A DNA stretch of 64,000 nt from Achromobacter sp. MYb9 (GTDB taxonomy: Bacteria > Pseudomonadota > Gammaproteobacteria > Burkholderiales > Burkholderiaceae_B). Shown one piece after another: positions 1 to 64,000 of the stretch. Within the stretch, counting starts at the first letter, position 1; the number at the start of each line of letters is the position of its first letter. The stretch covers positions 62,001-126,000 of the forward strand of contig NZ_PCOQ01000003.1 in assembly GCF_002975275.1 (NCBI RefSeq), written 5' to 3'. The notes beneath the pieces were generated by a model. That model had not been told where the DNA came from. It made no database searches and worked only from the letters and a program-made list of their open reading frames with translations. The position numbers and the translations under genes are program-made.

Positions 1-23
1 CACACCCTTCCTCGATGCCTGCT

Positions 24-69
24 CCCGACCCGAAGCAGTCCTTCGACTCTCCCGAAAGCAGTCATTCGA
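24..69. repeat. Short imperfect direct repeat
   Basis: Two imperfect tandem copies lie just beyond the stop of the first gene: CCCGACCCGAAGCAGTCCTTC from 24 and TCCCGAAAGCAGTCATTCGA from 50. Both share a CCGAA(A)GCAGTC(A/C)TTCGA core. A similar string, GCTCCGACCCGAAGCGGTC, occurs at about 815-833 in the noncoding stretch before the LysR gene. The function is unknown. It may be a degenerate intergenic repeat. Confidence 0.4.
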
Positions 70-480
70 TTAGAGGCTCATCGAAAGGAAGAGACGCTTC
101 CCTTGGCTCGTCGCTTCCCGAGCAAACTTAGTCAAAGCTTCAACAAGCGGCTCGATGGCCGGCCCATCGGCGCCCATGTGCACCATTTCGTCATGTTTGG
201 CCCAGACAGCCGATATGCCTGGAATGGCTTCTGACTGCGCGGCTGAAAGCCTGCGCACAAAGTCCTCTGGGAACTCGAAGACCCATCGCTCTTGCGTGTG
301 CGCACGAAGGTGCTTTTCGCCTTCAAATTCTGTCGCGGTCGTTCCGCCGAGCGCGGACCATAGTCCGGCCAGCACCATGTTGTCCAAAGCTTTGAACTTC
401 AAGATTGGCCAGTTGGCCGACTCGCCAGAGAGAATCGCGGGGATGTCTTCAGTAGAGGCAACCAGGATATCTGTAAGCAT
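70..480 (-). CDS. Hypothetical protein, 136 aa
   Basis: A 136-residue soluble-looking protein with no signal peptide, membrane segment or motif that I recognise. It is mildly acidic, has a Trp-rich middle (NWPILKF, ERWVFEFPEDFVRRL) and ends in SMSL. Coding is supported by an uninterrupted frame with balanced composition, but an overlapping frame on the other strand is also open for most of its length. It stands alone: the next 470 bases hold no convincing gene and the upstream LysR gene is separately transcribed. It could be a small accessory gene of the patchwork region. No function is proposed. Confidence 0.55.
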   Translation of the reverse strand: MLTDILVASTEDIPAILSGESANWPILKFKALDNMVLAGLWSALGGTTATEFEGEKHLRAHTQERWVFEFPEDFVRRLSAAQSEAIPGISAVWAKHDEMVHMGADGPAIEPLVEALTKFAREATSQGKRLFLSMSL

Positions 481-950
481 GTTCAGTGAACCCTAATTTG
501 TTTGGATGGTAGTGCCGTCGCATTTGACCCGAAGTGGGATGTGCTCGCACGCTGACTGTGTCTGAATGGCTTCTGCGTTTAGAGGGCAAGATAGCATCCG
601 GCAAGCGACGGGCGTTATTCGCGCGACACGAGGGGTGTCAGATGCCCACAACGCAAGCCGGCATTGCGATCTTGGCGAATAGCAATGCCCTGCGCGCACC
701 TAAATTCCGGTACTACCCCTCTGGCACAAATAGCTCTTGAATGCGTTTTACACACCATACGGACCCCGATCTCCTGCGACCGTGCCTGGCCGAAGGAGGC
801 CATCGTGAACGTCCGCTCCGACCCGAAGCGGTCTCGCCCATCGGGGCAGATTCGCGGTTCTCCCGGCACTGCACCGGTGGTGCATGTTTGTGGTTCTGTG
901 GTGATTATGTCAGCAGTAAGTCCGTGATCGGCACCGCAAACATGAGTGGA
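481..950. other. Noncoding stretch between hypothetical gene and LysR gene
   Basis: About 470 bases without a convincing gene. Several short open frames exist on both strands, but none has a plausible start context or recognisable product. The only structure seen is one copy of the CCCGAAGC(A/G)GTC-type motif near 815-833, resembling the direct repeats at 24-69. The stretch probably carries remnants of earlier insertions. Confidence 0.5.
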
Positions 951-1859
951 CTAATCGAGCATTCCTTGGCTGCCAAGCTCAATCAGCTCGTCAACGACAT
1001 AACGGATCTTGGGGCGAAGGTGAGAGGCAGCTGGCCATACGGCATAGACTTCGATCAGATCCTGGGTACAGTCATCAAGCACCGTCACCAACGAGCCAGC
1101 ATCAAGGTGTTCCTGCAATAGCGACAATGGCATCTGGCATAAGCCCAGACCTGCAATGGCAGCATCAATGATCGCGATCCCGTCGTCAATCTGGTGTGTG
1201 GGCGGAGGCACGAAACGCGATGGAACGCCATGAATATTGACCCGCCAGGACAGCGGCTGTCCGGAGCGGTACCCGACGATGCCATGATGGTTCTGCACTT
1301 CATCAAGATGTTGGGGAGGTGGATTCTGTCGCAGGTAGGTCGGAGAAGCGCAGATCGCCCATCTTTGCGCCGTCAACCGTCGCGCTACCAATCCCGTGGA
1401 ATCTTTGGGATCCCCGAAGCGGATGGCTAGATCGATACCCTCTTCGATAGGGTCGACAAGCCGGTCGGTGAAGGTGAGCGTGAACTCTAGCGCTGGGTAC
1501 TTACGTCCGATCTTTAGCAGAATCGGCAACATGACCTTTCGGCCAAACGCCACCGGCATGTCGATTCGCAGTCGCCCCGAGGGGTTTTTACCCCCCGATG
1601 TGAGCGCAGCCTCGGCCGCAGTGATTTCGTTTAGAGCGGCGGAGCAGGCGGCGAAGTAAGCCTGCCCATCGGCTGACAAGGTGAGCTTGCGCGTGGTGCG
1701 ATGGAAGAGCTTTACGCCCAGCCGCTCTTCCAGCCTGGCAATTGATTTACCCACTGCGGACTTGGAAATCCCGAGCCGCTCTGCGGCCTCAGTAAAGCTC
1801 ACCGATTGAGCAGAAACCACGAATGTCGCGATGCCACTGAGTGGCTCCAGAGGAAGCAT
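951..1859 (-). CDS. LysR-family transcriptional regulator
   Basis: A LysR-type DNA-binding regulator. The N-terminal winged helix-turn-helix is typical (SFTEAAERLGISKSAVGKSI, then LEERLGVKLFHRTTRKLTLS). The effector-binding domain follows, starting at SGRLRIDMPVAFGRKVMLPI. I chose the ATG at 1859, giving 302 residues, because it leaves the usual short lead before the HTH. In-frame ATGs at 1871 and 1904 lengthen the protein to 306 or 317, and none of the three has a clear ribosome site. It is divergent from the MFS gene at 2044 with about 180 bp between them, the standard layout for a LysR regulator controlling its neighbour and itself. The inducer is unknown. Confidence 0.9.
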   Translation of the reverse strand: MLPLEPLSGIATFVVSAQSVSFTEAAERLGISKSAVGKSIARLEERLGVKLFHRTTRKLTLSADGQAYFAACSAALNEITAAEAALTSGGKNPSGRLRIDMPVAFGRKVMLPILLKIGRKYPALEFTLTFTDRLVDPIEEGIDLAIRFGDPKDSTGLVARRLTAQRWAICASPTYLRQNPPPQHLDEVQNHHGIVGYRSGQPLSWRVNIHGVPSRFVPPPTHQIDDGIAIIDAAIAGLGLCQMPLSLLQEHLDAGSLVTVLDDCTQDLIEVYAVWPAASHLRPKIRYVVDELIELGSQGMLD

Positions 1860-1949
1860 AAAAAAGCCCATATTGTTGACAAAAACTCTACAGACATACT
1901 CCATAGAAGGAGTTTATCAATCTATATGTCAACTTTAACATTCGCCCTG

Positions 1950-1964
1950 AGTTGCATAACAACT
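1950..1964. promoter_or_regulatory. Inverted repeat, candidate LysR operator
   Basis: A perfect 5-bp inverted repeat AGTTG-N5-CAACT sits between the divergent LysR and MFS genes. Its size and place fit a LysR-type binding site. Assignment is by position only. Confidence 0.4.
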
Positions 1965-2043
1965 GCATCAGAGTGCCAGATTTTTGACGACCGACGTCAC
2001 TGTTAAGTACTGGCTCGCTTCCGTTTCCTAGCTGGAGAACTTC

Positions 2044-3234
2044 ATGCCCCTCGCTATTTGGGCCCTTGCCATTGGTGCCTTCGGCATCGGCACCACCGAG
2101 TTTGTGATCGCCGGGCTGCTGCCCTCGATCGCTGCTGAATTCGGCGTCTCTATTCCTCAAGCCGGACAACTGGCCACAGCCTACGCGCTGGGCGTGTTTT
2201 TCGGTGCTCCGCTGTTGATTGTCTTGGGCGGCAAGTTGCCGCGTAAAGCCATGATGATCAGCCTGATGGTGTTGTTCGTCGTAGGCAACCTGATCACCGC
2301 TGCGGCACCAAGCCTGGGTCTGGCGATGATTGGTCGGATCGTGACGTCCTTGACCCACGGTGCGTTCATCGGGGTGGGGTCGATCCTGGCAGCTGATCTC
2401 GTGGCTCCGAACAAGCGTGTGAGCGCCATTGCCTTCATGTTTTCGGGCATGGCTCTGGCGACCTTGATCGGCGTGCCTGCTGGCACGTGGTTGAGCCAAT
2501 TCGTCTCGTGGCGGGCTACCTTCTATGCCATCACCGCCATCGGTATCGTCGCGCTACTGGCAGTGTGCTTCCTGGTTCCGAAAACCAAGGCTGTCAAGGC
2601 GCCGCCGGTCAAGAAGGAACTCGCAGCGTTCAAGAACAGCCGTGTGCTGCTCGCCATGGGCATCACAGTGTTCGGGCCTGCGGCATTCTTTACGTCCATC
2701 ACTTACATCGCTCCGATGATGACCGGTGTCGCTGGCTTCTCGGAAAGTGCAGTGGTGTGGCTCATGGCCGCCTTCGGCGTGGGCTTGTTCCTGGGCAACT
2801 CGCTGGGCGGCAAGTTCGCGGACAAGGCGTTGATGCCACTTCTGTACATAACTCTCCTGGGCCAGTCCGTGGTGCTCTTCTTCTTCAGCTTCGCTGCGGT
2901 CAACCAGTGGCTCTCGGTCATCTGCATCACGCTGATGGCAGGGTTCGGCTTCGCGACGGTCTCGCCGATACAGAAGCTGGTCTTGGATAAAGCCAAAGCC
3001 GCCGGTGCGCCAACGCTGGCCGCCGCCGTCAACATCGGCCTTTTCAACCTTGGCAACGCCATTGGCGCTTGGGTTGGAGGATGGGTCATCAGTGCTGGCC
3101 TTGGCCTAGTCGCCCCGAACTGGGCAGGTGGTGTGCTGTCATTGATCGCACTGGGGTTCGCCGTAATCTCCGGAGCTCTGGATCGGCGCGACAGCAAGCG
3201 TGAATCCCGGGGGGCACTGGCGGCTGCGCGATGA
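2044..3234 (+). CDS. MFS drug/sugar efflux transporter, AraJ/YdhP-like (DHA1)
   Basis: A 396-residue, very hydrophobic 12-helix major facilitator. The opening segment ALAIGAFGIGTTEFVIAGLL is characteristic of the AraJ/YdhP branch of DHA1 exporters, which expel sugars, arabinosides or drugs by proton antiport at the inner membrane. The loop between helices 2 and 3 (GGKLPRKAMM) matches the MFS G-x-L-x-x-R/K loop. The start at 2044 is supported by a GGAGA ribosome site at about 2034-2038. It is divergently arranged with the LysR gene, which probably regulates it. The substrate cannot be read from the sequence. Confidence 0.88.
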   Translation: MPLAIWALAIGAFGIGTTEFVIAGLLPSIAAEFGVSIPQAGQLATAYALGVFFGAPLLIVLGGKLPRKAMMISLMVLFVVGNLITAAAPSLGLAMIGRIVTSLTHGAFIGVGSILAADLVAPNKRVSAIAFMFSGMALATLIGVPAGTWLSQFVSWRATFYAITAIGIVALLAVCFLVPKTKAVKAPPVKKELAAFKNSRVLLAMGITVFGPAAFFTSITYIAPMMTGVAGFSESAVVWLMAAFGVGLFLGNSLGGKFADKALMPLLYITLLGQSVVLFFFSFAAVNQWLSVICITLMAGFGFATVSPIQKLVLDKAKAAGAPTLAAAVNIGLFNLGNAIGAWVGGWVISAGLGLVAPNWAGGVLSLIALGFAVISGALDRRDSKRESRGALAAAR

Positions 3235-3290
3235 GCTCTGCAGGTCATAGGTTGCTAGGAATCAAATTCACCACATGAGGAACGAAGGAA

Positions 3291-3464
3291 ATGACAGCAA
3301 TATCGGTACTTGACCTGATGATGATCGGCGAAGGTCGAACGTTCTCGGACACTATGGATGGCGCACTCGCACTGGCCCGCCACGTTGAGAAGCACGGCTT
3401 CAAACGTTACTGGGTCGCCGAGCATCACAACATGCCGGGTAGACTCACCGCTCTTCCATTCTGA
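3291..3464 (+). pseudogene. Truncated luciferase-like (LLM) flavin oxidoreductase, N-terminal fragment
   Basis: A good start (GGAACGAAGGAA then ATG at 3291) opens a 57-residue frame. Its first 50 residues match the N-terminus of LLM-class FMN-dependent oxidoreductases: SVLDLMMIGEGRTFSDTMDG, then RHVEKHGFKRYWVAEHHNMP. After AEHHNMPG the frame runs into unrelated residues and stops at 3464. Family members have about 330 residues, so more than 80 percent of the enzyme is missing. The GNAT gene begins immediately after, so the joint lies near 3440. It is very unlikely to be functional. Confidence 0.8.
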
Positions 3465-3476
3465 TATGTGGCCACT

Positions 3477-3932
3477 ATGTTCTCCCAAATGAACGTCCGA
3501 CCCGCCTCTCGTGAAGACATCGATTCGATCATTGAGCAGGATCCGATTGCCAAGCACGAACTGGGTAGGAGGGTGTTTATCGCCGATGCGGTGGCCGCTG
3601 GCCAATGCTGGGTCGCAGTAGAAGCGATGGGTGCTTCGGCGCTGATCGGTTACGGGGTACTAAACAAGTCCTTTTTCGAAAACAACTTCGTCCCGCTGAT
3701 CGTCGTCAAGGTCTCGGCACGTCGCCGTGGGGTGGCTACAGCAATCATGACCGCGCTGGAGTCGCAATGCGCAGGAAAATTGTTCACGTCGACAAATACG
3801 TCGAACATCGCGATGCGCCAATTGCTCAAGCGGCTTGGCTTTGTCGAAAGCGGTTGGATTGAAAATCTGGATGACAACGACCCCGAACTTGTGTTTGTGA
3901 AGCGCAAGCCCGCTCCCGCCCCGAAGCGGTAA
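3477..3932 (+). CDS. GNAT-family N-acetyltransferase
   Basis: A protein of about 151 residues with the GNAT fold. The acetyl-CoA pyrophosphate loop is seen in VKVSARRRGVATAIMTALE (R-R-x-G-x-A type). A later segment, TNTSNIAMRQLLKRLGFVES, matches the 'N...A..L..K.GF' signature. The opening NVRPASREDIDSI is the usual first strand and helix. Start choice is uncertain: GTG at 3468 or ATGs at 3477 and 3489 are in frame without an obvious ribosome site. It follows directly on a truncated LLM gene. The acceptor substrate is unknown. Confidence 0.82.
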   Translation: MFSQMNVRPASREDIDSIIEQDPIAKHELGRRVFIADAVAAGQCWVAVEAMGASALIGYGVLNKSFFENNFVPLIVVKVSARRRGVATAIMTALESQCAGKLFTSTNTSNIAMRQLLKRLGFVESGWIENLDDNDPELVFVKRKPAPAPKR

Positions 3933-4077
3933 TTTCGTCGAGGCGCAGAGAGGGCGTCCGGTTTTCGCCGAAAAAGCACTGACCCTATTTAGTCAGAAGC
4001 ATTTAGGGGGACATCGTGCGACTGACGACGCTGAGCAACGTAAAATATCAGGCTTCCAGCCTCAACATGCTTCCCTT

Positions 4078-4368
4078 ATGAACCTTGAACGACTGCGTCG
4101 CGAGTTTCCCGACTTCGACATAACAACCCTGCCCACCCTACCCGAAGGGTATTTCGACGCGTCGAGCTACATCGACGCAGCTCCCTCATTCGAGAACGAG
4201 GAGGGCACTTTGAAAGTGTATGTCGACTACGCCAACTATGCCGACCGCGCATCCGGCAGGAGCCAGCGCTACTGCGTTTCTCGCTACGACGAGGAAGCTG
4301 GCGACTTCGAGGACGTCGCCCTGTCGACGAACGATTGGGCCGAAGTCATTCGCTTCCTGAGCGCCTGA
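4078..4368 (+). CDS. Hypothetical protein, 96 aa
   Basis: A small, strongly acidic protein (ENEEGTLKVYVDYAN; DEEAGDFEDVALSTNDW) with no signal peptide or membrane helix. The composition suggests a compact folded protein rather than noise, and the frame ends just before a strong hairpin that could serve as its terminator. I do not recognise a family. It lies alone between the GNAT gene and the convergent flavin monooxygenase gene. Confidence 0.55.
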   Translation: MNLERLRREFPDFDITTLPTLPEGYFDASSYIDAAPSFENEEGTLKVYVDYANYADRASGRSQRYCVSRYDEEAGDFEDVALSTNDWAEVIRFLSA

Positions 4369-4380
4369 ACGCCTTCGCCA

Positions 4381-4421
4381 GGGGCGATCGGTTTCCGCTC
4401 CGATCGTCGGATGATCGCCCC
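4381..4421. terminator. Hairpin between convergent genes, probable bidirectional terminator
   Basis: A perfect 9-bp inverted repeat, GGGGCGATC (4381-4389) and GATCGCCCC (4413-4421), lies in the 62-bp gap between the stops of the hypothetical gene and the flavin monooxygenase. There is no long T-tract on either side. Confidence 0.6.
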
Positions 4422-4430
4422 CAGCGCACG

Positions 4431-5657
4431 TCATTCAATACGGTACAGGCTACCGAAGCCTCCGCCTTGCGCTGGCGTGCTGTCGCTGCAGCCTGGCATT
4501 GGCAGACCCTGCCCCCATCCGGCGGTCAAGACCTGCACGTCACGCACGGGATCGGACGCCTTGGCCCGCTCGTTGCGCATGCGGCAGATTTCAGGATCGG
4601 TGGCGAATAGCCCGCGAGCGAAGACCCGACCTTGCTCCGCCAGCTTTGCAGTTTTGGGGCTGCGGATCTTCGTGAACGCCCGAAAGGCCTCATCCAGGTT
4701 GCCGCTTGCGCCATCCAGGCACCGGACCAAATGCCACGCATCCTCCAACGCCTGGCAGGCCCCTTGCCCCGACGTCGGCAACGGCGCGTGTGCGGCGTCC
4801 CCAACCAGAAGTACATTCGCCCGACTCCACGTATGCAGCGGCTCCAGGTCATGCACCGCAATCAGCCGGATGGCATTTGCGGGCGTGGCACGGATAATAT
4901 GCGCGACCGGTTCGGGCCATCCCGCGAACAGATCTTCGACCTCCTTGCGTATATCTGCAGTCGGTATGGCTTCCGATAGGGGCCGAACCTGGGCTGCAGC
5001 CCAATACACCAGTTGGGGGCGAATCGCGACGCAACCAAAGCGCTCGCCAGCCCCCCAGAAATCCCGAATCGAAATGTCGTCCACCAGCGCATGCTGCCCC
5101 TGCGCTACGCCAATCCAGTTCACGAAGCCCTGATAGACAGGGGTGTTGTCACCCGCGACAAACTTGCGAGCCACGGAATCCATGCGGCCGTCGGCGCCAA
5201 TGAGCAGATCCGGGCGGATGCTCGCACCATTCTCGAAATGGGCCACAGCCTTGCCATTGGCATCCAGCTCAATACCCGCCGCCCGGTGTCCGAACTCCAC
5301 CGGTATCCCGGCCCGGGCTACATGATCTAGTAACACCTCCTGCAAGTGCCGGCGTAGCACCGTGTAGGTCGGGTATCCCATCGTCCGGTCCAGCAAGGCA
5401 ATATCGAGGCCTCCCAGTGCATTGCCCGCAGCATCCTGGCGGCGCATTGTCAGCGGTCGACCGCCAATGGCGTCGATGTCTTGCAACAGCCCCAGTTCTT
5501 CCAGCACAAAGCTGGCATTCGGCCAAAGCGTCACGCCGGCCCCCATGGTTGCCGGCTCCGTCCGGCGCTCATAGACCCGAGGGCTGTAACCTCGCTTGCG
5601 CAAAGCCAATGCCACGCTCAGGCCCGCGATGCCGCCGCCAAGTATTCCAATTTCCAC
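4431..5657 (-). CDS. FAD-dependent aromatic-ring monooxygenase (class A flavoprotein hydroxylase)
   Basis: A 408-residue class A flavin monooxygenase. It shows all three family signatures: the N-terminal dinucleotide fold GILGGGIAGLSVALALRKRG, the DG motif LLIGADGRMDSVARK and the GD motif VLLVGDAAHAPLPTSGQGAC. Length and the stretch GAGVTLWPNASFVLEELGLL resemble salicylate- or urate-hydroxylase-like (HpxO-like) enzymes, which hydroxylate an aromatic or heterocyclic ring with NAD(P)H and O2. The start is GTG at 5657 with AGGAGAG upstream. It is divergent from a LysR gene 139 bp away, its likely regulator. The substrate is not determinable here. Confidence 0.88.
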   Translation of the reverse strand: MEIGILGGGIAGLSVALALRKRGYSPRVYERRTEPATMGAGVTLWPNASFVLEELGLLQDIDAIGGRPLTMRRQDAAGNALGGLDIALLDRTMGYPTYTVLRRHLQEVLLDHVARAGIPVEFGHRAAGIELDANGKAVAHFENGASIRPDLLIGADGRMDSVARKFVAGDNTPVYQGFVNWIGVAQGQHALVDDISIRDFWGAGERFGCVAIRPQLVYWAAAQVRPLSEAIPTADIRKEVEDLFAGWPEPVAHIIRATPANAIRLIAVHDLEPLHTWSRANVLLVGDAAHAPLPTSGQGACQALEDAWHLVRCLDGASGNLDEAFRAFTKIRSPKTAKLAEQGRVFARGLFATDPEICRMRNERAKASDPVRDVQVLTAGWGQGLPMPGCSDSTPAQGGGFGSLYRIE

Positions 5658-5796
5658 GCTGATTCTCTCCTGTCCATACGGTGCTCGATGGCGGGCTAAT
5701 CACCTCGCATCGAACAAAATGGCATCTTAGATTTCGTCAAAACAGAGAACTAGCATGCAAAAATGGGACGATTTCATACCTTAATCGGGATAATCA

Positions 5797-6702
5797 ATGC
5801 GCGATGCGCTCGATCTGAATACCGTCCGCGTCTATACAGCAGTTGTTGATGAGCAGAGCTTTGCCGGCGCATCGCGTCTTTTGGCTATCCCTTCATCCAA
5901 CGTCAGCCGCCACGTTGCCAACCTGGAACGTAAACTCGGCACACGCTTGCTGGAACGAAGTACCCGCCATCTGCGTATGACGGAAGCCGGTCGGCTGCTC
6001 TACGAACGCGCCAAGCCCTTGCTCGACACTCTGCTCTCCACGCAGGAAGAGCTTGGTGCGGTACAGCGCGAACTGCGGGGTCCTTTGAAAATGTGCATGC
6101 CCGGCGAAGCGCCAAGGCTGCTGGCCCCCATCCTCGCCGAATTCTGTAGCCTCCATCCAGGCATCGAACTGGAATGCGATACCCGGATGACCGGACTGGA
6201 TGTGCTTCGAGAGGACGTTGACCTTTCCATCGTCTTTCACCGGGGCCATCAAGAGGACAGTGCCTTCATCACCCGCGAACTCGCCACACTGCCCAGCATC
6301 GTGGTTGCCGCCCCCTCCTTGCTGGCCAGGACCGGCATGCCACGCCATGTTCGCGAGCTGAAGTCTCTACCCTGTATCACTACCCTCAGTGCGCTGAAGG
6401 GCCAGCCCTGGCAGTTTCAGGACGCCGCCGGCGAAATCGTCAAGGTGCCGGTACGCAGCCGGTACCGCGTCAACAGCGGAGAGTTGGCCGTGGCAGGCGC
6501 ACGCCAAGGTATCGGCTTCGCGATTGTGGCGGCCTATCCCTGCCAGGAAGACCTTGCTACGGGTCGATTGCTCGAGGTACCACTGGACCTGTGTCCCGCC
6601 CCCCTGCAATTGCTAGGGGCATACAGCCATCGCCATTCCGTGACTGCGCGTGTTCGGGCGCTGCTGGAATTGATACAGGTACGGTTGGCGGGATCGGCAT
6701 GA
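5797..6702 (+). CDS. LysR-family transcriptional regulator
   Basis: A 301-residue LysR regulator. The HTH is in RVYTAVVDEQSFAGASRLLA and SNVSRHVANLERKLGTRLLE, followed by the effector domain from GPLKMCMPGEAPRLLAPILA. Its length is normal for the family. It is divergent from the flavin monooxygenase gene, which it probably controls. Its 3' end is overlapped antisense by the broken ADP-ribosylglycohydrolase frame, meaning that the neighbour was joined on at or just after this gene's stop. Confidence 0.9.
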   Translation: MRDALDLNTVRVYTAVVDEQSFAGASRLLAIPSSNVSRHVANLERKLGTRLLERSTRHLRMTEAGRLLYERAKPLLDTLLSTQEELGAVQRELRGPLKMCMPGEAPRLLAPILAEFCSLHPGIELECDTRMTGLDVLREDVDLSIVFHRGHQEDSAFITRELATLPSIVVAAPSLLARTGMPRHVRELKSLPCITTLSALKGQPWQFQDAAGEIVKVPVRSRYRVNSGELAVAGARQGIGFAIVAAYPCQEDLATGRLLEVPLDLCPAPLQLLGAYSHRHSVTARVRALLELIQVRLAGSA

Positions 6703-7473
6703 CTTTTGCAGTCCTTCGTAGCTGCCGGTCGATAACAGGCAATGAATGGCCGACCAGAAGCTGTCGACCACATAGCCGGAGCCTTGAGGTGGATCGAAAC
6801 GGCCGTCCAGTACGATCTTCAACTCAGCTTCTTCCGCCAGGCCGGCATAACGTCCCAGCAATTCATCTTCCGCCGCGCGAACGGCATCGGGCGCCGACTG
6901 CCCTTCCAGAATGCCCATGGCCGTCAGGCAACACAGCGCGCAGCACAATTGCGCGCGTAGGTGTCCGTGCGTGATCAAGCTCTGCTTCATGGACAGGCGA
7001 ATCGCATTCTCCCGCGACGACGCCACCATCACCACTGACAAGCATCGCATCAACGACCCATTGCCATTGTCACGTTCATCCGCGGGACCGGCGACGGCAG
7101 GTGCGGTGCCCGAACCCAACGCTTGAAATGCCCGCTGGGTTTGCAATCCGATATCAAAGACGTTGCCGTCCGGGGTGAATTTCCCGTGCCGGGCCCAGTC
7201 AAGCAGATTGATTGCGAATGCGTCGAGATCGAGATCCCCATCCTGCAATAGCGCATCCAACAGAGCGAGCGCTTGCGCGCCGTCATCGCTCCATGTGCCC
7301 GCAGGGACGCCGCCATGGGCTCGATCGAAGCCAGCGGGCGGCACCATCTCGATGTCGGGGGGCGAAGGGATGGACTCCGGCCCGTGGAATTCGTACGGAA
7401 CGCCTAGGGCGTCGCCCACCAACAGGCCAAAAAGGCATCCGCGCAGGCGGCCCTGGTTCGTGTTGATTGTCAT
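6613..7473 (-). pseudogene. ADP-ribosylglycohydrolase family gene, 3'-truncated
   Basis: The N-terminal three quarters is a clear ADP-ribosylglycohydrolase (DraG/ARH fold): GRLRGCLFGLLVGDALGVPY, the metal-site segment GTWSDDGAQALALLDALL, then DERDNGNGSLMRCLSV and SGYVVDSFWSAIHCLLSTGS. Intact members continue after this point with a second metal-binding motif of the D-D-T-D-T type, which is absent. After GSYEG, at about 6706, the frame becomes an unrelated tail read antisense from the LysR gene and stops at 6613. Without the second motif the di-metal site cannot form, so I call it a remnant. The TetR gene lies upstream on the same strand. Confidence 0.75.
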
Positions 7474-7530
7474 TGGGAGATGCTGCTCATATCACTGCTA
7501 TTGGCACGGGTGGTGTCAACGCTTTTACGC

Positions 7531-8157
7531 TTAATCAGTCGGCTGCGCCGGACCTTCTTCCAACATGCTTAGCAGGCCGATGATCAGCGCCTGCATGCCC
7601 TGGTCAAGCTCCACTTCCATCTCTGACTCTTCCGCGGCGCGCGCCTCGTCCACGACCGGCTCTTTCCCCGCGACCGTGTACACCGTATCGGCTACCGCCA
7701 GGCCGTGGAAGGCCACGGTTGCCAGCAGGATTCGGGACTGTTCCTTTGAAATGCCGTACGCGCTGGCGATATGGCGCTGGTGCCCGTCTATTTTCGCAAG
7801 CATGGCCGGCGTTGCCGCCAATCTGCGGATCACGTAGGGCGTCACGCCCGGGTGGGCTTTCACGAACTCTCTTGCCGACGTGGCGAACAGGGTCAGGTAT
7901 TGCTTCAACCCGCCGGCGCCGTTGCTACAGGCCTGGGGGATCTCCCAGCGGCTGAAGATCTCATCGGCGACCAGGCGCTTGAGCTCCTGGAGGCTGGGCA
8001 CGTGCTTGTAGAGCGCCATGTGGCTGACGCCCAGCGCCGCCGCAACGCCCACAAAGGTGATATTGGGCAGGCCCAACGCGATGCCGGCATCGGCGATCCG
8101 CTCGCGAGTGATGGTGGGAGGCCGTCCCCGCGTGGTGCGGCGCTCTGGCGGCTGCAT
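7531..8157 (-). CDS. TetR-family transcriptional regulator
   Basis: A 208-residue TetR regulator. The N-terminal HTH runs from RGRPPTITRERIADAGIALG to LGVSHMALYKHVPSLQELK, followed by a helical ligand domain. I chose the ATG at 8157 because AGAGGGAACAG stands at the right distance upstream. An in-frame start at 8208 would add 17 unlikely residues. It is divergent from the siderophore-uptake operon, whose promoter region carries a 20-bp direct repeat and a Fur-like box, so the operon may answer both to iron and to this regulator's ligand. Confidence 0.88.
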   Translation of the reverse strand: MQPPERRTTRGRPPTITRERIADAGIALGLPNITFVGVAAALGVSHMALYKHVPSLQELKRLVADEIFSRWEIPQACSNGAGGLKQYLTLFATSAREFVKAHPGVTPYVIRRLAATPAMLAKIDGHQRHIASAYGISKEQSRILLATVAFHGLAVADTVYTVAGKEPVVDEARAAEESEMEVELDQGMQALIIGLLSMLEEGPAQPTD

Positions 8158-8213
8158 GTCTGTTCCCTCTTCTTGATGACGTCTACCCAGCACTTTAACT
8201 TGCCCCATGAATA

Positions 8214-8264
8214 TTTAGTTTATTGGCATGCAACTAAAGCGTGATTTAGTTTATAGTAATGCAA
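8214..8264. promoter_or_regulatory. Tandem 20-bp repeats, candidate operator
   Basis: TTTAGTTTATTGGCATGCAA (8214-8233) and TTTAGTTTATAGTAATGCAA (8245-8264) match at 17 of 20 positions with a 31-bp period, about three helical turns. The first copy also forms the inverted repeat TTTAGTT/AACTAAA (8214-8220, 8232-8238). Lying between tetR and the uptake operon, it is a plausible binding region for the TetR protein. Confidence 0.55.
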
Positions 8265-8273
8265 ATAATTATC
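8255..8273. promoter_or_regulatory. Candidate Fur box
   Basis: AGTAATGCAAATAATTATC matches the 19-bp Fur consensus GATAATGATAATCATTATC at 14 positions by direct comparison. It sits 23 bp before the first gene of the ferric-siderophore operon, where an iron-responsive operator is expected. Confidence 0.6.
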
Positions 8274-8295
8274 ACCAACATCCCGGTATTTGTTC

Positions 8296-10104
8296 ATGAA
8301 GACTTCTGGCGCCGAGCCGGCCAACCCCCGCCATGCCGGCCCGCTCGATCTGGTGTTGACCCCTATCCGGGGGCAACTCATCGTTGCATCCGTGCTGGCC
8401 GCGGTGGGCGCCATGCTGACGCTGGCGCCGCTGGCATCCATCGCGCATATTGCGCGACTGCTCCTTACCGGCGCCGGCAGCGAAGGCGCTCACCTGGCCG
8501 ACGCCTGGCCCGAAATCTGGTGGACCGTCATCGGCGCGGTGGCGTGCATGTTCGCCGGCATGCTGATGGTCTCCGCGGGCGAATTGACCGCCCACCTGGC
8601 TGACAATCGCATCACCCATCGCCTTCGCCTCGCCGGTGCACGGCGGCTGGCACAGGTGCCGCTGGGCTGGTTCACAGGCAGGGCGTCGGGCGAGGTCAAG
8701 CAGGCGTTGCAGGACGACATGGCGACCCTGCACAGCCTGACCGCGCATTTCTTCACGGCGGTGGCGCGCGCGGCTGGCGTCATCGTGATCTCCGTCATCT
8801 ACCTCTTCGCGCTGGACTGGCGCCTCGCCCTGGTGGCGCTGTTGCCGTTCTGCGGCTTCTTCCTGTTCCTGCGCCGGGCGATGAAGGCCAGCGGAAAGAA
8901 CATGCAGGCGTTCGTCGCCCGGCTTGGGCGCATCAATGGCGCGACGGTCGAGTTCGTGAGCGGGATATCCGTGGCCAAGGCGTTCGGCGACGCCGGCAAG
9001 GCGCATCGCGGCTACCGGGACGCCGTGGACGGATTTGCCGACGCCTTCGTCGAATTCACGCGTCCGCTGGTCGCGGCGATGGCCCGTGCCCACGCACTGA
9101 TCGCGCCGGTCGCGGTGCTGAGCGTGGTGCTGGGTTTTGGCGCGCTTTTTGTGGGGCTGGACTGGATGGCGCCGGTGGATGTGCTGGCATTCGCCTTGGT
9201 GGCGCCATGCATTTGCAGCCCGCTACTGTTGCTGCACACGCTGCTGCACGACCTAGGCAGCGCCACGGGTGCCGCGCAGCGCGTGCTGGCGTTGCTGAAG
9301 ACCCCGGTGCTGGAAGCGCCCGCGCCGGGCCGCGAGCAGACTCCCGAGGGGCATGAAGTCCGATTCGAGGGCGTGGGCTATGCCTACGACGCCGGGGGCG
9401 CGGCGCTATCGAACATCAGCTTCACCCTGGAACCCGGGACGGTCACGGCCATCGTTGGCCCGTCGGGCGCGGGGAAGTCCACGCTGGCGCGACTGCTGCT
9501 GAGGTTCTTTGATCCCGCCGAAGGCCGCATTACGCTCGGCGGCGCCGACTTGCGGCAGATCGAAAGCACGCAGCTCTACCGGCGCGTGGGTTTCGTATTG
9601 CAGGAAGTGCGCCTGATTCATGCCAGCGTGCGCGACAACATCGCGCTAGGCAGGCCCGCCGCCAGCCAGCAGGAGATAGAAGCCGCCGCGCGTACTGCCA
9701 ACATCCATGAGCGCATCCTGGCCCTGCCACGCGGCTACGACTCCATGGTCGGCGAAGACGCGCAGCTTTCCGGCGGTGAGCGTCAGCGCGTGAGCATCGC
9801 CCGCGCGGTGCTTCTCGATCCTCCCGTGCTGGTGCTCGACGAAGCCACGGCGGCGGCCGACGCCGGCAGCGAGGCGGCGATCCAGGCGGCGCTGTCGTGC
9901 TTCGCCCAGGGACGCACGCTGATGGTCATTGCGCACCGGCTGGACACGGTGAAGCACGCCGACCGCATCATCGTTTTGGAAGGCGGCGTCATTACAGAGC
10001 AAGGCCGGCATGACCAGTTGCTGGCCCAAGGTGGCAGCTACGCGCGGCTTTGGAAGCTGGGCGGTTACGAAACGGCCACGGCCCAAGAGGAACCGTCATG
10101 CTGA
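8296..10104 (+). CDS. ABC half-transporter (permease-ATPase), YbtP/IrtA-like, siderophore operon
   Basis: About 602 residues: an N-terminal six-helix exporter-type membrane domain (residues about 25-310) and a C-terminal nucleotide-binding domain. Walker A is GPSGAGKST, the signature is LSGGERQR, Walker B is VLVLDEAT and the H-loop is IAHRLD. It overlaps the next half-transporter gene by 7 bp, so the two probably form a heterodimer. In siderophore operons such pairs (YbtPQ, IrtAB) have an exporter fold but import or process ferric siderophores at the inner membrane. The ATG at 8296 was chosen over a TTG at 8290. A Fur-like box lies upstream. Confidence 0.88.
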   Translation: MKTSGAEPANPRHAGPLDLVLTPIRGQLIVASVLAAVGAMLTLAPLASIAHIARLLLTGAGSEGAHLADAWPEIWWTVIGAVACMFAGMLMVSAGELTAHLADNRITHRLRLAGARRLAQVPLGWFTGRASGEVKQALQDDMATLHSLTAHFFTAVARAAGVIVISVIYLFALDWRLALVALLPFCGFFLFLRRAMKASGKNMQAFVARLGRINGATVEFVSGISVAKAFGDAGKAHRGYRDAVDGFADAFVEFTRPLVAAMARAHALIAPVAVLSVVLGFGALFVGLDWMAPVDVLAFALVAPCICSPLLLLHTLLHDLGSATGAAQRVLALLKTPVLEAPAPGREQTPEGHEVRFEGVGYAYDAGGAALSNISFTLEPGTVTAIVGPSGAGKSTLARLLLRFFDPAEGRITLGGADLRQIESTQLYRRVGFVLQEVRLIHASVRDNIALGRPAASQQEIEAAARTANIHERILALPRGYDSMVGEDAQLSGGERQRVSIARAVLLDPPVLVLDEATAAADAGSEAAIQAALSCFAQGRTLMVIAHRLDTVKHADRIIVLEGGVITEQGRHDQLLAQGGSYARLWKLGGYETATAQEEPSC

Positions 10105-11852
10105 AGTCCTTGATGCAATTGCTGGGCAGGGACGCGCCCGTCCTGCGCCGCTACCTCTGGCTGGCCCTTGTCTACGGCGTTTTCTGCGGACTCACCATTG
10201 CGTCCATCGTGCCGATGCTTACCCACCTGCTGGGCGCAGAAGCCAGGCGGGCCGCGCCCTGGCTGATCGCGCTGCTCGGCGGGGCAGGGATCTGCTGGGC
10301 GCTGCGTGGCTACGTCGAGCGTGCCGGCGTGCGCGTGGGCGTCGCCATCTTGCAGGGCGGCCGCCACCGGCTTGGCGACCATGTGGCACGCCTGCCTGTC
10401 GGCTGGTTCACGCCGCAGAACACGGCGCGTCTTGGGCATGTCGTCACGCAGGGCATGATGTCCGTGGCCCAGCTTCCGGCGCACGTGTTTACGCCGGTCA
10501 TCGCGGGCGTGGCGACGCCCGTGGTGCTCGTGTTCGCGTTGTTCGCACAGCATTGGCTGCTGGGCGTGATTGCCTTGACGGCGCTGCCATTGCTGGCGGG
10601 CGTGCTCTTTCTTACGGCGCGGCTTGCGCGGCGTGCCGACAATGCCTTTCACCAGCGTTTCGCCGACGCCAGCCAGCGCGTGGTGGAATTCGCCCAAGCC
10701 CAATCGGTGCTGCGCGCCTTCAGCGCGCAGGGAGGGGGCATGCGCCATTTCGAAGAGGCCGTGGAGCAGCAGCGCGCGTCGGGGGCGCGGTTGATCTGGC
10801 TGTCGGCCGGAGCCGCCGTGCTGAATGCATGGGCCGTCCAGGCCACGTTCGCCGCCTTGTTGATCGCGGGAGCCTGGTGGATCAACGCGTTGCTGGGCAG
10901 CCAGGCAGGGGCCGCGGAGCTCGTGGCGGCCATGGTCTCGATGTTGCTGGCCGCCCGCTACATCGATGCGCTGCTGGAGGTGGCCGGCTATGGCGAGATC
11001 CTGCGCGGCGCGCGCGCCCAGCTCGACGCCATCGAAGCACTGCTTGCGGTCGAATTCCTGCCGGAGCCCGACGCGCCGCAGGCGCCGCTGGACGCGTCGA
11101 TCGAACTGCGCAATGTTCATTTTCGCTACGCCCAGGACGAACCCTATGTACTGCACGGCGTGAATTTGCGCGTCGAGCCTGGCAGCATGATCGCCTTGAT
11201 CGGCGAATCAGGCTCCGGCAAGACCACGCTGGCGCGGCTGATCGCACGCTTCTTCGATGTGGATGAAGGCAGCGTGCTGCTCGGCGGCGCGGACGTGCGG
11301 AAGATCTCCAGCGGGCGGCTGGCGGGTCAGATCAGCCAGATCTTCCAGGACAACTATCTGTTCACGGGATCCATCGCCGACAACATCCGCGTTGGAAAGC
11401 CCGATTGCAGCGATGCCGAACTCCTGGACGCCGTGCGGCAGGCAGGCGTGACGGAAATCGTCTCGCGCCTGCCGCAGGGCCTGGAAACGCCCGTGGGCGA
11501 GGGGGGCACAAGCCTGTCCGGCGGCGAGCGGCAGCGCATCGCCATCGCACGGGCGCTGCTCAGCGACGCGCCTATCCTGTTGGTGGACGAGGCCACCGCG
11601 GCCCTGGACGCGGAGAACCAGGCCGTCATCGCCGAGACGCTGGCGCGGCTACGCGGCAAGCGCACGCTGGTGGTGATCGCGCATCAGCTTTCCACGGTGG
11701 CGATGGCCGACCGGATCGCGGTGCTGGAGGGCGGCCGGATCGTGGAAGAGGGGGCGCCCGCGGCGTTGCGCGAAAACCAGGGGCGGTATGCGCGGTTTCT
11801 CAGCCAGCGTCAGGCCGCCAAGGGATGGCGCATTGGCGGAGGAGACGCCTGA
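10098..11852 (+). CDS. ABC half-transporter (permease-ATPase), YbtQ/IrtB-like, siderophore operon
   Basis: 584 residues from the ATG at 10098, organised like its partner: transmembrane domain, then ATPase with Walker A GESGSGKTT, signature LSGGERQR, Walker B ILLVDEAT and switch histidine in IAHQLS. The gene overlaps the previous one (7 bp) and the following permease gene (TGATG), indicating translational coupling throughout the operon. Presumed function is one half of a heterodimeric inner-membrane siderophore transporter. Confidence 0.88.
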   Translation: MLKSLMQLLGRDAPVLRRYLWLALVYGVFCGLTIASIVPMLTHLLGAEARRAAPWLIALLGGAGICWALRGYVERAGVRVGVAILQGGRHRLGDHVARLPVGWFTPQNTARLGHVVTQGMMSVAQLPAHVFTPVIAGVATPVVLVFALFAQHWLLGVIALTALPLLAGVLFLTARLARRADNAFHQRFADASQRVVEFAQAQSVLRAFSAQGGGMRHFEEAVEQQRASGARLIWLSAGAAVLNAWAVQATFAALLIAGAWWINALLGSQAGAAELVAAMVSMLLAARYIDALLEVAGYGEILRGARAQLDAIEALLAVEFLPEPDAPQAPLDASIELRNVHFRYAQDEPYVLHGVNLRVEPGSMIALIGESGSGKTTLARLIARFFDVDEGSVLLGGADVRKISSGRLAGQISQIFQDNYLFTGSIADNIRVGKPDCSDAELLDAVRQAGVTEIVSRLPQGLETPVGEGGTSLSGGERQRIAIARALLSDAPILLVDEATAALDAENQAVIAETLARLRGKRTLVVIAHQLSTVAMADRIAVLEGGRIVEEGAPAALRENQGRYARFLSQRQAAKGWRIGGGDA

Positions 11853-12793
11853 TGCGTGCAGGGCTGTCAGCGCTGTTCGTCGTGCTCTGCGGCATATCGC
11901 TATTGATAGGCGCCCGGCAGATGGCGTGGTCGCAGCTGTTCTCGCTGTCCGGCGACGCGTGGCTGACGCTGACCGCGAGTCGGCTACCGAGGCTGGCGGC
12001 GCTGACGCTGACGGGAATCGGGCTGTCGGTCTGCGGCGTGATCCTGCAGCACATCGTCCGCAACAAGTTCGTCGAGCCGGCCACGTCGGGCGGGCTTGAC
12101 GCCGCCAAGCTTGGCATCCTGGTGGCGATGACGCTGGCGCCGTCCATTGGGACGGTGGGGCGGATGCTGTTTGCGCTGGGCTTTTGTTTCGCGGCCAGCC
12201 TGGTCTTCGTGGCCATCGTGCGCCGCGTGAAGTTCAAGAACACGATCCTCGTCCCGGTTATCGGCCTGATGTACGGCGGCGTGCTGAGCGCGCTGGCGGA
12301 ATTCCATGCTTATCGCAATAACATCCTGCAAAGCATGCAGGGCTGGCTGCTGGGCGACTTCTCCAAGATCGTGCAGGGCAACTACGAACTCGTCTATCTG
12401 ATCCTGCCGATCGTCGCGCTGACCTATCTGTATGCGCACCGCTTCACGGTGGTGGGCATGGGCGAGGGCATGGCGTCCAGCCTGGGGCTGAACTATTCGG
12501 CCACCGTAACGTTGGGATTGATGCTGGTGGCGGTGACCGTGTCGGCCACCGTCATCACCGTCGGGGCGATTCCGTTTGTCGGGCTGGTCATCCCCAACCT
12601 GGTCGCGCTCCATTATGGCGACAACCTCAGCCGCACCTTGCCTGTCGTGGCCCTGGGCGGGGCGTCGCTGCTGCTGTTTTGCGACATCGTCGGCCGCCTG
12701 CTGATTTATCCGTTCGAAGTCCCCATCGGCCTGACCGCCGGGGGCATGGGCGGCGTCTTGTTCCTTGCGCTTATCCTGTGGAAGCATCGGTGA
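11852..12793 (+). CDS. Iron-siderophore ABC importer permease, FecCD family (first subunit)
   Basis: A 313-residue hydrophobic protein of the FecCD/BtuC permease family. It includes SRLPRLAALTLTGIGLSVCG near the N-terminus (the R-L-P-R-x-x-x-A-x-x-x-G signature) and VGAIPFVGLVIPNLVAL, the conserved G-x-I-x-F-x-G-L-x-x-P coupling region that contacts the ATPase. It is closest in style to the YclN/CeuB/VctD type. It starts in the stop of the preceding ABC gene and is itself stop-start overlapped with the second permease, so the two should form the membrane heterodimer of the importer. Confidence 0.88.
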   Translation: MRAGLSALFVVLCGISLLIGARQMAWSQLFSLSGDAWLTLTASRLPRLAALTLTGIGLSVCGVILQHIVRNKFVEPATSGGLDAAKLGILVAMTLAPSIGTVGRMLFALGFCFAASLVFVAIVRRVKFKNTILVPVIGLMYGGVLSALAEFHAYRNNILQSMQGWLLGDFSKIVQGNYELVYLILPIVALTYLYAHRFTVVGMGEGMASSLGLNYSATVTLGLMLVAVTVSATVITVGAIPFVGLVIPNLVALHYGDNLSRTLPVVALGGASLLLFCDIVGRLLIYPFEVPIGLTAGGMGGVLFLALILWKHR

Positions 12794-13740
12794 TGCGCGC
12801 CGCTTCCCAAAGAATGATCTGGTTGACGGTCATCGCACTGGCCGTGGTCTTCCTGTTCTTCCGATCGGGGCTGGACTTCGATTACGTGATTCCGAAGCGG
12901 CTGGCCCGGCTGGCGGCCATGATCCTCGGCGGCATCTGCATTGCCTGGTCGTCGATCGCGTTCCAGACCCTTACCGGGAACCGGATCCTCACGCCGGCGA
13001 TCATGGGCTATGAGGCGGTCTACCTCTTGCTGCAATCCCTGCTGGTGCTGGCCATGGGCACGCAGAGCCTGGTGGTGCTGGGCGCGAACGGCAACTTCTT
13101 CCTGTCGGTCCTGCTGATGCTGGGCTACTCGTGGATCCTTCATCGCTGGCTGTTCCGCAACGGCGGCCAGAACGTGTATTTCGTGCTGCTGGTGGGGCTG
13201 GTGCTGACGATGGTGATGGGTACCTTCACGCAGTTCGTGCAGCTGAAAACCAGTCCCGGCGAGTTCTCGATTCTGCTCGGATTCACCCAGGCGTCATTCG
13301 GCCGGGCGGAGCCGGGGCAGTTGCTTGTTTCCGCCGCCCTTGTCGCCGCGGTGTGCCTGGCAGGCTTCAGAAGCCTGCCGACGCTGGACGTGATCTTGCT
13401 GGGGCGCGATCAGGCCATTTCCCTCGGCGTGGACCATCGGCGCACCGTCCGGCTGCATCTTGCTTTGATCGCGGTGCTGGTCGCGGTGTCGACCAGCCTG
13501 CTCGGGCCCACGGCGTTCATGGGGATCTTCATCGCCAATACCGCCTATGCGCAGGCGCGCTCGCGCAGGCACCGAATCACTTTGCCCACCGGCTGCGCCA
13601 TCGCCGTGGGCATCTTCATCCTGGCCCAGCTCGCGGTCGAGCACGTCTTCAACTACAAGACCACCGTTGGCATCCTGGTCAACCTGGTGTGCGGCGGGTG
13701 GTTTCTTGCGATGATGGCGCGCACGCGGGGCACTGCATGA
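12793..13740 (+). CDS. Iron-siderophore ABC importer permease, FecCD family (second subunit)
   Basis: 315 residues, a second FecCD-family permease of the YclO/CeuC/VctG type. It has a signature-like RLARLAAMILGGICIAWSSI near the N-terminus, RDQAISLGVDHRRTVRLHLA in the middle, and TSLLGPTAFMGIFIANTAY as the ATPase coupling loop. It overlaps both neighbours by 1 and 4 bases. Two distinct permease genes plus one ATPase and one binding protein are the full set for a type II importer. Confidence 0.87.
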   Translation: MRAASQRMIWLTVIALAVVFLFFRSGLDFDYVIPKRLARLAAMILGGICIAWSSIAFQTLTGNRILTPAIMGYEAVYLLLQSLLVLAMGTQSLVVLGANGNFFLSVLLMLGYSWILHRWLFRNGGQNVYFVLLVGLVLTMVMGTFTQFVQLKTSPGEFSILLGFTQASFGRAEPGQLLVSAALVAAVCLAGFRSLPTLDVILLGRDQAISLGVDHRRTVRLHLALIAVLVAVSTSLLGPTAFMGIFIANTAYAQARSRRHRITLPTGCAIAVGIFILAQLAVEHVFNYKTTVGILVNLVCGGWFLAMMARTRGTA

Positions 13741-14513
13741 TCACCACCCGGAATCTCTTCAAAACGTACGGATCGAAGTCCGTCCTGCGCGATGTGAGCG
13801 TGCAATTTCCCACCGGAGCGCTGACCTCGCTCATTGGTCCGAACGGTGCGGGCAAGACCACGCTCCTGATGATGATCGCGCGGCTGCTGGACCCGACCCG
13901 CGGCGACATCCTGCTCGACGGTTCCAGCGTGGCCCACATGCGCAGCGCCGACTACGCGAAGCGTGTCGCCACCTTGCGCCAATCCCCGGAATTCAACCTG
14001 CGCCTGACGGTTGAAGAACTTGTCTCCTTTGGCCGGTTTCCGTACAGCCGCGGCGCATTGACGCCGCGCGACCTGCGGGCGATCGACGAGGCCATCGCGT
14101 TTCTCTCGCTGGACCGACTGCGCCGCGCCTATGTCGACGAGCTGAGCGGCGGCCAGCGCCAGATGGCGTTCCTGGCCATGACCATTGCCCAGCAGACGGA
14201 TTGCCTGTTGCTGGACGAACCGCTGAACAACCTCGACATCAAGCACGCCGTTCAGATCATGCGAGCGCTACGCCGGCTGTGCGATGAACAAGGCCGAACC
14301 GTGATCCTGGTGGTGCACGACATTAATTTCGCGGCCTGCTACTCCGACCACATCGTTGCGATGAAGGACGGCGCGGTGCGTTGCGCCGGCGCCGTGTCCG
14401 AGGTGGTCACCGAAGACTGCCTGCGGGAGTTGTACGGATTGGATTTCGAGATCACGCACGGAGAACGGGGACGCCTGTGCAACTACTTCAACCCCCCGGG
14501 AGAATTGAAATGA
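13737..14513 (+). CDS. Iron-siderophore ABC importer ATPase, YclP/CeuD/VctC-like
   Basis: 258 residues with a complete ABC ATPase core: Walker A GPNGAGKTT, signature LSGGQRQMAF, Walker B CLLLDEPLNNLD and switch histidine in VVHDINFA. The C-terminal extension typical of FepC-like proteins is present. It is coupled by ATGA overlaps to the permease before it and the binding-protein gene after it. It energises import of the ferric siderophore from periplasm to cytoplasm. Confidence 0.92.
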   Translation: MITTRNLFKTYGSKSVLRDVSVQFPTGALTSLIGPNGAGKTTLLMMIARLLDPTRGDILLDGSSVAHMRSADYAKRVATLRQSPEFNLRLTVEELVSFGRFPYSRGALTPRDLRAIDEAIAFLSLDRLRRAYVDELSGGQRQMAFLAMTIAQQTDCLLLDEPLNNLDIKHAVQIMRALRRLCDEQGRTVILVVHDINFAACYSDHIVAMKDGAVRCAGAVSEVVTEDCLRELYGLDFEITHGERGRLCNYFNPPGELK

Positions 14514-15523
14514 TTTTTACGCACAGGCCGCGGGCACTGGCCTTGTCGTTGGCGGTATCGCTGGGTGCGATGGCCGCGCTGCACGGATGCGGCCAGGAAG
14601 CCGCGGAATCACCCAAGACAGAGATGCCTGCGGCGGGCGCCAGCCCGGCTGCGTCACAGGCCTACGCCAGCATCACGGTTCAGCACAAATTGGGCACGAC
14701 CGTCATTGAGAAGCTGCCGCAGCGTGTCGTGGCCCTGGATATGAACGAAGTCGACTTCCTGGACGAACTTGGCGTGCCGGTCGTCGGCATGCCCAAAGAC
14801 TTCGTGCCGCACTTTCTTGCCCGCTACAAGGATGCGGCGCAGGTGCAGGACATGGGCGCTATCGTCCAGCCGAACCTGGAACGCGTGCATGCCGCCCGGC
14901 CCGACCTGATCCTGATCACGTCGCTGCAGGCGAACCACTACAAAGAGCTGAGCGAGATCGCGCCGACGATTCACTTCGACGTGGACTATCGCGACAGCCA
15001 GGCCAATCACGTCGAAATCGTCAAGGATCACCTCATGACGCTGGGGCGGATCTTCCAGAAGGAAGGCCTTGCCCGCCAGAAGGCGGCGGAACTTGACGCC
15101 AAGGTGAAAGAGGCACGGACCCTTATCCAGGACCGGCCCGAGACGGCGCTCATCGTGCTGCACAACAACGGCGCGTTCAGCTCGTTCGGGACGCAGTCGC
15201 GCTATGGCTTCATCTTCAAGGCGCTGGGCGTCAAGCCCGCTAGCCCGTCGGCCGAGGCCGGCCTGCACGGCCAGCCGATATCCAGCGAGTTCATCCAGCA
15301 GGCAAATCCCGACATCGTCTACGTGGTCGATCGCACCGCCGTGATGGAGCGCCGGCCGAGCCTGAACGCCGAGACGCTAAGCAATCCCCTTTTGCGCCAG
15401 ACGTCCGCGTGGCGCCACGGCCGCGTGGTGTTTGCGGACGCCGAGGCCTGGTACGTCACCGCCGCCAGCGTGAAGTCGCTTGAACTCATGATCGACGACG
15501 TGACCAAGCCCTACCGGAACTGA
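14510..15523 (+). CDS. Siderophore-binding periplasmic lipoprotein, YclQ/CeuE/FatB-like
   Basis: 337 residues. The N-terminus has a hydrophobic signal ending in a lipobox-like AALHGCGQE, so Cys at about residue 27 is the probable lipidation site. The mature part is a class III (cluster A-II) binding protein: KLPQRVVALDMNEVDFLDEL, ARPDLILITS, KALGVKPASPSAEAG and PDIVYVVDR. These features are closest to the petrobactin- or catecholate-type binding proteins CeuE and YclQ. It probably hands the ferric siderophore to the FecCD-type importer encoded just upstream. The His in the lipobox is unusual, so lipidation is only likely. Confidence 0.85.
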   Translation: MIFTHRPRALALSLAVSLGAMAALHGCGQEAAESPKTEMPAAGASPAASQAYASITVQHKLGTTVIEKLPQRVVALDMNEVDFLDELGVPVVGMPKDFVPHFLARYKDAAQVQDMGAIVQPNLERVHAARPDLILITSLQANHYKELSEIAPTIHFDVDYRDSQANHVEIVKDHLMTLGRIFQKEGLARQKAAELDAKVKEARTLIQDRPETALIVLHNNGAFSSFGTQSRYGFIFKALGVKPASPSAEAGLHGQPISSEFIQQANPDIVYVVDRTAVMERRPSLNAETLSNPLLRQTSAWRHGRVVFADAEAWYVTAASVKSLELMIDDVTKPYRN

Positions 15524-15624
15524 TTTGATCGACGCCAAGCGCGTCCTTGTCGATTCAAACGTAAATGATTCCCAGTCGCCTGAATTTCCGGGCGAACCAA
15601 AGCTCAACCCAACGGAGCCATTCC

Positions 15625-17835
15625 ATGAGCAAACGCCGCCAGAGCGGACACGCCGCACGTCCCGCGCTACAAGCACGGCGGGCAAACGCCGTTTTCGCCC
15701 CCAACCACCTCGTCGCCGCCTTGTTCGGCCTGACCTTCGGCGCCGCCGCGCCGGCGACGTCGGCCCAGGAAGTCGCCGAGGCCGGGGTCAAGACGCTTCC
15801 GACGGTGACGGTCACGGGGCAGGCCGAGGTCCCCGCCACCCCCTACGCAGGTGAGCAGGTCACGTATGGTGGCCGCGTAGGCTTTCTTGGCGACAAGGAT
15901 TTCATGGACACGCCGTTCTCCGTCATCAGCTATACGGACAAGTACATCCAGGACCTGCAGGCCAGGGACATCACCGACGTGATCGCCAGGACTGATCCAT
16001 CGGTTTTCAGCAACGGCGTGACGGGCGCCTGGAGCGAGACCTATTCGATACGCGGTTTCGGTACCAGCACGACGGATACGGCGTTCAACGGGCTGTTCGG
16101 CATGGCGCCGTATTACCGGACGATGCCCGACATGTTCGAGCGCATCGAAGTGCTCAAGGGACCGTCCGCCTTGTTGAATGGCATGCCTCCCGGTGGGTCG
16201 GTGGGCGGGAGCATCAACCTGGTTCCCAAGCGTGCCGGCGCGGAGCCATTGACGCGCCTGACCACTACCTACATGTCGGATGCGCAGTTCGGAGGGCATG
16301 TGGACATGGGGCGACGCTTCGGCGAGAACCAGCAGTTCGGCCTGCGGTTCAATGGTGTGTATCGGGATGGAGACGGCCCCGTCGACCATCAGAAGCGGCG
16401 GGCGCAATTGGCGGCGGTAGGCCTGGACTGGCGTGGCGAGCGCGTGCGCATTTCCGCCGACCTGTACGACAGCGATGAGCGCATTGACGGCGTGACGCGC
16501 GGCATCAACCTGGCGCCCGGCATCGGCGTGCCCAGGCCGCCCAAGCCCGAAACCCTGCTGAACCCGGACTGGGCCTATGCGAAAAACCAGGACAGGGCGG
16601 CCATGATCCGTGGTGAATTCGACGTCAGCGACAGCCTGATGGCCTACGCGGCGATCGGGACCAGCAGAACCGAGTACACCTACAACGGCGCCATGTCGGC
16701 GCAGGTATTCAACGATGCTGGCGACTTTCGGACCTCGATGGGCCAGCTGAACATGAACTTGAAGAAGACGTCGGGCGAAGCCGGCTTCCGGGGCAAACTG
16801 CAAACGGGCGCCGTCAAGCACCAGTGGGTGCTCAATGCCACGTACTACTCGGACGATCAGCGGGACTACGGCCGTCGTTCGGTGCCCGGGGCGGATTGGG
16901 TCACCAACCTCTACAACCCGGCCTGGGGGCCGGCCCCTGCCGGTTTCTGGCCGCCGATATTGCGCTCCAAGACGCGCCTGGTCAGCTACGGCCTGGCGGA
17001 CACCCTGTCCTTCGCCGAAGACCGCGTGCAACTGACCCTGGGCGCGCGCCGGCAGGAAGTCCGCACCGATACCCTGAACGCGACGACCGGGGCGCTGACC
17101 AGCCGCTATGACGCAAGCGCCACGTCGCCCGCCGCCGCGTTGCTGATCAAGGCGACGGACAATATTTCCGTCTATGCCAACTACATCGAGGGCCTGAGCA
17201 AAGGCCAGACCGCGCCGGTAACCGCCGCCAATGCCGGGCAGCTGTTTCCGCCGTTCAAGACCAAGCAGAAGGAAATCGGACTCAAGGTTGATCTGGGCGA
17301 TTTCACCCATACGCTGGCGCTGTTCGAGATAAACAGGCCCAGCAGTTATACGGATCCCGTCACCAACGTCTTCTCGTTTGGCGGCGAACAGCGCAATCAA
17401 GGCGTGGAATGGGGCTTCTTCGGCGAGCCGATGCCCGGCGTGCGGCTCATGGGCGGCGTCGCGTATATCGACCCCAAGGTGACGAAAGCCGCCATTTCGG
17501 CCAACGAGGGCAAGCAGGCTACCGGCATCCCCAGGCTCCAGGGCAAGCTGGGCGTGGAATGGGATGTGCCGGCGCTGCAGGGCTTGACGTTGACCGCCAA
17601 TGCGACCGCGGTATCCAAGCAATACATCAGCGCCGACAACTCGTTGTCAGTGGCGGGGCACACGACCTACGACGTGGGCGCGCGTTACGCGACCCGAGTG
17701 GCCGACCATGCCGTCACGCTGCGAGGCGGCATCACCAATCTGACAAACAAGGCTTACTGGGGAATGCCTCAGCTGTCTAGCCTGGCCCTCGGCGCGCCGC
17801 GAACTTTCATGCTCTCTGCTTCAATGGACTTTTGA
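15625..17835 (+). CDS. TonB-dependent ferric-siderophore outer-membrane receptor
   Basis: 736 residues from ATG 15625, supported by ACGGAG upstream. A signal peptide ends near ATSAQE. A plug domain follows (TPFSVISYTDKYIQDLQARD; ETYSIRGFG; ERIEVLKGPSALLNGMPPGG) and then a 22-strand barrel ending in SMDF with the required terminal Phe. A TonB-box-like segment LPTVTVTG precedes the plug. The type is FhuA/FpvA/FoxA-like, transporting hydroxamate or related ferric siderophores using TonB energy. It follows the binding-protein gene by about 100 bp and closes the uptake operon. No secretin-like signalling extension is seen before the plug. Confidence 0.93.
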   Translation: MSKRRQSGHAARPALQARRANAVFAPNHLVAALFGLTFGAAAPATSAQEVAEAGVKTLPTVTVTGQAEVPATPYAGEQVTYGGRVGFLGDKDFMDTPFSVISYTDKYIQDLQARDITDVIARTDPSVFSNGVTGAWSETYSIRGFGTSTTDTAFNGLFGMAPYYRTMPDMFERIEVLKGPSALLNGMPPGGSVGGSINLVPKRAGAEPLTRLTTTYMSDAQFGGHVDMGRRFGENQQFGLRFNGVYRDGDGPVDHQKRRAQLAAVGLDWRGERVRISADLYDSDERIDGVTRGINLAPGIGVPRPPKPETLLNPDWAYAKNQDRAAMIRGEFDVSDSLMAYAAIGTSRTEYTYNGAMSAQVFNDAGDFRTSMGQLNMNLKKTSGEAGFRGKLQTGAVKHQWVLNATYYSDDQRDYGRRSVPGADWVTNLYNPAWGPAPAGFWPPILRSKTRLVSYGLADTLSFAEDRVQLTLGARRQEVRTDTLNATTGALTSRYDASATSPAAALLIKATDNISVYANYIEGLSKGQTAPVTAANAGQLFPPFKTKQKEIGLKVDLGDFTHTLALFEINRPSSYTDPVTNVFSFGGEQRNQGVEWGFFGEPMPGVRLMGGVAYIDPKVTKAAISANEGKQATGIPRLQGKLGVEWDVPALQGLTLTANATAVSKQYISADNSLSVAGHTTYDVGARYATRVADHAVTLRGGITNLTNKAYWGMPQLSSLALGAPRTFMLSASMDF

Positions 17836-17845
17836 AGCTGAGAGA

Positions 17846-17862
17846 GGGCCGTGCGCCGGCCC
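17846..17862. terminator. Hairpin between convergent receptor and autotransporter genes
   Basis: GGGCCG (17846-17851) and CGGCCC (17857-17862) form a 6-bp GC stem with a 5-base loop in the 28-bp gap between the TonB-receptor stop and the autotransporter stop. It lacks a T-run and could act in both directions. Confidence 0.45.
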
Positions 17863-17863
17863 C

Positions 17864-20800
17864 CTAGAACCGATAAGCCGCCTTCAGCGATCCCGAATGG
17901 CTGTTGCCTCGGGACGCGAACTCGCCGTCGTACTGCAGCCTGAAGTCCAGCCTATTGGCGTGCGTAACCTGGATGCCCGCGCCGATGCGTCCCACCACAT
18001 TGTCGGTGGGCATCGTGGTGGTGAAGCTTCCCACGCCATTAGAGGCGCCCGCGATCCTGGACTTGGTTTTCCAGCCATCCTCCGAAAGCAGCGACACGCC
18101 TGCGTAGGCGAAGGGCCGCAACATGGCGCCGCGCGGCAGTTCGCTGCGTCCGCCGATTTCCAACGTGGGGGCAAGGCCGAAGACCATCTGATCGCTGCTG
18201 GCGACCTTCAGATGCAGGGCGTCACCCGACTCTTCATAGCTGGACATTCGTGAGTAAGTCGCGTCCAGATCCACATAGGGTTTCATGTAGACGTTGCCGT
18301 CGGTAAAGGTCCTGGCCACGCGTATGCGCACGCCGAAGCTGTACACATCGGGCTTGCTCGTGGCTTGCGACTTGAAATTCGGGATCGCCAGATTGCGATT
18401 CAGGTCATACGACCCATAGCCTGCGCCCAGCGCGCCCGAAATCGTCCAGGGCCCGGCTTCACGCTTGAGCACCAGGCCGGCATACCCCGTGTCGCCGGAA
18501 CCGGTGACACGATGGTCGTCGCCACTAAGATGCGAGTTCTGGTAGGCGAATGAGCCGCCCAGATACCAGTCCGGCGCAATCCGCCGCTGACCGCCCAGCT
18601 GGTACGTGACGCTGTCCAGCGAGAATCCCGATGAGCCGTTGCCGCCGTCCTGGTTCGTATTGCGCCCCGTGATCTGCCCCCAGACGCAATCTTGCTCCTT
18701 GGTCATGGGACCGTCCGCCACGAACGTCGGGCAGGACATCATCGCGCCGGTGAAGCGCGCCATGCCCAGCTGCATTTGCGCGGCGGGCGCCAGCGCGACG
18801 CCGGGCGACAGGTCCGACAGGCGGTTCTGGTACGAGCCGGCCCCTTGGCGCGAGGCCGCGTCCAGCACCGCGTACAGCTTGGCAAGCTCGGCGGATCCGC
18901 CTTGATCCCAGTCACGTTGCAAGTGGCTCGCCACGTTCGTCGCGTTGTGCTTCAACTGCATCGAATTCGCGTTGAAGTTGGCGCCGACAGCGCGCACGTG
19001 GGTGGTGGCGCCATCCTGGCGCGTTTCGTAGTCGACCACGGGGGAATCCGATGCGGCCAAGACGCCGGTGCGGACACCCTTGACGTTCATTACCGCCAGC
19101 TCCCGATTCGGCAACAGCGCGAGCGGCGCCACGAGCAACTTGCCATCCAGGGTGGCAGGCCCGTTGATGGTGAGGAAGTCGGATGCCATCTTGTCGAAGT
19201 CCGCCCCCACCTTGAGGGTGCCCTGCGCGGATTGCGTGTAAGTCGTGTCGAAGGTCGTCGCGACGAAACGGGTACGGTCATAACCCCAGTTGGTGCCTTC
19301 ACGTCCGCCCAGCGCAACCAGGCCGTTGTTCTGCAGCGAGGCCCCGACGTATTCCGGGCCGGACGAAAAGGTGCCGGTATTTATCATCCCGCCGCCGTTC
19401 TGGTAGACGTTCCCCATCAACAAGCCGGCGTTGTTGATATTGAGCAGGCCGGTCGTGGCCCGGACCGCGGTGGCACCGGTTACCGAGCCAGTGCTCGCTA
19501 TGGTCATCATGCTATGGGCCGCGCTGTCCGTCCATATGCCGGTTGCTTGCGCGGTGGCGGATCCGCCGGTGACGCTGCCGCCGATGGTGAGGGTGACACC
19601 GTTTCCATTCGCGTTCTGCGCGAAGATGCCGATGCCATTGACCGCCGTTGACGAGACGATCGCATTGGGGCCGACCGTGACATCGACCGTGGCTTCGCTG
19701 AGGAATTCCGAAACGCCTGATCCTGCGTAGACGGTATTTCCATCGTCCGCCAGCTTCAGGCCGCCGGCGCCGCTGACGCTTTGCGCCAGGATCCCGACCG
19801 CGCCGGCGCCCGTCACGGCGATGATGCCGTTGTTGGTCACCGAGACGTTGCCACCTTGCCCGTCGCCCCCGGATATGGACCCGGCCTGGCTCGCATCGAC
19901 GCTGAGGGTGGGCGAAGTGCCTGGCAGGCCGATCAGGCCACCGCCTCCGCCCACCGATTGGGCGACCAGGCCATGGGAGCCGGTCCCGGTTGTCTTGATC
20001 CAGCTTTGCGTGCCCAGGCTTGCGGTCACCGTGCCGCCGTCAGCCTGCGCGCCGGGCTCCGGCGTGCTGCCGAAAATGCTGGTGTTGATCCCGGCGGTCG
20101 CTTGTTGATTTTGCGAGTTGATCACGATCCCGCCGCCGCCGCCCACGCTCTGCGCAAGCAACCCGAAGGCGTTATTGCCTTGCGTCGTGATGCGCAGCGT
20201 ACCGTTGTCTTGCAGGGTGACGGCGCCACCGTTGCCTTCGCTTGTATTCTGGGTTTGGCCGGTCGACAGTTTGATGGCCGGTATGGGATCGTCGGCGACG
20301 GCAACCCGCACACTGGTTCCCGCACCCGCGAAGCCGCCGCCGCCGCCCACCGATTGCAGCACCGTGCCGAACGCCGCTTCGCCTTGGGTGCCGATGGTCG
20401 TGATATTGGCCGGGGCGCCGGCAGGGGTAAAGAGGGTGACCGCACCGCCATCGCCGGCGCCACCGCCCGATCCGCCGTAGCCGACGCCGACGGCGAGGGT
20501 GCCGAAAAAGCCGTCCGAGCCATCCGCGGCATGGCCGCCGCCACCGCCCACGCTCTGCGCGTAGATGCCGGCCGCGCCATACCCGCTGGTGGCAATCGAT
20601 CCGCCATTGAGCACCGTCGTCACCCTGCCGCCGGTTGAGCCCTTGCCACCATCGCCGCCCAGGCTGTAGTTGGAGTTCACGTCGACTTTCGTCGGATCCA
20701 CCCAGCCCGAGCCCGTTGCAAGGGCGCCGCCCCCTTTACCGCCGCCGCCGCCGATGCTCTGGGCAAATATCCCCGCAGACCAATCGCCCGCGGTGGTGAT

Positions 20801-23800
20801 CGTGCCTGTGGGATCCAGATTCACCGTGACCGCGCCACCGGTATTGCCTGCGCCGCCCGCGCCGCCGATCGACACATCATGATTAAGGTTGAGCTGAAAG
20901 TTGGGCGGCGTCTCTTTCAAGAGCTTCTGGTACACATCCTGGAGCACGTTCTTGGCGTCGACGCGACCATCAAGAATGGACACGATGGGATTGTCCGCGG
21001 AACCATCCGACCCCGCCGATCCACCTTGCCCGCCACCACCGCCGATGGACTGCGCCTGCACGCCCGCGGCGTCACCGCCGTAGGTGGCGATGTTGCCGCC
21101 GACCGTCACCCCAACGGCGCCTCCCGCGCCGCCGGCCCCGCCCGTCTTGCCCACTTTGACGTCGAACGACGGTGACACGTGCATTGCCAGGCCAACGAAG
21201 TTATAGGAGCCGCCTTGTGACGCACCCCCGCCGCCGCCAATGCTCTGCGCCAGCACGCCCATGGCGCCGGATCCCGCGGTCTGGATCTGCCCCGTGGGCA
21301 AGACCTCCACCTGGACCAGGCCCCCATTGCCGCCGCCGGCGCCTGATCCGCCCAAGCCGATGCTGGCCGTCAGGACGGACCCGGTGCCGAAATCCTGCGT
21401 GTTTGCACTGCCGAAGCCGGCGTTGCCGCCCCCGCCACCAATCGATTGCGCGGTGATGCCGTTGGCATAATCGCCGTAGGTGGCGATAGTGCTGCTTGCA
21501 GTCCCGGCCGCATCGGGCGTGAACGTGGCTTGCCCGCCGGATACGTTGACCAGTCCCCCAAGGGCGGTCCAGACGGAATTGCCGCTGCCGCCGGCGCCGC
21601 CGTCCGCACCCACGGCCACGGCCACGTTCAGGGATAAGGAGAGCGCTTTTTCCGGCACCGTACCGCCGTAATCCAGCGCAGCGGCCAGCGACGACGAGTC
21701 GCCGCCCGCGCCGCCGCCGCCGCCGATGCTCTGGATCAATACACCGTGCGCGCCCTGGCCCCGGGTTTCGATCTGTGCCCCTTGCGCCGCAGCAAAGGTC
21801 ACGTAGTTGCCATCACCCGCGATACCGCCCGTGCCGCCCACCGCCACCGAAACAGGAATCGAAACCTGGGTGCCGGCTTCAGTCACCGGGATCCCGATTG
21901 CCGCCGCCTTCGCCGTGGCATTACCGCCCAGGCCGCCGCCGCCACCTATGCTCTGAATGACGGCGCCGAACGAATCGATGGGCTGCGCGTTCGCCGTCAG
22001 GCACGGGTCGGCGCAGGTGCCGTTGACCAGCCGCGAGGTCTGGCCCGTCTTGATGCTGCCGCCCAACATTTGGGAATTGACAGCGCCGCTGTTGCCGCCG
22101 GCTCCGCCTTGCCCGCCCACCGCGACGGCGACTGTCGCCAGGGGGCCGACGCTGTAAGCGAACGCCTGCCCCCCGGTGCCGCCGCCACCCCCGATGGACT
22201 GGCCGACCAGGCCTGCCGCCTTGGTGCCCTGGGTGACGATATTGGAATTGTCCAGGTTCAGCTGGACGGATCCGCCCGTGCCACCGTCACCGCCCGATGC
22301 GCCAATGGCGACCGAATGGAAAATGCCAAAGCTGCTGGCATTGCCTCCATTGCCGCCACCACCGCCGATGGATTGGGCGACCAGGCCGTGCGCGTTGTCG
22401 CCGCCGGTAGTGAGTGTCAGGTTGGTGGGCGTGCCGATCACGTCGCCGCCCGAGCCGCCTTTACCGCCGCTGCTGCCCAGGCTGATCAGCCCCTGCGTCG
22501 CACCGCCCGCGCCACCGCCGCCGCCGATGGATTGCGCCAGGACACCTATCGCGGACAGCCCCGTGGTGGTGATGGTCCCGGACGCGTTGATGCTTACCTT
22601 GTTGGCGTTGGCCTGGAGCGGATTGGTGTTGGCATCGCCACCCAGCGAAACCCCCAGGCCGCTGGCGCTTCCCGCCGCGCCGCCGCTGCCGCCGATGGAC
22701 TGTGCCAGGACGCCCATTGCCATGGTGCCGCTGGTGCGAATGGCGCCGGTGTTCGTCACGGCAATGGCGCCGGGCGAACCCGCGGCGCCACCCGTGCCGC
22801 CTTTGCTGTAGAAAATGCCGTAGTCGACCGACGCGGCGCCGCCCGCGCCCCCCAGGGACTGCGCGATGATGCCGATTGCGTCCGCGCCGGCGGTCGTTAT
22901 CGTGCCGGCGTTGGCGACGGTTATCGCGCCTGCCGAGCCGCCGTTGCCACCACTGCCGTCAACGCCGCTCAACTGGCCGTTGCCGTTGCCGCCGTTAGCG
23001 CCGGCGCCGCTGGCGGTTTGTGCCAGGATGCCGGGCGAGCTTTGCCCCTGCGTCGATATGGTCGTGTTTGCATCCGTCGATATCGTCAACGTGCCCGTCG
23101 AGCCACCATTGCCGCCGTTGCCTCCCTGGACGTCAGTCCCGGTAGCGGACGCGGCGGTACCGCCAACATTGCCCAGGTTCTGCGCAAGGATGCCGAAGGC
23201 GTTTGCGCCCTGTGTGGAGATCGATGTTCCGGTCAGGGTCACGTTCATCGATCCGGTGGAGCCGCCGGCGCCGCCATCGCCCCCTGAACCGCCGCCGATC
23301 GTTCCGGTGAGCGTACCGCCGTTGCCCCCCACTCCGCCTTGCAACACCGCATAGATGCCATGGGAGTCGCTCGCCGTGGTGGTGATGGCGATGGGCAGGG
23401 CCTTGCTGCCCGCCAATTTGACCGTCAAGCTGCCGACATTGCCGCCGTTGCCGCCATTGCCCGCGTTGCTGCTGCCCAACCCCAACGCATCGCCGCTGTA
23501 GTAGCCGCCCGCGCCGCCGGCACCGCCCAGTTGCGAGGTCTGGATGCCCGACGCATGGTCGCCTGTGGTGGACAAGGTGATAGGGGCCGCGGCCGTGGTG
23601 ACCCATACGCCCGCGTCGCCGGCCTGACCCCCAAGGCCACCATTACGGTCGTGATAGCTGCCGCTGTTGAAGTTGCCGCCGCCAGCGCCGCCGAGCGCCG
23701 AAACCAGCAACGCCGGCAACTGGCTTCCCGTCGTTGAAACACTGGCGTCCGTCACGTTGATCTGCAAGGGAACCTGCGAGCCGTTGATGGTGCCGGCGTT

Positions 23801-24922
23801 GCCGCCATTGCCACCCAAGGTGTCATCTTCGTCGGCCATGCCATTGCCGCCATTGCCCGCCAGGATGATGGCTGCGACGCCCGCTCCGGGGGCTGGCGGC
23901 GTGCCGGCCTGGGTGACGGTGACGTTGCCACCGCTCAGCAGGGTGACCCGGGCGCTGAGGTCGCTCGCCGCGCCGATGCCGGCCGCACCGCCATTGCCCA
24001 GGCCCTTGTCGGTCGAATCGCCGCCCTTGCCCGACGTGGATTGGGCCAGGACGCCATACAGCGCGGACGAGGCGCTCGAGTTGTTGGCCCAAACCCAATT
24101 CAAAGCGACGTTGCCGGAATTCGTGACCGAAGCGCTGCCGCCGCCGCCGCCCATGTTGGCGCCGCCGTCGTATTGGTCGGCGCCATTGCCGCCGTTGCTG
24201 GATGCCAGGATGCCTGCGTAGCGTCCCGTTCCCGCCAGGTTGACGTTGATGTTTCCGGTATTGACGATGGACGCGCCCGCCGACTGGCCGCCGGCCCCGC
24301 TGGGGTTATGGTCGTCCGTGGTGCCGCTACCGGCGCCGCCTTGGCTCAGCGCGGCCACGGCCGCGCCGCCCGCTACCGTGACGTTGGGCAGATTGATGCT
24401 GACGTCGCCGTGATTGGTCACCGAAACGATCTCGGTCTGCGACCGGCCGGCTACGCCGCCATTGCCGCCATAGTCGCCGTTGCTGCTGCTGGCGGCATTG
24501 CCACCCTGCATTTGGGCGAAAAGCCCGTAGAGGTTGCCGTCGGTGACGATCGAACCTCCTGTGGACTGCAACGTCAGGTTGCCCGTGTTGATCACGGTCA
24601 GGCCTTGTGTATCGATACCGGTCAGCGTGCCATCTGGATTGCCGTTGCCGCCAATCGACAAGGCCTGCAGCGCGGCCTTTGTTGAAGCACCCACCGTCAC
24701 CGTGATGTCCGCGCCGGCATTTGCGTTCATGGGCGGCACGGGGTTGTAGTATCCGGCCTGGAATATGACCGCTTCCTGGGAAGTGCCCGACGTGTTGCAG
24801 GACAGCCCGCTGCTGCTGCCGCCGCAGTTGTACGTCTGGCCAGACGCCGACCCTCCCAAAAAGGCGCCGGCAATCGCGGCTGAGAGCGTGGTCACACGAA
24901 GGTAAACCCGGCGGTTTGTCAT
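17864..24922 (-). CDS. Giant glycine-rich autotransporter (type Va secretion), about 2350 aa
   Basis: The ATG at 24922 gives 2352 residues beginning with a signal peptide (RVYLRVTTLSAAIAGAFLGG) and mature YNCGG. The open frame extends further upstream, but that part has no signal and would cross the regulator's promoter. The passenger, residues about 30-2070, is built of degenerate 60-100 residue units. I count at least 13 copies of QS[I/V]GGGGG plus many looser variants (QSLGGAGG, QNLGNVGG), typical of beta-solenoid passengers. The last 270 or so residues are an autotransporter barrel from CVWGQITGRN to the terminal AAYRF. A Cys pair just before the barrel (MMSCP and DCVWG) is conserved in this type. 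Likely a surface adhesin or matrix protein. The function is unproven. Confidence 0.9.
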   Translation of the reverse strand: MTNRRVYLRVTTLSAAIAGAFLGGSASGQTYNCGGSSSGLSCNTSGTSQEAVIFQAGYYNPVPPMNANAGADITVTVGASTKAALQALSIGGNGNPDGTLTGIDTQGLTVINTGNLTLQSTGGSIVTDGNLYGLFAQMQGGNAASSSNGDYGGNGGVAGRSQTEIVSVTNHGDVSINLPNVTVAGGAAVAALSQGGAGSGTTDDHNPSGAGGQSAGASIVNTGNINVNLAGTGRYAGILASSNGGNGADQYDGGANMGGGGGSASVTNSGNVALNWVWANNSSASSALYGVLAQSTSGKGGDSTDKGLGNGGAAGIGAASDLSARVTLLSGGNVTVTQAGTPPAPGAGVAAIILAGNGGNGMADEDDTLGGNGGNAGTINGSQVPLQINVTDASVSTTGSQLPALLVSALGGAGGGNFNSGSYHDRNGGLGGQAGDAGVWVTTAAAPITLSTTGDHASGIQTSQLGGAGGAGGYYSGDALGLGSSNAGNGGNGGNVGSLTVKLAGSKALPIAITTTASDSHGIYAVLQGGVGGNGGTLTGTIGGGSGGDGGAGGSTGSMNVTLTGTSISTQGANAFGILAQNLGNVGGTAASATGTDVQGGNGGNGGSTGTLTISTDANTTISTQGQSSPGILAQTASGAGANGGNGNGQLSGVDGSGGNGGSAGAITVANAGTITTAGADAIGIIAQSLGGAGGAASVDYGIFYSKGGTGGAAGSPGAIAVTNTGAIRTSGTMAMGVLAQSIGGSGGAAGSASGLGVSLGGDANTNPLQANANKVSINASGTITTTGLSAIGVLAQSIGGGGGAGGATQGLISLGSSGGKGGSGGDVIGTPTNLTLTTGGDNAHGLVAQSIGGGGGNGGNASSFGIFHSVAIGASGGDGGTGGSVQLNLDNSNIVTQGTKAAGLVGQSIGGGGGTGGQAFAYSVGPLATVAVAVGGQGGAGGNSGAVNSQMLGGSIKTGQTSRLVNGTCADPCLTANAQPIDSFGAVIQSIGGGGGLGGNATAKAAAIGIPVTEAGTQVSIPVSVAVGGTGGIAGDGNYVTFAAAQGAQIETRGQGAHGVLIQSIGGGGGAGGDSSSLAAALDYGGTVPEKALSLSLNVAVAVGADGGAGGSGNSVWTALGGLVNVSGGQATFTPDAAGTASSTIATYGDYANGITAQSIGGGGGNAGFGSANTQDFGTGSVLTASIGLGGSGAGGGNGGLVQVEVLPTGQIQTAGSGAMGVLAQSIGGGGGASQGGSYNFVGLAMHVSPSFDVKVGKTGGAGGAGGAVGVTVGGNIATYGGDAAGVQAQSIGGGGGQGGSAGSDGSADNPIVSILDGRVDAKNVLQDVYQKLLKETPPNFQLNLNHDVSIGGAGGAGNTGGAVTVNLDPTGTITTAGDWSAGIFAQSIGGGGGKGGGALATGSGWVDPTKVDVNSNYSLGGDGGKGSTGGRVTTVLNGGSIATSGYGAAGIYAQSVGGGGGHAADGSDGFFGTLAVGVGYGGSGGGAGDGGAVTLFTPAGAPANITTIGTQGEAAFGTVLQSVGGGGGFAGAGTSVRVAVADDPIPAIKLSTGQTQNTSEGNGGAVTLQDNGTLRITTQGNNAFGLLAQSVGGGGGIVINSQNQQATAGINTSIFGSTPEPGAQADGGTVTASLGTQSWIKTTGTGSHGLVAQSVGGGGGLIGLPGTSPTLSVDASQAGSISGGDGQGGNVSVTNNGIIAVTGAGAVGILAQSVSGAGGLKLADDGNTVYAGSGVSEFLSEATVDVTVGPNAIVSSTAVNGIGIFAQNANGNGVTLTIGGSVTGGSATAQATGIWTDSAAHSMMTIASTGSVTGATAVRATTGLLNINNAGLLMGNVYQNGGGMINTGTFSSGPEYVGASLQNNGLVALGGREGTNWGYDRTRFVATTFDTTYTQSAQGTLKVGADFDKMASDFLTINGPATLDGKLLVAPLALLPNRELAVMNVKGVRTGVLAASDSPVVDYETRQDGATTHVRAVGANFNANSMQLKHNATNVASHLQRDWDQGGSAELAKLYAVLDAASRQGAGSYQNRLSDLSPGVALAPAAQMQLGMARFTGAMMSCPTFVADGPMTKEQDCVWGQITGRNTNQDGGNGSSGFSLDSVTYQLGGQRRIAPDWYLGGSFAYQNSHLSGDDHRVTGSGDTGYAGLVLKREAGPWTISGALGAGYGSYDLNRNLAIPNFKSQATSKPDVYSFGVRIRVARTFTDGNVYMKPYVDLDATYSRMSSYEESGDALHLKVASSDQMVFGLAPTLEIGGRSELPRGAMLRPFAYAGVSLLSEDGWKTKSRIAGASNGVGSFTTTMPTDNVVGRIGAGIQVTHANRLDFRLQYDGEFASRGNSHSGSLKAAYRF

Positions 24923-24989
24923 ATTTTTCCGGTTATCAAGAGAGCGCTGAGGTAGGCTGACGCAGCATAAAAAACTTGTGCGACACTGT

Positions 24990-25011
24990 ATGTCCCTAGA
25001 ACTGAGGACAT
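24990..25011. promoter_or_regulatory. Inverted repeat in divergent promoter, candidate response-regulator site
   Basis: ATGTCC (24990-24995) and GGACAT (25006-25011) form a perfect 6-bp inverted repeat with a 10-bp spacer. It lies 68 bp upstream of the autotransporter start and about 110 bp upstream of the preferred response-regulator start. It is a plausible dimer site for the NarL-type regulator. Assignment is by position. Confidence 0.45.
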
Positions 25012-25123
25012 GACGGAACAAGCCGATGAAGGCAGACTCCCCAGTTATGTTCCGAGCGGGGTTCATCCTAGGGATCCGGTGCGCCATGGTCGATATAAAT
25101 CGAAGCCGTCCGATGGTCATTTG

Positions 25124-25894
25124 ATGCGAAAAAAAGACACTCAACAAAGGTCTGAACCGGCGGCGCAAACTCCCGGCACGAATGAAGCGCTGCCGCGCGC
25201 AAGCCGCGCATCGGCAGCCGACGGGGTGCCTATACGTGTCGCGACGGTCGAAGACGATGCGGTTTGCCTGCAGGCATTGGCGCACGCCGTGGAGACCGCG
25301 CCGGGATTAAGCATGGTGTGGATGGCGGCCAACCGGCGCGAAGCGTTGTCCCTGCTGCCGCGCCAGCCGCTCGACGTGCTGCTGGTGGACCTGGGCTTGC
25401 CCGATGGCTCCGGCCTGGATGTGATCACCGCGGCGCGGCAAACCTGGCCCGATTGCGCCGTGATGGTAAGCACCATTTTTGGGGATGAGACGCACGTCCT
25501 GCGCGCCATCGAAGCGGGCGCCATGGGCTATGTGCTGAAGGACTTGAGCGCGCAGGAACTGGTCGCCGAAATCCGCAGCCTGCATGCGGGAGGCAGCCCG
25601 ATCAACCCGATGGTGGCCAGGAAGCTGCTGTTGCGGCACACCGTGCAGGCGGCGCCCGTCGAGGCCGTCGCCGCCCCGGCAAACGTGCCCCTTGTATCGC
25701 CTTCGGCGCGCGAAGCCGAGACGCTGCGCCTGGTCTCGCGTGGCTATACGGTAGACGAGGTTGCCAGCGCCTTGGGTGTCTCACCGCACACCGTGCAGAC
25801 CTTTGTGCGGCGCATCTATACCAAGCTGCAGGTGAATTCGCGGGCCGAAGCGGTGCGCGAGGGCGCGCGACACGGGTGGCTGAGTGAGGATTGA
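25124..25894 (+). CDS. NarL/FixJ-type response regulator
   Basis: About 256 residues. The receiver domain starts at VPIRVATVEDDAVC (acidic pocket EDD). The phosphoacceptor Asp is in VLLVDLGLPDGSGLDV (about residue 89), the conserved Thr/Ser in VMVSTIFGDE, and Lys in YVLKDLSAQELV. The C-terminal LuxR-type HTH is SAREAETLRLVSRGYTVDEV and VSPHTVQTFVRRIYTKLQV. The start is uncertain: ATG 25124 is chosen, but ATG 25010 is also in frame and would add 38 residues. The gene overlaps the kinase gene and is divergent from the autotransporter gene, so control of that surface protein is the natural hypothesis. Confidence 0.9.
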   Translation: MRKKDTQQRSEPAAQTPGTNEALPRASRASAADGVPIRVATVEDDAVCLQALAHAVETAPGLSMVWMAANRREALSLLPRQPLDVLLVDLGLPDGSGLDVITAARQTWPDCAVMVSTIFGDETHVLRAIEAGAMGYVLKDLSAQELVAEIRSLHAGGSPINPMVARKLLLRHTVQAAPVEAVAAPANVPLVSPSAREAETLRLVSRGYTVDEVASALGVSPHTVQTFVRRIYTKLQVNSRAEAVREGARHGWLSED

Positions 25895-28010
25895 ACGGTC
25901 AAGGGGGGCGTGGCCTTGGGCGGCCATTCGTAATTGGGACGCTGTGCTCGCGTCAATGCTCGGCTTTTTTCTGCTGGCTGTTTGCGGATTGGCGCGCGCC
26001 GAGTCACCCGTGCTCCATATCACCGAAGCGCAGATGTGGTCATCATCAAGCACGACCTGGATGCAGCCGGCTTCGATGGCTGAACTGGACGCCGGGGACA
26101 GCGCCATGAATGCCGCCGACGCCGACTGGCATTCGATACATCTGCCGCATGCCCGGCCGCGAGCGGCGTGGCCGCGACGTGTGCAGGGCGCCGCGGACCG
26201 TGCCGAAGTGCAGTGGTACCGCGTGCACATTGCCGCCACGGCCTTCACGACGCCGCGGCTGCGGCTATACGCAGCACGCTGGCAGGCAACCGGCACGCTG
26301 GCGGTATACGTGAACGGGCAGCGCGCCTGGCAATCGCGGGGTGACCGCGCCTGGAACAACTTCAATCATCCTTTATGGGTGGATCTGGGCGGCCTGCTGC
26401 AGCCGGGCAAGGATGCGTGGGTGTATGTGCGCATGGCCAACCAGCCGAATACGGGCGGCGCGCTGTCGTCGATGTGGGTCGGATCGGCGGCCGACCTGGT
26501 GCCGTCCTGGCGCTGGCGCACCTTTCTGCAGACGGCGCTGCCGACCTATTGGCGTGGCTCTTTCCTGCTGCTGGGATTCTTTGCCTTGGGCATCGCCGTG
26601 TGGCTGCGCGCTAACCGCCGTCGTGATACCAGCCTGGTGCCGGCCGGCGGGGCGTGGCCGTTCGCGCTTTTCTTCTGCATGGCGGTTGCGCAGGCGCTGG
26701 CTGCCTTGCTGTTCCTGGTGGACGACGCGGGCCTGGACATGAGCTTCGCCTGGTTCTCCTGGATGACCTTGGTGGGCATGGTCACCGTGCCGGTCTGCGG
26801 GTTTCATTTCCTTGGCATGGTGCAGCATCGTCCGCGCCCGCGCTTGGGCCGCGTCCTGGTGGTGTACTGGGCCATCGTCGTCGTGGCGACGCTGCCCTAT
26901 TGGTGGACGGAGTATCCCGGGGTTCTGGCAGTGCAACGCCTGGCAATCCTGCCGCCGGCCCTGGCGCAGATCTATGCCGCCATGGCCAATGCCTGGCATG
27001 AGCGCAGCCGCGCCAATGTGCTGCTGGCCGCATGGGGGCCTGTGTCGTTGCTGATGGCGTGGCATGACCTGCGCATGCAGAGCTTCAAGGTGGACATGGA
27101 AGGCATTTACCTGACGCCTTATGTGAATCTGGGCCTGCTCACCCTGTTCGTGTATGTCGCGTTCACGCGCTACACCCGTGCGCTGTCGGTGGCTGCGCGC
27201 GCCCGCGTCGTGCTGGCCGAACAACTGGCCGCGCAGGAGCGCGAACTGGTCCAGGCCCATGAGCGCCTGCGCGTCGCCGAGCGCGAGCAGACACTATTGA
27301 ACGAGCGTCAACGCCTGATGAGCGAGATGCATGATGGCGTGGGGTCGTCTCTGATGAGCGCGCTGCGCCAGGTGGAGCTGGGGCGCACGCCGCTTGATAT
27401 CGCCCAGGTTCTGCGGGAATGCATCGACGATCTGAAGATCGCCATCGATTCCCTGGAAAGCACCGATGCCGACCTGTTGGCCTTGTTGGGGGCCTTGCGC
27501 TTTCGTTTGGGGCCGAGGTTGACCGGCGCCGGCATCGCGCTGCGTTGGCGGATGAGCGACCTGCCGCCGCTGCAGTGGCTCGACGCGCAAAGCGCCCTGC
27601 ATGTGCTGCGTATCCTGCAGGAGGTGCTGACCAATATCGTCAAGCACAGCGATGCAACGGATATCACCGTGACCACCGCCGAAGCGAAGGCGGCTGCGAG
27701 CGGCGCGGGTGAGGTCGGCGTTTGGGTGTGCGTGCAGGACAATGGCCGGCCGTTCATGCCACCGCCGCCAGAGTTGGCATTGCCGGGGCGGCGGGGCGTG
27801 GCCAATATACGCAATCGCGTGGCGGTACTGGGCGCGCGTTGCGTTTGGCAGCCCCTGCCTGGCGGCACCCTGTTCAAGCTGTGGCTGCCCTTGTTCCAGC
27901 ACGACGGTGATGACCAGAAAAAGCTGCCCGAGCCTCATGGCGTAGAAGCCGCCGAAGCCGGTCGAGCAGTACTTCTTGTCCAGCAGGTTGTTGACGTTCA
28001 GCGTCGCTGA
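25884..28010 (+). CDS. Membrane histidine kinase (7TMR-DISM-like sensor, HisKA_3)
   Basis: 708 residues from a GTG at 25884 overlapping the regulator stop by 11 bp. There is a signal-anchor, then a periplasmic jelly-roll-like domain (RVHIAATAFTTPRLRLYAAR; VDLGGLLQPGKDAWVYVRMA). About seven membrane helices follow (residues about 210-430), then a coiled linker (LAAQERELVQAHERLRVAER). The H-box is SEMHDGVGSSLMSAL with phospho-His at about residue 483, and the HATPase domain includes LQEVLTNIVKHSDA and GRRGVANIRNR. The last 35 or so residues after LFKLWLPLFQ are read antisense through a TonB-receptor scrap, so the natural C-terminus has been replaced, probably without harming the catalytic core. 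Confidence 0.88.
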   Translation: MRIERSRGAWPWAAIRNWDAVLASMLGFFLLAVCGLARAESPVLHITEAQMWSSSSTTWMQPASMAELDAGDSAMNAADADWHSIHLPHARPRAAWPRRVQGAADRAEVQWYRVHIAATAFTTPRLRLYAARWQATGTLAVYVNGQRAWQSRGDRAWNNFNHPLWVDLGGLLQPGKDAWVYVRMANQPNTGGALSSMWVGSAADLVPSWRWRTFLQTALPTYWRGSFLLLGFFALGIAVWLRANRRRDTSLVPAGGAWPFALFFCMAVAQALAALLFLVDDAGLDMSFAWFSWMTLVGMVTVPVCGFHFLGMVQHRPRPRLGRVLVVYWAIVVVATLPYWWTEYPGVLAVQRLAILPPALAQIYAAMANAWHERSRANVLLAAWGPVSLLMAWHDLRMQSFKVDMEGIYLTPYVNLGLLTLFVYVAFTRYTRALSVAARARVVLAEQLAAQERELVQAHERLRVAEREQTLLNERQRLMSEMHDGVGSSLMSALRQVELGRTPLDIAQVLRECIDDLKIAIDSLESTDADLLALLGALRFRLGPRLTGAGIALRWRMSDLPPLQWLDAQSALHVLRILQEVLTNIVKHSDATDITVTTAEAKAAASGAGEVGVWVCVQDNGRPFMPPPPELALPGRRGVANIRNRVAVLGARCVWQPLPGGTLFKLWLPLFQHDGDDQKKLPEPHGVEAAEAGRAVLLVQQVVDVQRR

Positions 28011-28058
28011 CAGGTGCCGGTTGACGTCGTAGCGCGCCATCAGGCCGACCAGCGCGCA
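27939..28058 (-). pseudogene. TonB-dependent receptor fragment (barrel near C-terminus)
   Basis: Read on the minus strand, about 40 residues match the penultimate barrel region of FpvA/FoxA-type receptors: VGLMARYDVNRHLSATLNVN followed by NLLDKKYCSTGFGGFYA. Intact relatives continue for about 40 more residues to a terminal Phe, but here the frame passes into antisense kinase sequence. No start or plug is present. The fragment overlaps the 3' tail of the histidine-kinase gene and lies against the end of the GAF gene. Confidence 0.72.
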
Positions 28059-28072
28059 GGCGTCGCGGCCGA

Positions 28073-28570
28073 TTACAGGAATGCCGTCGCGGCGATGACC
28101 GCCAGGCCCGCGCAGAAGTCGGTGTGGGCGCGCGTGTAGTGGTTCGCGGCGTGCAATAGGTTGATCTGTCCAAGCAGGCGGCCGTGGCCGTACACCGGGA
28201 CGTTCAGCACGCTCTGGCAATCCAGGGCGAAGATGGCGTCTGCGTCGGGAAAGTTCGCCCTGACTGCATCGGCGTCCGGCGTCAGCAACGGCTTGCCTGT
28301 CGACACCATTTTCTGCATTGCGGGCGCCGCGCCTATCGTCTTGGTTCCGCTGGCCGGATAGCGCTCGGGGGCGCTGCTGTACAGGCGATGCGCGATACCG
28401 GCCTTCAGGTCATAGCGCAGCGCGGTAAACAGGCGGTGGCCCACCGCCCGCTGCGCAATGTCGTCCAGCGCCGCAAGCAAGCGGTCGGGCGCGTCCGCGC
28501 GTGGCGCGCAAGAGAGCGCGGCGCTTAGAAGATCGATTTCGCGTTGGGACAGGGAGAAGGGCGCCGTCAT
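28073..28570 (-). CDS. GAF-domain protein
   Basis: A 165-residue, single-domain GAF protein: LAALDDIAQRAVGHRLFTAL, then DCQSVLNVPVYGHGRLLGQI and NLLHAANHYT, the classic GAF strand-helix core. It has no HTH, kinase or cyclase domain, so a ligand-sensing or small-molecule role is likely but undefined. It is translationally coupled to the upstream CocE-like hydrolase by an ATGA overlap. The C-terminus (VIAATAFL) borders the TonB-receptor fragment, so a few residues could have been lost. Confidence 0.78.
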   Translation of the reverse strand: MTAPFSLSQREIDLLSAALSCAPRADAPDRLLAALDDIAQRAVGHRLFTALRYDLKAGIAHRLYSSAPERYPASGTKTIGAAPAMQKMVSTGKPLLTPDADAVRANFPDADAIFALDCQSVLNVPVYGHGRLLGQINLLHAANHYTRAHTDFCAGLAVIAATAFL

Positions 28571-30453
28571 TGAGCGGCCCCCTTCCCGGTGGTTGTCCCT
28601 GGAACCGCGCTCAGCGGCAGCGTGACGCAGGAAGCATGCGCGCCGCCGGTGCCGATCTTCAACAACGGCGGGCGGCCGTGGGGCACCTGCCCGCAGTGGT
28701 CCTTGTCCGCCCCGGCTATCGATACACGAATGCGGCTGCCCGATTGGAATTGCCAGGCGGTGGGCAGCAGGGGGACCTGGACGCGCTCGAACTGCCCGGG
28801 CGTCAGCGGTTGGGCGTCCTGCCTGCTGAATGTGCGAAAGGGCCACGTCGTCTGGTACTGCGGCGGGCACGGTGAAACCTTGCGATGCAACAGGCGCAAC
28901 AGGCCTTCGGTCACATAACGCTCGGCGCCGCTGGCCTCGATCTCGGTCACGTAGATAAACAAGGCGGCATCGGGTTCGCTGCTGCTGACCCAAAGGTCCG
29001 CCACGACATGGCCCGCCAGTTCGGCCGGTGCGTCCAGCGGCGCCGATGTGAAATTGCACATGCGGTCGCCGCGCCCCTGCCAATCGGGGTAGTACTCGGT
29101 GCTATTGATGGCGGCGATGCGCTCGTAGCGCGTGCCCGCGCCGGTGCCGATGGCAAAGTCCACTTGATAGTCGTGATCCGTACTGTCGGGAAGCGGGGCG
29201 GTCTCGAGCGCCAGGGCCGGGGTCAGGTACAGCTTGCTGTCGGCGTCCGGGTCATAAGGTGGCCATTGCGTGGCGCTGCGCCATTGCTCGGCGTGCATCG
29301 CGTAGTAATGGACGGGCGCTTCGGCGTTCAAGCCGGTTTGGTGGCCCAGCAGGTAGTGGTCGAAGAATCGCAGCACTTCCGCCAGCCACGGAAAATCCGC
29401 CATCTGTGTCGACCGCCAGGGCGACACATCGATGCGTGCGCCGTGATCCCATGGGCCAAGCAGCAGGTAGCCGGGGTTCCTGGACAGCGTCAGATAGCGC
29501 GAAATGGCGCCGTTCATGTAGCCGCCGCCGTCCATCCAGCCCGATACCGACAGCACGGCCACGTCAGGGGGGATTTGCGCCGCCAGGCTGTAGGGGCTGA
29601 AGGTGGCCGAACTGAACTGCGCATCGTAGGGCAGCGGGTCTTCGCGAAAACTGAACTCGGGCATGAACTCGGTCTGGCGGAAGTTGCCCAGATGTTCGCG
29701 GATGGCCGCTTGCAGCAATATCCCTTCCGGATCTTCGTCCACCGGCTGCGGGCCTTCGAAGTGGGGGTTCGCGTAGTAGACGAACCGATGCAGCATGTCG
29801 CGGCGGTCATGGTCCAGGGCGACCATCAGGTCGTCGTAGCTTTGCGTCAGCGCCTTCAGTTGAATGCCGCCCGGAAAATAATTATCGGTGTAGGTGTCCC
29901 ATACCGAAAACAGCGGTGCAATCGCCTTGACGGCCGGGTGCCCCGTGCTGGCCAGAAAATCCGACGCCGCGCCCAGGTACGAAATGCCGGTGGCGCCCAC
30001 GACCCCGCTGGACCACGGTTGCGTGACGATCCATTGCACCACTTCACGGCTGTCGTCGCGCTCGCGCGGCGAGCGGAAACTGTCGCGGGTGCCGAAGCTT
30101 GCGCCGGTGCCGCGAACATCGATCACCACGACGGCGTAGCCGCGCGGAACAAGGAAGTCCCGAAACTTGGCGGTGTTGGGCGCGCGTTCGCCAACACCGT
30201 CCGGATGCAGCTTGAAGCGTCGGTAGTAGGGCGTGAAAAGAACGATGGTGGGGAACTGCGCGGGCGGCGACGCATCGGGGCGTGCGGATTTTGTTTCCGG
30301 GATATAGACGTCGATCGCCAGGCGGCAGCCATCGCGCATGGTCAGGTAGCGGGAACGGGGGGCCGGGATCGCGTAGATCTCCGGTCGGGTATCTGCGTAG
30401 TCCTGGGGAGGGACCACCCACGCCCCATTTTCGTTTTTCCGGTACGACGGCAT
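28567..30453 (-). CDS. CocE/NonD-family hydrolase (X-Pro dipeptidyl-peptidase-like)
   Basis: 628 residues from ATG 30453, preferred for its AAGGAAG ribosome site over upstream ATGs at 30471 and 30615. The alpha/beta-hydrolase catalytic domain has the nucleophile elbow GATGISYLGAASDF (Ser in G-x-S-Y-x-G) and the histidine segment LLLGPWDHGARIDVSPWR. The C-terminal jelly-roll domain typical of cocaine esterase and glutaryl-7-ACA acylase is present (ELAGHVVADLWVSSSEPDAA; SGSRIRVSIAGADKD). It hydrolyses esters or amides of unknown identity. No signal peptide, so cytoplasmic. It is co-transcribed with the GAF gene and divergent from a LysR gene. Confidence 0.9.
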   Translation of the reverse strand: MPSYRKNENGAWVVPPQDYADTRPEIYAIPAPRSRYLTMRDGCRLAIDVYIPETKSARPDASPPAQFPTIVLFTPYYRRFKLHPDGVGERAPNTAKFRDFLVPRGYAVVVIDVRGTGASFGTRDSFRSPRERDDSREVVQWIVTQPWSSGVVGATGISYLGAASDFLASTGHPAVKAIAPLFSVWDTYTDNYFPGGIQLKALTQSYDDLMVALDHDRRDMLHRFVYYANPHFEGPQPVDEDPEGILLQAAIREHLGNFRQTEFMPEFSFREDPLPYDAQFSSATFSPYSLAAQIPPDVAVLSVSGWMDGGGYMNGAISRYLTLSRNPGYLLLGPWDHGARIDVSPWRSTQMADFPWLAEVLRFFDHYLLGHQTGLNAEAPVHYYAMHAEQWRSATQWPPYDPDADSKLYLTPALALETAPLPDSTDHDYQVDFAIGTGAGTRYERIAAINSTEYYPDWQGRGDRMCNFTSAPLDAPAELAGHVVADLWVSSSEPDAALFIYVTEIEASGAERYVTEGLLRLLHRKVSPCPPQYQTTWPFRTFSRQDAQPLTPGQFERVQVPLLPTAWQFQSGSRIRVSIAGADKDHCGQVPHGRPPLLKIGTGGAHASCVTLPLSAVPGTTTGKGAAQ

Positions 30454-30566
30454 GGACTTCCTTGAATTCATGGTGGGAAGAGCGGGCTGGACGCGGGGCC
30501 GCAGCGACTGACCCACCATGTTATTGACGCGCGCTGGGCCGCACCAATATGCAATGTGGATGTCGG

Positions 30567-30683
30567 TATAGGAAAAAGTGATACGGTCCGTGGGGCGGTT
30601 GTCGCGAATCTTCATAGGGATTACGCGCAGGGGTCACCTTTTCCGACGCATCGTTGAATATGATCCGAGCGTGATATAGGAAA
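30567..30683. promoter_or_regulatory. Repeated TATAGGAAA motif in divergent hydrolase/LysR promoter
   Basis: TATAGGAAA occurs at 30567-30575 and again at 30675-30683, both in palindrome-like surroundings (GGTATAGGAAAAAGTGATAC; GATATAGGAAATACC). The second copy abuts the LysR start. Such paired sites fit autoregulation by the LysR protein and control of the hydrolase gene. Confidence 0.4.
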
Positions 30684-30688
30684 TACCG

Positions 30689-31612
30689 ATGGATCTGCGA
30701 CAACTCAAATACTTCACGCGCATCGTCGAGCTGGAGAGCATCACGGCGGCCGCCGATACCTTGCATATCGCCCAGCCATCCCTGAGCCAGCACGTGGCCA
30801 ACCTCGAGCGCGAGTTCGACACGCCGCTGTTGCTTCGAGGCCCCGGCGGTGTCCGTGCCACCGACGCGGGCAAGCTGTTGTACCGGCACGCCAAGATGGT
30901 GTTGCGGCAGGTTGAAGAGGCCAAATCGGCCTTGAAGCACGGGCGCGACACCCCGGCCGGTCACGTCACGGTCGGGCTGCCGACCAGTACGTCACGCGTG
31001 CTGGCGGTGCCGCTCATTGAAGCGGTAGCCAAGCGGTATCCGGAAGTGTTGTTGGAAGTGATCGAGGGAAGCAGCGCCGACCTGGCCGTGGCGGTATCCC
31101 TGCATCGCATGGATATCGCGGTGGCGATGGACGTTCAGCCGCAGCCGGCGCGGATGACCACGACGCCGCTGCTGATCGAAAATCTGTACCTGGTCGGCCC
31201 GGCGCTGGGCGTAGAGGCCATATCGCTGCAACGCATGGCGGAACTTCCCCTGGTGCTTCCCAGTTTTCCCAATTCGATACGCGTGCTGGCCGCGCGCGCC
31301 TTCGCCGAAGACGCGTTGCCGTTGACGCTTGTGGCCGAGACTAGCGCGGTGTCCGTTCTGCTTGGCTTGGTGCGGGCGGGCATGGGCTGGACCGTGCTGC
31401 CCTCGTCCGCTCTGGTGGGGCCCGAGGCCGACTCGGATCACGTGGTGTCCACGCCCATCGCGGACAAGGCGTTCAGCCGCCGGGTGTCGGTCTGCATGTC
31501 CTTGTCCACGGAAAAAAGCGTGGTGTGCACGCACATCCATCAGACTCTGATCGAGGTGGCCCGCGACCTGGTCGAGACGGGGCGATGGGGCGGCGTGGTC
31601 TGGAAACACTGA
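30689..31612 (+). CDS. LysR-family transcriptional regulator (NAC/Cbl-like N-terminus)
   Basis: 307 residues. The start MDLRQLKYFTRIVELESITA and the HTH SLSQHVANLEREFDTPLLLR are typical of the LysR branch that includes nitrogen-assimilation control proteins and many Bug-cluster regulators. The effector domain begins at GHVTVGLPTSTSRVLAVPL. It is divergent from the CocE-like hydrolase gene and ends 12 bp before the convergent Bug gene. Its targets are probably the hydrolase operon and possibly the Bug genes, whose promoter carries a related CCTAT/ATAGG element. Confidence 0.9.
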   Translation: MDLRQLKYFTRIVELESITAAADTLHIAQPSLSQHVANLEREFDTPLLLRGPGGVRATDAGKLLYRHAKMVLRQVEEAKSALKHGRDTPAGHVTVGLPTSTSRVLAVPLIEAVAKRYPEVLLEVIEGSSADLAVAVSLHRMDIAVAMDVQPQPARMTTTPLLIENLYLVGPALGVEAISLQRMAELPLVLPSFPNSIRVLAARAFAEDALPLTLVAETSAVSVLLGLVRAGMGWTVLPSSALVGPEADSDHVVSTPIADKAFSRRVSVCMSLSTEKSVVCTHIHQTLIEVARDLVETGRWGGVVWKH

Positions 31613-31624
31613 CCGCCCCTTGCG

Positions 31625-32602
31625 CTATTCCGGCTTGATGTTCGCCAGCTTCGCCACCTTGCCCCAGTGTGCGCGGTCGGCCGCCACGATGTCGTCGAAC
31701 GCCTTGAGCGTGACGCCGCTGGCGGTCGCGCCTTGCACTTTGAAGTACGCGGTCATCTCGGGCTCGGTCACAACCTGGTGCACCAGGGCCGCGATCTTCT
31801 CGGCGACGTCCTCGGGAATTTGTGCGGGGGCGAACAGACCGAACCATCCCAACGCTTCAAAGTCCGGAAAGCCCTGTTCGGCAACCGTGGGCACGCCGGG
31901 AAGCACGTCCAGGCGCTGCCTGGACGTGACGGCGACGGCATTGAGATCGCCACGCTGGATGTAGGGCAAGGACGTCATGGCTACGTCCAGCATGAAGTCC
32001 ACGTGTCCCGCCATGGTGTCGGTCAGGGCGGGGCCGGAACCGCGATACGGAACGTGCGTCACCGGGATGTCCAGACTGGCGCGCAGGGCCTCGGTGGCCA
32101 GGTGATTGGACGAACCCAGGCCGCTGGACCCATAGGTCAGGCCGCCCGGCTTGTTGTTGGCCTCGGCGATCAAGGCCTTCAGGTCGTGCGTCTTCAGTGC
32201 CTTGTTGACGACGACTACGTTCGGTACGGAAGCGATCATCGCCAGGCCCCGAAAGTCCTTCAATGGGTCATAAGGAAGGGCTTTGTACAGGAACGGCGCA
32301 ACCGATTGCGTGCTGACCGTCCCCAGGAACAAGGAGTAGCCATCGGCGGGTTGTCCCCGCGCATAGGTGGCGCCCAGCGTTCCGCCCGCGCCGGGCTTGT
32401 TTTCGACGACGAACGGTTGCTGCGTCAGTTGGCCCAATCGCTGCGCCACTTTGCGCGCCACGATATCGGTCGAGCCACCCGCCGCGAACGGCACGATGAT
32501 CCGAACGGGCTTGTCCGGCCAGGCCGCGGCCTGTTGCGCGTGGGCAGACGGCTGCATGATCAGGGCGCTGGCGACGGCGGCCAGCAGGGATAGCGTTTTC
32601 AT
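31625..32602 (-). CDS. Bug-type periplasmic solute-binding protein (tripartite tricarboxylate family)
   Basis: 325 residues with a cleavable signal (LLAAVASALIMQPSAHAQQA). Family signatures: WPDKPVRIIVPFAAGGSTDI, VVENKPGAGGTLG, LPYDPLKDF, HVPYRGSGPALTD, and the C-terminal GKVAKLANIKPE. Bug proteins bind carboxylates or amides in the periplasm, usually for TctAB-type carriers or signalling. No TctA/TctB gene is in the window. It has a GGAG ribosome site and is the second gene of a two-Bug operon, 39 bp behind the first. Confidence 0.92.
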   Translation of the reverse strand: MKTLSLLAAVASALIMQPSAHAQQAAAWPDKPVRIIVPFAAGGSTDIVARKVAQRLGQLTQQPFVVENKPGAGGTLGATYARGQPADGYSLFLGTVSTQSVAPFLYKALPYDPLKDFRGLAMIASVPNVVVVNKALKTHDLKALIAEANNKPGGLTYGSSGLGSSNHLATEALRASLDIPVTHVPYRGSGPALTDTMAGHVDFMLDVAMTSLPYIQRGDLNAVAVTSRQRLDVLPGVPTVAEQGFPDFEALGWFGLFAPAQIPEDVAEKIAALVHQVVTEPEMTAYFKVQGATASGVTLKAFDDIVAADRAHWGKVAKLANIKPE

Positions 32603-32641
32603 AGGGACACTCCGGGGATCGTGGATGGAGGCCGGTCGAGG

Positions 32642-33637
32642 TCAATCGACCTGGACGCCGGTGCGCGCAATGAAGTCGCCCCATACCTTGGCGTCGTCCT
32701 CCGCCCGGGTGCGCATGGCCTGGGCGCTGCCCTTCAGTGGAACGAAGTACAAGTCCTTCAATTTCTTGTTGATGGCCGGGTCGGAGATGGCGGCCTGGAT
32801 CGCGGCGTTCAGCTTGCTGATGATGGCGCCGTCGGTTCCCGCCGGGCCGACCACGGCAAACCAGCCGGGCATCGCGGGCGCCTGTATGCCCGCCTCTTTC
32901 AAGGTGGGCACGTTGGGCAGGTCACCGGCCCGTTGGTCGGCCAGGATCGCCAGCGGCACCACATTGCCGCCTTCGATCTGCGGCAACGCGGAGCCCAGCA
33001 CGCTGGTCATGACGTCGACCTGTCCGCCGATCACGGCATTCAACGCGGGGCCAGAGCCCTTGTAGGGAACGTGTTTGAGCTTGATGCCGGCGCCCGCCGC
33101 GATCATTTCGGTCGATAGGTGTGTGGAATTGCCGGCCCCCGCGCTGGCGAACGTGATGCCGTCCGGCGAGGCCTTGGCAGCTGCCAGCAGTTGCGGCAAG
33201 GTCTTGTACGGGCTGTTCTTTCCGGCGACCAGCACGAACGGGGTGTCGACCACAGGCGCGATGTAGGCGAAGTCCTTGTTGGCGTCATAGGGCAGGCTCT
33301 TGTACAGCTTCGGGTTGAAACTCATCTGGGATACGCCCGCCAACAGCAGGGTGTAGCCGTCGGCGGGGGCTTTGGCCACATAGGACGTGGCCACGATGCC
33401 GTTCGCGCCCGGCTTGTTCTCGACGACGACAGAGGCGCCCAAAGCGCTTGCCATCTTCTCGCTCAACAGGCGGGCGACTACGTCCGCCCCGGACCCCGCG
33501 GACTGCGGGACGATCAGCCGGACTGCATGATCGGGATAGGCGGACTGGGCTTGGGCCGTTACGCCAATAACGGCCAGTGCGCAGACAAGCGCCGCGCGCA
33601 AGCAATGGGCCCGACGGGCTTTACTAAGGTCGTACAT
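32642..33637 (-). CDS. Bug-type periplasmic solute-binding protein
   Basis: 331 residues with a Sec signal (LRAALVCALAVIGVTAQAQS). Family signatures: YPDHAVRLIVPQSAGSGADV, VVENKPGANGIVATSYVAK, LPYDANKDFAYIAPV, HVPYKGSGPALNAVIGG and LADQRAGDLPNVPTLKEAG. AGGGGAA precedes the ATG at 33637. It is the first gene of the two-Bug operon. The two proteins differ throughout, so they are old paralogues rather than a recent duplication. Ligand unknown. Confidence 0.92.
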   Translation of the reverse strand: MYDLSKARRAHCLRAALVCALAVIGVTAQAQSAYPDHAVRLIVPQSAGSGADVVARLLSEKMASALGASVVVENKPGANGIVATSYVAKAPADGYTLLLAGVSQMSFNPKLYKSLPYDANKDFAYIAPVVDTPFVLVAGKNSPYKTLPQLLAAAKASPDGITFASAGAGNSTHLSTEMIAAGAGIKLKHVPYKGSGPALNAVIGGQVDVMTSVLGSALPQIEGGNVVPLAILADQRAGDLPNVPTLKEAGIQAPAMPGWFAVVGPAGTDGAIISKLNAAIQAAISDPAINKKLKDLYFVPLKGSAQAMRTRAEDDAKVWGDFIARTGVQVD

Positions 33638-33739
33638 CGATTTCCCCTGGTTCGACGCGCTGGGCGCGGTCTTCTTTTGTGTGTGTGTGAAGCGTGCGGA
33701 CTCATGCTAGGCAGGCGGTCAAATCAATTCAAATACTGC

Positions 33740-33758
33740 TTTCCTATGCGCCTATAGG
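33740..33758. promoter_or_regulatory. Inverted repeat upstream of two-Bug operon
   Basis: CCTAT (33743-33747) and ATAGG (33754-33758), preceded by TTT and followed by TTTTTCC, form a 5-bp inverted repeat about 105 bp upstream of the first Bug gene. The half-site TTTCCTAT is the complement of the ATAGGAAA found twice at the LysR/CocE promoter, suggesting a shared regulator. Confidence 0.35.
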
Positions 33759-33926
33759 TTTTTCCTTTGGCGCCGGCGGCCGGGCACCCGCGATGGCATC
33801 TTTTCGGCCGTCGCACGCTGGCTCAGGCAGTTGAGCGCTATCCCAAGAAGCGATAAATTCACTTGGCATGTCTGGTTCGTTGGGCATAACCCCACGCGAA
33901 ATCCGCTTTTGGCTAACGGAGATCTC

Positions 33927-34250
33927 ATGGACATACTCACGACTATCCGCACCCACATTGCCGCGCTTGGCCTGCCGCTATACGCGGTCAGCGCCAGCGC
34001 TGTGCAAAAGGCCGACACTCCCATTTTGTTGACGCTGCACTGGCACGGCTTTACGCCCGACAGGACGGTGATTACAAAACCGCTGCGCTCGGTTGCCGCA
34101 TCAGCCATGCAGCTGAACCAGCGCTGGAACGATGTGGCCGACATCGACCAGGCCGTGCTCGAAGCGGGATGGCGCTTGGGCGCCTGGGACGTGGAACGCG
34201 TGGCGCGCGCTGGAGGCACCGTTGCGGGCCATTGTCACCAACGCGGGTGA
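33927..34250 (+). pseudogene. Unknown small protein gene, probably 3'-truncated at the groEL joint
   Basis: A good start (AACGGAGATCTC then ATG at 33927) opens a 107-residue frame: LTTIRTHIAALGLPLYAVSA, PILLTLHWHGF, and [20 protein letters not shown]. The family is not recognised. From about 34200 the DNA matches groEL in another frame, so the last 15 or so residues of this protein come from the joint and the original C-terminus is probably lost. It may still be translated, given its intact ribosome site. Confidence 0.5.
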
Positions 34251-34494
34251 CGAGCCCTCGGTGATCGTGGCGAAGGTGCTGGAAGGCGAGGGCAACCATG
34301 GCTATGACGCGGCCACCGGCAACTATGGCGACCTGGTGGAACTGGGCGTGATCGACCCCACCAAGGTCACCCGCACCGCGTTGCAGAACGCGGCGTCGAT
34401 CGCCGGCCTGATCCTGACGACGGACGCCACCGTGGCGCAGGCGCCGGAGGAATCCAAGGCCCCCGCCGCACCTGCTCCTGAAATGTCGTTCTAA
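34204..34494 (+). pseudogene. groEL: groEL 3' fragment (chaperonin C-terminal about 95 residues)
   Basis: The frame starting around 34204 reads [19 protein letters not shown], then [20 protein letters not shown] and [20 protein letters not shown]. This is the chaperonin C-terminal equatorial domain, corresponding to roughly E. coli GroEL residues 450-545. The first 450 or so residues, including the apical domain and most of the ATP site, are missing, with no groES nearby. It ends EMSF without a GGM tail, as in many secondary GroEL copies. A strong hairpin follows at once, presumably the ancestral terminator. Confidence 0.9.
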
Positions 34495-34498
34495 CCAG

Positions 34499-34536
34499 GG
34501 CGCCGGGCGGCAAGGTCAACCTTGCCGTCTGGCGCC
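34499..34536. terminator. Long hairpin after groEL fragment, probable bidirectional terminator
   Basis: Nested inverted repeats GGCGCC (34499-34504)/GGCGCC (34531-34536) and GGCAAGGT (34509-34516)/ACCTTGCC (34519-34526) make a stem of about 18 bp with a two-base loop. The last codons and stop of the minus-strand dehydrogenase gene lie inside it. Confidence 0.7.
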
Positions 34537-35469
34537 TTCGCGTGTCAGCACGTCCAGCACGTTGTTCGCCGCGGCCACGCCCATGTTGACGTAGGCGGCG
34601 CTGGTGACGCCCCCGATGTGGGGGCTCAGGATAATGCGCGGCTCTTGCTGGAACGGATGGCCGGCAGGCATGGGCTCGACGGCGAAACTGTCCAGGCCTG
34701 CCGCTTGCACATGGCCCGAGCGCACGGCCTGCAACAGTGCGTCCTCGTCGACGAGGCCGCCGCGCGCAGTGTTCACCAGGATCACGCCCTGCTTGCACTG
34801 CGCCAGCGTCGTCGCGTTGATCATGCCGCGGTTCTCATCGGTGAGCGGACAGTGCATCGACACCACATCGGCCTGGCGCCAGATCGTGTCCAACGACACA
34901 TTCTCGATATGGCCTGGCAAGTGCTTTGCATAGGGATCGAAGCCGATCACGCGCATGTTCAGGCCGTGAACCATGGCCGCCAGGCGCTGGCCGATGGCGC
35001 CCAGACCGATCAGGCCGATGGTCTTGCCGCCCAGCTCCAGGCTCTTGTGCGTGGACTTGTCCCAGTGGCCCGCTCGCATGCGCTCGTCCAACCCGACGAC
35101 CGATTTGGCGCAGGCCAGAAGCAGCGCCAGCGCCTGTTCCGCCACGGCGGAGGCGTTCACGCCGACTGCGGCGACGACCTGGATGCCGCGTTCGGCGGCC
35201 GCCGTCTTATCGATGGTGTCGGTGCCGCTGCCATGTTTGGAGATCACACGCAGGGCGGGGGCGGCGTCCATCGCCGCGGCGCCGACCTTGCTGTACCGCA
35301 CGATGATGGCCACCGGGTCATGCTTGCGGCACAGCGCCACGATGTCGCTCTCCGTCGGTGTTTTTCCAGCGAAGACCAGCTCAAAATTCTGGAGCAGCGC
35401 CAGCGCCTCCGGTGCCAGGTCCGCCGCGGTCACGACGATGGCGGGCTTGCCCGTCGCGGCGGAGTTCAC
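34516..35469 (-). CDS. D-2-hydroxyacid dehydrogenase (NAD-dependent, PGDH-like)
   Basis: 317 residues from a GTG at 35469 that overlaps the upstream RraA-like stop. It has the NAD-binding fold GKTIGLIGLGAIGQRLA and the catalytic triad of the family: Arg in ILVNTARGGLVDED, Glu in GLDSFAVEPMP and His in IILSPHIGGVTSA. The family reduces 2-oxoacids to D-2-hydroxyacids or the reverse. Coupling with an RraA-like aldolase and a Bug binding protein suggests use of a C4-C6 hydroxy- or oxo-dicarboxylate. The exact substrate is unknown. Confidence 0.9.
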   Translation of the reverse strand: MNSAATGKPAIVVTAADLAPEALALLQNFELVFAGKTPTESDIVALCRKHDPVAIIVRYSKVGAAAMDAAPALRVISKHGSGTDTIDKTAAAERGIQVVAAVGVNASAVAEQALALLLACAKSVVGLDERMRAGHWDKSTHKSLELGGKTIGLIGLGAIGQRLAAMVHGLNMRVIGFDPYAKHLPGHIENVSLDTIWRQADVVSMHCPLTDENRGMINATTLAQCKQGVILVNTARGGLVDEDALLQAVRSGHVQAAGLDSFAVEPMPAGHPFQQEPRIILSPHIGGVTSAAYVNMGVAAANNVLDVLTREGARRQG

Positions 35470-36149
35470 AGCGATTCCCCTTCTTTCAGGACGCCAGCGG
35501 CGCGCAGGGCCGCGCCGAGCCATTTGGCTTCGGTGTCGCCGGCTTGGATGGCGGCAATGCGCGCGGCTTCATCGCGCACTTTCTTTTCGGCGGCGGGCAA
35601 CAGTCCTTCTATCTTTTCGCGCTCGACCACGACTACGCCGTCGGCGTCACCGATGATGAAGTCGCCTGCATTGACGGTCACGCCGCCCACCGACACGGGA
35701 TGTCCGATGCGGCCGGGGACGTTCTTGGTCGGACCATTAGGATTGGTGCCGGCAGCGAAAACCGGATAGTCCATCTCGATGATCTCGACCGTGTCGCGCG
35801 CGGCGCCGTCCATCACCACGCCGACGATGCCGAGCTTGCGGCAGGCGTTCATCATGATGGTCCCCATCAGCGCCGAGCTGAGGTCGCCCTTGCCGTCGAT
35901 CACCAGAACGTCGCCGGGCTTGGCCAGGGAAATCGCGGCGTGGATCATGAGGTTGTCGCCGGGGCGCACTTCAACGGTAAGCGCCGTGCCGGCAAGCTTC
36001 ATGCCGGGATGCAACGGACGGATGCGGCCGTTAAGGGCGCCGCGTCGGCCGGCTACGTCGGCCAGGATGGCGGGTTGCAGATCCGCGGCGCGACGCACAA
36101 CGTCGGCGCTGACGCGGGGAAAATCCTTGATGATGTCTTGATTGGCCAT
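35466..36149 (-). CDS. RraA-family 4-hydroxy-4-methyl-2-oxoglutarate aldolase/oxaloacetate decarboxylase-like protein
   Basis: 227 residues from ATG 36149, with AGGAA upstream. Family features are LAGTALTVEVRPGDNLMIHA and the metal/substrate motif GVVMDGAARDTVEI (D-G-x-x-R-D), which in HMG aldolases binds a divalent metal and the pyruvyl group. It lacks evidence of being the RNase E inhibitor itself. Context (D-2-hydroxyacid dehydrogenase, Bug, IclR) supports a catabolic aldolase or oxaloacetate decarboxylase. Confidence 0.86.
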   Translation of the reverse strand: MANQDIIKDFPRVSADVVRRAADLQPAILADVAGRRGALNGRIRPLHPGMKLAGTALTVEVRPGDNLMIHAAISLAKPGDVLVIDGKGDLSSALMGTIMMNACRKLGIVGVVMDGAARDTVEIIEMDYPVFAAGTNPNGPTKNVPGRIGHPVSVGGVTVNAGDFIIGDADGVVVVEREKIEGLLPAAEKKVRDEAARIAAIQAGDTEAKWLGAALRAAGVLKEGESL

Positions 36150-36189
36150 GAGCATTCCTGTGTGGAGAAGAGGGTGATGCGGGGAGTGA

Positions 36190-36228
36190 TCAGGCCGGCT
36201 TGATACCGGCTTCGCGAATGACCTTGCA
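36190..36228 (-). pseudogene. Possible C-terminal scrap of another Bug gene
   Basis: On the minus strand, codons from 36228 down to a stop at 36190 read CKVIREAGIKPA. This resembles the conserved C-terminal ending of Bug proteins (W-G-K-V-I-x-x-A-x-I-K-P). It lies about 30 bp after the stop of the intact Bug gene at 36259 and before the RraA-like gene, as if a second Bug gene had been deleted except for its tail. The evidence is only 12 residues. Confidence 0.4.
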
Positions 36229-36258
36229 GGGTTGGGAATAGCGGGCCTGCATGACGAA

Positions 36259-37227
36259 TCACTCGACCTTCGCGCCCGATTCTTCGACGATCTTGCCCCA
36301 GCGGATGCGGTCGTCGTGGATCAGCTTGGCGAATTCCCCTGGCGTGCTGGTCAGCACGCGCGCGCCTTGTTCCTGGTACTTCACGCTCAGGTCCTTGGCC
36401 TGCAGAGCCTTGTTGAACTCCGCATTCAGGCGCTGCACGATGTCTTCGGGCGTGCCGGCCGGCGCGGCCAGGCCGAACCAGGTCACGGCTTCAAATCCCG
36501 GAAAGCCGCGCTCGGCAACGGTGGGCACGTCGGGCATATCGGGCACGCGCTGTGCCGAGGTCACCGCCAACGCGCGCATCTTGCCGTTGCGCACGTGGCC
36601 AATCAGCGTGGGCACTGATGACAGGTACATGTCGATCTGCCCGCCAATCAGGTCATTGGACGCTTGCGCCGCGCCCTTGTAAGGGATGTGCGTGAGCTTG
36701 ATGCCCGCGGCATTCTGCAATTGCACCGCGGCCAGGTGAGCCACGGTGCCGTTGCCCGAGCTGGCGAAGTTCAAGGACTCCGGCTTGGCTTTGGCTGCGG
36801 CAAGCATGTCCTCGAAGGTCTTCAGCGGCGAATTGGCGGGAACCACGATCACCAGCGGGGCGTCCGCGACCAAGCCGATAGCGGTCAAGTCTTTTTCGGG
36901 GTCGTAGGGCAGCTTGGCGTAGAGCGTGGGATTGATCGCCAAGTTGCTGGTTTGGCCCAGTACCAGCGAATAGCCGTCCGGCGCCGACTTCGCTGCGGTA
37001 TCCACGCCGATGTTGCCGCCCGATCCGGGTCTGTTTTCCGTGACGATGTTCCAGCCCGTATTGCTGGCCACCTTGAGCGCAGCCTCTCTGGCCAGCACAT
37101 CGGTGCCGCCGCCAGGCGGGAAAGGAACGATCAGACGAATGGGTTTGTTGGGGTAGCCCTGCGCCGCGGCTAGGCCACTCACGCACACCAGGGCCAGGCC
37201 CGAAAGCACACGCGCGATCTGCTTCAT
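36259..37227 (-). CDS. Bug-type periplasmic solute-binding protein
   Basis: 322 residues from ATG 37227, chosen for GGAGACAAATC upstream. An in-frame ATG at 37263 would spoil the signal. The signal peptide is IARVLSGLALVCVSGLAAAQ. Family signatures: YPNKPIRLIVPFPPGGGTDV, ENRPGSGGNIGVDTAAKSA, LPYDPEKDLTAIGL, HIPYKGAAQASNDLIGGQID and a C-terminus GKIVEESGAKVE. It is first in an operon with the RraA-like and hydroxyacid-dehydrogenase genes and divergent from an IclR gene, so it probably binds the same dicarboxylate-type compound in the periplasm. Confidence 0.92.
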   Translation of the reverse strand: MKQIARVLSGLALVCVSGLAAAQGYPNKPIRLIVPFPPGGGTDVLAREAALKVASNTGWNIVTENRPGSGGNIGVDTAAKSAPDGYSLVLGQTSNLAINPTLYAKLPYDPEKDLTAIGLVADAPLVIVVPANSPLKTFEDMLAAAKAKPESLNFASSGNGTVAHLAAVQLQNAAGIKLTHIPYKGAAQASNDLIGGQIDMYLSSVPTLIGHVRNGKMRALAVTSAQRVPDMPDVPTVAERGFPGFEAVTWFGLAAPAGTPEDIVQRLNAEFNKALQAKDLSVKYQEQGARVLTSTPGEFAKLIHDDRIRWGKIVEESGAKVE

Positions 37228-37306
37228 GATTTGTCTCCGATCGTTGTTTTTGGTGGGAGGCATTGTGAATCCGTGTTCCGGCTAATACAATGCAAGTCCG
37301 TCAGAT

Positions 37307-37318
37307 GAAACATGTTCC
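37307..37318. promoter_or_regulatory. Near-palindrome in divergent IclR/Bug promoter
   Basis: GAAACATGTTCC is palindromic at 10 of 12 positions and sits 80 bp upstream of the Bug start and 6 bp before the IclR ATG at 37324. A second inverted pair, CATTGT (37261-37266) and ACAATG (37287-37292), is nearby. Either could be the IclR operator. Confidence 0.35.
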
Positions 37319-37323
37319 ATACA

Positions 37324-38052
37324 ATGAACGCAGATAAACCTAGCGATGCTGATGAGTCCTCGGCAGAAGAAGGCGTAGTGGCCGTGCGTCGAGCGATGAG
37401 CATCCTTGCGGCGTTCGGCGTGGAAGACACCCATCTCTCCCTGGCGGAACTGAGCCGACGCACCGGCTTTCACCGGTCCACCGTATTGCGCTTGGCGCGC
37501 ACGCTCGCCATGGACGACTATCTGGCACAGCGACCGGACGGCACGTGGCGCCTGGCGCGCGCAGCCGGTTGGCTTGGCGCCTGCTACCAGGCCACGTTCA
37601 ACATTGCGGAAATCGTGCAGCCGGTCCTGAGGGATGTATCGGCCACAACGGGAGAAAGCGCCACGTTCTATGTGCGCGAGGGCAAACAACGCATTTGCAT
37701 GGCGCGGGTCGAAGGACCCAAATCAATCCGCCATCATGTGCGGATTGGCGCGGCGCTGCCGCTTGAACTGGGCTCGCCGGGACGTGTGCTGCTCGCGTTT
37801 TCCGGAGAGCCGGGCGAGCCTTACGAATCGGTGCGTCGCGCGGGCTACATGATTTCCCTGGGCGAGCGCGATGCGGAAGTCTCCAGCATTTCCGCGCCGG
37901 TCTACGGCATCAACTGGACGTTGCAGGGCGCGATCTGCATCTCGGGGCCGATTTCGCGCCTGACGGAAAGCGTGCTGCTCGAGCTCAAGGAACCCATTCT
38001 TACTGCAGCCAGTCGACTTTCGCGGTCGATGATGGGCGTTCGACAAGCGTAG
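37324..38052 (+). CDS. IclR-family transcriptional regulator
   Basis: 242 residues. The N-terminal winged HTH is VAVRRAMSILAAFGVEDTHL, then SRRTGFHRSTVLRLARTLAM. The ligand domain has the IclR pattern ATTGESATFYVREGKQRICM, RIGAALPLELGSPGRVLLAF and GAICISGPISRLTES. ATG 37324 is used, and ATG 37312 is an in-frame alternative that overlaps a palindrome. It is divergent from the Bug/RraA/dehydrogenase operon and is its likely regulator. Confidence 0.88.
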   Translation: MNADKPSDADESSAEEGVVAVRRAMSILAAFGVEDTHLSLAELSRRTGFHRSTVLRLARTLAMDDYLAQRPDGTWRLARAAGWLGACYQATFNIAEIVQPVLRDVSATTGESATFYVREGKQRICMARVEGPKSIRHHVRIGAALPLELGSPGRVLLAFSGEPGEPYESVRRAGYMISLGERDAEVSSISAPVYGINWTLQGAICISGPISRLTESVLLELKEPILTAASRLSRSMMGVRQA

Positions 38053-38165
38053 GCAGGGCGAGGGCGATGGTGGAAGTGCGCGTGTTCCGTTGATCAGTTT
38101 TTGCGTCGAATCGCCCGCTAGAAATCGGGTACGCTTTGACGCTGGCAAATTCCAGGCAGCATGAT

Positions 38166-38864
38166 ATGTGGCGCACGTTCTGCAAAATGTCGCTGGCGGT
38201 GATTTGGGTACTTTGGCTGGGCGCCATGGCATGGTTTGCGGAGGGCATACTGCGGTACGTACTGTCCGCGGATGCGACGTTGGCGCCGATCATCCTTACG
38301 CCGGGACAGAGCGCGCACGCCGAGGTATACCGCATCCGCGAAGCGCCGCTGTGGATGGAAGCGCGTTTCGGCGGCCCGATGGGCAGGAAGCGGCCCGAAT
38401 TGGGCGACCACACGGCCCGTGTGGGCACGCCGGGCTTTATCAACCCCGGAGAGCCGGTGCGGATTCGTGTGCGTGATGGCAAGGGACTGGACGTCATGGT
38501 GGCCGCTGCTCCCAGCAGCGGCGCCAGCGCCGCGCATTTCTACCGCAAACTCTGGCCTGAAAGTCATACCGATGGTGCGCTGCCCGAGACCGCGCCGCCC
38601 TTTCCGAAGCTGGCGAAGGGGACTTCGCATCTCACCTTCACGGTCGAAGAGGTCGGGCCGGCGCTTCAGGGCGAGCAGATCGAACTGGAAATCAGCGCAC
38701 CCATCGGCCTCAAGCGTACCGCGCCCGGTTGGGACGATGTCTCCACCTTCATCTTCTGGCCCTTCATCGCTACGATCCTGAGCGTTTGGGCGCTGGTGTT
38801 GGCCGGGCTGACGTGGTGGTATCGTCGCCGGGTGCGGCGGGTAGCTCTAAAAGCACTCGCCTGA
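38166..38864 (+). CDS. Hypothetical membrane protein with two terminal helices
   Basis: 232 residues from ATG 38166. One membrane helix near the N-terminus (MSLAVIWVLWLGAMAWFAEG) and one near the C-terminus (FIFWPFIATILSVWALVLAG), followed by a basic tail WWYRRRVRRVA, flank about 165 residues that would lie in the periplasm. No known domain is recognised. Composition and codon use look like a genuine Achromobacter-type gene. It stands alone between two IclR-type regulators on opposite strands. Confidence 0.7.
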   Translation: MWRTFCKMSLAVIWVLWLGAMAWFAEGILRYVLSADATLAPIILTPGQSAHAEVYRIREAPLWMEARFGGPMGRKRPELGDHTARVGTPGFINPGEPVRIRVRDGKGLDVMVAAAPSSGASAAHFYRKLWPESHTDGALPETAPPFPKLAKGTSHLTFTVEEVGPALQGEQIELEISAPIGLKRTAPGWDDVSTFIFWPFIATILSVWALVLAGLTWWYRRRVRRVALKALA

Positions 38865-38962
38865 GTTCAAGCGTAGAAGTCCCATACGATGGTGCAAGCC
38901 GGCCGCAAGCGCGGCGGGCTCCGTATGACGTCATGACGTCATGACCTCAACACACCATGGCT

Positions 38963-39679
38963 TTACTTCGTGGAAGGCCAGCGTCCGCCCAGGGCGCGGG
39001 TGGCATCCGCCGCGGCTTCCTGCACCAGCTTGGCCATCTTCTTGACGGCGGCCGGCGAGTAGCGTTCTTTGGGGCCCGACAACGATATGGCGCCGCAGAT
39101 GTCGCCATCCGGGCCGAACACCGGGCTGGCCACGGCCGCGCAGTTGGGGTCGCGTTCGCCCATCGACGTCAGCATCAGGCCGATCTCGGCCGGCGACTTG
39201 CCATCGACCAGGTAGGCGGTCAGCAGCCTGCCGGCGGCGCCCTTGTCAAGCGGCAGCAGGTCGCCGACGCGGATACGGTCCAGCGTGGAATGGTGTGAGT
39301 CCACGCGCAGCACGCAGGCGCGAGAGGTCGCGTCATGGTAGACGTGGAACGACGCGCTTTCCGTGCCTTTGTCGACCAGGCCTTGCAGCAGCGGCAGGAT
39401 GGTTTCGGTCAGGCGGTAGGTGGCTTCGTACGCGCGCCCCAGGTGATGCGCGTAGGGCCCCAGGGAATAGCGGCCATCGGCGCGGCGCACCACCAGCGCC
39501 ACTTTTTCAAGCGAAGCAATAAGCCGCAAGAGCGTGCTCTTGTAGAACCCCGTGGCCCGGGAAAGGTCCGCAAGCGTGATGGGCTCGGTGCGTTCTGCAA
39601 CGGCCCCGACGATGGTCAGGGCGCGTTCGACGGCGGCGACGCCGTCAGTGGAATTGTCCTGAGTAGGGGTGCGACTCAT
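38963..39679 (-). CDS. IclR-family regulator, likely controller of the 39-59 kb catabolic regulon
   Basis: 238 residues. The winged HTH is VAAVERALTIVGAVAERTEP, then LSRATGFYKSTLLRLIASLE. The effector domain includes LVDKGTESASFHVYHD, LLPLDKGAAGRLLTAY and VFGPDGDICGAISLSGPKER. It is the last gene of the minus-strand operon with the aldehyde dehydrogenase and HIBADH-like genes. Two promoters in the cluster carry the same CGTTC-N9-GAACG palindrome, a suitable target for an IclR dimer or tetramer, so this protein is the best candidate for the shared regulator. That link is inferred. Confidence 0.88.
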   Translation of the reverse strand: MSRTPTQDNSTDGVAAVERALTIVGAVAERTEPITLADLSRATGFYKSTLLRLIASLEKVALVVRRADGRYSLGPYAHHLGRAYEATYRLTETILPLLQGLVDKGTESASFHVYHDATSRACVLRVDSHHSTLDRIRVGDLLPLDKGAAGRLLTAYLVDGKSPAEIGLMLTSMGERDPNCAAVASPVFGPDGDICGAISLSGPKERYSPAAVKKMAKLVQEAAADATRALGGRWPSTK

Positions 39680-39696
39680 TGGAATGGTAGGGGTGA

Positions 39697-40593
39697 TTAG
39701 GCGGTGGTTCCCGACTCCGGATCGATCACCCGGCTGATGACCGGGAAATAGCGGTTGCCATGGCCCTGGGCCAACGCGGCGCTGAACCAGTGGTCAACGT
39801 TGCGGGCGCCCAGCGCTTGTACGCCGGTTTGTTCCGCCAACGCCAGCGCGTAGCGCAGGTCTTTGCGGGCATAGTCCACGGGGAAGGCTTTTTCGGGAAA
39901 TTCACCGGGCAGAATAGCCTTTAAGCCGTGGTTGCGCAACGCGAAGCTATCCGCCGAACCACGCGTGAAAGTCTCCAGCAATACCTGCGGATCCACCCCC
40001 GAACGCCGTGCAATGGCGCGCGCTTCCGACAACGCCACCACGGTTTCGAACAGCACCATATTGTTCAGGATCTTCACGACCTGGCCGCTGCCGACAGGGC
40101 CGCAGTAGGTGATCTCGTTGGCGAAGGTGGATACCAGCGGCTTGACGCGCTCAAACGTCGATGCCTCGCCGCCGATCATGACGGACAGCGTGCCGGCCTC
40201 GGCGGCGGCGCGGGTGCGGGCAACGGGCGCGTCGATGAAGGTGGCGCCCTTGGCGGCGAATTCGCCGGCCAGTTCGCGCGTCACGTCAACGGGCGACGTG
40301 CTCAGGTCCACGATCAATTGACCACTGCGCGTATTGGCCAGCAGGCCGTCGGCGGCGCGCGCCAACTGCGCCACGACTTCGCCGGACGGCAGGGACAGGA
40401 ACACCACGTCGCAGTCGCGCATGATCTGCTGGGCCGTCGCAGTCTGGACGCCATGCGGGGCCAGGCGCTGCAAGGGCGCCGCGTCGGTGTCGCAGCCCAG
40501 CACGGGCAGGCCGCCCTTGGTGGCCAGGTTGCGGCAGATGGGTTCGCCCATGACGCCCAGGCCGATGAAGCCGGCTCGTTGAAATTCAGACAT
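39697..40593 (-). CDS. 3-hydroxyisobutyrate dehydrogenase-like NAD(P)-dependent oxidoreductase
   Basis: 298 residues from ATG 40593. It is a beta-hydroxyacid dehydrogenase: NAD(P) fold AGFIGLGVMGEPICRNLATK, substrate loop FIDAPVARTRAAAEAGTLSV and catalytic Lys in CGPVGSGQVVKILNNMV. This family oxidises 3-hydroxyisobutyrate, tartronate semialdehyde and related short hydroxyacids. It lies 70 bp downstream of the aldehyde dehydrogenase gene, which suggests that the pair processes a hydroxyl-bearing side branch of the pathway to an aldehyde and then an acid. Exact substrate unknown. Confidence 0.9.
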   Translation of the reverse strand: MSEFQRAGFIGLGVMGEPICRNLATKGGLPVLGCDTDAAPLQRLAPHGVQTATAQQIMRDCDVVFLSLPSGEVVAQLARAADGLLANTRSGQLIVDLSTSPVDVTRELAGEFAAKGATFIDAPVARTRAAAEAGTLSVMIGGEASTFERVKPLVSTFANEITYCGPVGSGQVVKILNNMVLFETVVALSEARAIARRSGVDPQVLLETFTRGSADSFALRNHGLKAILPGEFPEKAFPVDYARKDLRYALALAEQTGVQALGARNVDHWFSAALAQGHGNRYFPVISRVIDPESGTTA

Positions 40594-40663
40594 AGGGATA
40601 GTCTCCGAAGAAAGGGGGCCGTCGTTGCGGCCCTGGAAAGAATGCGAACGGAACGCCTTCGGC

Positions 40664-42118
40664 TTACATGCCGAAGTAGATGCCCTTGGATTGTTGATAC
40701 AGGCGCAGCCCGCTGACACCTTTTTCGCGGCCGATGCCGCTTTGCTTGAAGCCGCCGAACGGGGTGGATATCGACAATTGCTTATAGGTGTTGATCCATA
40801 CGCTGCCGGCTTCCAGGCGCTTGGCCACGCGCCACGCGCGCCGGTAGTCCGCCGTCCAGACGCCGGATGCCAGGCCGTAGACGCTGTCGTTGGCCTGGTC
40901 GATCAAATCGTCTTCGTCGTCGAAGGTCAGCGCGCACAGGACCGGGCCGAAGATTTCTTCGCGCACCACGTGCGCATCGCGTGCCAATCCGCCCAGGATG
41001 GTGGGCCGGTAGAACGCGCCTGCTTGCAGCGCGTCGTCGTCAGGCCGCTGCGCGCCTAGTAGGACTTGCGCGCCGTCGCGCTTGGCGGATTCGACCATGC
41101 CTTCGATCTTGTCGCGGTGGCCGAACGATGCGATCGGGCCCATCTGGGCGCCGGCCGCATCGGGCAGGTTCACATTGAGCCGTGCGGCGCGCGCCACCAG
41201 TTTTTCGATGAACGAGGCCGCGATGCCGCGCTGCACGTAAAGCCGAGAACCCGCCACGCACGACTGCCCGCTGCCTTCGAAAATGCCGCCGATCACGCCC
41301 TCTATCGCCGCGTCCTGGTCTGCGTCATCGAACACGATATGCGGCGACTTGCCGCCCAGTTCCAGCGCGACGGGCATCAGCTTTTCGGCAGCGGCGTGGG
41401 CGATGGCGCGGCCGCTGGCGGTGCCGCCGGTGAACGACACCATGCGTACACCCGGATGTTCCACCAGGCGGCGGCCCACGGTGGCGCCCAGGCCGGTGAC
41501 CACGTTCAGGATGCCAGGCGGCAAGCCGGCTTCCAGCGCGATGCGGCCCAGCACCAGCGCGGGTGACGAGGTCACCTCGGAAGGCTTCAAGATCACGGCG
41601 TTGCCAGCGGCCAGCGCGGGGGCGACCTTCTGCGCTTCCATCGTCAGCGGCGAGTTCCACGGCGTGATCGCCACGACGACGCCATAGGGTTCGTAGTGCG
41701 TCATCGACAGGTAGTTGCCGCGCGCCGGCGTAACCTCGGCGCCCAGCGTTTCGCAAACGCCCGCGTAGTACCGGAAAGTCGCCGCCGCACTGGCGACCTG
41801 CGTCTTGCATTCGGCCCAGACCTTGCCGTTTTCGATCATCTGCAAACGTGCCAGCAGATCCGCATGTTGCTCGATGCCGTCGGCCATTCGACGCAGGATC
41901 GCGGCGCGCTGGTGCGGCAGCATGTCGCGCCAGGCGGGCTGGCGTTGCGCCTGCCAGGCGGCGTCGACGGCTTGATCCACCTGGGCATCGGATGCCGCAC
42001 TGACCAAATAATTTCGCGCGCCGGTGGCGGGGTTGATGGACGCAAACGCGGCGTCTTGCTGGGCGACCCATTCACCGCCGATCAGCATGGATTTAAGGGT
42101 TTCCGATGATTCGGACAT
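40664..42118 (-). CDS. NAD(P)-dependent aldehyde dehydrogenase
   Basis: 484 residues from ATG 42118. The open frame extends upstream, but that part has no homology and crosses the promoter. Catalytic residues are Glu in VALELGGKSPHIVFDDAD and Cys in FEGSGQSCVAGSRLYV. Asn is in VVAITPWNSPLTMEAQKVAP and the NAD-binding region is GLGATVGRRLVEHPGVRMVS. It is first in the minus-strand operon (ALDH, HIBADH-like, IclR), divergent from the Bug-carboxylase operon across a promoter with the regulon palindrome. It oxidises an aldehyde to an acid that could then enter CoA activation. Confidence 0.92.
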   Translation of the reverse strand: MSESSETLKSMLIGGEWVAQQDAAFASINPATGARNYLVSAASDAQVDQAVDAAWQAQRQPAWRDMLPHQRAAILRRMADGIEQHADLLARLQMIENGKVWAECKTQVASAAATFRYYAGVCETLGAEVTPARGNYLSMTHYEPYGVVVAITPWNSPLTMEAQKVAPALAAGNAVILKPSEVTSSPALVLGRIALEAGLPPGILNVVTGLGATVGRRLVEHPGVRMVSFTGGTASGRAIAHAAAEKLMPVALELGGKSPHIVFDDADQDAAIEGVIGGIFEGSGQSCVAGSRLYVQRGIAASFIEKLVARAARLNVNLPDAAGAQMGPIASFGHRDKIEGMVESAKRDGAQVLLGAQRPDDDALQAGAFYRPTILGGLARDAHVVREEIFGPVLCALTFDDEDDLIDQANDSVYGLASGVWTADYRRAWRVAKRLEAGSVWINTYKQLSISTPFGGFKQSGIGREKGVSGLRLYQQSKGIYFGM

Positions 42119-42184
42119 GACGTGATGTTCCTCTCTTGATGGGATCTTTGGCGCGGCCGCCGGCAGCCTGCATGCATTTACTCG

Positions 42185-42213
42185 TTGACAGTCTGCGGCC
42201 GAAAAAATATAAA
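42185..42213 (+). promoter_or_regulatory. Sigma-70-like promoter of the main catabolic operon
   Basis: A TTGACA -35 box (42185-42190), 17-bp spacer and TATAAA -10 box (42208-42213) form a near-consensus promoter about 75 bp before the first Bug gene. The CGTTC-N9-GAACG element begins 11 bp after the -10, so a bound regulator would cover the transcription start. Confidence 0.75.
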
Positions 42214-42223
42214 ATAGAATAAG

Positions 42224-42242
42224 CGTTCTGTCTACAGGAACG
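42224..42242. promoter_or_regulatory. Regulon operator CGTTC-N9-GAACG, copy 1
   Basis: A perfect inverted repeat, CGTTC (42224-42228) and GAACG (42238-42242), within a longer string (AGAATA, two bases, CGTTCTG) that recurs at 52782-52800 upstream of the third operon. Its position at +1 suggests repression. Confidence 0.65.
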
Positions 42243-42288
42243 GTAAGAATAAACAAACCGTCATTCGAAGACAAGAGGAGACAACTCG

Positions 42289-43257
42289 ATGCACCGCAAT
42301 TTCTTGTGCGCGCTGGCATGTGCCACGGCGCTGTTTGCGGGAACGGCGCACGCCGATTCCTATCCATCCAAACCCGTGTCGATGATCGTGCCGTATCCGG
42401 CCGGCGGCGCCACCGACGTGGTGGCGCGCGCCGTCGCCGAAAAGCTGACGCAGTCGTGGGGCCAGTCGGTCATTGTTGAAAACCGCGCGGGGGCGGGCAC
42501 CACCATCGGCGCCAGTTCGGTGGCGCGAGCACCGGGCGATGGCTACACGCTGTTCATGACCACGTCCGCCCACACGATCAGCGGCCATCTGTACAGCAAG
42601 CTGAACTACGACCCGGTCAAGGACTTTGCGCCCATCACGCTGGTCACCAAGGTGCCGCTGGTGCTGGTGGTCAACCCCGCAATCCCCGCCAAGACGTTGC
42701 AGGAATTCCTGGCCTACCTGAAACAAAACAGCGGGTCGGTGAACTTTGCGTCCCCGGGCAACGGCACCGCGCAGCACCTTAGCGGTGAGCTGTTCAAGAT
42801 CGCCACGCAGTCGGGCATCACCCATGTGCCTTACCGGGGCGATGCGCCGGCCTTTACGGACCTGGCGGGCGGACAGGTGCAAATGATGCTGGCCACGATT
42901 ACGTCGGCGCTGCCGTTGATCGAGTCCGGCAAGTTGCGCGCGCTGGCCGTGGCCAACGGCACGCGCGTGCAGGCGCTGCGCAACGTGCCGACCTTTGCGG
43001 AAGCAGGCATGCCCGGCTTCGAGGCCGCGACGTGGTTTGGCTTGCTTGCACCGGCGTCACTGCCGCCGGCGCAAGCGCAACGCATCTATGAAGACGTGTC
43101 GAAGATCGTGGCCACGCCCGCGATGCAGGCGCGTATCGAAAGCTTGGGCGGGGAAGTCGTCAACAGCACCCCGCAGGCCTTCGCCGCCTTCATGTCGAGC
43201 GAACAGGAGAAGTGGGGGCGGGCCGTCAAGGCGTCCGGCGCCGTCGCTGCGCAGTAA
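42289..43257 (+). CDS. Bug-type periplasmic solute-binding protein, catabolic cluster
   Basis: 322 residues with a signal peptide (NFLCALACATALFAGTAHAD). Signatures: YPSKPVSMIVPYPAGGATDV, VENRAGAGTTIGASSVARA, LNYDPVKDFAPITLVTKVPL and HVPYRGDAPAFTDLAGGQVQ. GAGGAGACAACTCG precedes the ATG. It is first of the long plus-strand operon and probably binds the growth substrate in the periplasm. No TctAB partner is encoded here, so it must use a shared carrier or act with a different transporter. Confidence 0.92.
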   Translation: MHRNFLCALACATALFAGTAHADSYPSKPVSMIVPYPAGGATDVVARAVAEKLTQSWGQSVIVENRAGAGTTIGASSVARAPGDGYTLFMTTSAHTISGHLYSKLNYDPVKDFAPITLVTKVPLVLVVNPAIPAKTLQEFLAYLKQNSGSVNFASPGNGTAQHLSGELFKIATQSGITHVPYRGDAPAFTDLAGGQVQMMLATITSALPLIESGKLRALAVANGTRVQALRNVPTFAEAGMPGFEAATWFGLLAPASLPPAQAQRIYEDVSKIVATPAMQARIESLGGEVVNSTPQAFAAFMSSEQEKWGRAVKASGAVAAQ

Positions 43258-43356
43258 TCACAACGCCAGGCATGGAGCCAGGCACAGAAACAGCCCGGAG
43301 CCGCGCGCCGATGCAGCGCAAGGCACGGGTTCAGGCAATCACGGAGGAGACACATC

Positions 43357-44337
43357 ATGACAGTTTCAAAATGGCTGGCAGCAAGCGTGTTCGTGTTGTC
43401 GACGGCGGCGCCCCTCGTGGCAAGCGCCGCTGATTATCCCAATGCGCCGGTGAAGTTCGTCGTGGGCTTCAGCCCCGGCAGCACCATCGATACGGTGGCG
43501 CGCATCGTCGGCGAAGCCTTATCCGCGCGAATGAAGCAAACGTTCGTCGTGGACAATAAGACCGGCGCCAACGGCATGATCGCGGCGCGCGCCGTCGCGC
43601 AGGCCAAGCCGGACGGCTACACCATCCTGGTCAGCAATTCCAGTTCGATCACCGTCAATCCCTTGCTCTACAAGGACCTGCAATACGACCCCTTGAAGGA
43701 TTTTGCCCCGGTGACGACGGTGATGTCGGTGCCGTTCATCCTGACCATCAATGCCGAGAACCCCCGCGTGGCGGGCGTAACCGACGTCAAGTCGCTGGTG
43801 GCGTTGGCCAAGCGCAATCCGAACACAATCAGCTATGGCTCGGCCGGCAACGGCAACCTGATGCACCTGGCGGGCGCGCAGCTTGCCGCCATGTCCGACG
43901 TGCAGATGTTGCATGTGCCGTACCGGGGTGCCGCGCCGATGGAGGCCGGCCTGCTGTCCAAAGAAGTGGACTTCGGCTTTGACACGTTATCCGGCGTGCC
44001 GCTTATCAAAGCCGGCAAGCTGCGCGCGCTGGCCGTGTCGTCCGCCGACCGGTGGCATGACCTGCCGGACGTGCCCGCGGTATCCGAGCTGGGGTATCCC
44101 GGCTTCGACATCTCGTTCTGGGTCGGCATCTTCGCGCCGGCGGGCACGCCGCAGGCCGTGGTGGACCGGCTGAACCGCGAGATCGCAGCCGTAACCCAGG
44201 ACCCCGACGTGCGCGCACGGCTGGCGGCGCAGGGAAATCCGCTGACGCAATCGCCGCAGGCTTTCCGCCAGAAGATCGCGGAAGAGCTCAAGCAAAACGA
44301 AGCGCTGATCAAGCGCGCCAATATCAAGATCGATTGA
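43357..44337 (+). CDS. Bug-type periplasmic solute-binding protein, catabolic cluster
   Basis: 326 residues with a signal peptide (ASVFVLSTAAPLVASAAD). Signatures: YPNAPVKFVVGFSPGSTIDT (the GST variant of the N-terminal motif), VVDNKTGANGMIAARAVA, LQYDPLKDFAPVTTVMSVPF and HVPYRGAAPMEAGLLSKEVD. CGGAGGAGACACATC stands before the ATG. It is the second Bug gene in tandem but clearly different from the first, so the pair may recognise two related compounds or isomers. Confidence 0.92.
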   Translation: MTVSKWLAASVFVLSTAAPLVASAADYPNAPVKFVVGFSPGSTIDTVARIVGEALSARMKQTFVVDNKTGANGMIAARAVAQAKPDGYTILVSNSSSITVNPLLYKDLQYDPLKDFAPVTTVMSVPFILTINAENPRVAGVTDVKSLVALAKRNPNTISYGSAGNGNLMHLAGAQLAAMSDVQMLHVPYRGAAPMEAGLLSKEVDFGFDTLSGVPLIKAGKLRALAVSSADRWHDLPDVPAVSELGYPGFDISFWVGIFAPAGTPQAVVDRLNREIAAVTQDPDVRARLAAQGNPLTQSPQAFRQKIAEELKQNEALIKRANIKID

Positions 44338-44382
44338 TCGGGCGGCGACCGCCGCATCGGCAATGGGCAGGGAGGAGCACAC

Positions 44383-45927
44383 GTGTCCTGGGATAAAGAA
44401 CTGCAAGAACTGGCGCTGCGCAAAGCACTGGCGCAGCGCATGGGGGGCGAGGCCAAGGTGCGCCGGCATCGAGAGGGCGGCAAGCTGCCGGTGCGCGAAC
44501 GTATTGTGCGCATGGTCGATGCGGACTCGTTTCGCGAGGTGGGCGCGCTGACGGGCAGCGGGGAATACGATGCCGAAGGCCGCTTGACGGACCTGACGCC
44601 GTCGAACCTGCTGATCGGCCGCGCCAAGGTCGAAGGGCGTCCGGTGGTAGTGGCCGCCGACGACTTCACGGTGCGTGGCGGCGCTAACGACGGCGCGGTG
44701 GGTGACAAGCTGGTCGAGGCTGAACGCATGGCGCATGACCTGCGGCTGCCGTTATTGCGGCTGGTGGACGGCACGGGCGGCGGCGGGTCGGTGCGCAATA
44801 TCGAGATAAAGGGCCATAGCTTGCTGCCCAAGCTGCGCATGTGGCCCCTGATGGCGCAGAACCTGGCCACGGTGCCGGTAGTGTCGCTGGCCTTGGGGTC
44901 GGTGGCGGGCCTGGGCGCGGCGCGCGTCGCTGCCAGCCACTACGCCGTCATGGTGCGCGAGACCTCGCAGCTGTTCATCGCCGGCCCGCCGGTGGTGGCG
45001 CGCATCGGCCAGACGCTGGACAAGAATGAACTGGGCGGCAGCGACATCCATACTCGCAATGGCGTGGTGGACGACGAAGCCGATTCGGAAGCGGACGCCT
45101 TCGCCATGGCGCGGCGCTTCCTGTCTTATCTGCCGCGCTCGGTGCATGAATTGCCGCCGCGCGCGACCGGCGCCGTCGCCGCGGCCGACCAGGATTGGCT
45201 GCGCGGCGCGATCCCCGCCGACCCGCGCGCGGTCTACAAGATGCGGCCCATCGTGTCGGCCTTGATGGACGAGGGATCGTTCATGGAAATCGGCAAGCGC
45301 TGGGGCAGGGCGGTGATCACGGGCCTGGCCCGGATCGACGGCTGGCCGGTGGCGGTGTTCGCCAGCGACCCCTATCACTACGGCGGCGGCTGGGACGGCC
45401 CGGCGGCCGAAAAATTCACGCGCCTGCTCGACCTGGCCGAGACCTTCCACCTGCCGGTCGTGAATCTGGTGGACGTGCCCGGTTTCCAGATCGGCCTGAA
45501 CGCCGAGAAGGCCGGCGCCATGCGCTACGGCGTGCGCGCCTTGACGGCGGTGGCGCAATCCACCGTGCCCTGGTGCTCGATCATCGTGCGCAAGGCCTTC
45601 GGCGTGGCGGGCGGCGGCCACCAGAGCGCGGGCCGCTTCAATTTCCGCTACGCCTGGCCGTCGGCCCAGTGGGGATCGTTGCCGGTGGAAGGCGGTCTGG
45701 AAGTGGCCTACAAGGCCGAGATCGAAGCCGCCGCCGACCCCGAGGCCAAGATGCGTGAAATTGAAGCGCGCGTGCGCGGCCTGACCTCGCCGTTTCGCAG
45801 CGCCGAAGCTTTCGTGGTGGAAGACATTATCGATCCGGCCAGCACGCGGCAGGTGCTGGAAGAGTTCGTGGAAGTGGTCGCGCCCTTGCGTGAACCCGGT
45901 CCGCGCGCATTTGGGTACCGGCCATGA
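44383..45927 (+). CDS. Acyl-CoA carboxylase, carboxyltransferase (beta) subunit
   Basis: 514 residues from a GTG at 44383 with GGGAGGAG upstream. It has both crotonase-like halves of a propionyl/methylcrotonyl-CoA carboxylase beta subunit. The N-half is LPVRERIVRMVDADSFREVG, AADDFTVRGGANDGAVGDK (for biotin/CoA binding) and FIAGPPVVARIGQTLDKNEL. The C-half is VNLVDVPGFQIGLNAEKAGA and IIVRKAFGVAGGGHQSAGRF. With the biotin carboxylase and carrier that follow it forms a complete carboxylase. Which acyl-CoA it carboxylates is not readable. Confidence 0.9.
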   Translation: MSWDKELQELALRKALAQRMGGEAKVRRHREGGKLPVRERIVRMVDADSFREVGALTGSGEYDAEGRLTDLTPSNLLIGRAKVEGRPVVVAADDFTVRGGANDGAVGDKLVEAERMAHDLRLPLLRLVDGTGGGGSVRNIEIKGHSLLPKLRMWPLMAQNLATVPVVSLALGSVAGLGAARVAASHYAVMVRETSQLFIAGPPVVARIGQTLDKNELGGSDIHTRNGVVDDEADSEADAFAMARRFLSYLPRSVHELPPRATGAVAAADQDWLRGAIPADPRAVYKMRPIVSALMDEGSFMEIGKRWGRAVITGLARIDGWPVAVFASDPYHYGGGWDGPAAEKFTRLLDLAETFHLPVVNLVDVPGFQIGLNAEKAGAMRYGVRALTAVAQSTVPWCSIIVRKAFGVAGGGHQSAGRFNFRYAWPSAQWGSLPVEGGLEVAYKAEIEAAADPEAKMREIEARVRGLTSPFRSAEAFVVEDIIDPASTRQVLEEFVEVVAPLREPGPRAFGYRP

Positions 45928-47309
45928 CGCCGGTTCTGGAGCGCAACATGAAGCGAGTCATCGTCACCAACCGGGGGGCCGTCGCCTGGCGCGTCATCCG
46001 CGCGCTGCGCGCGCTGGGCCTGGAATCGGTCGCCGTCTATTCCGAGGCGGACCGCGATCTTCCTTATCTGCGTGAAGCCGATGTGGCGGTTCCGATTGGT
46101 CCGGCGCCCGCCGTGCAAAGTTACTTGAACCGCGACACGCTGCTGCGCGTGGCGCGCGAGACGGGCGCCGATGCACTGCATCCCGGTTATGGGTTTCTAT
46201 CCGAAAACGCGGACTTTGCCGAGGCCGTGGAATCGGCCGGCATGATCTTCGTGGGCCCGTCGCCGCGCTGGATCCGAATGCTGGGGCACAAGACGCGGGC
46301 GCGAGATGCGATGCGGGCGTTGGGCATGCCGATGGCCGCCAGCAGTGCCGTATTGGGCGCCGACCTTGACGCGGTGCGCCATGCGGCCGGGGACCTGGGC
46401 TACCCGGTGCTGATCAAACCGGCGTCGGGTGGTGGCGGCATCGGCATGATTCCCCTGCACGGCCCGCAGGATGTGGAACCCGAATGGGCGCGGGCACGGC
46501 AGATCGCGGAACGCAGCTTTGGCGGATCGGACCTGTATCTGGAAAAGCTGCTGGGCAACCCGCGACATGTTGAATTCCAGTTCCTGGCGGACCGCCATGG
46601 GCAAGTGCGCTGCCTGTACGAGCGCGACTGCTCTACGCAGCGTCGGCACCAGAAAGTACTGGAAGAAGCGCCCGCGCCGGGGCTGAACCGGGGCGCGGTG
46701 GCCGACATGGCCGCGAAGCTGGAAGGCATGCTGTCGACGTTGGGATACGACGTGATCGGCACCGTCGAAATGCTGTATACGCCCGAGTCCGGCTTTTCGT
46801 TCCTGGAAATCAATACCCGCCTGCAAGTCGAACACGCCGTGACGGAAGCGGTTACGGGCGTCGACATCGTGGCCGCGCAACTGAAGCTGGCGGCGGGCGA
46901 GCGCATGGACAGCGTGTTGGCGCGGGTGCCGCCCTTGCAGGGGCATGCGCTGGAGGCGCGCGTCTACGCGGAAGACCCTGTGCGCTTCCTGCCATCGCCG
47001 GGCGTGCTGCGAGGCTTTAACCCGCCCGAGTTGCCCGGCGTGCGCGTGGAGACGGGCTACGCACAGGGCTGCCGCGTGTCTAGCCATTACGACCCGATGT
47101 TGGCCAAGGTGATCGCGCATGCCGCCACGCGCGATAAGGCCTTGCTGTTGTTGAGGCAAGCGCTGGCGCAGTTTCACGTGGATGGCGTCAAGACCAACAT
47201 TCCCTTCATTTTGCAGGTACTGGACGACCCGGGCTTTGGCGCGGGCCAGGTGTCCACCGGCATGGTGAGCCGCATTCTGGATGCGCCGCGCGCGGCACAG
47301 GCGGCGTGA
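45924..47309 (+). CDS. Biotin carboxylase subunit of acyl-CoA carboxylase
   Basis: 461 residues, ATGA-overlapped with the carboxyltransferase gene. Biotin carboxylase features: RVIVTNRGAVAWRVIRALRA, ADALHPGYGFLSENADFAEA, the ATP-grasp Gly-rich loop VLIKPASGGGGIGMIPLHGP, HVEFQFLADRHG, RDCSTQRRHQKVLEEAPAPG, and FLEINTRLQVEHAVTEAVTG with catalytic Glu and Arg. It ends without a biotinyl domain, which is supplied by the next gene. The usual N-terminal 'ANRGEIA' reads TNRGAVA, a mild deviation. Confidence 0.93.
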   Translation: MTPVLERNMKRVIVTNRGAVAWRVIRALRALGLESVAVYSEADRDLPYLREADVAVPIGPAPAVQSYLNRDTLLRVARETGADALHPGYGFLSENADFAEAVESAGMIFVGPSPRWIRMLGHKTRARDAMRALGMPMAASSAVLGADLDAVRHAAGDLGYPVLIKPASGGGGIGMIPLHGPQDVEPEWARARQIAERSFGGSDLYLEKLLGNPRHVEFQFLADRHGQVRCLYERDCSTQRRHQKVLEEAPAPGLNRGAVADMAAKLEGMLSTLGYDVIGTVEMLYTPESGFSFLEINTRLQVEHAVTEAVTGVDIVAAQLKLAAGERMDSVLARVPPLQGHALEARVYAEDPVRFLPSPGVLRGFNPPELPGVRVETGYAQGCRVSSHYDPMLAKVIAHAATRDKALLLLRQALAQFHVDGVKTNIPFILQVLDDPGFGAGQVSTGMVSRILDAPRAAQAA

Positions 47310-47382
47310 AGCAGACAAGCGAGCCAGGCGGGTCTGGCAGCCATCGCAGCACGTCCGAACCGAAACAGACAAGGAGACAACA

Positions 47383-47595
47383 ATGTTCAAAGTAGAAACG
47401 CCCGTGGTGGGCCGAGTGGTTGCCGTCAGCGTGCGCCCAGGGCAGCGCGTGGACGCCGGCGATAGCGTGATCAAGGTGGAGTCGATGAAGATGGAAATCC
47501 CCGTCGAAGCCGAACGCGCGGGGATCGTGGCTCGCGTGCTGGTGGGTGAAGGGGACGAGGTGGACGAAGGCCAGGTCGTGGTTGAACTGGAGTAA
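47383..47595 (+). CDS. Minimal biotin carboxyl carrier protein, 70 aa
   Basis: 70 residues with AAGGAGACAACA before the ATG at 47383. It is only a biotinyl domain: hammerhead beta-barrel (VGRVVAVSVRPGQRVDAG) with the biotinylation motif KVESMKMEIPV, Lys36 being the acceptor. It lacks the Ala/Pro-rich linker and N-terminal region of AccB. It serves as the free-standing carrier between the biotin carboxylase and carboxyltransferase encoded just before it. Confidence 0.92.
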   Translation: MFKVETPVVGRVVAVSVRPGQRVDAGDSVIKVESMKMEIPVEAERAGIVARVLVGEGDEVDEGQVVVELE

Positions 47596-47602
47596 CGCCG
47601 CC

Positions 47603-49690
47603 ATGCTGATCCATACGGAACGGACGGAAGCCGGCCAGGTTGCGTTGTTGCGATTGCGCAATCCGCCCGTCAACAGCCTGAGCGCGGCGTCGCGGGCGGA
47701 GCTGCACGCCGCGATCAGCGACGCACTGGCGGACCCGCATGTACGCGCGCTGGTCTTGGCAGGTGACGGGGACTTCTTTTGCTGCGGCGCAGAAATCCGC
47801 GAATTCAATACTCCGATGTCGACGCGCGAACCGACATTGCGGTCTTTGATTGCGTTGATTGAAGGCGCGTCCAAGCCCGTGGTCGCCGCGATCCATGGCG
47901 CGGCACTGGGTGGTGGGCTGGAACTGGCGCTGGGTTGTCACTTTCGCGTGGCGCGGGAGGGCGCGTCGTTGGGTCTGCCCGAAGTGAAGCTGGGCGTGCT
48001 GCCCGGCGCGGGTGGGACGCAGCGGCTGCCCAGGATTGTCGGGGTCGAGCGCGCGCTGACGATGATCGCGCAGGGCGACCCGATCGATACCGCAACCGCC
48101 CTGGACTGGGGCCTGCTTGATGCAGTAGTGGCCGACACTCTGCCCGAACGCGCCGCCGCCTATGCGTCGACGGCGGCCGACGCGCCGCTGGCCGGTCGCA
48201 ATGTCGGCGCGCGCCAGGTACCGGCGGTGTCCGATCCAGGCGTGTACGAGCGCGCCCGCGAACAGGCCGCTCGCCGTTATCGGGGCTGCGTGGCGCCGTT
48301 GGCCTGCATCGCCTGCGTGGAAGCCGCCACTCACGGCACGCTTGAAGACGGCTTGGCGGTTGAGCGCGAGCGCTTTCTGGAATTGGTCAACGGCAGCCAG
48401 TCCAAGGCGCAGCGTCACGTGTTCTTTGCCGAACGCGCCGCCGTCAAATTGCCGAAGGACTGGACGGCGACGGCCGCCATCAACACGGTAGGCGTGGTCG
48501 GCGCGGGCACGATGGGCGGCGGAATCGCGATGAGCCTGGCGAACGCCGGGCTTGACGTCGTGCTGGTCGAGCGCGATGCGCAGGCACTGGAACGCGGCTG
48601 GTCGGCGATCCGCAAGAACTACGCCGCGACGGCGGCCAAGGGCAAGCTGACGGCGGCGCAGGTGGACGAACGCCAGGCGCGCATACGCCCGTCGCTGGTG
48701 ATGGACGACCTGCGCAACGCCGATCTGGTGATCGAGGCCGCGTTCGAGGACATGGACGTCAAGCGTCAGATCTTCACCGCGCTGGACGCGGTCTGCAAGC
48801 CGCAGGCCATCCTGGCGTCGAATACGTCGCGCCTGGATATCGACGCGATAGCCGGTTTCACCCGCCGGCCGGTGCAGGTGCTGGGCATGCACTTCTTCAG
48901 CCCGGCCAACGTCATGCGATTGCTGGAAGTGGTCAAGGGCCGCCAGACCGACGGAAACGTGGTCGCCACGGTGTTCCGGCTGGCGCGGCGCATGGGCAAG
49001 CTGCCGGTGCTGGTGGGGGTATGCGACGGGTTTGTCGGCAATCGCATGGTCAGCCCGTACACGCGCGAGGCGCATTTCCTGTTGGAAGAAGGCGCGTCGC
49101 CGTCGCAGGTGGACGGCGCCTTGCAGCGCTTCGGGCTGGCCATGGGGCCGCTGCGCATGGCGGACATGGCGGGCCTGGACATCAGCTGGGCGTTTCGCAA
49201 GCGCACGGCGTCGACGCGGCCCGCGCACCTGCGCTATTCGCGCGTGGCCGACAGCCTGTGCGAACAAGGGCGCTTTGGACAGAAGACGGGCAGCGGCTTT
49301 TATCGCTACGCACCAGGCAGCCGTGAACCGCTGGAAGACCCGCAGGTGCTGGCGTTGATCGAGGCATGCGCGCGCCAGGACGGCATCGTGCGACGCGACA
49401 TCACGGATGAGGAAATCGTGCAGCGCACGATGTACGCGCTGGTCAACGAAGGCGCCCGCATCCTGGAAGAGGGCATCGCCCGCCGCGCGTCCGACATCGA
49501 CGTCATCTACGTCAACGGCTACGGCTTTCCGGCGCATCGGGGTGGGCCGCTGTTCTATGCAGACCAGCAAGGGCTGCCGAATGTGCTGGCCACGATTCGG
49601 GGCTTTCACGACCAACACGGCGAACTCTGGCAGCCGGCACCGTTGTTGGAACGGCTGGTGGCGCAGGGCAAGCGCTTTGCGGACTTGTAA
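47603..49690 (+). CDS. Fused enoyl-CoA hydratase / 3-hydroxyacyl-CoA dehydrogenase
   Basis: 695 residues, domain order as in FadJ and peroxisomal bifunctional enzymes. The N-terminal crotonase domain has AAIHGAALGGGLELALGCHF and GLPEVKLGVLPGAGGTQRLP, so both catalytic Glu residues are present. The NAD-binding domain is VGVVGAGTMGGGIAMSLANA from about residue 296. There are two C-terminal dehydrogenase repeats (GVCDGFVGNRMVSPYTREAH; YVNGYGFPAHRGGPLFYAD) and the catalytic His is in VLGMHFFSPANVMRLLEVV. It hydrates an enoyl-CoA and oxidises the product to a 3-ketoacyl-CoA for cleavage. It starts 7 bp after the carrier-protein gene. Confidence 0.94.
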   Translation: MLIHTERTEAGQVALLRLRNPPVNSLSAASRAELHAAISDALADPHVRALVLAGDGDFFCCGAEIREFNTPMSTREPTLRSLIALIEGASKPVVAAIHGAALGGGLELALGCHFRVAREGASLGLPEVKLGVLPGAGGTQRLPRIVGVERALTMIAQGDPIDTATALDWGLLDAVVADTLPERAAAYASTAADAPLAGRNVGARQVPAVSDPGVYERAREQAARRYRGCVAPLACIACVEAATHGTLEDGLAVERERFLELVNGSQSKAQRHVFFAERAAVKLPKDWTATAAINTVGVVGAGTMGGGIAMSLANAGLDVVLVERDAQALERGWSAIRKNYAATAAKGKLTAAQVDERQARIRPSLVMDDLRNADLVIEAAFEDMDVKRQIFTALDAVCKPQAILASNTSRLDIDAIAGFTRRPVQVLGMHFFSPANVMRLLEVVKGRQTDGNVVATVFRLARRMGKLPVLVGVCDGFVGNRMVSPYTREAHFLLEEGASPSQVDGALQRFGLAMGPLRMADMAGLDISWAFRKRTASTRPAHLRYSRVADSLCEQGRFGQKTGSGFYRYAPGSREPLEDPQVLALIEACARQDGIVRRDITDEEIVQRTMYALVNEGARILEEGIARRASDIDVIYVNGYGFPAHRGGPLFYADQQGLPNVLATIRGFHDQHGELWQPAPLLERLVAQGKRFADL

Positions 49691-49745
49691 ATCAGCGGCC
49701 GGCGCATCGGGCGCGGCGACGCAGAATAAATAGAAGGAGACAGCA

Positions 49746-50144
49746 ATGCACACGGAACAAGCCGAAGCCCCGTCGCGGGGGCCGCAGGAACAGTACTTTG
49801 CCGCGTTGGCCGAAGGGCGCTTCCGGATTCAACGTTGCGCGGCATGCGAGCGGCATCAGTTCTTTCCCCGCACGCTATGCGTGCATTGCGGTGCGACGGA
49901 CCTGGCGTGGATGGACCCCGCTGGCACCGGCACGGTCTATTCGTTCAGCATCGTGCGGCGCAAACCGGAAGCGGGCGGCGACTACAACGTGGCGCTGATC
50001 GATCTGGACGAGGGCGCGCGCATGATGAGCCGGGTGGACGGTGTGCCGCTGGAGCGGCTGCGGATCGGCATGCCGGTCAAGGCGCGGGTGTTGCTGGATG
50101 TGGCCCAGCCGCTGGTGGTGTTCGAGCCGGTGGAGGCCGCATGA
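49746..50144 (+). CDS. DUF35 / OB-fold Zn-ribbon acyl-CoA-associated protein
   Basis: 132 residues with GAAGGAGACAGCA before the ATG. An N-terminal zinc ribbon with Cys31-x2-Cys34 and Cys45-x2-Cys48 (RCAACERHQFFPRTLCVHCG) is followed by an OB-fold (GTGTVYSFSIVRRKP). DUF35 proteins form obligatory complexes with thiolase-like or Ltp2-like partners, and the next gene, overlapped by ATGA, is exactly such a partner. It probably provides the acyl-CoA binding part of the complex. Confidence 0.92.
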   Translation: MHTEQAEAPSRGPQEQYFAALAEGRFRIQRCAACERHQFFPRTLCVHCGATDLAWMDPAGTGTVYSFSIVRRKPEAGGDYNVALIDLDEGARMMSRVDGVPLERLRIGMPVKARVLLDVAQPLVVFEPVEAA

Positions 50145-51316
50145 TGACGCTGGATTCACTGCGCGGGCGGGTCGCCATTGTCGGGGTAGGGCATGCCGGG
50201 CTGGGAGAGGCGCACGGCTACACCGAGATGGAAGTGCTGGCACAGGCTGCGTCACGGGCAGTCGCCGATGCGGGGCTGACGATGCGGGATATCGATGGGC
50301 TGGCCACGTGCAGTTCGTCGGCCACGATGTGGAGCATGCCCGTTGCCGAATACCTGGGCGTGCGGCCGCGCTATATCGAAGCCACGATGCTGGGAGGGTC
50401 CAGTTTTGTCTCGCATCTGCTGCCCTCGGTGATGGCGCTGGCGTCGGGGCAATGCAATGCGGTCCTGGTCTGCTATGGCAGCACGCAGAAGACCGCCACG
50501 TTCGGCCGCAAGGAAGGCGTCAAGGCGCGGACACTGCTGGACCCGCAGCCTTTCGAACATCCGTATTCGCCGCTACAGCCGGTTACGTCCTACGCATTGG
50601 CCGCCGCCCGCCATATGCATCAATACGGCACGACCCGGGGGCAGTTGGCCGAAGTGGCCGTCGCGGCCCGCGCGTGGGCCGCGCTGAACCCCGAGGCCGC
50701 GATGCGCGACCCCCTGTCCATCGATGACGTGCTTCGGTCACGCCCCGTCTCGGATCCATTGACGGTGCGCGATTGCTGCCTGGTGAGCGACGGCGGTGGT
50801 GCCTACGTGATGGTGCGCGCCGACCGAGCCCGCCAGCTGCGGCAGCCCCCCGTGTACGTGTTGGGCAGCGCCACGGCGGTGTGGAACCGCCAGATCTCGT
50901 CCATGGAAGACCTGACCGTGACGGCGGCGGCCGAATCGGGCAAGCGCGCGCTGGTCATGGCCGGCCTGAACGTGGCGGACGTCGACGTGGCCGAGCTTTA
51001 TGACGCCTTCACGATCAACACGCTGCTGTTCCTGGAAGACCTGGGCTTTTGCAAGAAGGGCGAAGGCGGCGCCTTTGTGCAGGGCGGCGGTATTGCGCCC
51101 GGAGGTCGTCTGCCGGTGAACACGAACGGCGGTGGGCTGTCGTGCGTGCATCCTGGCATGTACGGCATCTTCCTGGTCATTGAAGCCGTACGTCAATTGC
51201 GGGCGCAGGCGGGCGAACGCCAGGTGCCGGGCGCCGAGATCGCCCTGGTGCATGGCAACGGCGGCACCTTGTCCAGCCAGTCCACCGCGATCCTGGGCGG
51301 CCCGTCCACGCGCTGA
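50141..51316 (+). CDS. Thiolase-superfamily protein (SCP2/Ltp2-like), partner of DUF35 protein
   Basis: 391 residues with thiolase-fold landmarks: VAIVGVGHAGLGEAHGYT, VYVLGSATAVWN, VDVAELYDAFTINTLLFLED and VNTNGGGLSCVHPGMYGIFL. At the place where biosynthetic and degradative thiolases have the nucleophilic Cys (N-x-C-x-S-G-S), this protein reads ATMLGGSSFVSHL, so the nucleophile appears absent, as in Ltp2-type retro-aldolases. It is translationally coupled to the DUF35 gene. I infer C-C cleavage of a hydroxyacyl- or ketoacyl-CoA, more likely an aldol cleavage than classical thiolysis. Confidence 0.85.
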   Translation: MMTLDSLRGRVAIVGVGHAGLGEAHGYTEMEVLAQAASRAVADAGLTMRDIDGLATCSSSATMWSMPVAEYLGVRPRYIEATMLGGSSFVSHLLPSVMALASGQCNAVLVCYGSTQKTATFGRKEGVKARTLLDPQPFEHPYSPLQPVTSYALAAARHMHQYGTTRGQLAEVAVAARAWAALNPEAAMRDPLSIDDVLRSRPVSDPLTVRDCCLVSDGGGAYVMVRADRARQLRQPPVYVLGSATAVWNRQISSMEDLTVTAAAESGKRALVMAGLNVADVDVAELYDAFTINTLLFLEDLGFCKKGEGGAFVQGGGIAPGGRLPVNTNGGGLSCVHPGMYGIFLVIEAVRQLRAQAGERQVPGAEIALVHGNGGTLSSQSTAILGGPSTR

Positions 51317-51353
51317 CGCGCGGCGACTGCCCCTCCTTAGAAAAGGGACTTCC

Positions 51354-52046
51354 ATGCTGGACAAAACAGTCGATACGCTGGCCGCCGCGGTGGCCGACGT
51401 GCAAGACGGCGCGGTGATCCTGATCGGCGGCTTTGGCGCCTCGGGCGTGCCGACCGATCTGGTCTGCGCGCTGCTTGCGCAAGGCGCGCGCGACCTGACC
51501 ATCGTCAACAACAACGCGGGCAACGGCGAACGCGGCCTGAGCCAACTGGTGCGAGCCGGGCGCGTACGCAAGATGATCTGCTCGTTTGCGCGGTCGTCGG
51601 ATCGCAAGAAGCCGAACGCCGCCGCGTTCGCCGAGGCTTACCACGCGGGCAAGATCGAGCTTGAGTGCGTGCCGCAGGGCACGATGGCCGAGCGCATGCG
51701 CGCGGCAGGCGCGGGGCTGGGGCCGTTTTTCACGCCCACCGCCTATGGCACGCCGCTGGCGCAAGGCAAGGAGACCCGCGTGATAGACGGCGTGGGCTAC
51801 GTGCTGGAAGCCCCGCTGAAAGGTGACTTTGCTTTCGTCAAGGCGCGCACGGCGGACCGCTGGGGAAATCTGGTGTACCGCTACGCCGGGCGCAACTTCG
51901 CGCCGGTGATGTGCATGGCCGCGACCACCACGGTGGCGCAAGTGGACAGCATCGTGGAACTGGGTGGCATCCCGCCCGAACACGTCATGACACCGGGAAT
52001 TTTCGTCAAGCGAGTGGTAAAGGTAGAGGGCAACCATGGCCTATGA
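51354..52046 (+). CDS. 3-oxoacid CoA-transferase subunit A
   Basis: 230 residues. Family I CoA-transferase alpha subunit: GAVILIGGFGASGVPTDLVC (CoA-binding Gly loop), LTIVNNNAGNGERGLSQLV, GKIELECVPQGTMAERMRA and PVMCMAATTTVAQVDSIVEL. It resembles PcaI/CatI/ScoA. It overlaps subunit B by 11 bp. It would activate the free acid with succinyl-CoA or acetyl-CoA, or recycle CoA at the end of the pathway. Confidence 0.93.
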   Translation: MLDKTVDTLAAAVADVQDGAVILIGGFGASGVPTDLVCALLAQGARDLTIVNNNAGNGERGLSQLVRAGRVRKMICSFARSSDRKKPNAAAFAEAYHAGKIELECVPQGTMAERMRAAGAGLGPFFTPTAYGTPLAQGKETRVIDGVGYVLEAPLKGDFAFVKARTADRWGNLVYRYAGRNFAPVMCMAATTTVAQVDSIVELGGIPPEHVMTPGIFVKRVVKVEGNHGL

Positions 52047-52707
52047 AAAGCTGAGCCGACGGCAGATAGCCCGTCTTGTCGCCCTGGACATTCCGGATGG
52101 CGCCACCGTCAACCTGGGCATCGGCATACCGACGCTGGTGTCTGCCTTTTTGCCGGCCGACCGCGATGTGCTCCTGCACACCGAAAACGGCATCGTGGGC
52201 ATGGGGCCAGGCGACCCTGATGCACCGCTGGACCTGGACCTGATCAATGCCAGCAAGGAACCGGTGACGCTATTGCCCGGCGCATCCATCACCGACCACG
52301 TGGTGTCGTTCGCCATGATGCGCGGCGGCCACCTGGATCTGACGGTGCTGGGTGCGTTCCAGGTCTCCGCGCGCGGTGATCTGGCCAACTGGGACACCGG
52401 CGCGCCGGGCACGATTCCGGCGGTGGGCGGCGCGATGGACCTGGTGGCCGGCGCGCGCCAGGTCTACATCACGATGGACCACGTCACCAAGGACGGCCAG
52501 CCCAAGATCGTGCGCGAATGCACCTACCCGCTGACCGGCGCGGGCGTGGTCGACCGCATCTATACCGATCTGGCCATCATCGACGTGCTGTCCGACGCCA
52601 TGCGGGTCAACGCCATGGTGGCGGGATTGCGCTTCGACACCTTGCAGGACCTGACGGATTGCCCGCTGACGCTGGCGGAAGATTGGCGGGTGTTGCCGCC
52701 GGAATAA
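52036..52707 (+). CDS. 3-oxoacid CoA-transferase subunit B
   Basis: 223 residues. Family I beta subunit with VNLGIGIPTLVSAFLP and the catalytic glutamate motif LLHTENGIVGMGPGDPD (E-N-G), then LGAFQVSARGDLANWD and KIVRECTYPLTGAGVVDRI. It resembles PcaJ/CatJ/ScoB. It is the last gene of the main operon. A new promoter with the regulon palindrome follows at 52732. Confidence 0.93.
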   Translation: MAYEKLSRRQIARLVALDIPDGATVNLGIGIPTLVSAFLPADRDVLLHTENGIVGMGPGDPDAPLDLDLINASKEPVTLLPGASITDHVVSFAMMRGGHLDLTVLGAFQVSARGDLANWDTGAPGTIPAVGGAMDLVAGARQVYITMDHVTKDGQPKIVRECTYPLTGAGVVDRIYTDLAIIDVLSDAMRVNAMVAGLRFDTLQDLTDCPLTLAEDWRVLPPE

Positions 52708-52731
52708 CGTTCGGCTCGTACTTTCCCCTTG

Positions 52732-52761
52732 TTGACACGGGGAGTTTTCGATACTTAGAAT
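52732..52761 (+). promoter_or_regulatory. Promoter of the third catabolic operon
   Basis: TTGACA (52732-52737), an 18-bp spacer and TAGAAT (52756-52761) lie about 60-90 bp before the SCP2-like gene. The regulon palindrome starts 21 bp after the -10 box. The architecture parallels the 42185 promoter. Confidence 0.6.
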
Positions 52762-52781
52762 GTTCTTATAGCAAGAATAGA

Positions 52782-52800
52782 CGTTCTGCACATAAGAACG
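52782..52800. promoter_or_regulatory. Regulon operator CGTTC-N9-GAACG, copy 2
   Basis: CGTTC (52782-52786) and GAACG (52796-52800) repeat copy 1 at 42224-42242. The surrounding 29 bp agree at about 20 positions, including a shared AGAATA before the palindrome. An additional inverted repeat TTCTT-N5-AAGAA lies just upstream at 52763-52777. Confidence 0.65.
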
Positions 52801-52819
52801 ACATGGGCGGGAAGAGACA

Positions 52820-53215
52820 ATGGAAAACCACGCTATGCCAACGCAAGACGCGTCGGACGCGCAGCTTGCGCATCGATTCCGAAGCCGTGCGCTGTTGTTC
52901 TCGCGGCCGCGCCAGGTCGACATGGACCTGCTGCTGCGGGTCGGCGACGCGCCGGTGCTTATCTGCATCCGTGACGGGCGTGTCATGACCGCCGATGCAC
53001 CTGGCGCGCCGCTGCCTTCCTGCGACGTATCGCTGCGCGCAACTGCCGCCGCCTGGTCGCGCTTCTGGCAAGCCGTGCCGGACGCGGGCTGGCATGACAT
53101 CTTTGCGCTGAGCAAGCGCGGCGAGCTTTCTATCGAAGGCAACCTGCAACCCTTGATGGCGCACTTGCAGTTCGTCAAGGACCTGTTGGCTACCGGCCGC
53201 AAGGTGCAAGCATGA
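52820..53215 (+). CDS. SCP2-like sterol-carrier-domain protein
   Basis: 131 residues with GGGAAGAGACA before the ATG. The layout RDGRVMTADAPGAPLPSCDV, then AAWSRFWQAVPDAGWHDIFA and SIEGNLQPLMAHLQFVKDLL, matches SCP2-fold proteins that carry or bind hydrophobic acyl groups. It overlaps the hydrolase gene by ATGA, so the two may act together on a lipophilic substrate. No signal peptide. Confidence 0.7.
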   Translation: MENHAMPTQDASDAQLAHRFRSRALLFSRPRQVDMDLLLRVGDAPVLICIRDGRVMTADAPGAPLPSCDVSLRATAAAWSRFWQAVPDAGWHDIFALSKRGELSIEGNLQPLMAHLQFVKDLLATGRKVQA

Positions 53216-54060
53216 ACGCCGCGCTGGAACCTATCGTTGGCCGTTACCTGACCGTCGACATCGGCGGCAAGCCCTGCCGCGTCTACTTCGAAGAAGCGGG
53301 CGAGGGCATTCCACTGGTCTGCCTGCATACCGCGGGCGCCGACAGCCGCCAGTACCGCCACATGATGTGCGATGCCGACATCACGTCGCGCTATCGCGTC
53401 ATTGCCTTTGACATGCCATGGCACGGCAAGTCCTACCCGCCACCCGGCTGGCAGGACGAGGAATACCGCTTGTCCACCGAACGCTATGTGGAAACCGTGA
53501 TGGCGTTCTGCCAGGCGTTGGCGCTGGATCGCCCCGCGCTGATCGGCTGCTCGATCGGCGGGCGCATCGTGTTGCAGCTGGCGCATCAGCACGCCGACCA
53601 TTTTCGCGCCTTGATCGGCGTGGAAGCGGCTGATTTCCAGCAGCCCTGGTACGACACCTCGTGGCTGCATCGCGGTGACGTCCATGGCGGCGAGGTCTGC
53701 GCCGCCTTGGTGTCCGGGCTGGTCGCGCCGCAGTCGCCAGCTGTCCATCGCCACGAAACCTTGTGGCAATACATGCAGGGCGGCCCCGGCGTGTTTCGCG
53801 GCGACCTGTATTTCTACCGCGTGGACGGCGATTTGCGGGGTCGGCTGGACGGCATACGCACCGACCGTTGTCCGCTGTTTTTGTTAACGGGGGAATACGA
53901 CTTTTCGTGCACGCCCGAAGACACGTTGCGCACCGCCGCCGGCATCCCCGGCGCCCAGGTCACCATCATGCGCGAGTTGGGGCATTTCCCAATGAGCGAA
54001 AACCCACAGCAGTTTCGCGGCTACATCATGCCGGTGCTGGACGCCATCGCAGGCCTATAG
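53212..54060 (+). CDS. Alpha/beta-fold hydrolase
   Basis: 282 residues. Nucleophile elbow PALIGCSIGGRIVLQLAHQ (G-C-S-I-G-G), acid segment LTGEYDFSCTPEDT and catalytic His in MRELGHFPMSENPQQFR. The oxyanion region is IPLVCLHTAGADSRQYRHM. It hydrolyses an ester, lactone or C-C bond. The coupling to an SCP2-like protein and the downstream importer suggests that it may open or de-esterify the imported substrate. No signal peptide. Confidence 0.88.
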   Translation: MNAALEPIVGRYLTVDIGGKPCRVYFEEAGEGIPLVCLHTAGADSRQYRHMMCDADITSRYRVIAFDMPWHGKSYPPPGWQDEEYRLSTERYVETVMAFCQALALDRPALIGCSIGGRIVLQLAHQHADHFRALIGVEAADFQQPWYDTSWLHRGDVHGGEVCAALVSGLVAPQSPAVHRHETLWQYMQGGPGVFRGDLYFYRVDGDLRGRLDGIRTDRCPLFLLTGEYDFSCTPEDTLRTAAGIPGAQVTIMRELGHFPMSENPQQFRGYIMPVLDAIAGL

Positions 54061-54109
54061 CGCGGCATCAACGACGGGCAGGCACTGCCCGCGATCCACA
54101 GGAGGCATC

Positions 54110-55273
54110 ATGCGTTATCCGATCATTCTGGCCGGCATCTTCGCCCTGGCCGCAGTTCCCGCCGTGCAGGCGCAAGAGACGCTGAAACTTGGCGCGCTGG
54201 TCACGCTGTCCGGCGCGGGCGCCGCCTGGGGGCAGGGGATGAAGAACGCCGCCGAGATCGCGGCGGATCAGGTGAACGAGGCGGGCGGGCTGGACGTTGG
54301 CGGCAAGAAGTACCGGGTCCAGGTGGTGGCCTATGACGACAAGTACCAGGCTAACGAAGCCGTCACCGTGGCCAACCGCCTGGTGTTCGAGGACAAGGTG
54401 CGCTACGTGATTGGCCCGGTCGGATCCGCGCCTGTGCTGGCGATCCAACCCATGACGGAAAAGAACAAGGTGATCGTGATGACCTTGGGCTTTACCGCCA
54501 AGGCGCTGGCCGCGGACAAGCCCTTTACCTTCCGCCCGAACGTGACGACCGCCGAGGTGTCGCAGCCGCAGATCGACTGGTTGGTCAAGTCGCAAGGCCT
54601 GCGCAAAGTGGGCGCGCTGTTTCCCAACGACGAAACCGGGCAGCAGATCGCGCTGGATCTGGAAGCTGCATACAAGAAGGCGGGCGCGGCCTTGTCCGTC
54701 AAGGAGTTCTTCGAACGCGACCGGGTCGATTTCGTGCCCGTGTTGACGCGCATGATGGCGCGCGGCATCGACGCCATCGAACTGGACGGCAATTCGCCCA
54801 CCACGGCCGGGCTGATCGTCAAGCAGGCGCGCGAACTCGGGTTTGAAGGGCGCATCGTGCGCACCGGCGGCCCCGCCACCCAAGAAATCGTCAACGTGGC
54901 CGGCAAGACGGCCACCGAGGGCATGTTCGTCCATACACCGATTGATCCAGACTTGCCCGCCACCAAGGCCTACGCCGAACGCTACGCCGCCAAGTACAAG
55001 CACGCCATGAACGGCTTCAGCCCCGCCTTTTATGACGGCACCAACATGCTGTTTGAAGCCATGCGCCGCGCCGGCACGGTGGAAGACACGGACCGCGTGC
55101 GTGTCGAACTGGAAAAGCTGGAAGGTTTTGACGGATCCCTGGGCAAGCTTAGCTGGACAGGCAAAGCCATGTACGGCATCAACCACCAGTTGAACGCGCC
55201 GTTCTACGTGGCCGAGGTCAAGGATGGCCGCGAGGTGATCCGCGCGCGCTGCACCGTCGAGGGATGCCGCTAG
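54110..55273 (+). CDS. Branched-chain amino acid-type ABC transporter substrate-binding protein
   Basis: 387 residues with a signal peptide (PIILAGIFALAAVPAVQAQE) and CAGGAGGC before the ATG. It is a class I binding protein of the LivK/AmiC type: LKLGALVTLSGAGAAWGQGM, KNAAEIAADQVNEAGG, VIGPVGSAPVLAIQPMTEKN and GLIVKQARELGFEGRIVRTG. In catabolic clusters such proteins often bind aromatic or other organic acids instead of amino acids. It is followed by the complete set of permeases and ATPases. Confidence 0.92.
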   Translation: MRYPIILAGIFALAAVPAVQAQETLKLGALVTLSGAGAAWGQGMKNAAEIAADQVNEAGGLDVGGKKYRVQVVAYDDKYQANEAVTVANRLVFEDKVRYVIGPVGSAPVLAIQPMTEKNKVIVMTLGFTAKALAADKPFTFRPNVTTAEVSQPQIDWLVKSQGLRKVGALFPNDETGQQIALDLEAAYKKAGAALSVKEFFERDRVDFVPVLTRMMARGIDAIELDGNSPTTAGLIVKQARELGFEGRIVRTGGPATQEIVNVAGKTATEGMFVHTPIDPDLPATKAYAERYAAKYKHAMNGFSPAFYDGTNMLFEAMRRAGTVEDTDRVRVELEKLEGFDGSLGKLSWTGKAMYGINHQLNAPFYVAEVKDGREVIRARCTVEGCR

Positions 55274-55291
55274 CGCGGCGGGGGATGCCAC

Positions 55292-56161
<870 letters not shown>

Positions 56162-56164
56162 GCC

Positions 56165-57139
56165 ATGACGGACCTTTCGCTTGACGCAGGCATGGCGCGG
56201 CCCGCGCCCTTACGCTGGCTGTTGTGGGCCGCCTTGGCCGTCGCGGCGTTCACGCCCTGGTTTGCCGGACCGTTCGTGCAGCACCTGGCGGTGCTGACCT
56301 GCCTGAACGTACTGATCGTCAACGGCTTGGCGTTGATCGCGCGCTGCGGGCAGTTGTCGCTGGGGCATGCGGCCTTCGTCGCGCTGGGCGCCTACGGCTC
56401 GGTACTGGCCGCGCGTTATCTGGGATGGAGCTTTCTGCCCGCCACGTTGGTCGGCGTGGCGTTGACAGCGTTGGTGGCGCTGACGCTGGGCGCAATCATC
56501 CTGCGCTTGAAAGGCGTTTATTTCGTGTTGGTGACGTTCGCGTTCGGGGAATTGGTGCGGCTGATCCTGCTGGACGGCTCGTCCTGGTCTGGCGGCGCGA
56601 ACGGCATCGCCAGCATCCCGCCGGCCGCGCTGGCCGGTATTGTGTTCGATACGCGCGCCAGCTTTTACGGCCTGGCGCTGTGCGTGGCCCTCGCCTCCGT
56701 GGCGCTCTTGAGCGTGGTGGCAAGACAGCCGTTCGGTCATGCCATCGACGCCGTGGCGGAAAACCCCGCGCTGGCCGAGTCCACCGGCCTTGGCGTGCAC
56801 CGGATCCAGCTGTGCGCCTTTGTGGCCGGTTGCGCGTTGGCGGCGGCGGGCGGCGCCTTGCAGGCGCGCTACGTGGGGTATGTGTCACCCGAGTCGTTCA
56901 ACGCCAGCATTTCCATCGGCTTCATCATCATGCTGGTCATCGGGGGGCGCCGGTCGGTATGGGGCGGGCTGATCGGCGCCATGGTGCTGACGCCGCTGCC
57001 CGAGCTGTTTCGCGGCGCGGTGCAGACGCAGCACATTTTCTATGGCGCGGCGCTGATCCTGATCTTGCGCTTTCTGCCGGCGGGCCTGGCCGGCTTGCCG
57101 GGGCCGTGGCAGGCGCGCCGGCACAAGGAGTCCCAATGA
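56165..57139 (+). CDS. ABC transporter permease, LivM-type
   Basis: 324 residues. Landmarks VLTCLNVLIVNGLALIARCG, GQLSLGHAAFVALGAYGSVL, IDAVAENPALAESTGLGVHR and IIMLVIGGRRSVWGGLIGAM. In the last of these, the usual G-G-x-G-S/T-x-x-G coupling motif reads GGRRSVWGG, a small deviation. It overlaps the LivG-type gene by ATGA. Confidence 0.92.
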   Translation: MTDLSLDAGMARPAPLRWLLWAALAVAAFTPWFAGPFVQHLAVLTCLNVLIVNGLALIARCGQLSLGHAAFVALGAYGSVLAARYLGWSFLPATLVGVALTALVALTLGAIILRLKGVYFVLVTFAFGELVRLILLDGSSWSGGANGIASIPPAALAGIVFDTRASFYGLALCVALASVALLSVVARQPFGHAIDAVAENPALAESTGLGVHRIQLCAFVAGCALAAAGGALQARYVGYVSPESFNASISIGFIIMLVIGGRRSVWGGLIGAMVLTPLPELFRGAVQTQHIFYGAALILILRFLPAGLAGLPGPWQARRHKESQ

Positions 57140-57918
57140 CCCAGCCTTTATTGCAGGTGCAGGGCCTGTCGCGCAGCTTTGGCGGACTGACGGCCTTGCG
57201 CGACGTCAGCTTCGCCGTCGCCCCGGGCGAGATCGTCGGCCTGATCGGCCCCAACGGCGCGGGCAAGACGACGGCGTTCAACGTCATTAGCGGCACGATG
57301 CCGCCGTCGGCGGGTTCCGTGCATTTCGACGGCCGCGATATTTCAGGCGGGCCGCCCAGCCGTGTGGTGGTGCGAGGGCTGGCGCGCACGTTTCAATCCA
57401 CTTCCACCTATCCCGAGGCCACGGTGGCTCAGAACATTCGGCGCGGCATGCTGTCGCGGGTTCGACATTCGTGGCTGCGCCATCTGGCCGGGCGTGACCA
57501 GGACTTGTTGTCGGCGCCGGAGGTGGCGCGGGAGGTGGACCGGCTGCTGGTCCTGCTTGACCTGCAAGGCTGGCGCGACGCGGCGGCCGGGTCGCTGGCC
57601 TATGGTTTGCAGAAAAAACTGGGCATCGCCGTGGCGCTGGCCTGCCGGCCGCGCATGTTGCTATTGGATGAGCCGGCGGCGGGCCTGAACCACGAAGAAT
57701 GCAACGAGCTGGGGCGTTTACTGCGTCGCCTGCAATCCGAGGAAGGGCTGACGATGCTGCTGGTGGAACATCACATGGCGCTGGTCATGGAACTTTGCCA
57801 TCGCATCGTGGTGCTGGTGCAAGGAGAGAAAGTCGCCGAGGGCACGCCGCAAGCCATTCGCGACAACCCCGCCGTGATCGAAGCCTATCTGGGAGCCCCC
57901 GACTATGCCCATGCTTGA
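57136..57918 (+). CDS. ABC transporter ATPase, LivG-type
   Basis: 260 residues. Walker A GPNGAGKTT, Walker B MLLLDEPAAGLN and switch histidine in LLVEHHMALVM. The signature region LAYGLQKKLGIAVALAC replaces the canonical LSGGQ with LAYGLQKK, the form common in LivG-type proteins. Typical LivG text RTFQSTSTYPEATVAQNI is present. It overlaps LivF by 14 bp. Confidence 0.93.
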   Translation: MTQPLLQVQGLSRSFGGLTALRDVSFAVAPGEIVGLIGPNGAGKTTAFNVISGTMPPSAGSVHFDGRDISGGPPSRVVVRGLARTFQSTSTYPEATVAQNIRRGMLSRVRHSWLRHLAGRDQDLLSAPEVAREVDRLLVLLDLQGWRDAAAGSLAYGLQKKLGIAVALACRPRMLLLDEPAAGLNHEECNELGRLLRRLQSEEGLTMLLVEHHMALVMELCHRIVVLVQGEKVAEGTPQAIRDNPAVIEAYLGAPDYAHA

Positions 57919-58618
57919 AGTCCAGGACCTGAAGGTTCGATACGGGCCGCTGGAGGCCGTGCGCGGCGTCAGCTTCACGGTTGAACAAGGCCAGATCGTT
58001 GCGCTGGTTGGCTCGAACGGCGCGGGCAAAAGTTCCACCTTGAAAGCGCTGATCGGCCTGGCGCCGGCGGCGGGCGGGCGCATTGTGTTTGAAGGGCGGG
58101 ACATCGTGCGGCTGGGTTCGGCGGCGCGTGTGTCGGCCGGGCTGGCCTTGTCGCCAGAAGGGCGGCGCTTGTTCGGCCGCATGACCGTGCTGGATAACTT
58201 GATGGCGGGCGCGCATGGGGTCAGCTCGCGTAGCCGCGTTCGCGCGCGGCTGGACGAGGTCTACACGCTGTTTCCGCGTGTGCAGGAACGGCGCGCGCAG
58301 TTGGCGGGATCATTGTCGGGTGGCGAGCAACAGATGGTGGCGATTGGCCGCGCGTTGATGGCGCAACCTCGTCTGCTGATGCTTGACGAGCCGTCGTTGG
58401 GCATCGCGCCCAAGGTCGTGGCCGAGATCGCGGACGCCATTCAACGCATCAACCGCGATAGCGGCATCGCCATTGTGCTGGTCGAGCAGAACGCGCGGCT
58501 GGCGCTGCGCCTGGCGCATCACGCCTATGCGTTCGAACATGGCGAGGTGGTGCGCAGCGGCAAGGGCGCCGAACTGCTGGCCGACCCCTTCGTGCAGAAA
58601 GCCTATCTGGGCATTTGA
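57905..58618 (+). CDS. ABC transporter ATPase, LivF-type
   Basis: 237 residues. Walker A GSNGAGKSSTLKAL, signature LSGGEQQMVAIGRALM, Walker B LLMLDEPSLGIAP and H-loop variant VLVEQNARLAL, characteristic of LivF. It pairs with the LivG-type ATPase. The stop is directly followed by the ATG of the metallo-hydrolase gene. Confidence 0.94.
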   Translation: MPMLEVQDLKVRYGPLEAVRGVSFTVEQGQIVALVGSNGAGKSSTLKALIGLAPAAGGRIVFEGRDIVRLGSAARVSAGLALSPEGRRLFGRMTVLDNLMAGAHGVSSRSRVRARLDEVYTLFPRVQERRAQLAGSLSGGEQQMVAIGRALMAQPRLLMLDEPSLGIAPKVVAEIADAIQRINRDSGIAIVLVEQNARLALRLAHHAYAFEHGEVVRSGKGAELLADPFVQKAYLGI

Positions 58619-59437
58619 ATGAGTCTGGCGATGCAAACCGTTCTTCCGGAATATGAGGTCTACGCCATCCGCTACGCCCGGATGCCGCGCCAGCGACGCG
58701 ACAACTTCCTGGGCGGCGATCCGCACGACGGCGACATGCCCATGGACTTCTTCGTGTGGCTGATACGCGGCGCGGGCCGCGTTGTGCTGGTCGACACGGG
58801 TTTCAACGCCGACATGGCGCGCATGCGCCGCCGCGAACTGATCCAGTGCCCCATCGCGGCCCTGGCCCCGCTGGGCGTGCAGCCCGAAGACGTGCAGCAC
58901 GTGGTGCTGACCCATCTGCATTACGACCACGCGGGCAACCTGGACCTGCTACCGAGAGCGCGTTTTCATGTGCAGGACGATGAGCTGGACTACGCCACCG
59001 GCCGCTGCATGTGCTTTGAACCGCTGCGGCATGCCTATGCAGTGGAAGACGTGGTCACGCTGGTCAGGCGCGTCTACGACGGCCGGGTGCAGTTTCACGA
59101 CGGCGACCGGACGTTGCTGCCGGGGGTCGAACTGCTGCACATCGGCGGCCACACGAAAGGCCTGCAAGCGGTGCGCGTGCATACCGAACGCGGCTGGGTG
59201 GTGCTGGCGTCGGACGCCAGTCATTACTACGAGAACATGGGGCAGGGCAGGCCGTTTCCGATCGTCTACAACACGGCCCAGATGCTGTCGGGCTACGCGA
59301 AGCTATATGGCGCGGCGCAATCCGATCAGCATGTCGTGCCCGGGCATGACCCGTTGGTGCTGGATCGGTATCCCAAGTGGCAGGATTCGCCGCATGTGGC
59401 GATGTTGCATCGACCACCGCGGCTTTATGGTGGGTAG
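58619..59437 (+). CDS. MBL-fold metallo-hydrolase (N-acyl-homoserine-lactonase-like family)
   Basis: 272 residues. Metallo-beta-lactamase fold with the dinuclear zinc motif VVLTHLHYDHAGNLDLLPRA (H-x-H-x-D-H), further ligands in LLHIGGHTKGLQAVR and WVVLASDASHYYENM, and VLVDTGFNADM before them. It is of the AiiA/AttM lactonase-like group, which often hydrolyses lactones or esters in catabolic clusters rather than signals. It is the last gene of the third operon, no gap from LivF. A lactone or ester intermediate in this pathway would explain it and the alpha/beta hydrolase. Confidence 0.88.
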   Translation: MSLAMQTVLPEYEVYAIRYARMPRQRRDNFLGGDPHDGDMPMDFFVWLIRGAGRVVLVDTGFNADMARMRRRELIQCPIAALAPLGVQPEDVQHVVLTHLHYDHAGNLDLLPRARFHVQDDELDYATGRCMCFEPLRHAYAVEDVVTLVRRVYDGRVQFHDGDRTLLPGVELLHIGGHTKGLQAVRVHTERGWVVLASDASHYYENMGQGRPFPIVYNTAQMLSGYAKLYGAAQSDQHVVPGHDPLVLDRYPKWQDSPHVAMLHRPPRLYGG

Positions 59438-59505
59438 AAATCCCGCGAAGCGCCAATGGCCGGATGCATGGCGCCTGCAAGCCGGCCGCCCCTTGCCGGG
59501 AAGCC

Positions 59506-60285
59506 TTACCCCAAATGCCCGCCCGCGACGTACATCACCTGCCCGGTGACATACGACGCTTCCGGGGCGGCCATGAAACAGATGGCGGCGGCGACTTCCT
59601 CCATGCTGCCCATGCGGTGCATGGGCGTGGTTGCCAGGCAGTCGGCGTACATCTCTTGTTGCCAGGCTTGGTCCTGCTGCGACGGCGGCTCGGTATTGCG
59701 CGGGATGGCGCGCACGCCGTTGTCCAGCGCACCGGGCGACACGCAATTCACGCGCACGCCGCTTTCGGCAAGCTCCAGCGCCATGCAGATGGTGGCGGCA
59801 TGCACGCCGCCCTTGGACGCGGAGTACGGCACACGATAGATGCCGCGCGTGGCGTTCGACCCCACGTTGACGATTGCGCCGCGCCCTTGCTTGCTCATTA
59901 CCGGAATGACTTCCCGGCACGACCACAACGTGGGCCACAGCGAGCGGTTCACTTCGCGCTGCATCTCGTCGGGCGTGTATTCCCAGAAGGGTTTCATCCA
60001 GATGGTGCCGCCCACGTTGTGCACCGACACGTCAATGCGGCCGTGGGTGTCCATGGCGTATTCCACCATTGCCTGCGCGCCGGCATGCGTTTCCAGGTCG
60101 GCGCTGATGAAGGACGCTTGACCGCCTTCTTCGCGGATCTCGCGGGCCACGGTCGCGCCCAGATCGGCGGCCCGGTCGACGAGGACCACGCTGGCGCCTT
60201 CGGCGGCAAGCCGCCTGGCCGTGGCGCGGCCCACGCCTTGGGCGGCGCCGGTGACCAATGCAATCTGATTTTCAAAGCGGTTCAT
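59506..60285 (-). CDS. benD: BenD-like cis-dihydrodiol carboxylate dehydrogenase (SDR)
   Basis: 259 residues, short-chain dehydrogenase with NAD loop VTGAAQGVGRATARRLAAEG and catalytic Tyr-x3-Lys in RVPYSASKGGV. Several stretches are specific to BenD (1,6-dihydroxycyclohexa-2,4-diene-1-carboxylate dehydrogenase): VGGTIWMKPFWEYTPDEMQ, RSLWPTLWSCREVIP, NVGSNATRGIYRVPY and AIPRNTEPPSQQ. BenD converts the benzoate diol to catechol with loss of CO2, feeding CatA encoded upstream. The benzoate dioxygenase genes benABC are not in the window. Confidence 0.8.
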   Translation of the reverse strand: MNRFENQIALVTGAAQGVGRATARRLAAEGASVVLVDRAADLGATVAREIREEGGQASFISADLETHAGAQAMVEYAMDTHGRIDVSVHNVGGTIWMKPFWEYTPDEMQREVNRSLWPTLWSCREVIPVMSKQGRGAIVNVGSNATRGIYRVPYSASKGGVHAATICMALELAESGVRVNCVSPGALDNGVRAIPRNTEPPSQQDQAWQQEMYADCLATTPMHRMGSMEEVAAAICFMAAPEASYVTGQVMYVAGGHLG

Positions 60286-60300
60286 AAGACGGTTTCCGAT

Positions 60301-61647
60301 TTAGTGCGCGCGCGACAGGTCGCCCGGCACGGGCCGCGCGGTCTTGGTGTCGACGGCCAGCACCGCCAGCAATGCCCCGGCCAGCGGAACCGCAAGCGCC
60401 AGGAAGAAGCCCGACGGACCGAACCAGCCCAGGAAGCTGCCACCGACGGCCGAGCCAATGATGGCCCCGGCGCGGCCGATGCCGATTGACCAGCCCGTGG
60501 CGGTCGCGCGCAGCGCGGTGGGATAGGCGCCGATCACCAGGTAGTTCAGCGCCAATTGTTGGCCGCCGATACCCAGGCCGGCGGCGCCGATCAGAATGAA
60601 CACCAGCGTCCAGTCAGTGCCCGCATACCCCAGGCCCAGCGACACCGCGATGCCCAGCGCAAACATGGCCATCAACAGCGAGCGCGTCGGCACGCGCGGC
60701 ATCAGATAGGACAGCGGAATCGCGCAGACGATGAAGACCAGGTTCACGGTGAACGTGCCCATGGGCGCCTGGTCGGCGGGCAGCCCGGCGGCCTTGAGCA
60801 CGGTGGGCAGCCACGAAAGCAGCATGAACCACGCGACCCAGTTCAGCAGATAGATCGACCAGATTGCGATGGTCTTGCGCGCGTAGCCATCGGCAAATAG
60901 GGCCTTGACGCTGGCGCGGATGGTGGCGTCTTCCGGCACGGTGAAGCGCGTGCCGGCCGGCAGCGGCTGGCCCGAGATCTTGGCAAGGATGCGAGCCACA
61001 TAGCCCTGGCCGGCGGCGTCGCCGCGCATGGCCTTGAATTGCAGCGATTCCGGCAGCAATGCGAACAACGCAACCAGCAACACCAGCGGCGCGATGCCAC
61101 CGACGATGAAGATGCCTTGCCAGCCAATCACCGGCAGCATGCGCGCGGCGAGCAAGCCGCCCAGCATGGCACCGGCCGGCAGGCCCAGCAGCACGCCGGT
61201 GATGACGGTGCCGCGCAGGCGGGCGGGCGCATACTCGGCGGCCAGCGCCAGCACGATGGGGGTGCAGCCGCCCATGCCCAGGCCGGCGATAAAGCGCAGC
61301 GCCAGGATTTGCCAGGTTTCCGTGGCGCCGGCGGTCAGCAGCGTTGCCAGACCAAACACGGCTACGCCCATCAAGGCGGCGGGCCGACGGCCGATGCGGT
61401 CACCCACCAAGCCCAGCAACATCGCGCCCACGGTCATGCCGACGATGCCGGCGGTAAGAATCGGCGCCAGTTCACCCGACTGCAGCTTGAAGGCGACCAG
61501 AATAGCCGGGCCGGTAAAGGCCATTGCCTGCGTATCAAAGCCGTCGAACAAGGCAATCAGAAAACACAGAATCAAAACACGCCATTGAAAGGCGCTCATT
61601 CGATTCTTATCAATCAAAGTGGGTATGGATAGCGTTGCTGCCGACAT
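60301..61647 (-). CDS. MFS aromatic-acid:H+ symporter (AAHS family)
   Basis: 448 residues, 12 helices. AAHS signatures: LIALFDGFDTQAMAFTGPAI (the D-G-F-D motif of helix 1), GDRIGRRPAALMGVAVFG (loop 2-3), RFIAGLGMGGCTPIVLALAA and YPTALRATATGWSIGIGRAG. Relatives are PcaK, MhpT and BenK. The operon context with catBA and benD suggests benzoate or a related aromatic acid as substrate. It lies 15 bp before benD. Confidence 0.9.
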   Translation of the reverse strand: MSAATLSIPTLIDKNRMSAFQWRVLILCFLIALFDGFDTQAMAFTGPAILVAFKLQSGELAPILTAGIVGMTVGAMLLGLVGDRIGRRPAALMGVAVFGLATLLTAGATETWQILALRFIAGLGMGGCTPIVLALAAEYAPARLRGTVITGVLLGLPAGAMLGGLLAARMLPVIGWQGIFIVGGIAPLVLLVALFALLPESLQFKAMRGDAAGQGYVARILAKISGQPLPAGTRFTVPEDATIRASVKALFADGYARKTIAIWSIYLLNWVAWFMLLSWLPTVLKAAGLPADQAPMGTFTVNLVFIVCAIPLSYLMPRVPTRSLLMAMFALGIAVSLGLGYAGTDWTLVFILIGAAGLGIGGQQLALNYLVIGAYPTALRATATGWSIGIGRAGAIIGSAVGGSFLGWFGPSGFFLALAVPLAGALLAVLAVDTKTARPVPGDLSRAH

Positions 61648-61733
61648 GGGAGTCCCCTCGTGGTTCGCTTGATGCGTTATTGGTATGCGGTCAAGACGGC
61701 CCTGCGCCAGGCGGCGCGCAAGGCCTTGCGGCG

Positions 61734-62669
61734 TTACGCCTGGACGCTGGCGCGCGGGCGGTTGACGATCTGGTTGTCTTTGCCCTGTATCAGGCTGGTC
61801 AGCGCAAAGTTGAATTCGATTTCCTTGTAGGAATCGGCTTTCAAGCCCAGCTTGTCGCCGCCGGTTTTTTCCACCACCGGCGGAATCAAACCTTCACGCG
61901 TGGCATACGCGAAGTCGTCCCAGATCAGCGGGTCGCCTTCGATATTGAATTGCGTCGTCAGCTTGCGGTGCTGGTCGGCGCTGACGAAGAAGTGCACGTG
62001 CGCGGGGCGGTTGCCGTGGCGGCCCAGCGTGTCCAGCAGCTGCTGCGTGGCGCCCTGCGGCGGACAGCCGTAGCCGACCGGCATGAGGGTGCGGAATTCG
62101 TATTCGCCATTGGGGCCGGTCTTGACCGCGCCGCGCAGGTTGAAATCGGTCTGCGCGCCGGTGGGGTCAAAGTGTGAGTAAAAGCCGTTGGAGTTGGCGT
62201 GCCAGCATTCGACCACTGCGTTGGCCAGCGGCGCGCCGTTCGTGTCGGTGACCACGCCACGTATCACCAGCGGGCCGGCGTTCTCGTCCGCGTCCAGGTC
62301 AATGCGCGACACGCCATCGCGCAGCGGCGCCCCGGCCACGTACAGCGGGCCTTCAATGGTGCGCGGCGTGCCGCCGTCCAGGCCCGCACGCTTGTCCTCT
62401 TCATCCATGCGGATGTCCAGGTATTTTTCCAGGCCCAGGCCGGCCGCCAGCAACGCGGCTTCGCCGTCGCGGCCCAGCTTGTTCAGGTAGTTCACGCCGG
62501 CCCAGACCTCGTCCGGCGTAATGTCCAGGTCGTCTATCGCCTTGAAGAGATCGCTTAACAGGCGGTGCGCGATCTGCTTGAAACGAGGGGTGCCCTCGGC
62601 GCCTTCCAGATTGGTGGCGGCGGCCAGCAGGTCCTGGACTTCCTTGCTGTTGAAAATATTCAGGCTCAT
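61734..62669 (-). CDS. catA: Catechol 1,2-dioxygenase
   Basis: 311 residues from ATG 62669, preceded by ACGGAGACAAAACC. All four non-haem Fe(III) ligands are in canonical numbering: Tyr164 (NSNGFYSHFD), Tyr200 (LMPVGYGCPP), His224 and His226 (RPAHVHFFV). The N-terminal helical linker domain is present, so it is a full-length intradiol enzyme cleaving catechol to cis,cis-muconate. It lies 50 bp downstream of catB. The catC isomerase is not between catB and catA nor downstream in this operon. Confidence 0.95.
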   Translation of the reverse strand: MSLNIFNSKEVQDLLAAATNLEGAEGTPRFKQIAHRLLSDLFKAIDDLDITPDEVWAGVNYLNKLGRDGEAALLAAGLGLEKYLDIRMDEEDKRAGLDGGTPRTIEGPLYVAGAPLRDGVSRIDLDADENAGPLVIRGVVTDTNGAPLANAVVECWHANSNGFYSHFDPTGAQTDFNLRGAVKTGPNGEYEFRTLMPVGYGCPPQGATQQLLDTLGRHGNRPAHVHFFVSADQHRKLTTQFNIEGDPLIWDDFAYATREGLIPPVVEKTGGDKLGLKADSYKEIEFNFALTSLIQGKDNQIVNRPRASVQA

Positions 62670-62719
62670 GGTTTTGTCTCCGTTTGGTTTTCGCTGCATG
62701 CGGGGAACGACGCCCGCAA

Positions 62720-63865
62720 TCACTGTCGTTTGTTGGTCACTTTGATCAGCCCGTCGCGGGTGAAGCGCTTGACCCGAGCCTCGTCCAGTTCGATACCCAG
62801 GCCGGGGCCGGCGGGCACGGTCAGTTCAAAGTCGCTGTAGTCCAGCGGCTGCGTCAGGATTTCTTCGGTGATGAGCAAGGGGCCGAACAGTTCCGTGCCC
62901 CATTGCAGTTGGGCAAAGCTGGCGAACAGATGCGCCGCCGCGATGGTGCTGACCGCGCCTTCCAGCATCGTGCCGCCGTACAGCTCAATGCCCGCGGCAT
63001 CGGCAATCGCGGCCACACGCTGGGCGGCGAACAGGCCGCCGTTTTGTTCGATCTTGATGGCGAACACGTCGGCACCGTGCTCGCGGGCAATGCCGAAAGC
63101 ACTTTCAGGGCCTTGCACCACTTCGTCGGCCATCAGCGCAATGGGAAAGCGTCGCATCAGTCGCGCCAGCGACACCGCGCTGGCCACGGGCTGCTCGACC
63201 AGTTCACAGCCCACCTGCGCCAATGCGGGAATGGCCCAGGAGGCTTGCGCCTCGCTCCAGGCCATGTTGACGTCCACTCGCACCGACGCCCGGTCGCCCA
63301 GCGCGCTCTTGATATCGGCCACATGCTGGATATCGACCTTGGGGTCCCTGCTGCCGATCTTCAGTTTGAAAATGCGATGACGCCGCGTATCCAGCATCTG
63401 TTCCGCCTCGGCGATGTCGCGCGCGGTATCGCCCGAGGCCAGTGCCCATGCCACCGGCAGCCGATCACGGCGCCGTCCGCCCAGCAGTTCGCTGACGGGC
63501 ACGCCCAAACGCTTGCCGTGCGCGTCCAGCAACGCAGTTTCCAGCGCGCTCTTGGCAAAGTGGTTCACTTTGACGAGCTTGCCCAGGTGCGCCATCAGGG
63601 CCTGGGTGCGGGTGGCGTCCTGGCCGATCATCGCGGGCGCGAAGTAGGCGTCGATGGCCAGCTTCATCGCCTCGGGGCTTTCAGGCCCGTACGCCATGCC
63701 GGCAATGGTGGTGCCTTCGCCGATACCCACGACCCCATCGCTGCACACCACCCGGACAAGCATCAACGTCTGCCCATACATCGTGGCGACGGATAGTTTG
63801 TGCGGCCGAATGGTCGGAAGATCGATGAGAGACGTTTCGATGCGTTCGATAGTTGCTGCGGGCAT
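62720..63865 (-). CDS. catB: Muconate cycloisomerase
   Basis: 381 residues from ATG 63865 (GTG 63874 also possible). Enolase-superfamily cycloisomerase: Lys167-x-Lys169 in IFKLKIGSRDP, metal ligands Asp198 (RVDVNMAW), Glu224 (ELVEQPV) and Asp247 (LMADEVV), and the acid-base Lys in FAIKIEQNGG. The N-terminus SLIDLPTIRPHKLSVATMYG is typical of CatB. It converts cis,cis-muconate to muconolactone. It is first of the minus-strand operon catB-catA-transporter-benD, with a LysR-type palindrome about 90 bp upstream. Confidence 0.94.
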   Translation of the reverse strand: MPAATIERIETSLIDLPTIRPHKLSVATMYGQTLMLVRVVCSDGVVGIGEGTTIAGMAYGPESPEAMKLAIDAYFAPAMIGQDATRTQALMAHLGKLVKVNHFAKSALETALLDAHGKRLGVPVSELLGGRRRDRLPVAWALASGDTARDIAEAEQMLDTRRHRIFKLKIGSRDPKVDIQHVADIKSALGDRASVRVDVNMAWSEAQASWAIPALAQVGCELVEQPVASAVSLARLMRRFPIALMADEVVQGPESAFGIAREHGADVFAIKIEQNGGLFAAQRVAAIADAAGIELYGGTMLEGAVSTIAAAHLFASFAQLQWGTELFGPLLITEEILTQPLDYSDFELTVPAGPGLGIELDEARVKRFTRDGLIKVTNKRQ

Positions 63866-63951
63866 GTTGGGCACAAAAAGGATAAGGGTCGGGATGTGGA
63901 TTTATAGGTCCCGCCCGCTTTTTGCGTCCAATACTTTAGGAGTCCAAATTG

Positions 63952-63966
63952 ATACCTTGTAGGTAT
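63952..63966. promoter_or_regulatory. LysR-type palindrome upstream of catB, candidate CatR site
   Basis: ATACCT-TGT-AGGTAT is a perfect 6-bp inverted repeat containing T-N11-A, the LysR-type box. It lies 87 bp upstream of the catB ATG, where CatR-type activators bind. The divergent regulator gene would lie beyond the window. Confidence 0.6.
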
Positions 63967-64000
63967 ATATCGTGGATTACGCCCCGTTGAAGGTCATCGC

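Follow-up and report, generated by a model that had tools for sequence, protein, structure and literature searches.

Genes of the cluster

The window, that is, the whole 64,000-nucleotide stretch of Achromobacter sp. MYb9 DNA that was analysed, carries a catabolic cluster in which two transcription units diverge and a further operon follows. The unit on the minus strand begins with an aldehyde dehydrogenase gene (ALDH, 40664..42118), whose start was set at 42118 by its orthologs and whose open frame extends to 42367. Next comes a gene for a beta-hydroxyacid dehydrogenase, 3-hydroxyisobutyrate dehydrogenase-like (39697..40719, minus strand), assigned by Pfam/NCBIfam-type matches together with ortholog alignments; its true start probably lies further in, because these alignments begin at residues 4-37. 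The distal gene of the unit (38963..39679, minus strand) encodes an IclR-family regulator, with Pfam matches to PF09339 (HTH_IclR, 34.5 bits against a cut-off of 22) and PF01614 (IclR_C, 40.7 bits against a cut-off of 24), and has orthologs in 12 other Achromobacter genomes (87-98%). It is the protein proposed here to bind the sites described below.

On the plus strand, domain matches identify two Bug/TctC solute receptors (Bug1, 42289-43257, and Bug2, 43357-44337), which are followed by an acyl-CoA-carboxylase-like carboxyltransferase (44383-45927) and biotin carboxylase (45924-47309), and a small biotinyl-carrier-like ORF with an MKM motif and an internal ATG at 47383 (these three within 44383..47595), and by genes for a FadB-like protein, an OB-fold protein plus thiolase and CoA-transferase subunits (47546..52707). 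The second candidate target operon (52820..59437, plus strand) comprises an SCP2-like ORF, an alpha/beta hydrolase, a Liv ABC transporter and a metallo-beta-lactamase-fold, lactonase-like protein. The SCP2 label was taken over from the preliminary description of this DNA, and the ORF gave no Pfam match. The lactonase-like protein (58619-59437) matches PF00753 and carries an HLHYDH motif, its best NCBIfam match being AiiA at 77 bits, below the cut-off of 375.

Two promoter sites of a three-box form

The preliminary description had pointed to one palindrome, CGTTC-N9-GAACG, at two promoters about 10.5 kb apart. It is indeed found at 42224-42242 and 52782-52800, with no third copy in the 64-kb window, and in 100 dinucleotide shuffles of the window it occurred 0.11 times on average and never reached two copies. 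The common flanks AGAATA (on the left) and CGTTCTG were likewise confirmed at both sites, as was a TTGACA/-10 promoter upstream of each. The predicted Bug1 promoter (42185..42213, plus strand) consists of TTGACA at 42185-42190, a 17-bp spacer and TATAAA at 42208-42213, and its TTGACA and GAAAAAATATAAAATAGAAT were found in 13 of 13 aligned rows; it is absent from the list of our promoter scanner because its -10 lacks the final T that the scanner requires. The predicted SCP2-like/Liv promoter (52732..52761, plus strand; TTGACA at 52732-52737, an 18-bp spacer and TAGAAT at 52756-52761) matches at 11 of 12 positions and is seen in all 12 rows of the Achromobacter alignment. The sole promoter-like match that the scanner reported in 42100-42300 is a predicted divergent ALDH promoter (42206..42234, minus strand; TAGACA at 42234-42229, a 17-bp spacer and TATATT at 42211-42206; 10 of 12 matches), whose -35 falls within the first site.

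A genome scan and conservation in orthologous promoters had been put forward as checks on the 19-mer. It fared poorly in the scan, with 22 occurrences in the genome and 15 of the same pattern in reversed order, and was dropped as a genome-wide marker because this count is near background. In aligned Achromobacter promoters the outcome was divided, the copy at the first site being exact in 13 of 13 sequences and that at the second in only 7 of 12. The distinctive element is longer, namely AGAAY-N4-GTTCT-N7-RGAAC, with three boxes. A strict version, RGAAT-N3-YGTTCT-N7-RGAAC, has exactly two matches in the 6.68-Mb genome, which are these two sites (control, 0), and a profile, R1, run on the same genome reached E < 0.01 for these two sites alone. 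The patterns were made by hand, the strict one after viewing the Achromobacter alignments and the sites of relatives, and a looser one, for the family, with box 1 ending in C or T.

Candidate operator A (42216..42242, plus strand) is composed of box 1, AGAAT at 42216-42220, followed by the palindrome CGTTCTGTCTACAGGAACG at 42224-42242. All 13 of the Achromobacter Bug1 promoters that were aligned keep it, and the invariant columns coincide with the boxes. Candidate operator B consists of two palindromes on the plus strand, 21 bp apart from centre to centre: GTTCTTATAGCAAGAAT at 52762..52778, which had been overlooked in the preliminary description, and CGTTCTGCACATAAGAACG at 52782..52800. The right half of the first doubles as box 1 of the second. 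Among 12 aligned sequences, both half-sites of the first palindrome are invariant; in the second, GTTCT is invariant and AGAAC is invariant except for one column.

Co-occurrence with the in-cluster IclR

Across the genus, all 13 genomes that have an ortholog of the in-cluster IclR also have the strict pattern, vs 1 of the 30 that lack the ortholog, and this single exception holds a fragment of the cluster. Across the family (268 genomes), the slightly looser pattern was found in 41 of 43 genomes with the ortholog vs 4 of 225 without; the pattern read backward gave 8 matches in the 268 genomes vs 67 for the real one. The Fisher value for this co-occurrence is 3e-41, which is too strong as a measure of independence because the genomes are kin. 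Two of the four pattern-positive genomes without the regulator hold pieces of the cluster (G027, locus L120, and G058, locus L129). As to the two carriers without the pattern, the contig of one stops inside the dehydrogenase gene (G133), and in the other the palindromes are present, but box 1 is altered or a half-site changed (G184).

At E 0.01 the R1 profile matched in 42 of 43 genomes with the ortholog and 9 of 225 without, though its matches in carriers are not an independent test, because the sites on which it was trained come from IclR-bearing loci. The nine are G027 and G058, with their cluster fragments, and G130, G059, G076, G128, G166, G214 and G229; the stretch of G130 that was inspected (L140) contained no relative of the window proteins, and the scan found no three-box site in it.

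Sites at operon heads in relatives

We scanned the 400 bp upstream of orthologous genes for three-box sites, allowing up to 2 mismatches in the 15 positions. Sites were found at 37 of 40 ALDH orthologs (all but L053, L054 and L071) and 15 of 17 SCP2-like orthologs (all but L055 and L072), and 36 of the 40 ALDH upstream regions held a perfect site, with AGAAY at the fixed N4 spacing. Perfect sites also occurred in 60 of 1500 null windows, a set that includes real sites. Duplicate genomes were dropped from the scan (L040, L041, L043 and L044, identical to L031, L035, L036 and L038, and L042, identical to L121), L051 and L052 were retained instead of L123 and L124, and two loci, L063 and L067, were excluded, their ALDH being cut off or absent. 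The three-box sites mark operon heads, not internal genes: of 14 Bug2 orthologs only one had a site, that of L059 (L059 and L136 are one cluster), where Bug2 stands apart from Bug1 with an upstream region to itself. In L131, where the carboxylase operon lies on a separate contig, the operator is kept, and L137 has three operators, one each at the SCP2-like operon, the Bug2/carboxylase operon and the ALDH/Bug1 region.

The tandem spacing was 21 bp in 21 of 21 SCP2-like promoters, which had been picked since a site was already seen there. In an unrestricted count of spaced dyads over 29 mostly Alcaligenaceae loci, GTTCT-N7-AGAAC ranked second (21 of 29), with one dyad above it and one tied, and no other spacer between GTTCT halves exceeded 1. 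Of the 12 members of the Achromobacter set, 10 held the same dyad (rank 49); it was present in 4 of 12 distant loci (rank 160) and, when gammaproteobacterial relatives were included, in only 4 of 34 (rank 1205), so we claim no conservation in those relatives.

The sites upstream of these operons in relatives, together with the co-occurrence over 268 genomes, speak for the earlier proposal that the ALDH/Bug and SCP2-Liv operons form one regulon, and the way in which the pattern tracks the IclR ortholog lends comparative support to its choice of the protein at 38963-39679 as the binder. The two sites are very probably targets of one neighbouring IclR-type regulator of this catabolic cluster in Achromobacter and its relatives.

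A model of regulation and its alternatives

We consider it quite probable, judging from the sequences compared, that both sites are operators of the IclR protein at 38963-39679, which would block all three promoters until a ligand releases it. Each operator would consist of an outer AGAAY box followed by the palindrome GTTCT-N7-RGAAC, the three-box form of the IclR family. At site B one dimer would sit on each palindrome, the 21 bp placing them two helical turns apart, and occupancy would begin just past the -10 and reach about +30. The palindrome of site A would span roughly +4 to +22 of the Bug/carboxylase transcript, provided that this starts ~7 bp after the -10, and would also overlie the -35 predicted for the divergent ALDH operon, whose last gene is iclR. 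Since site A lies just past the Bug -10 and across the predicted ALDH -35, repression from it is likely. For the ALDH side in Achromobacter, we infer control from the predicted -35 within site A and from relatives that have an ALDH-facing site. Ligand-free IclR would in this manner bind and repress three promoters, keeping down its own production as well, and a pathway metabolite, as inducer, would release it. The five PDB sequence matches give no ligand of help here.

PcaU and PobR are activators. As three-box operators also serve these two proteins, repression is the likely rather than the established sign of control, and the same IclR, at the same sites, might activate in a ligand-dependent manner or serve as a dual regulator. 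Such a role is in keeping with operator A, which overlaps the predicted ALDH -35 and reaches upstream of it, with the three-box operators of PcaU, PobR and HmgR, and with the activators and dual regulators of the family (PMC8222616), but it seems rather unlikely, given the position of the two sites at or past the well-formed -10 elements of Bug1 and the SCP2-like operon, which suits blocking better than activation.

That another protein binds the sites we regard as improbable. A second IclR (37312-38052) is encoded nearby, and of the 13 genomes that combine the in-cluster IclR with strict sites, 9 have an ortholog of it (85-100%); yet no match at E 1e-70 was found in the remaining four (G005, G007, G037 and G039), and it is present at 83-92% identity in 12 genomes that have neither the in-cluster IclR nor a strict site. 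At E 1e-70 it was found in 26 other genomes of the genus, 8 of them from the 12 further genomes that have both the in-cluster IclR and strict sites. This candidate was rejected, being missing from the 12 orthologous regions and having a distribution in the genus that does not track the sites. Close to the gene of an IclR paralog on another contig (C7) lie tandem palindromes built from the same half-sites, so recognition may overlap, but at E 1e-60 the paralog had no match in 6 of the 13 genomes, and it occurs in 28 of 43 genomes of the genus. An unrelated palindrome-binding protein belongs to the same improbable class.

Two further readings have almost nothing in their favour. Inverted repeats inside predicted transcribed leaders, as both sites are, could act as an RNA hairpin or terminator, and the scanner gave one terminator-like match on the minus strand of site B; however, the boxes are near-invariant in Achromobacter instead of showing paired changes, the third box is conserved although it lies outside the stem, the tandems of SCP2-like promoters keep a constant 21-bp register, and sites are found in both orientations relative to ALDH. 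On the fixed register, both orientations and unpaired near-invariance this reading was rejected. Nor is it at all credible that the two copies are chance look-alikes, as the near-background count of the loose 19-mer (22 vs 15) might suggest: the conservation of the sites and their co-occurrence with the regulator already refute this for the three-box form.

Relation to known IclR systems

According to the sections of Suvorova and Gelfand 2021 (PMC8222616) used here, IclR motifs have three boxes of alternating direction, and the centres of tandem motifs lie 18-22 nt apart. The present sites likewise have a box outside the palindrome, with directions alternating, and at site B the centres are 21 bp apart. 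The closest frame described in those sections is the group 1 subgroup GTT-11-AAC, with the 17-bp consensus GTTYCRYW3RYGRAAC: the 17-bp frame, the GTT start, the AAC end and the tandem spacing of 18-22 nt are alike, whereas at positions 5 and 13 the present sites read T and A/G, the subgroup C and G. PcaU, PobR and HmgR share with our case an IclR regulator, a palindrome with an outer half-site in direct repeat and catabolic targets, but have GTNCG-type half-sites with N5-6 instead of GTTCT with N7, and a different gene content (PMC8222616, same sections). GenR of Corynebacterium glutamicum (ATTCC-N7(5)-GGAAT in Table 1 of PMC8222616) is also an IclR-family protein with five-base half-sites and N7; unlike the present regulator, it serves the 3-hydroxybenzoate/gentisate pathway, and the half-site letters differ. 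The predicted regulon is a new example of the three-box and tandem IclR operators known from that work. No published account of it appeared in the literature searched, the PMC8222616 supplement (181 groups) lying outside that scope.

As regards gene content, an instructive comparison is the blcABC operon of Agrobacterium. BlcR belongs to the IclR family, and the blc dehydrogenase is of the iron type; the one here is of the 3-hydroxyisobutyrate dehydrogenase type. BlcR is a repressor of an AiiA-type lactonase and of oxidation from hydroxyacid through semialdehyde to acid (PMC3907764); the regulator proposed here would likewise control a lactonase-like gene and oxidation enzymes. The target set proposed here is far larger, with a carboxylase, beta-oxidation-like enzymes and Bug and Liv transport. 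A catabolic cluster conserved in Achromobacter, Bordetella and other Alcaligenaceae gains a candidate regulator, operator and target list, and the predictions can be checked down to single boxes.

Operator register in two IclR paralogs

The C7 paralog is 40% identical to the in-cluster IclR. We examined 28 promoters of this paralog in different genomes, and in all 15 with a detected tandem the register was 20 bp. The gap between boxes is 4 in the tandems of the in-cluster IclR (21 bp) and 3 in those of the C7 paralog (20 bp), and the base after GTTCT is mostly G at the former and mostly A at the latter. One may speculate, though it seems rather unlikely, that the two paralogs share half-sites within one cell and are kept apart mainly by register, helped by the base after GTTCT. 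If so, register would be a specificity code letting duplicated regulators diverge without new half-sites, and this natural pair, with the same half-sites in different registers, makes the avoidance of cross-talk directly testable.

A conserved, probable operator at two promoters of the cluster

The preliminary description of this region placed a 19-bp palindrome, CGTTC-N9-GAACG, at two promoters (42224-42242 and 52782-52800), and assigned both to one regulon controlled by the in-cluster IclR protein (38963-39679). Both palindromes indeed lie at these positions, with no further copy in the window, though as written the 19-mer was a poor marker genome-wide, matching 22 places in the Achromobacter sp. 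MYb9 genome (6.68 Mb), versus 15 for the same pattern read backwards. In aligned orthologous Achromobacter clusters (window counted), the exact 19-mer was found upstream of the first Bug-type receptor gene, Bug1, in 13/13 regions, and upstream of the SCP2-like gene in 7/12. Invariant columns fell mostly on discrete boxes. At site A (42216-42242) these were AGAAT, CGTTCTG and GGAAC; at site B (52762-52800) they were GTTCT, AAGAAT, a second GTTCT and the greater part of AAGAAC. Site B comprises two tandem palindromes, at 52762-52778 and at 52783-52799, spaced 21 bp centre to centre. Judged from sequence, the general operator unit is AGAAY-N4-GTTCT-N7-RGAAC, a three-box site. A strict form, RGAAT-N3-YGTTCT-N7-RGAAC, matched the genome exactly twice, at sites A and B (control matches, 0), and a profile made from 52 sites retrieved only these two at E < 0.01, its third-ranked match (E 8.8) lying upstream of another IclR gene on a different contig, C7.

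The probable operator accompanies the in-cluster IclR

Orthologs of the in-cluster IclR (87-98% identity; next match only 45%) were present in 13 of the 43 genus genomes, its own included, and all 13 carried strict sites, two in 11 of them and one each in G005 and G019. Among the 30 genomes without the ortholog a strict site occurred once, in G027, a 78% complete genome in which an 8-kb contig bears part of the same cluster plus the site. At the family level, 46 matches were obtained at E 1e-50, three of them just 43-45% identical, leaving 43 of 268 genomes with an ortholog (at least 59% identity). The pattern RGAAY-N4-GTTCT-N7-RGAAC was found in 41 of these 43 genomes versus 4 of the 225 others (Fisher value 3e-41, ignoring the relatedness of genomes), with 67 matches in total and 8 for the backward pattern. 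The pattern thus follows the ortholog, which argues for the in-cluster IclR as the putative binder, as originally proposed. As to the exceptions, the four genomes with the pattern but no ortholog include G027 with its cluster fragment; the site in G058 lies upstream of a 69% relative of the cluster's lactonase-like gene, and those in G137 and G236 may be due to chance. Of the genomes having the ortholog and no pattern, G133 has a contig that stops within the gene for the dehydrogenase. In G184, a pair of palindromes lies close to a Bug-type gene; box 1 is altered in one of them and a half-site in the other.

A second IclR gene in the window (37312-38052) was considered as the binder and rejected, its distribution across the 43 genus genomes not tracking the sites. 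It has relatives at E 1e-70 in 27 of these genomes (own included), located elsewhere in the others, and is absent from all 12 orthologous regions; no match at this threshold turned up in 4 of the 13 genomes that combine strict sites with the in-cluster IclR, and it is present at 83-92% identity in 12 genomes that lack the in-cluster protein. This gene is divergent from a Bug gene, and its start codon is overlapped by TGAAACATGTTCCA (37306-37319), a sequence that nearly matches the consensus of IclR group 2 and is a candidate for a separate autoregulatory site.

Predicted genes under the operator

Scanning 400 bp upstream of the named genes in non-redundant loci (at most 2 mismatches of 15), we found a three-box site ahead of 37/40 ALDH orthologs (36 perfect) and 15/17 SCP2-like orthologs. 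For Bug2, which ordinarily stands second in its operon, only 1/14 orthologs had a site, in L059, where Bug2 has its own upstream region and Bug1 is separate (seen in L136, same cluster). At the same cutoff, random 430-bp windows of these loci gave 62/1500 hits, 60 of them perfect and therefore probably the real sites themselves. Locus L137 carries one operator each at the SCP2-like operon, the Bug2/carboxylase operon and the ALDH/Bug1 region, and in G147 the carboxylase operon retains its operator while lying on a different contig from IclR.

Three loci (L062, L064, L065) harbor two oppositely oriented operators between ALDH and Bug1, and at L068 and L069 an AT-rich -10-like sequence stands before a site that faces ALDH; these arrangements support ALDH as a predicted regulatory target and, by extension, the iclR gene that follows it. 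The sole promoter-like match on the window's ALDH side is TAGACA-17-TATATT, with its -35 within operator A. On opposite strands, the predicted -10 of ALDH (42206-42211) and that of Bug1 (42208-42213) overlap, and 42206-42234 is possibly a two-way promoter under one operator.

Three-box or near three-box sites also directly precede other Bug-type genes of relatives (35-43% identity to the window's Bug genes) in L132 (13098), L135 (9010) and L142 (8807), and lie 1.5-2 kb from one in L130 and L133; the regulon may extend to these extra receptors. Palindromes of the same form occur in alphaproteobacterial loci (L073 9002, L076 6334, L081 9917) in the vicinity of IclR homologs that are no more than 42-51% identical, that of L081 immediately upstream of the IclR gene itself.

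A paralog with putative operators in another register

On contig C7, 66861-66897 (L143 6862-6898) is a tandem, ATTCTATTAGAAAGAAC-ATT-GTTCTATTAGATAGAAT, with the same half-sites as sites A and B, which adjoins an IclR paralog (40% identical) and precedes an HMG-CoA-lyase-like gene. The paralog is found in 28/43 genus genomes and the 3-base-gap tandem in 13/43, always within ~250 bp upstream of it. Its 28 promoters (L147-L174) comprised 15 with a tandem, 12 with a single perfect palindrome and one with neither, and in all 15 tandems the centres were 20 bp apart, versus 21 at site B. The paralog is also borne by 7 of the 13 genomes that have the in-cluster IclR. When a single cell contains identical half-sites in two registers, cross-talk becomes a question, and operator register may be part of what prevents it.

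Relation to known IclR operators and proposed mechanism

Suvorova and Gelfand describe IclR motifs with a GTT-11-AAC frame, three-box sites of alternating direction in 32 groups, which agrees with PcaU, and, in 94 groups, tandem sites whose centres lie 18-22 nt from each other (PMC8222616). The present operators show the outer GTT and AAC at this length, the three boxes and the tandem spacing, but position 5 is T and position 13 is A/G, where the published subgroup consensus has C and G (PMC8222616). By their sequence, the operators are a further instance of an already known type.

Assuming a transcription start ~7 bp past the -10, the Bug1 transcript would have operator A at about +4 to +22, and operator B would reach from just past the -10 as far as about +30. 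Such a placement fits a repressor that blocks initiation or escape; binding by the in-cluster IclR and the direction of its control are inferred here.

Cluster content

The predicted target genes encode transport proteins (Bug, Liv) and hydrolases, among them a lactonase-like metallo-beta-lactamase-fold protein with HLHYDH, together with a hydroxyacid dehydrogenase and an aldehyde dehydrogenase. A biotin-dependent carboxylase and a beta-oxidation-like set that includes a CoA-transferase also belong to them. In its logic, the lactonase/dehydrogenase/ALDH portion is reminiscent of Agrobacterium BlcR and blcABC (PMC3907764), and by this analogy our guess is that substrate and inducer could be a lactone or hydroxyacid. 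The "SCP2" label given earlier to the ORF at 52820-53215 found no Pfam backing, with no match even at E up to 1; its relatives lie ahead of Liv genes in many loci. Between the biotin carboxylase and FadB-like genes, a small ORF (47281-47595) with a biotin-attachment-like MKM motif probably encodes the carrier subunit.
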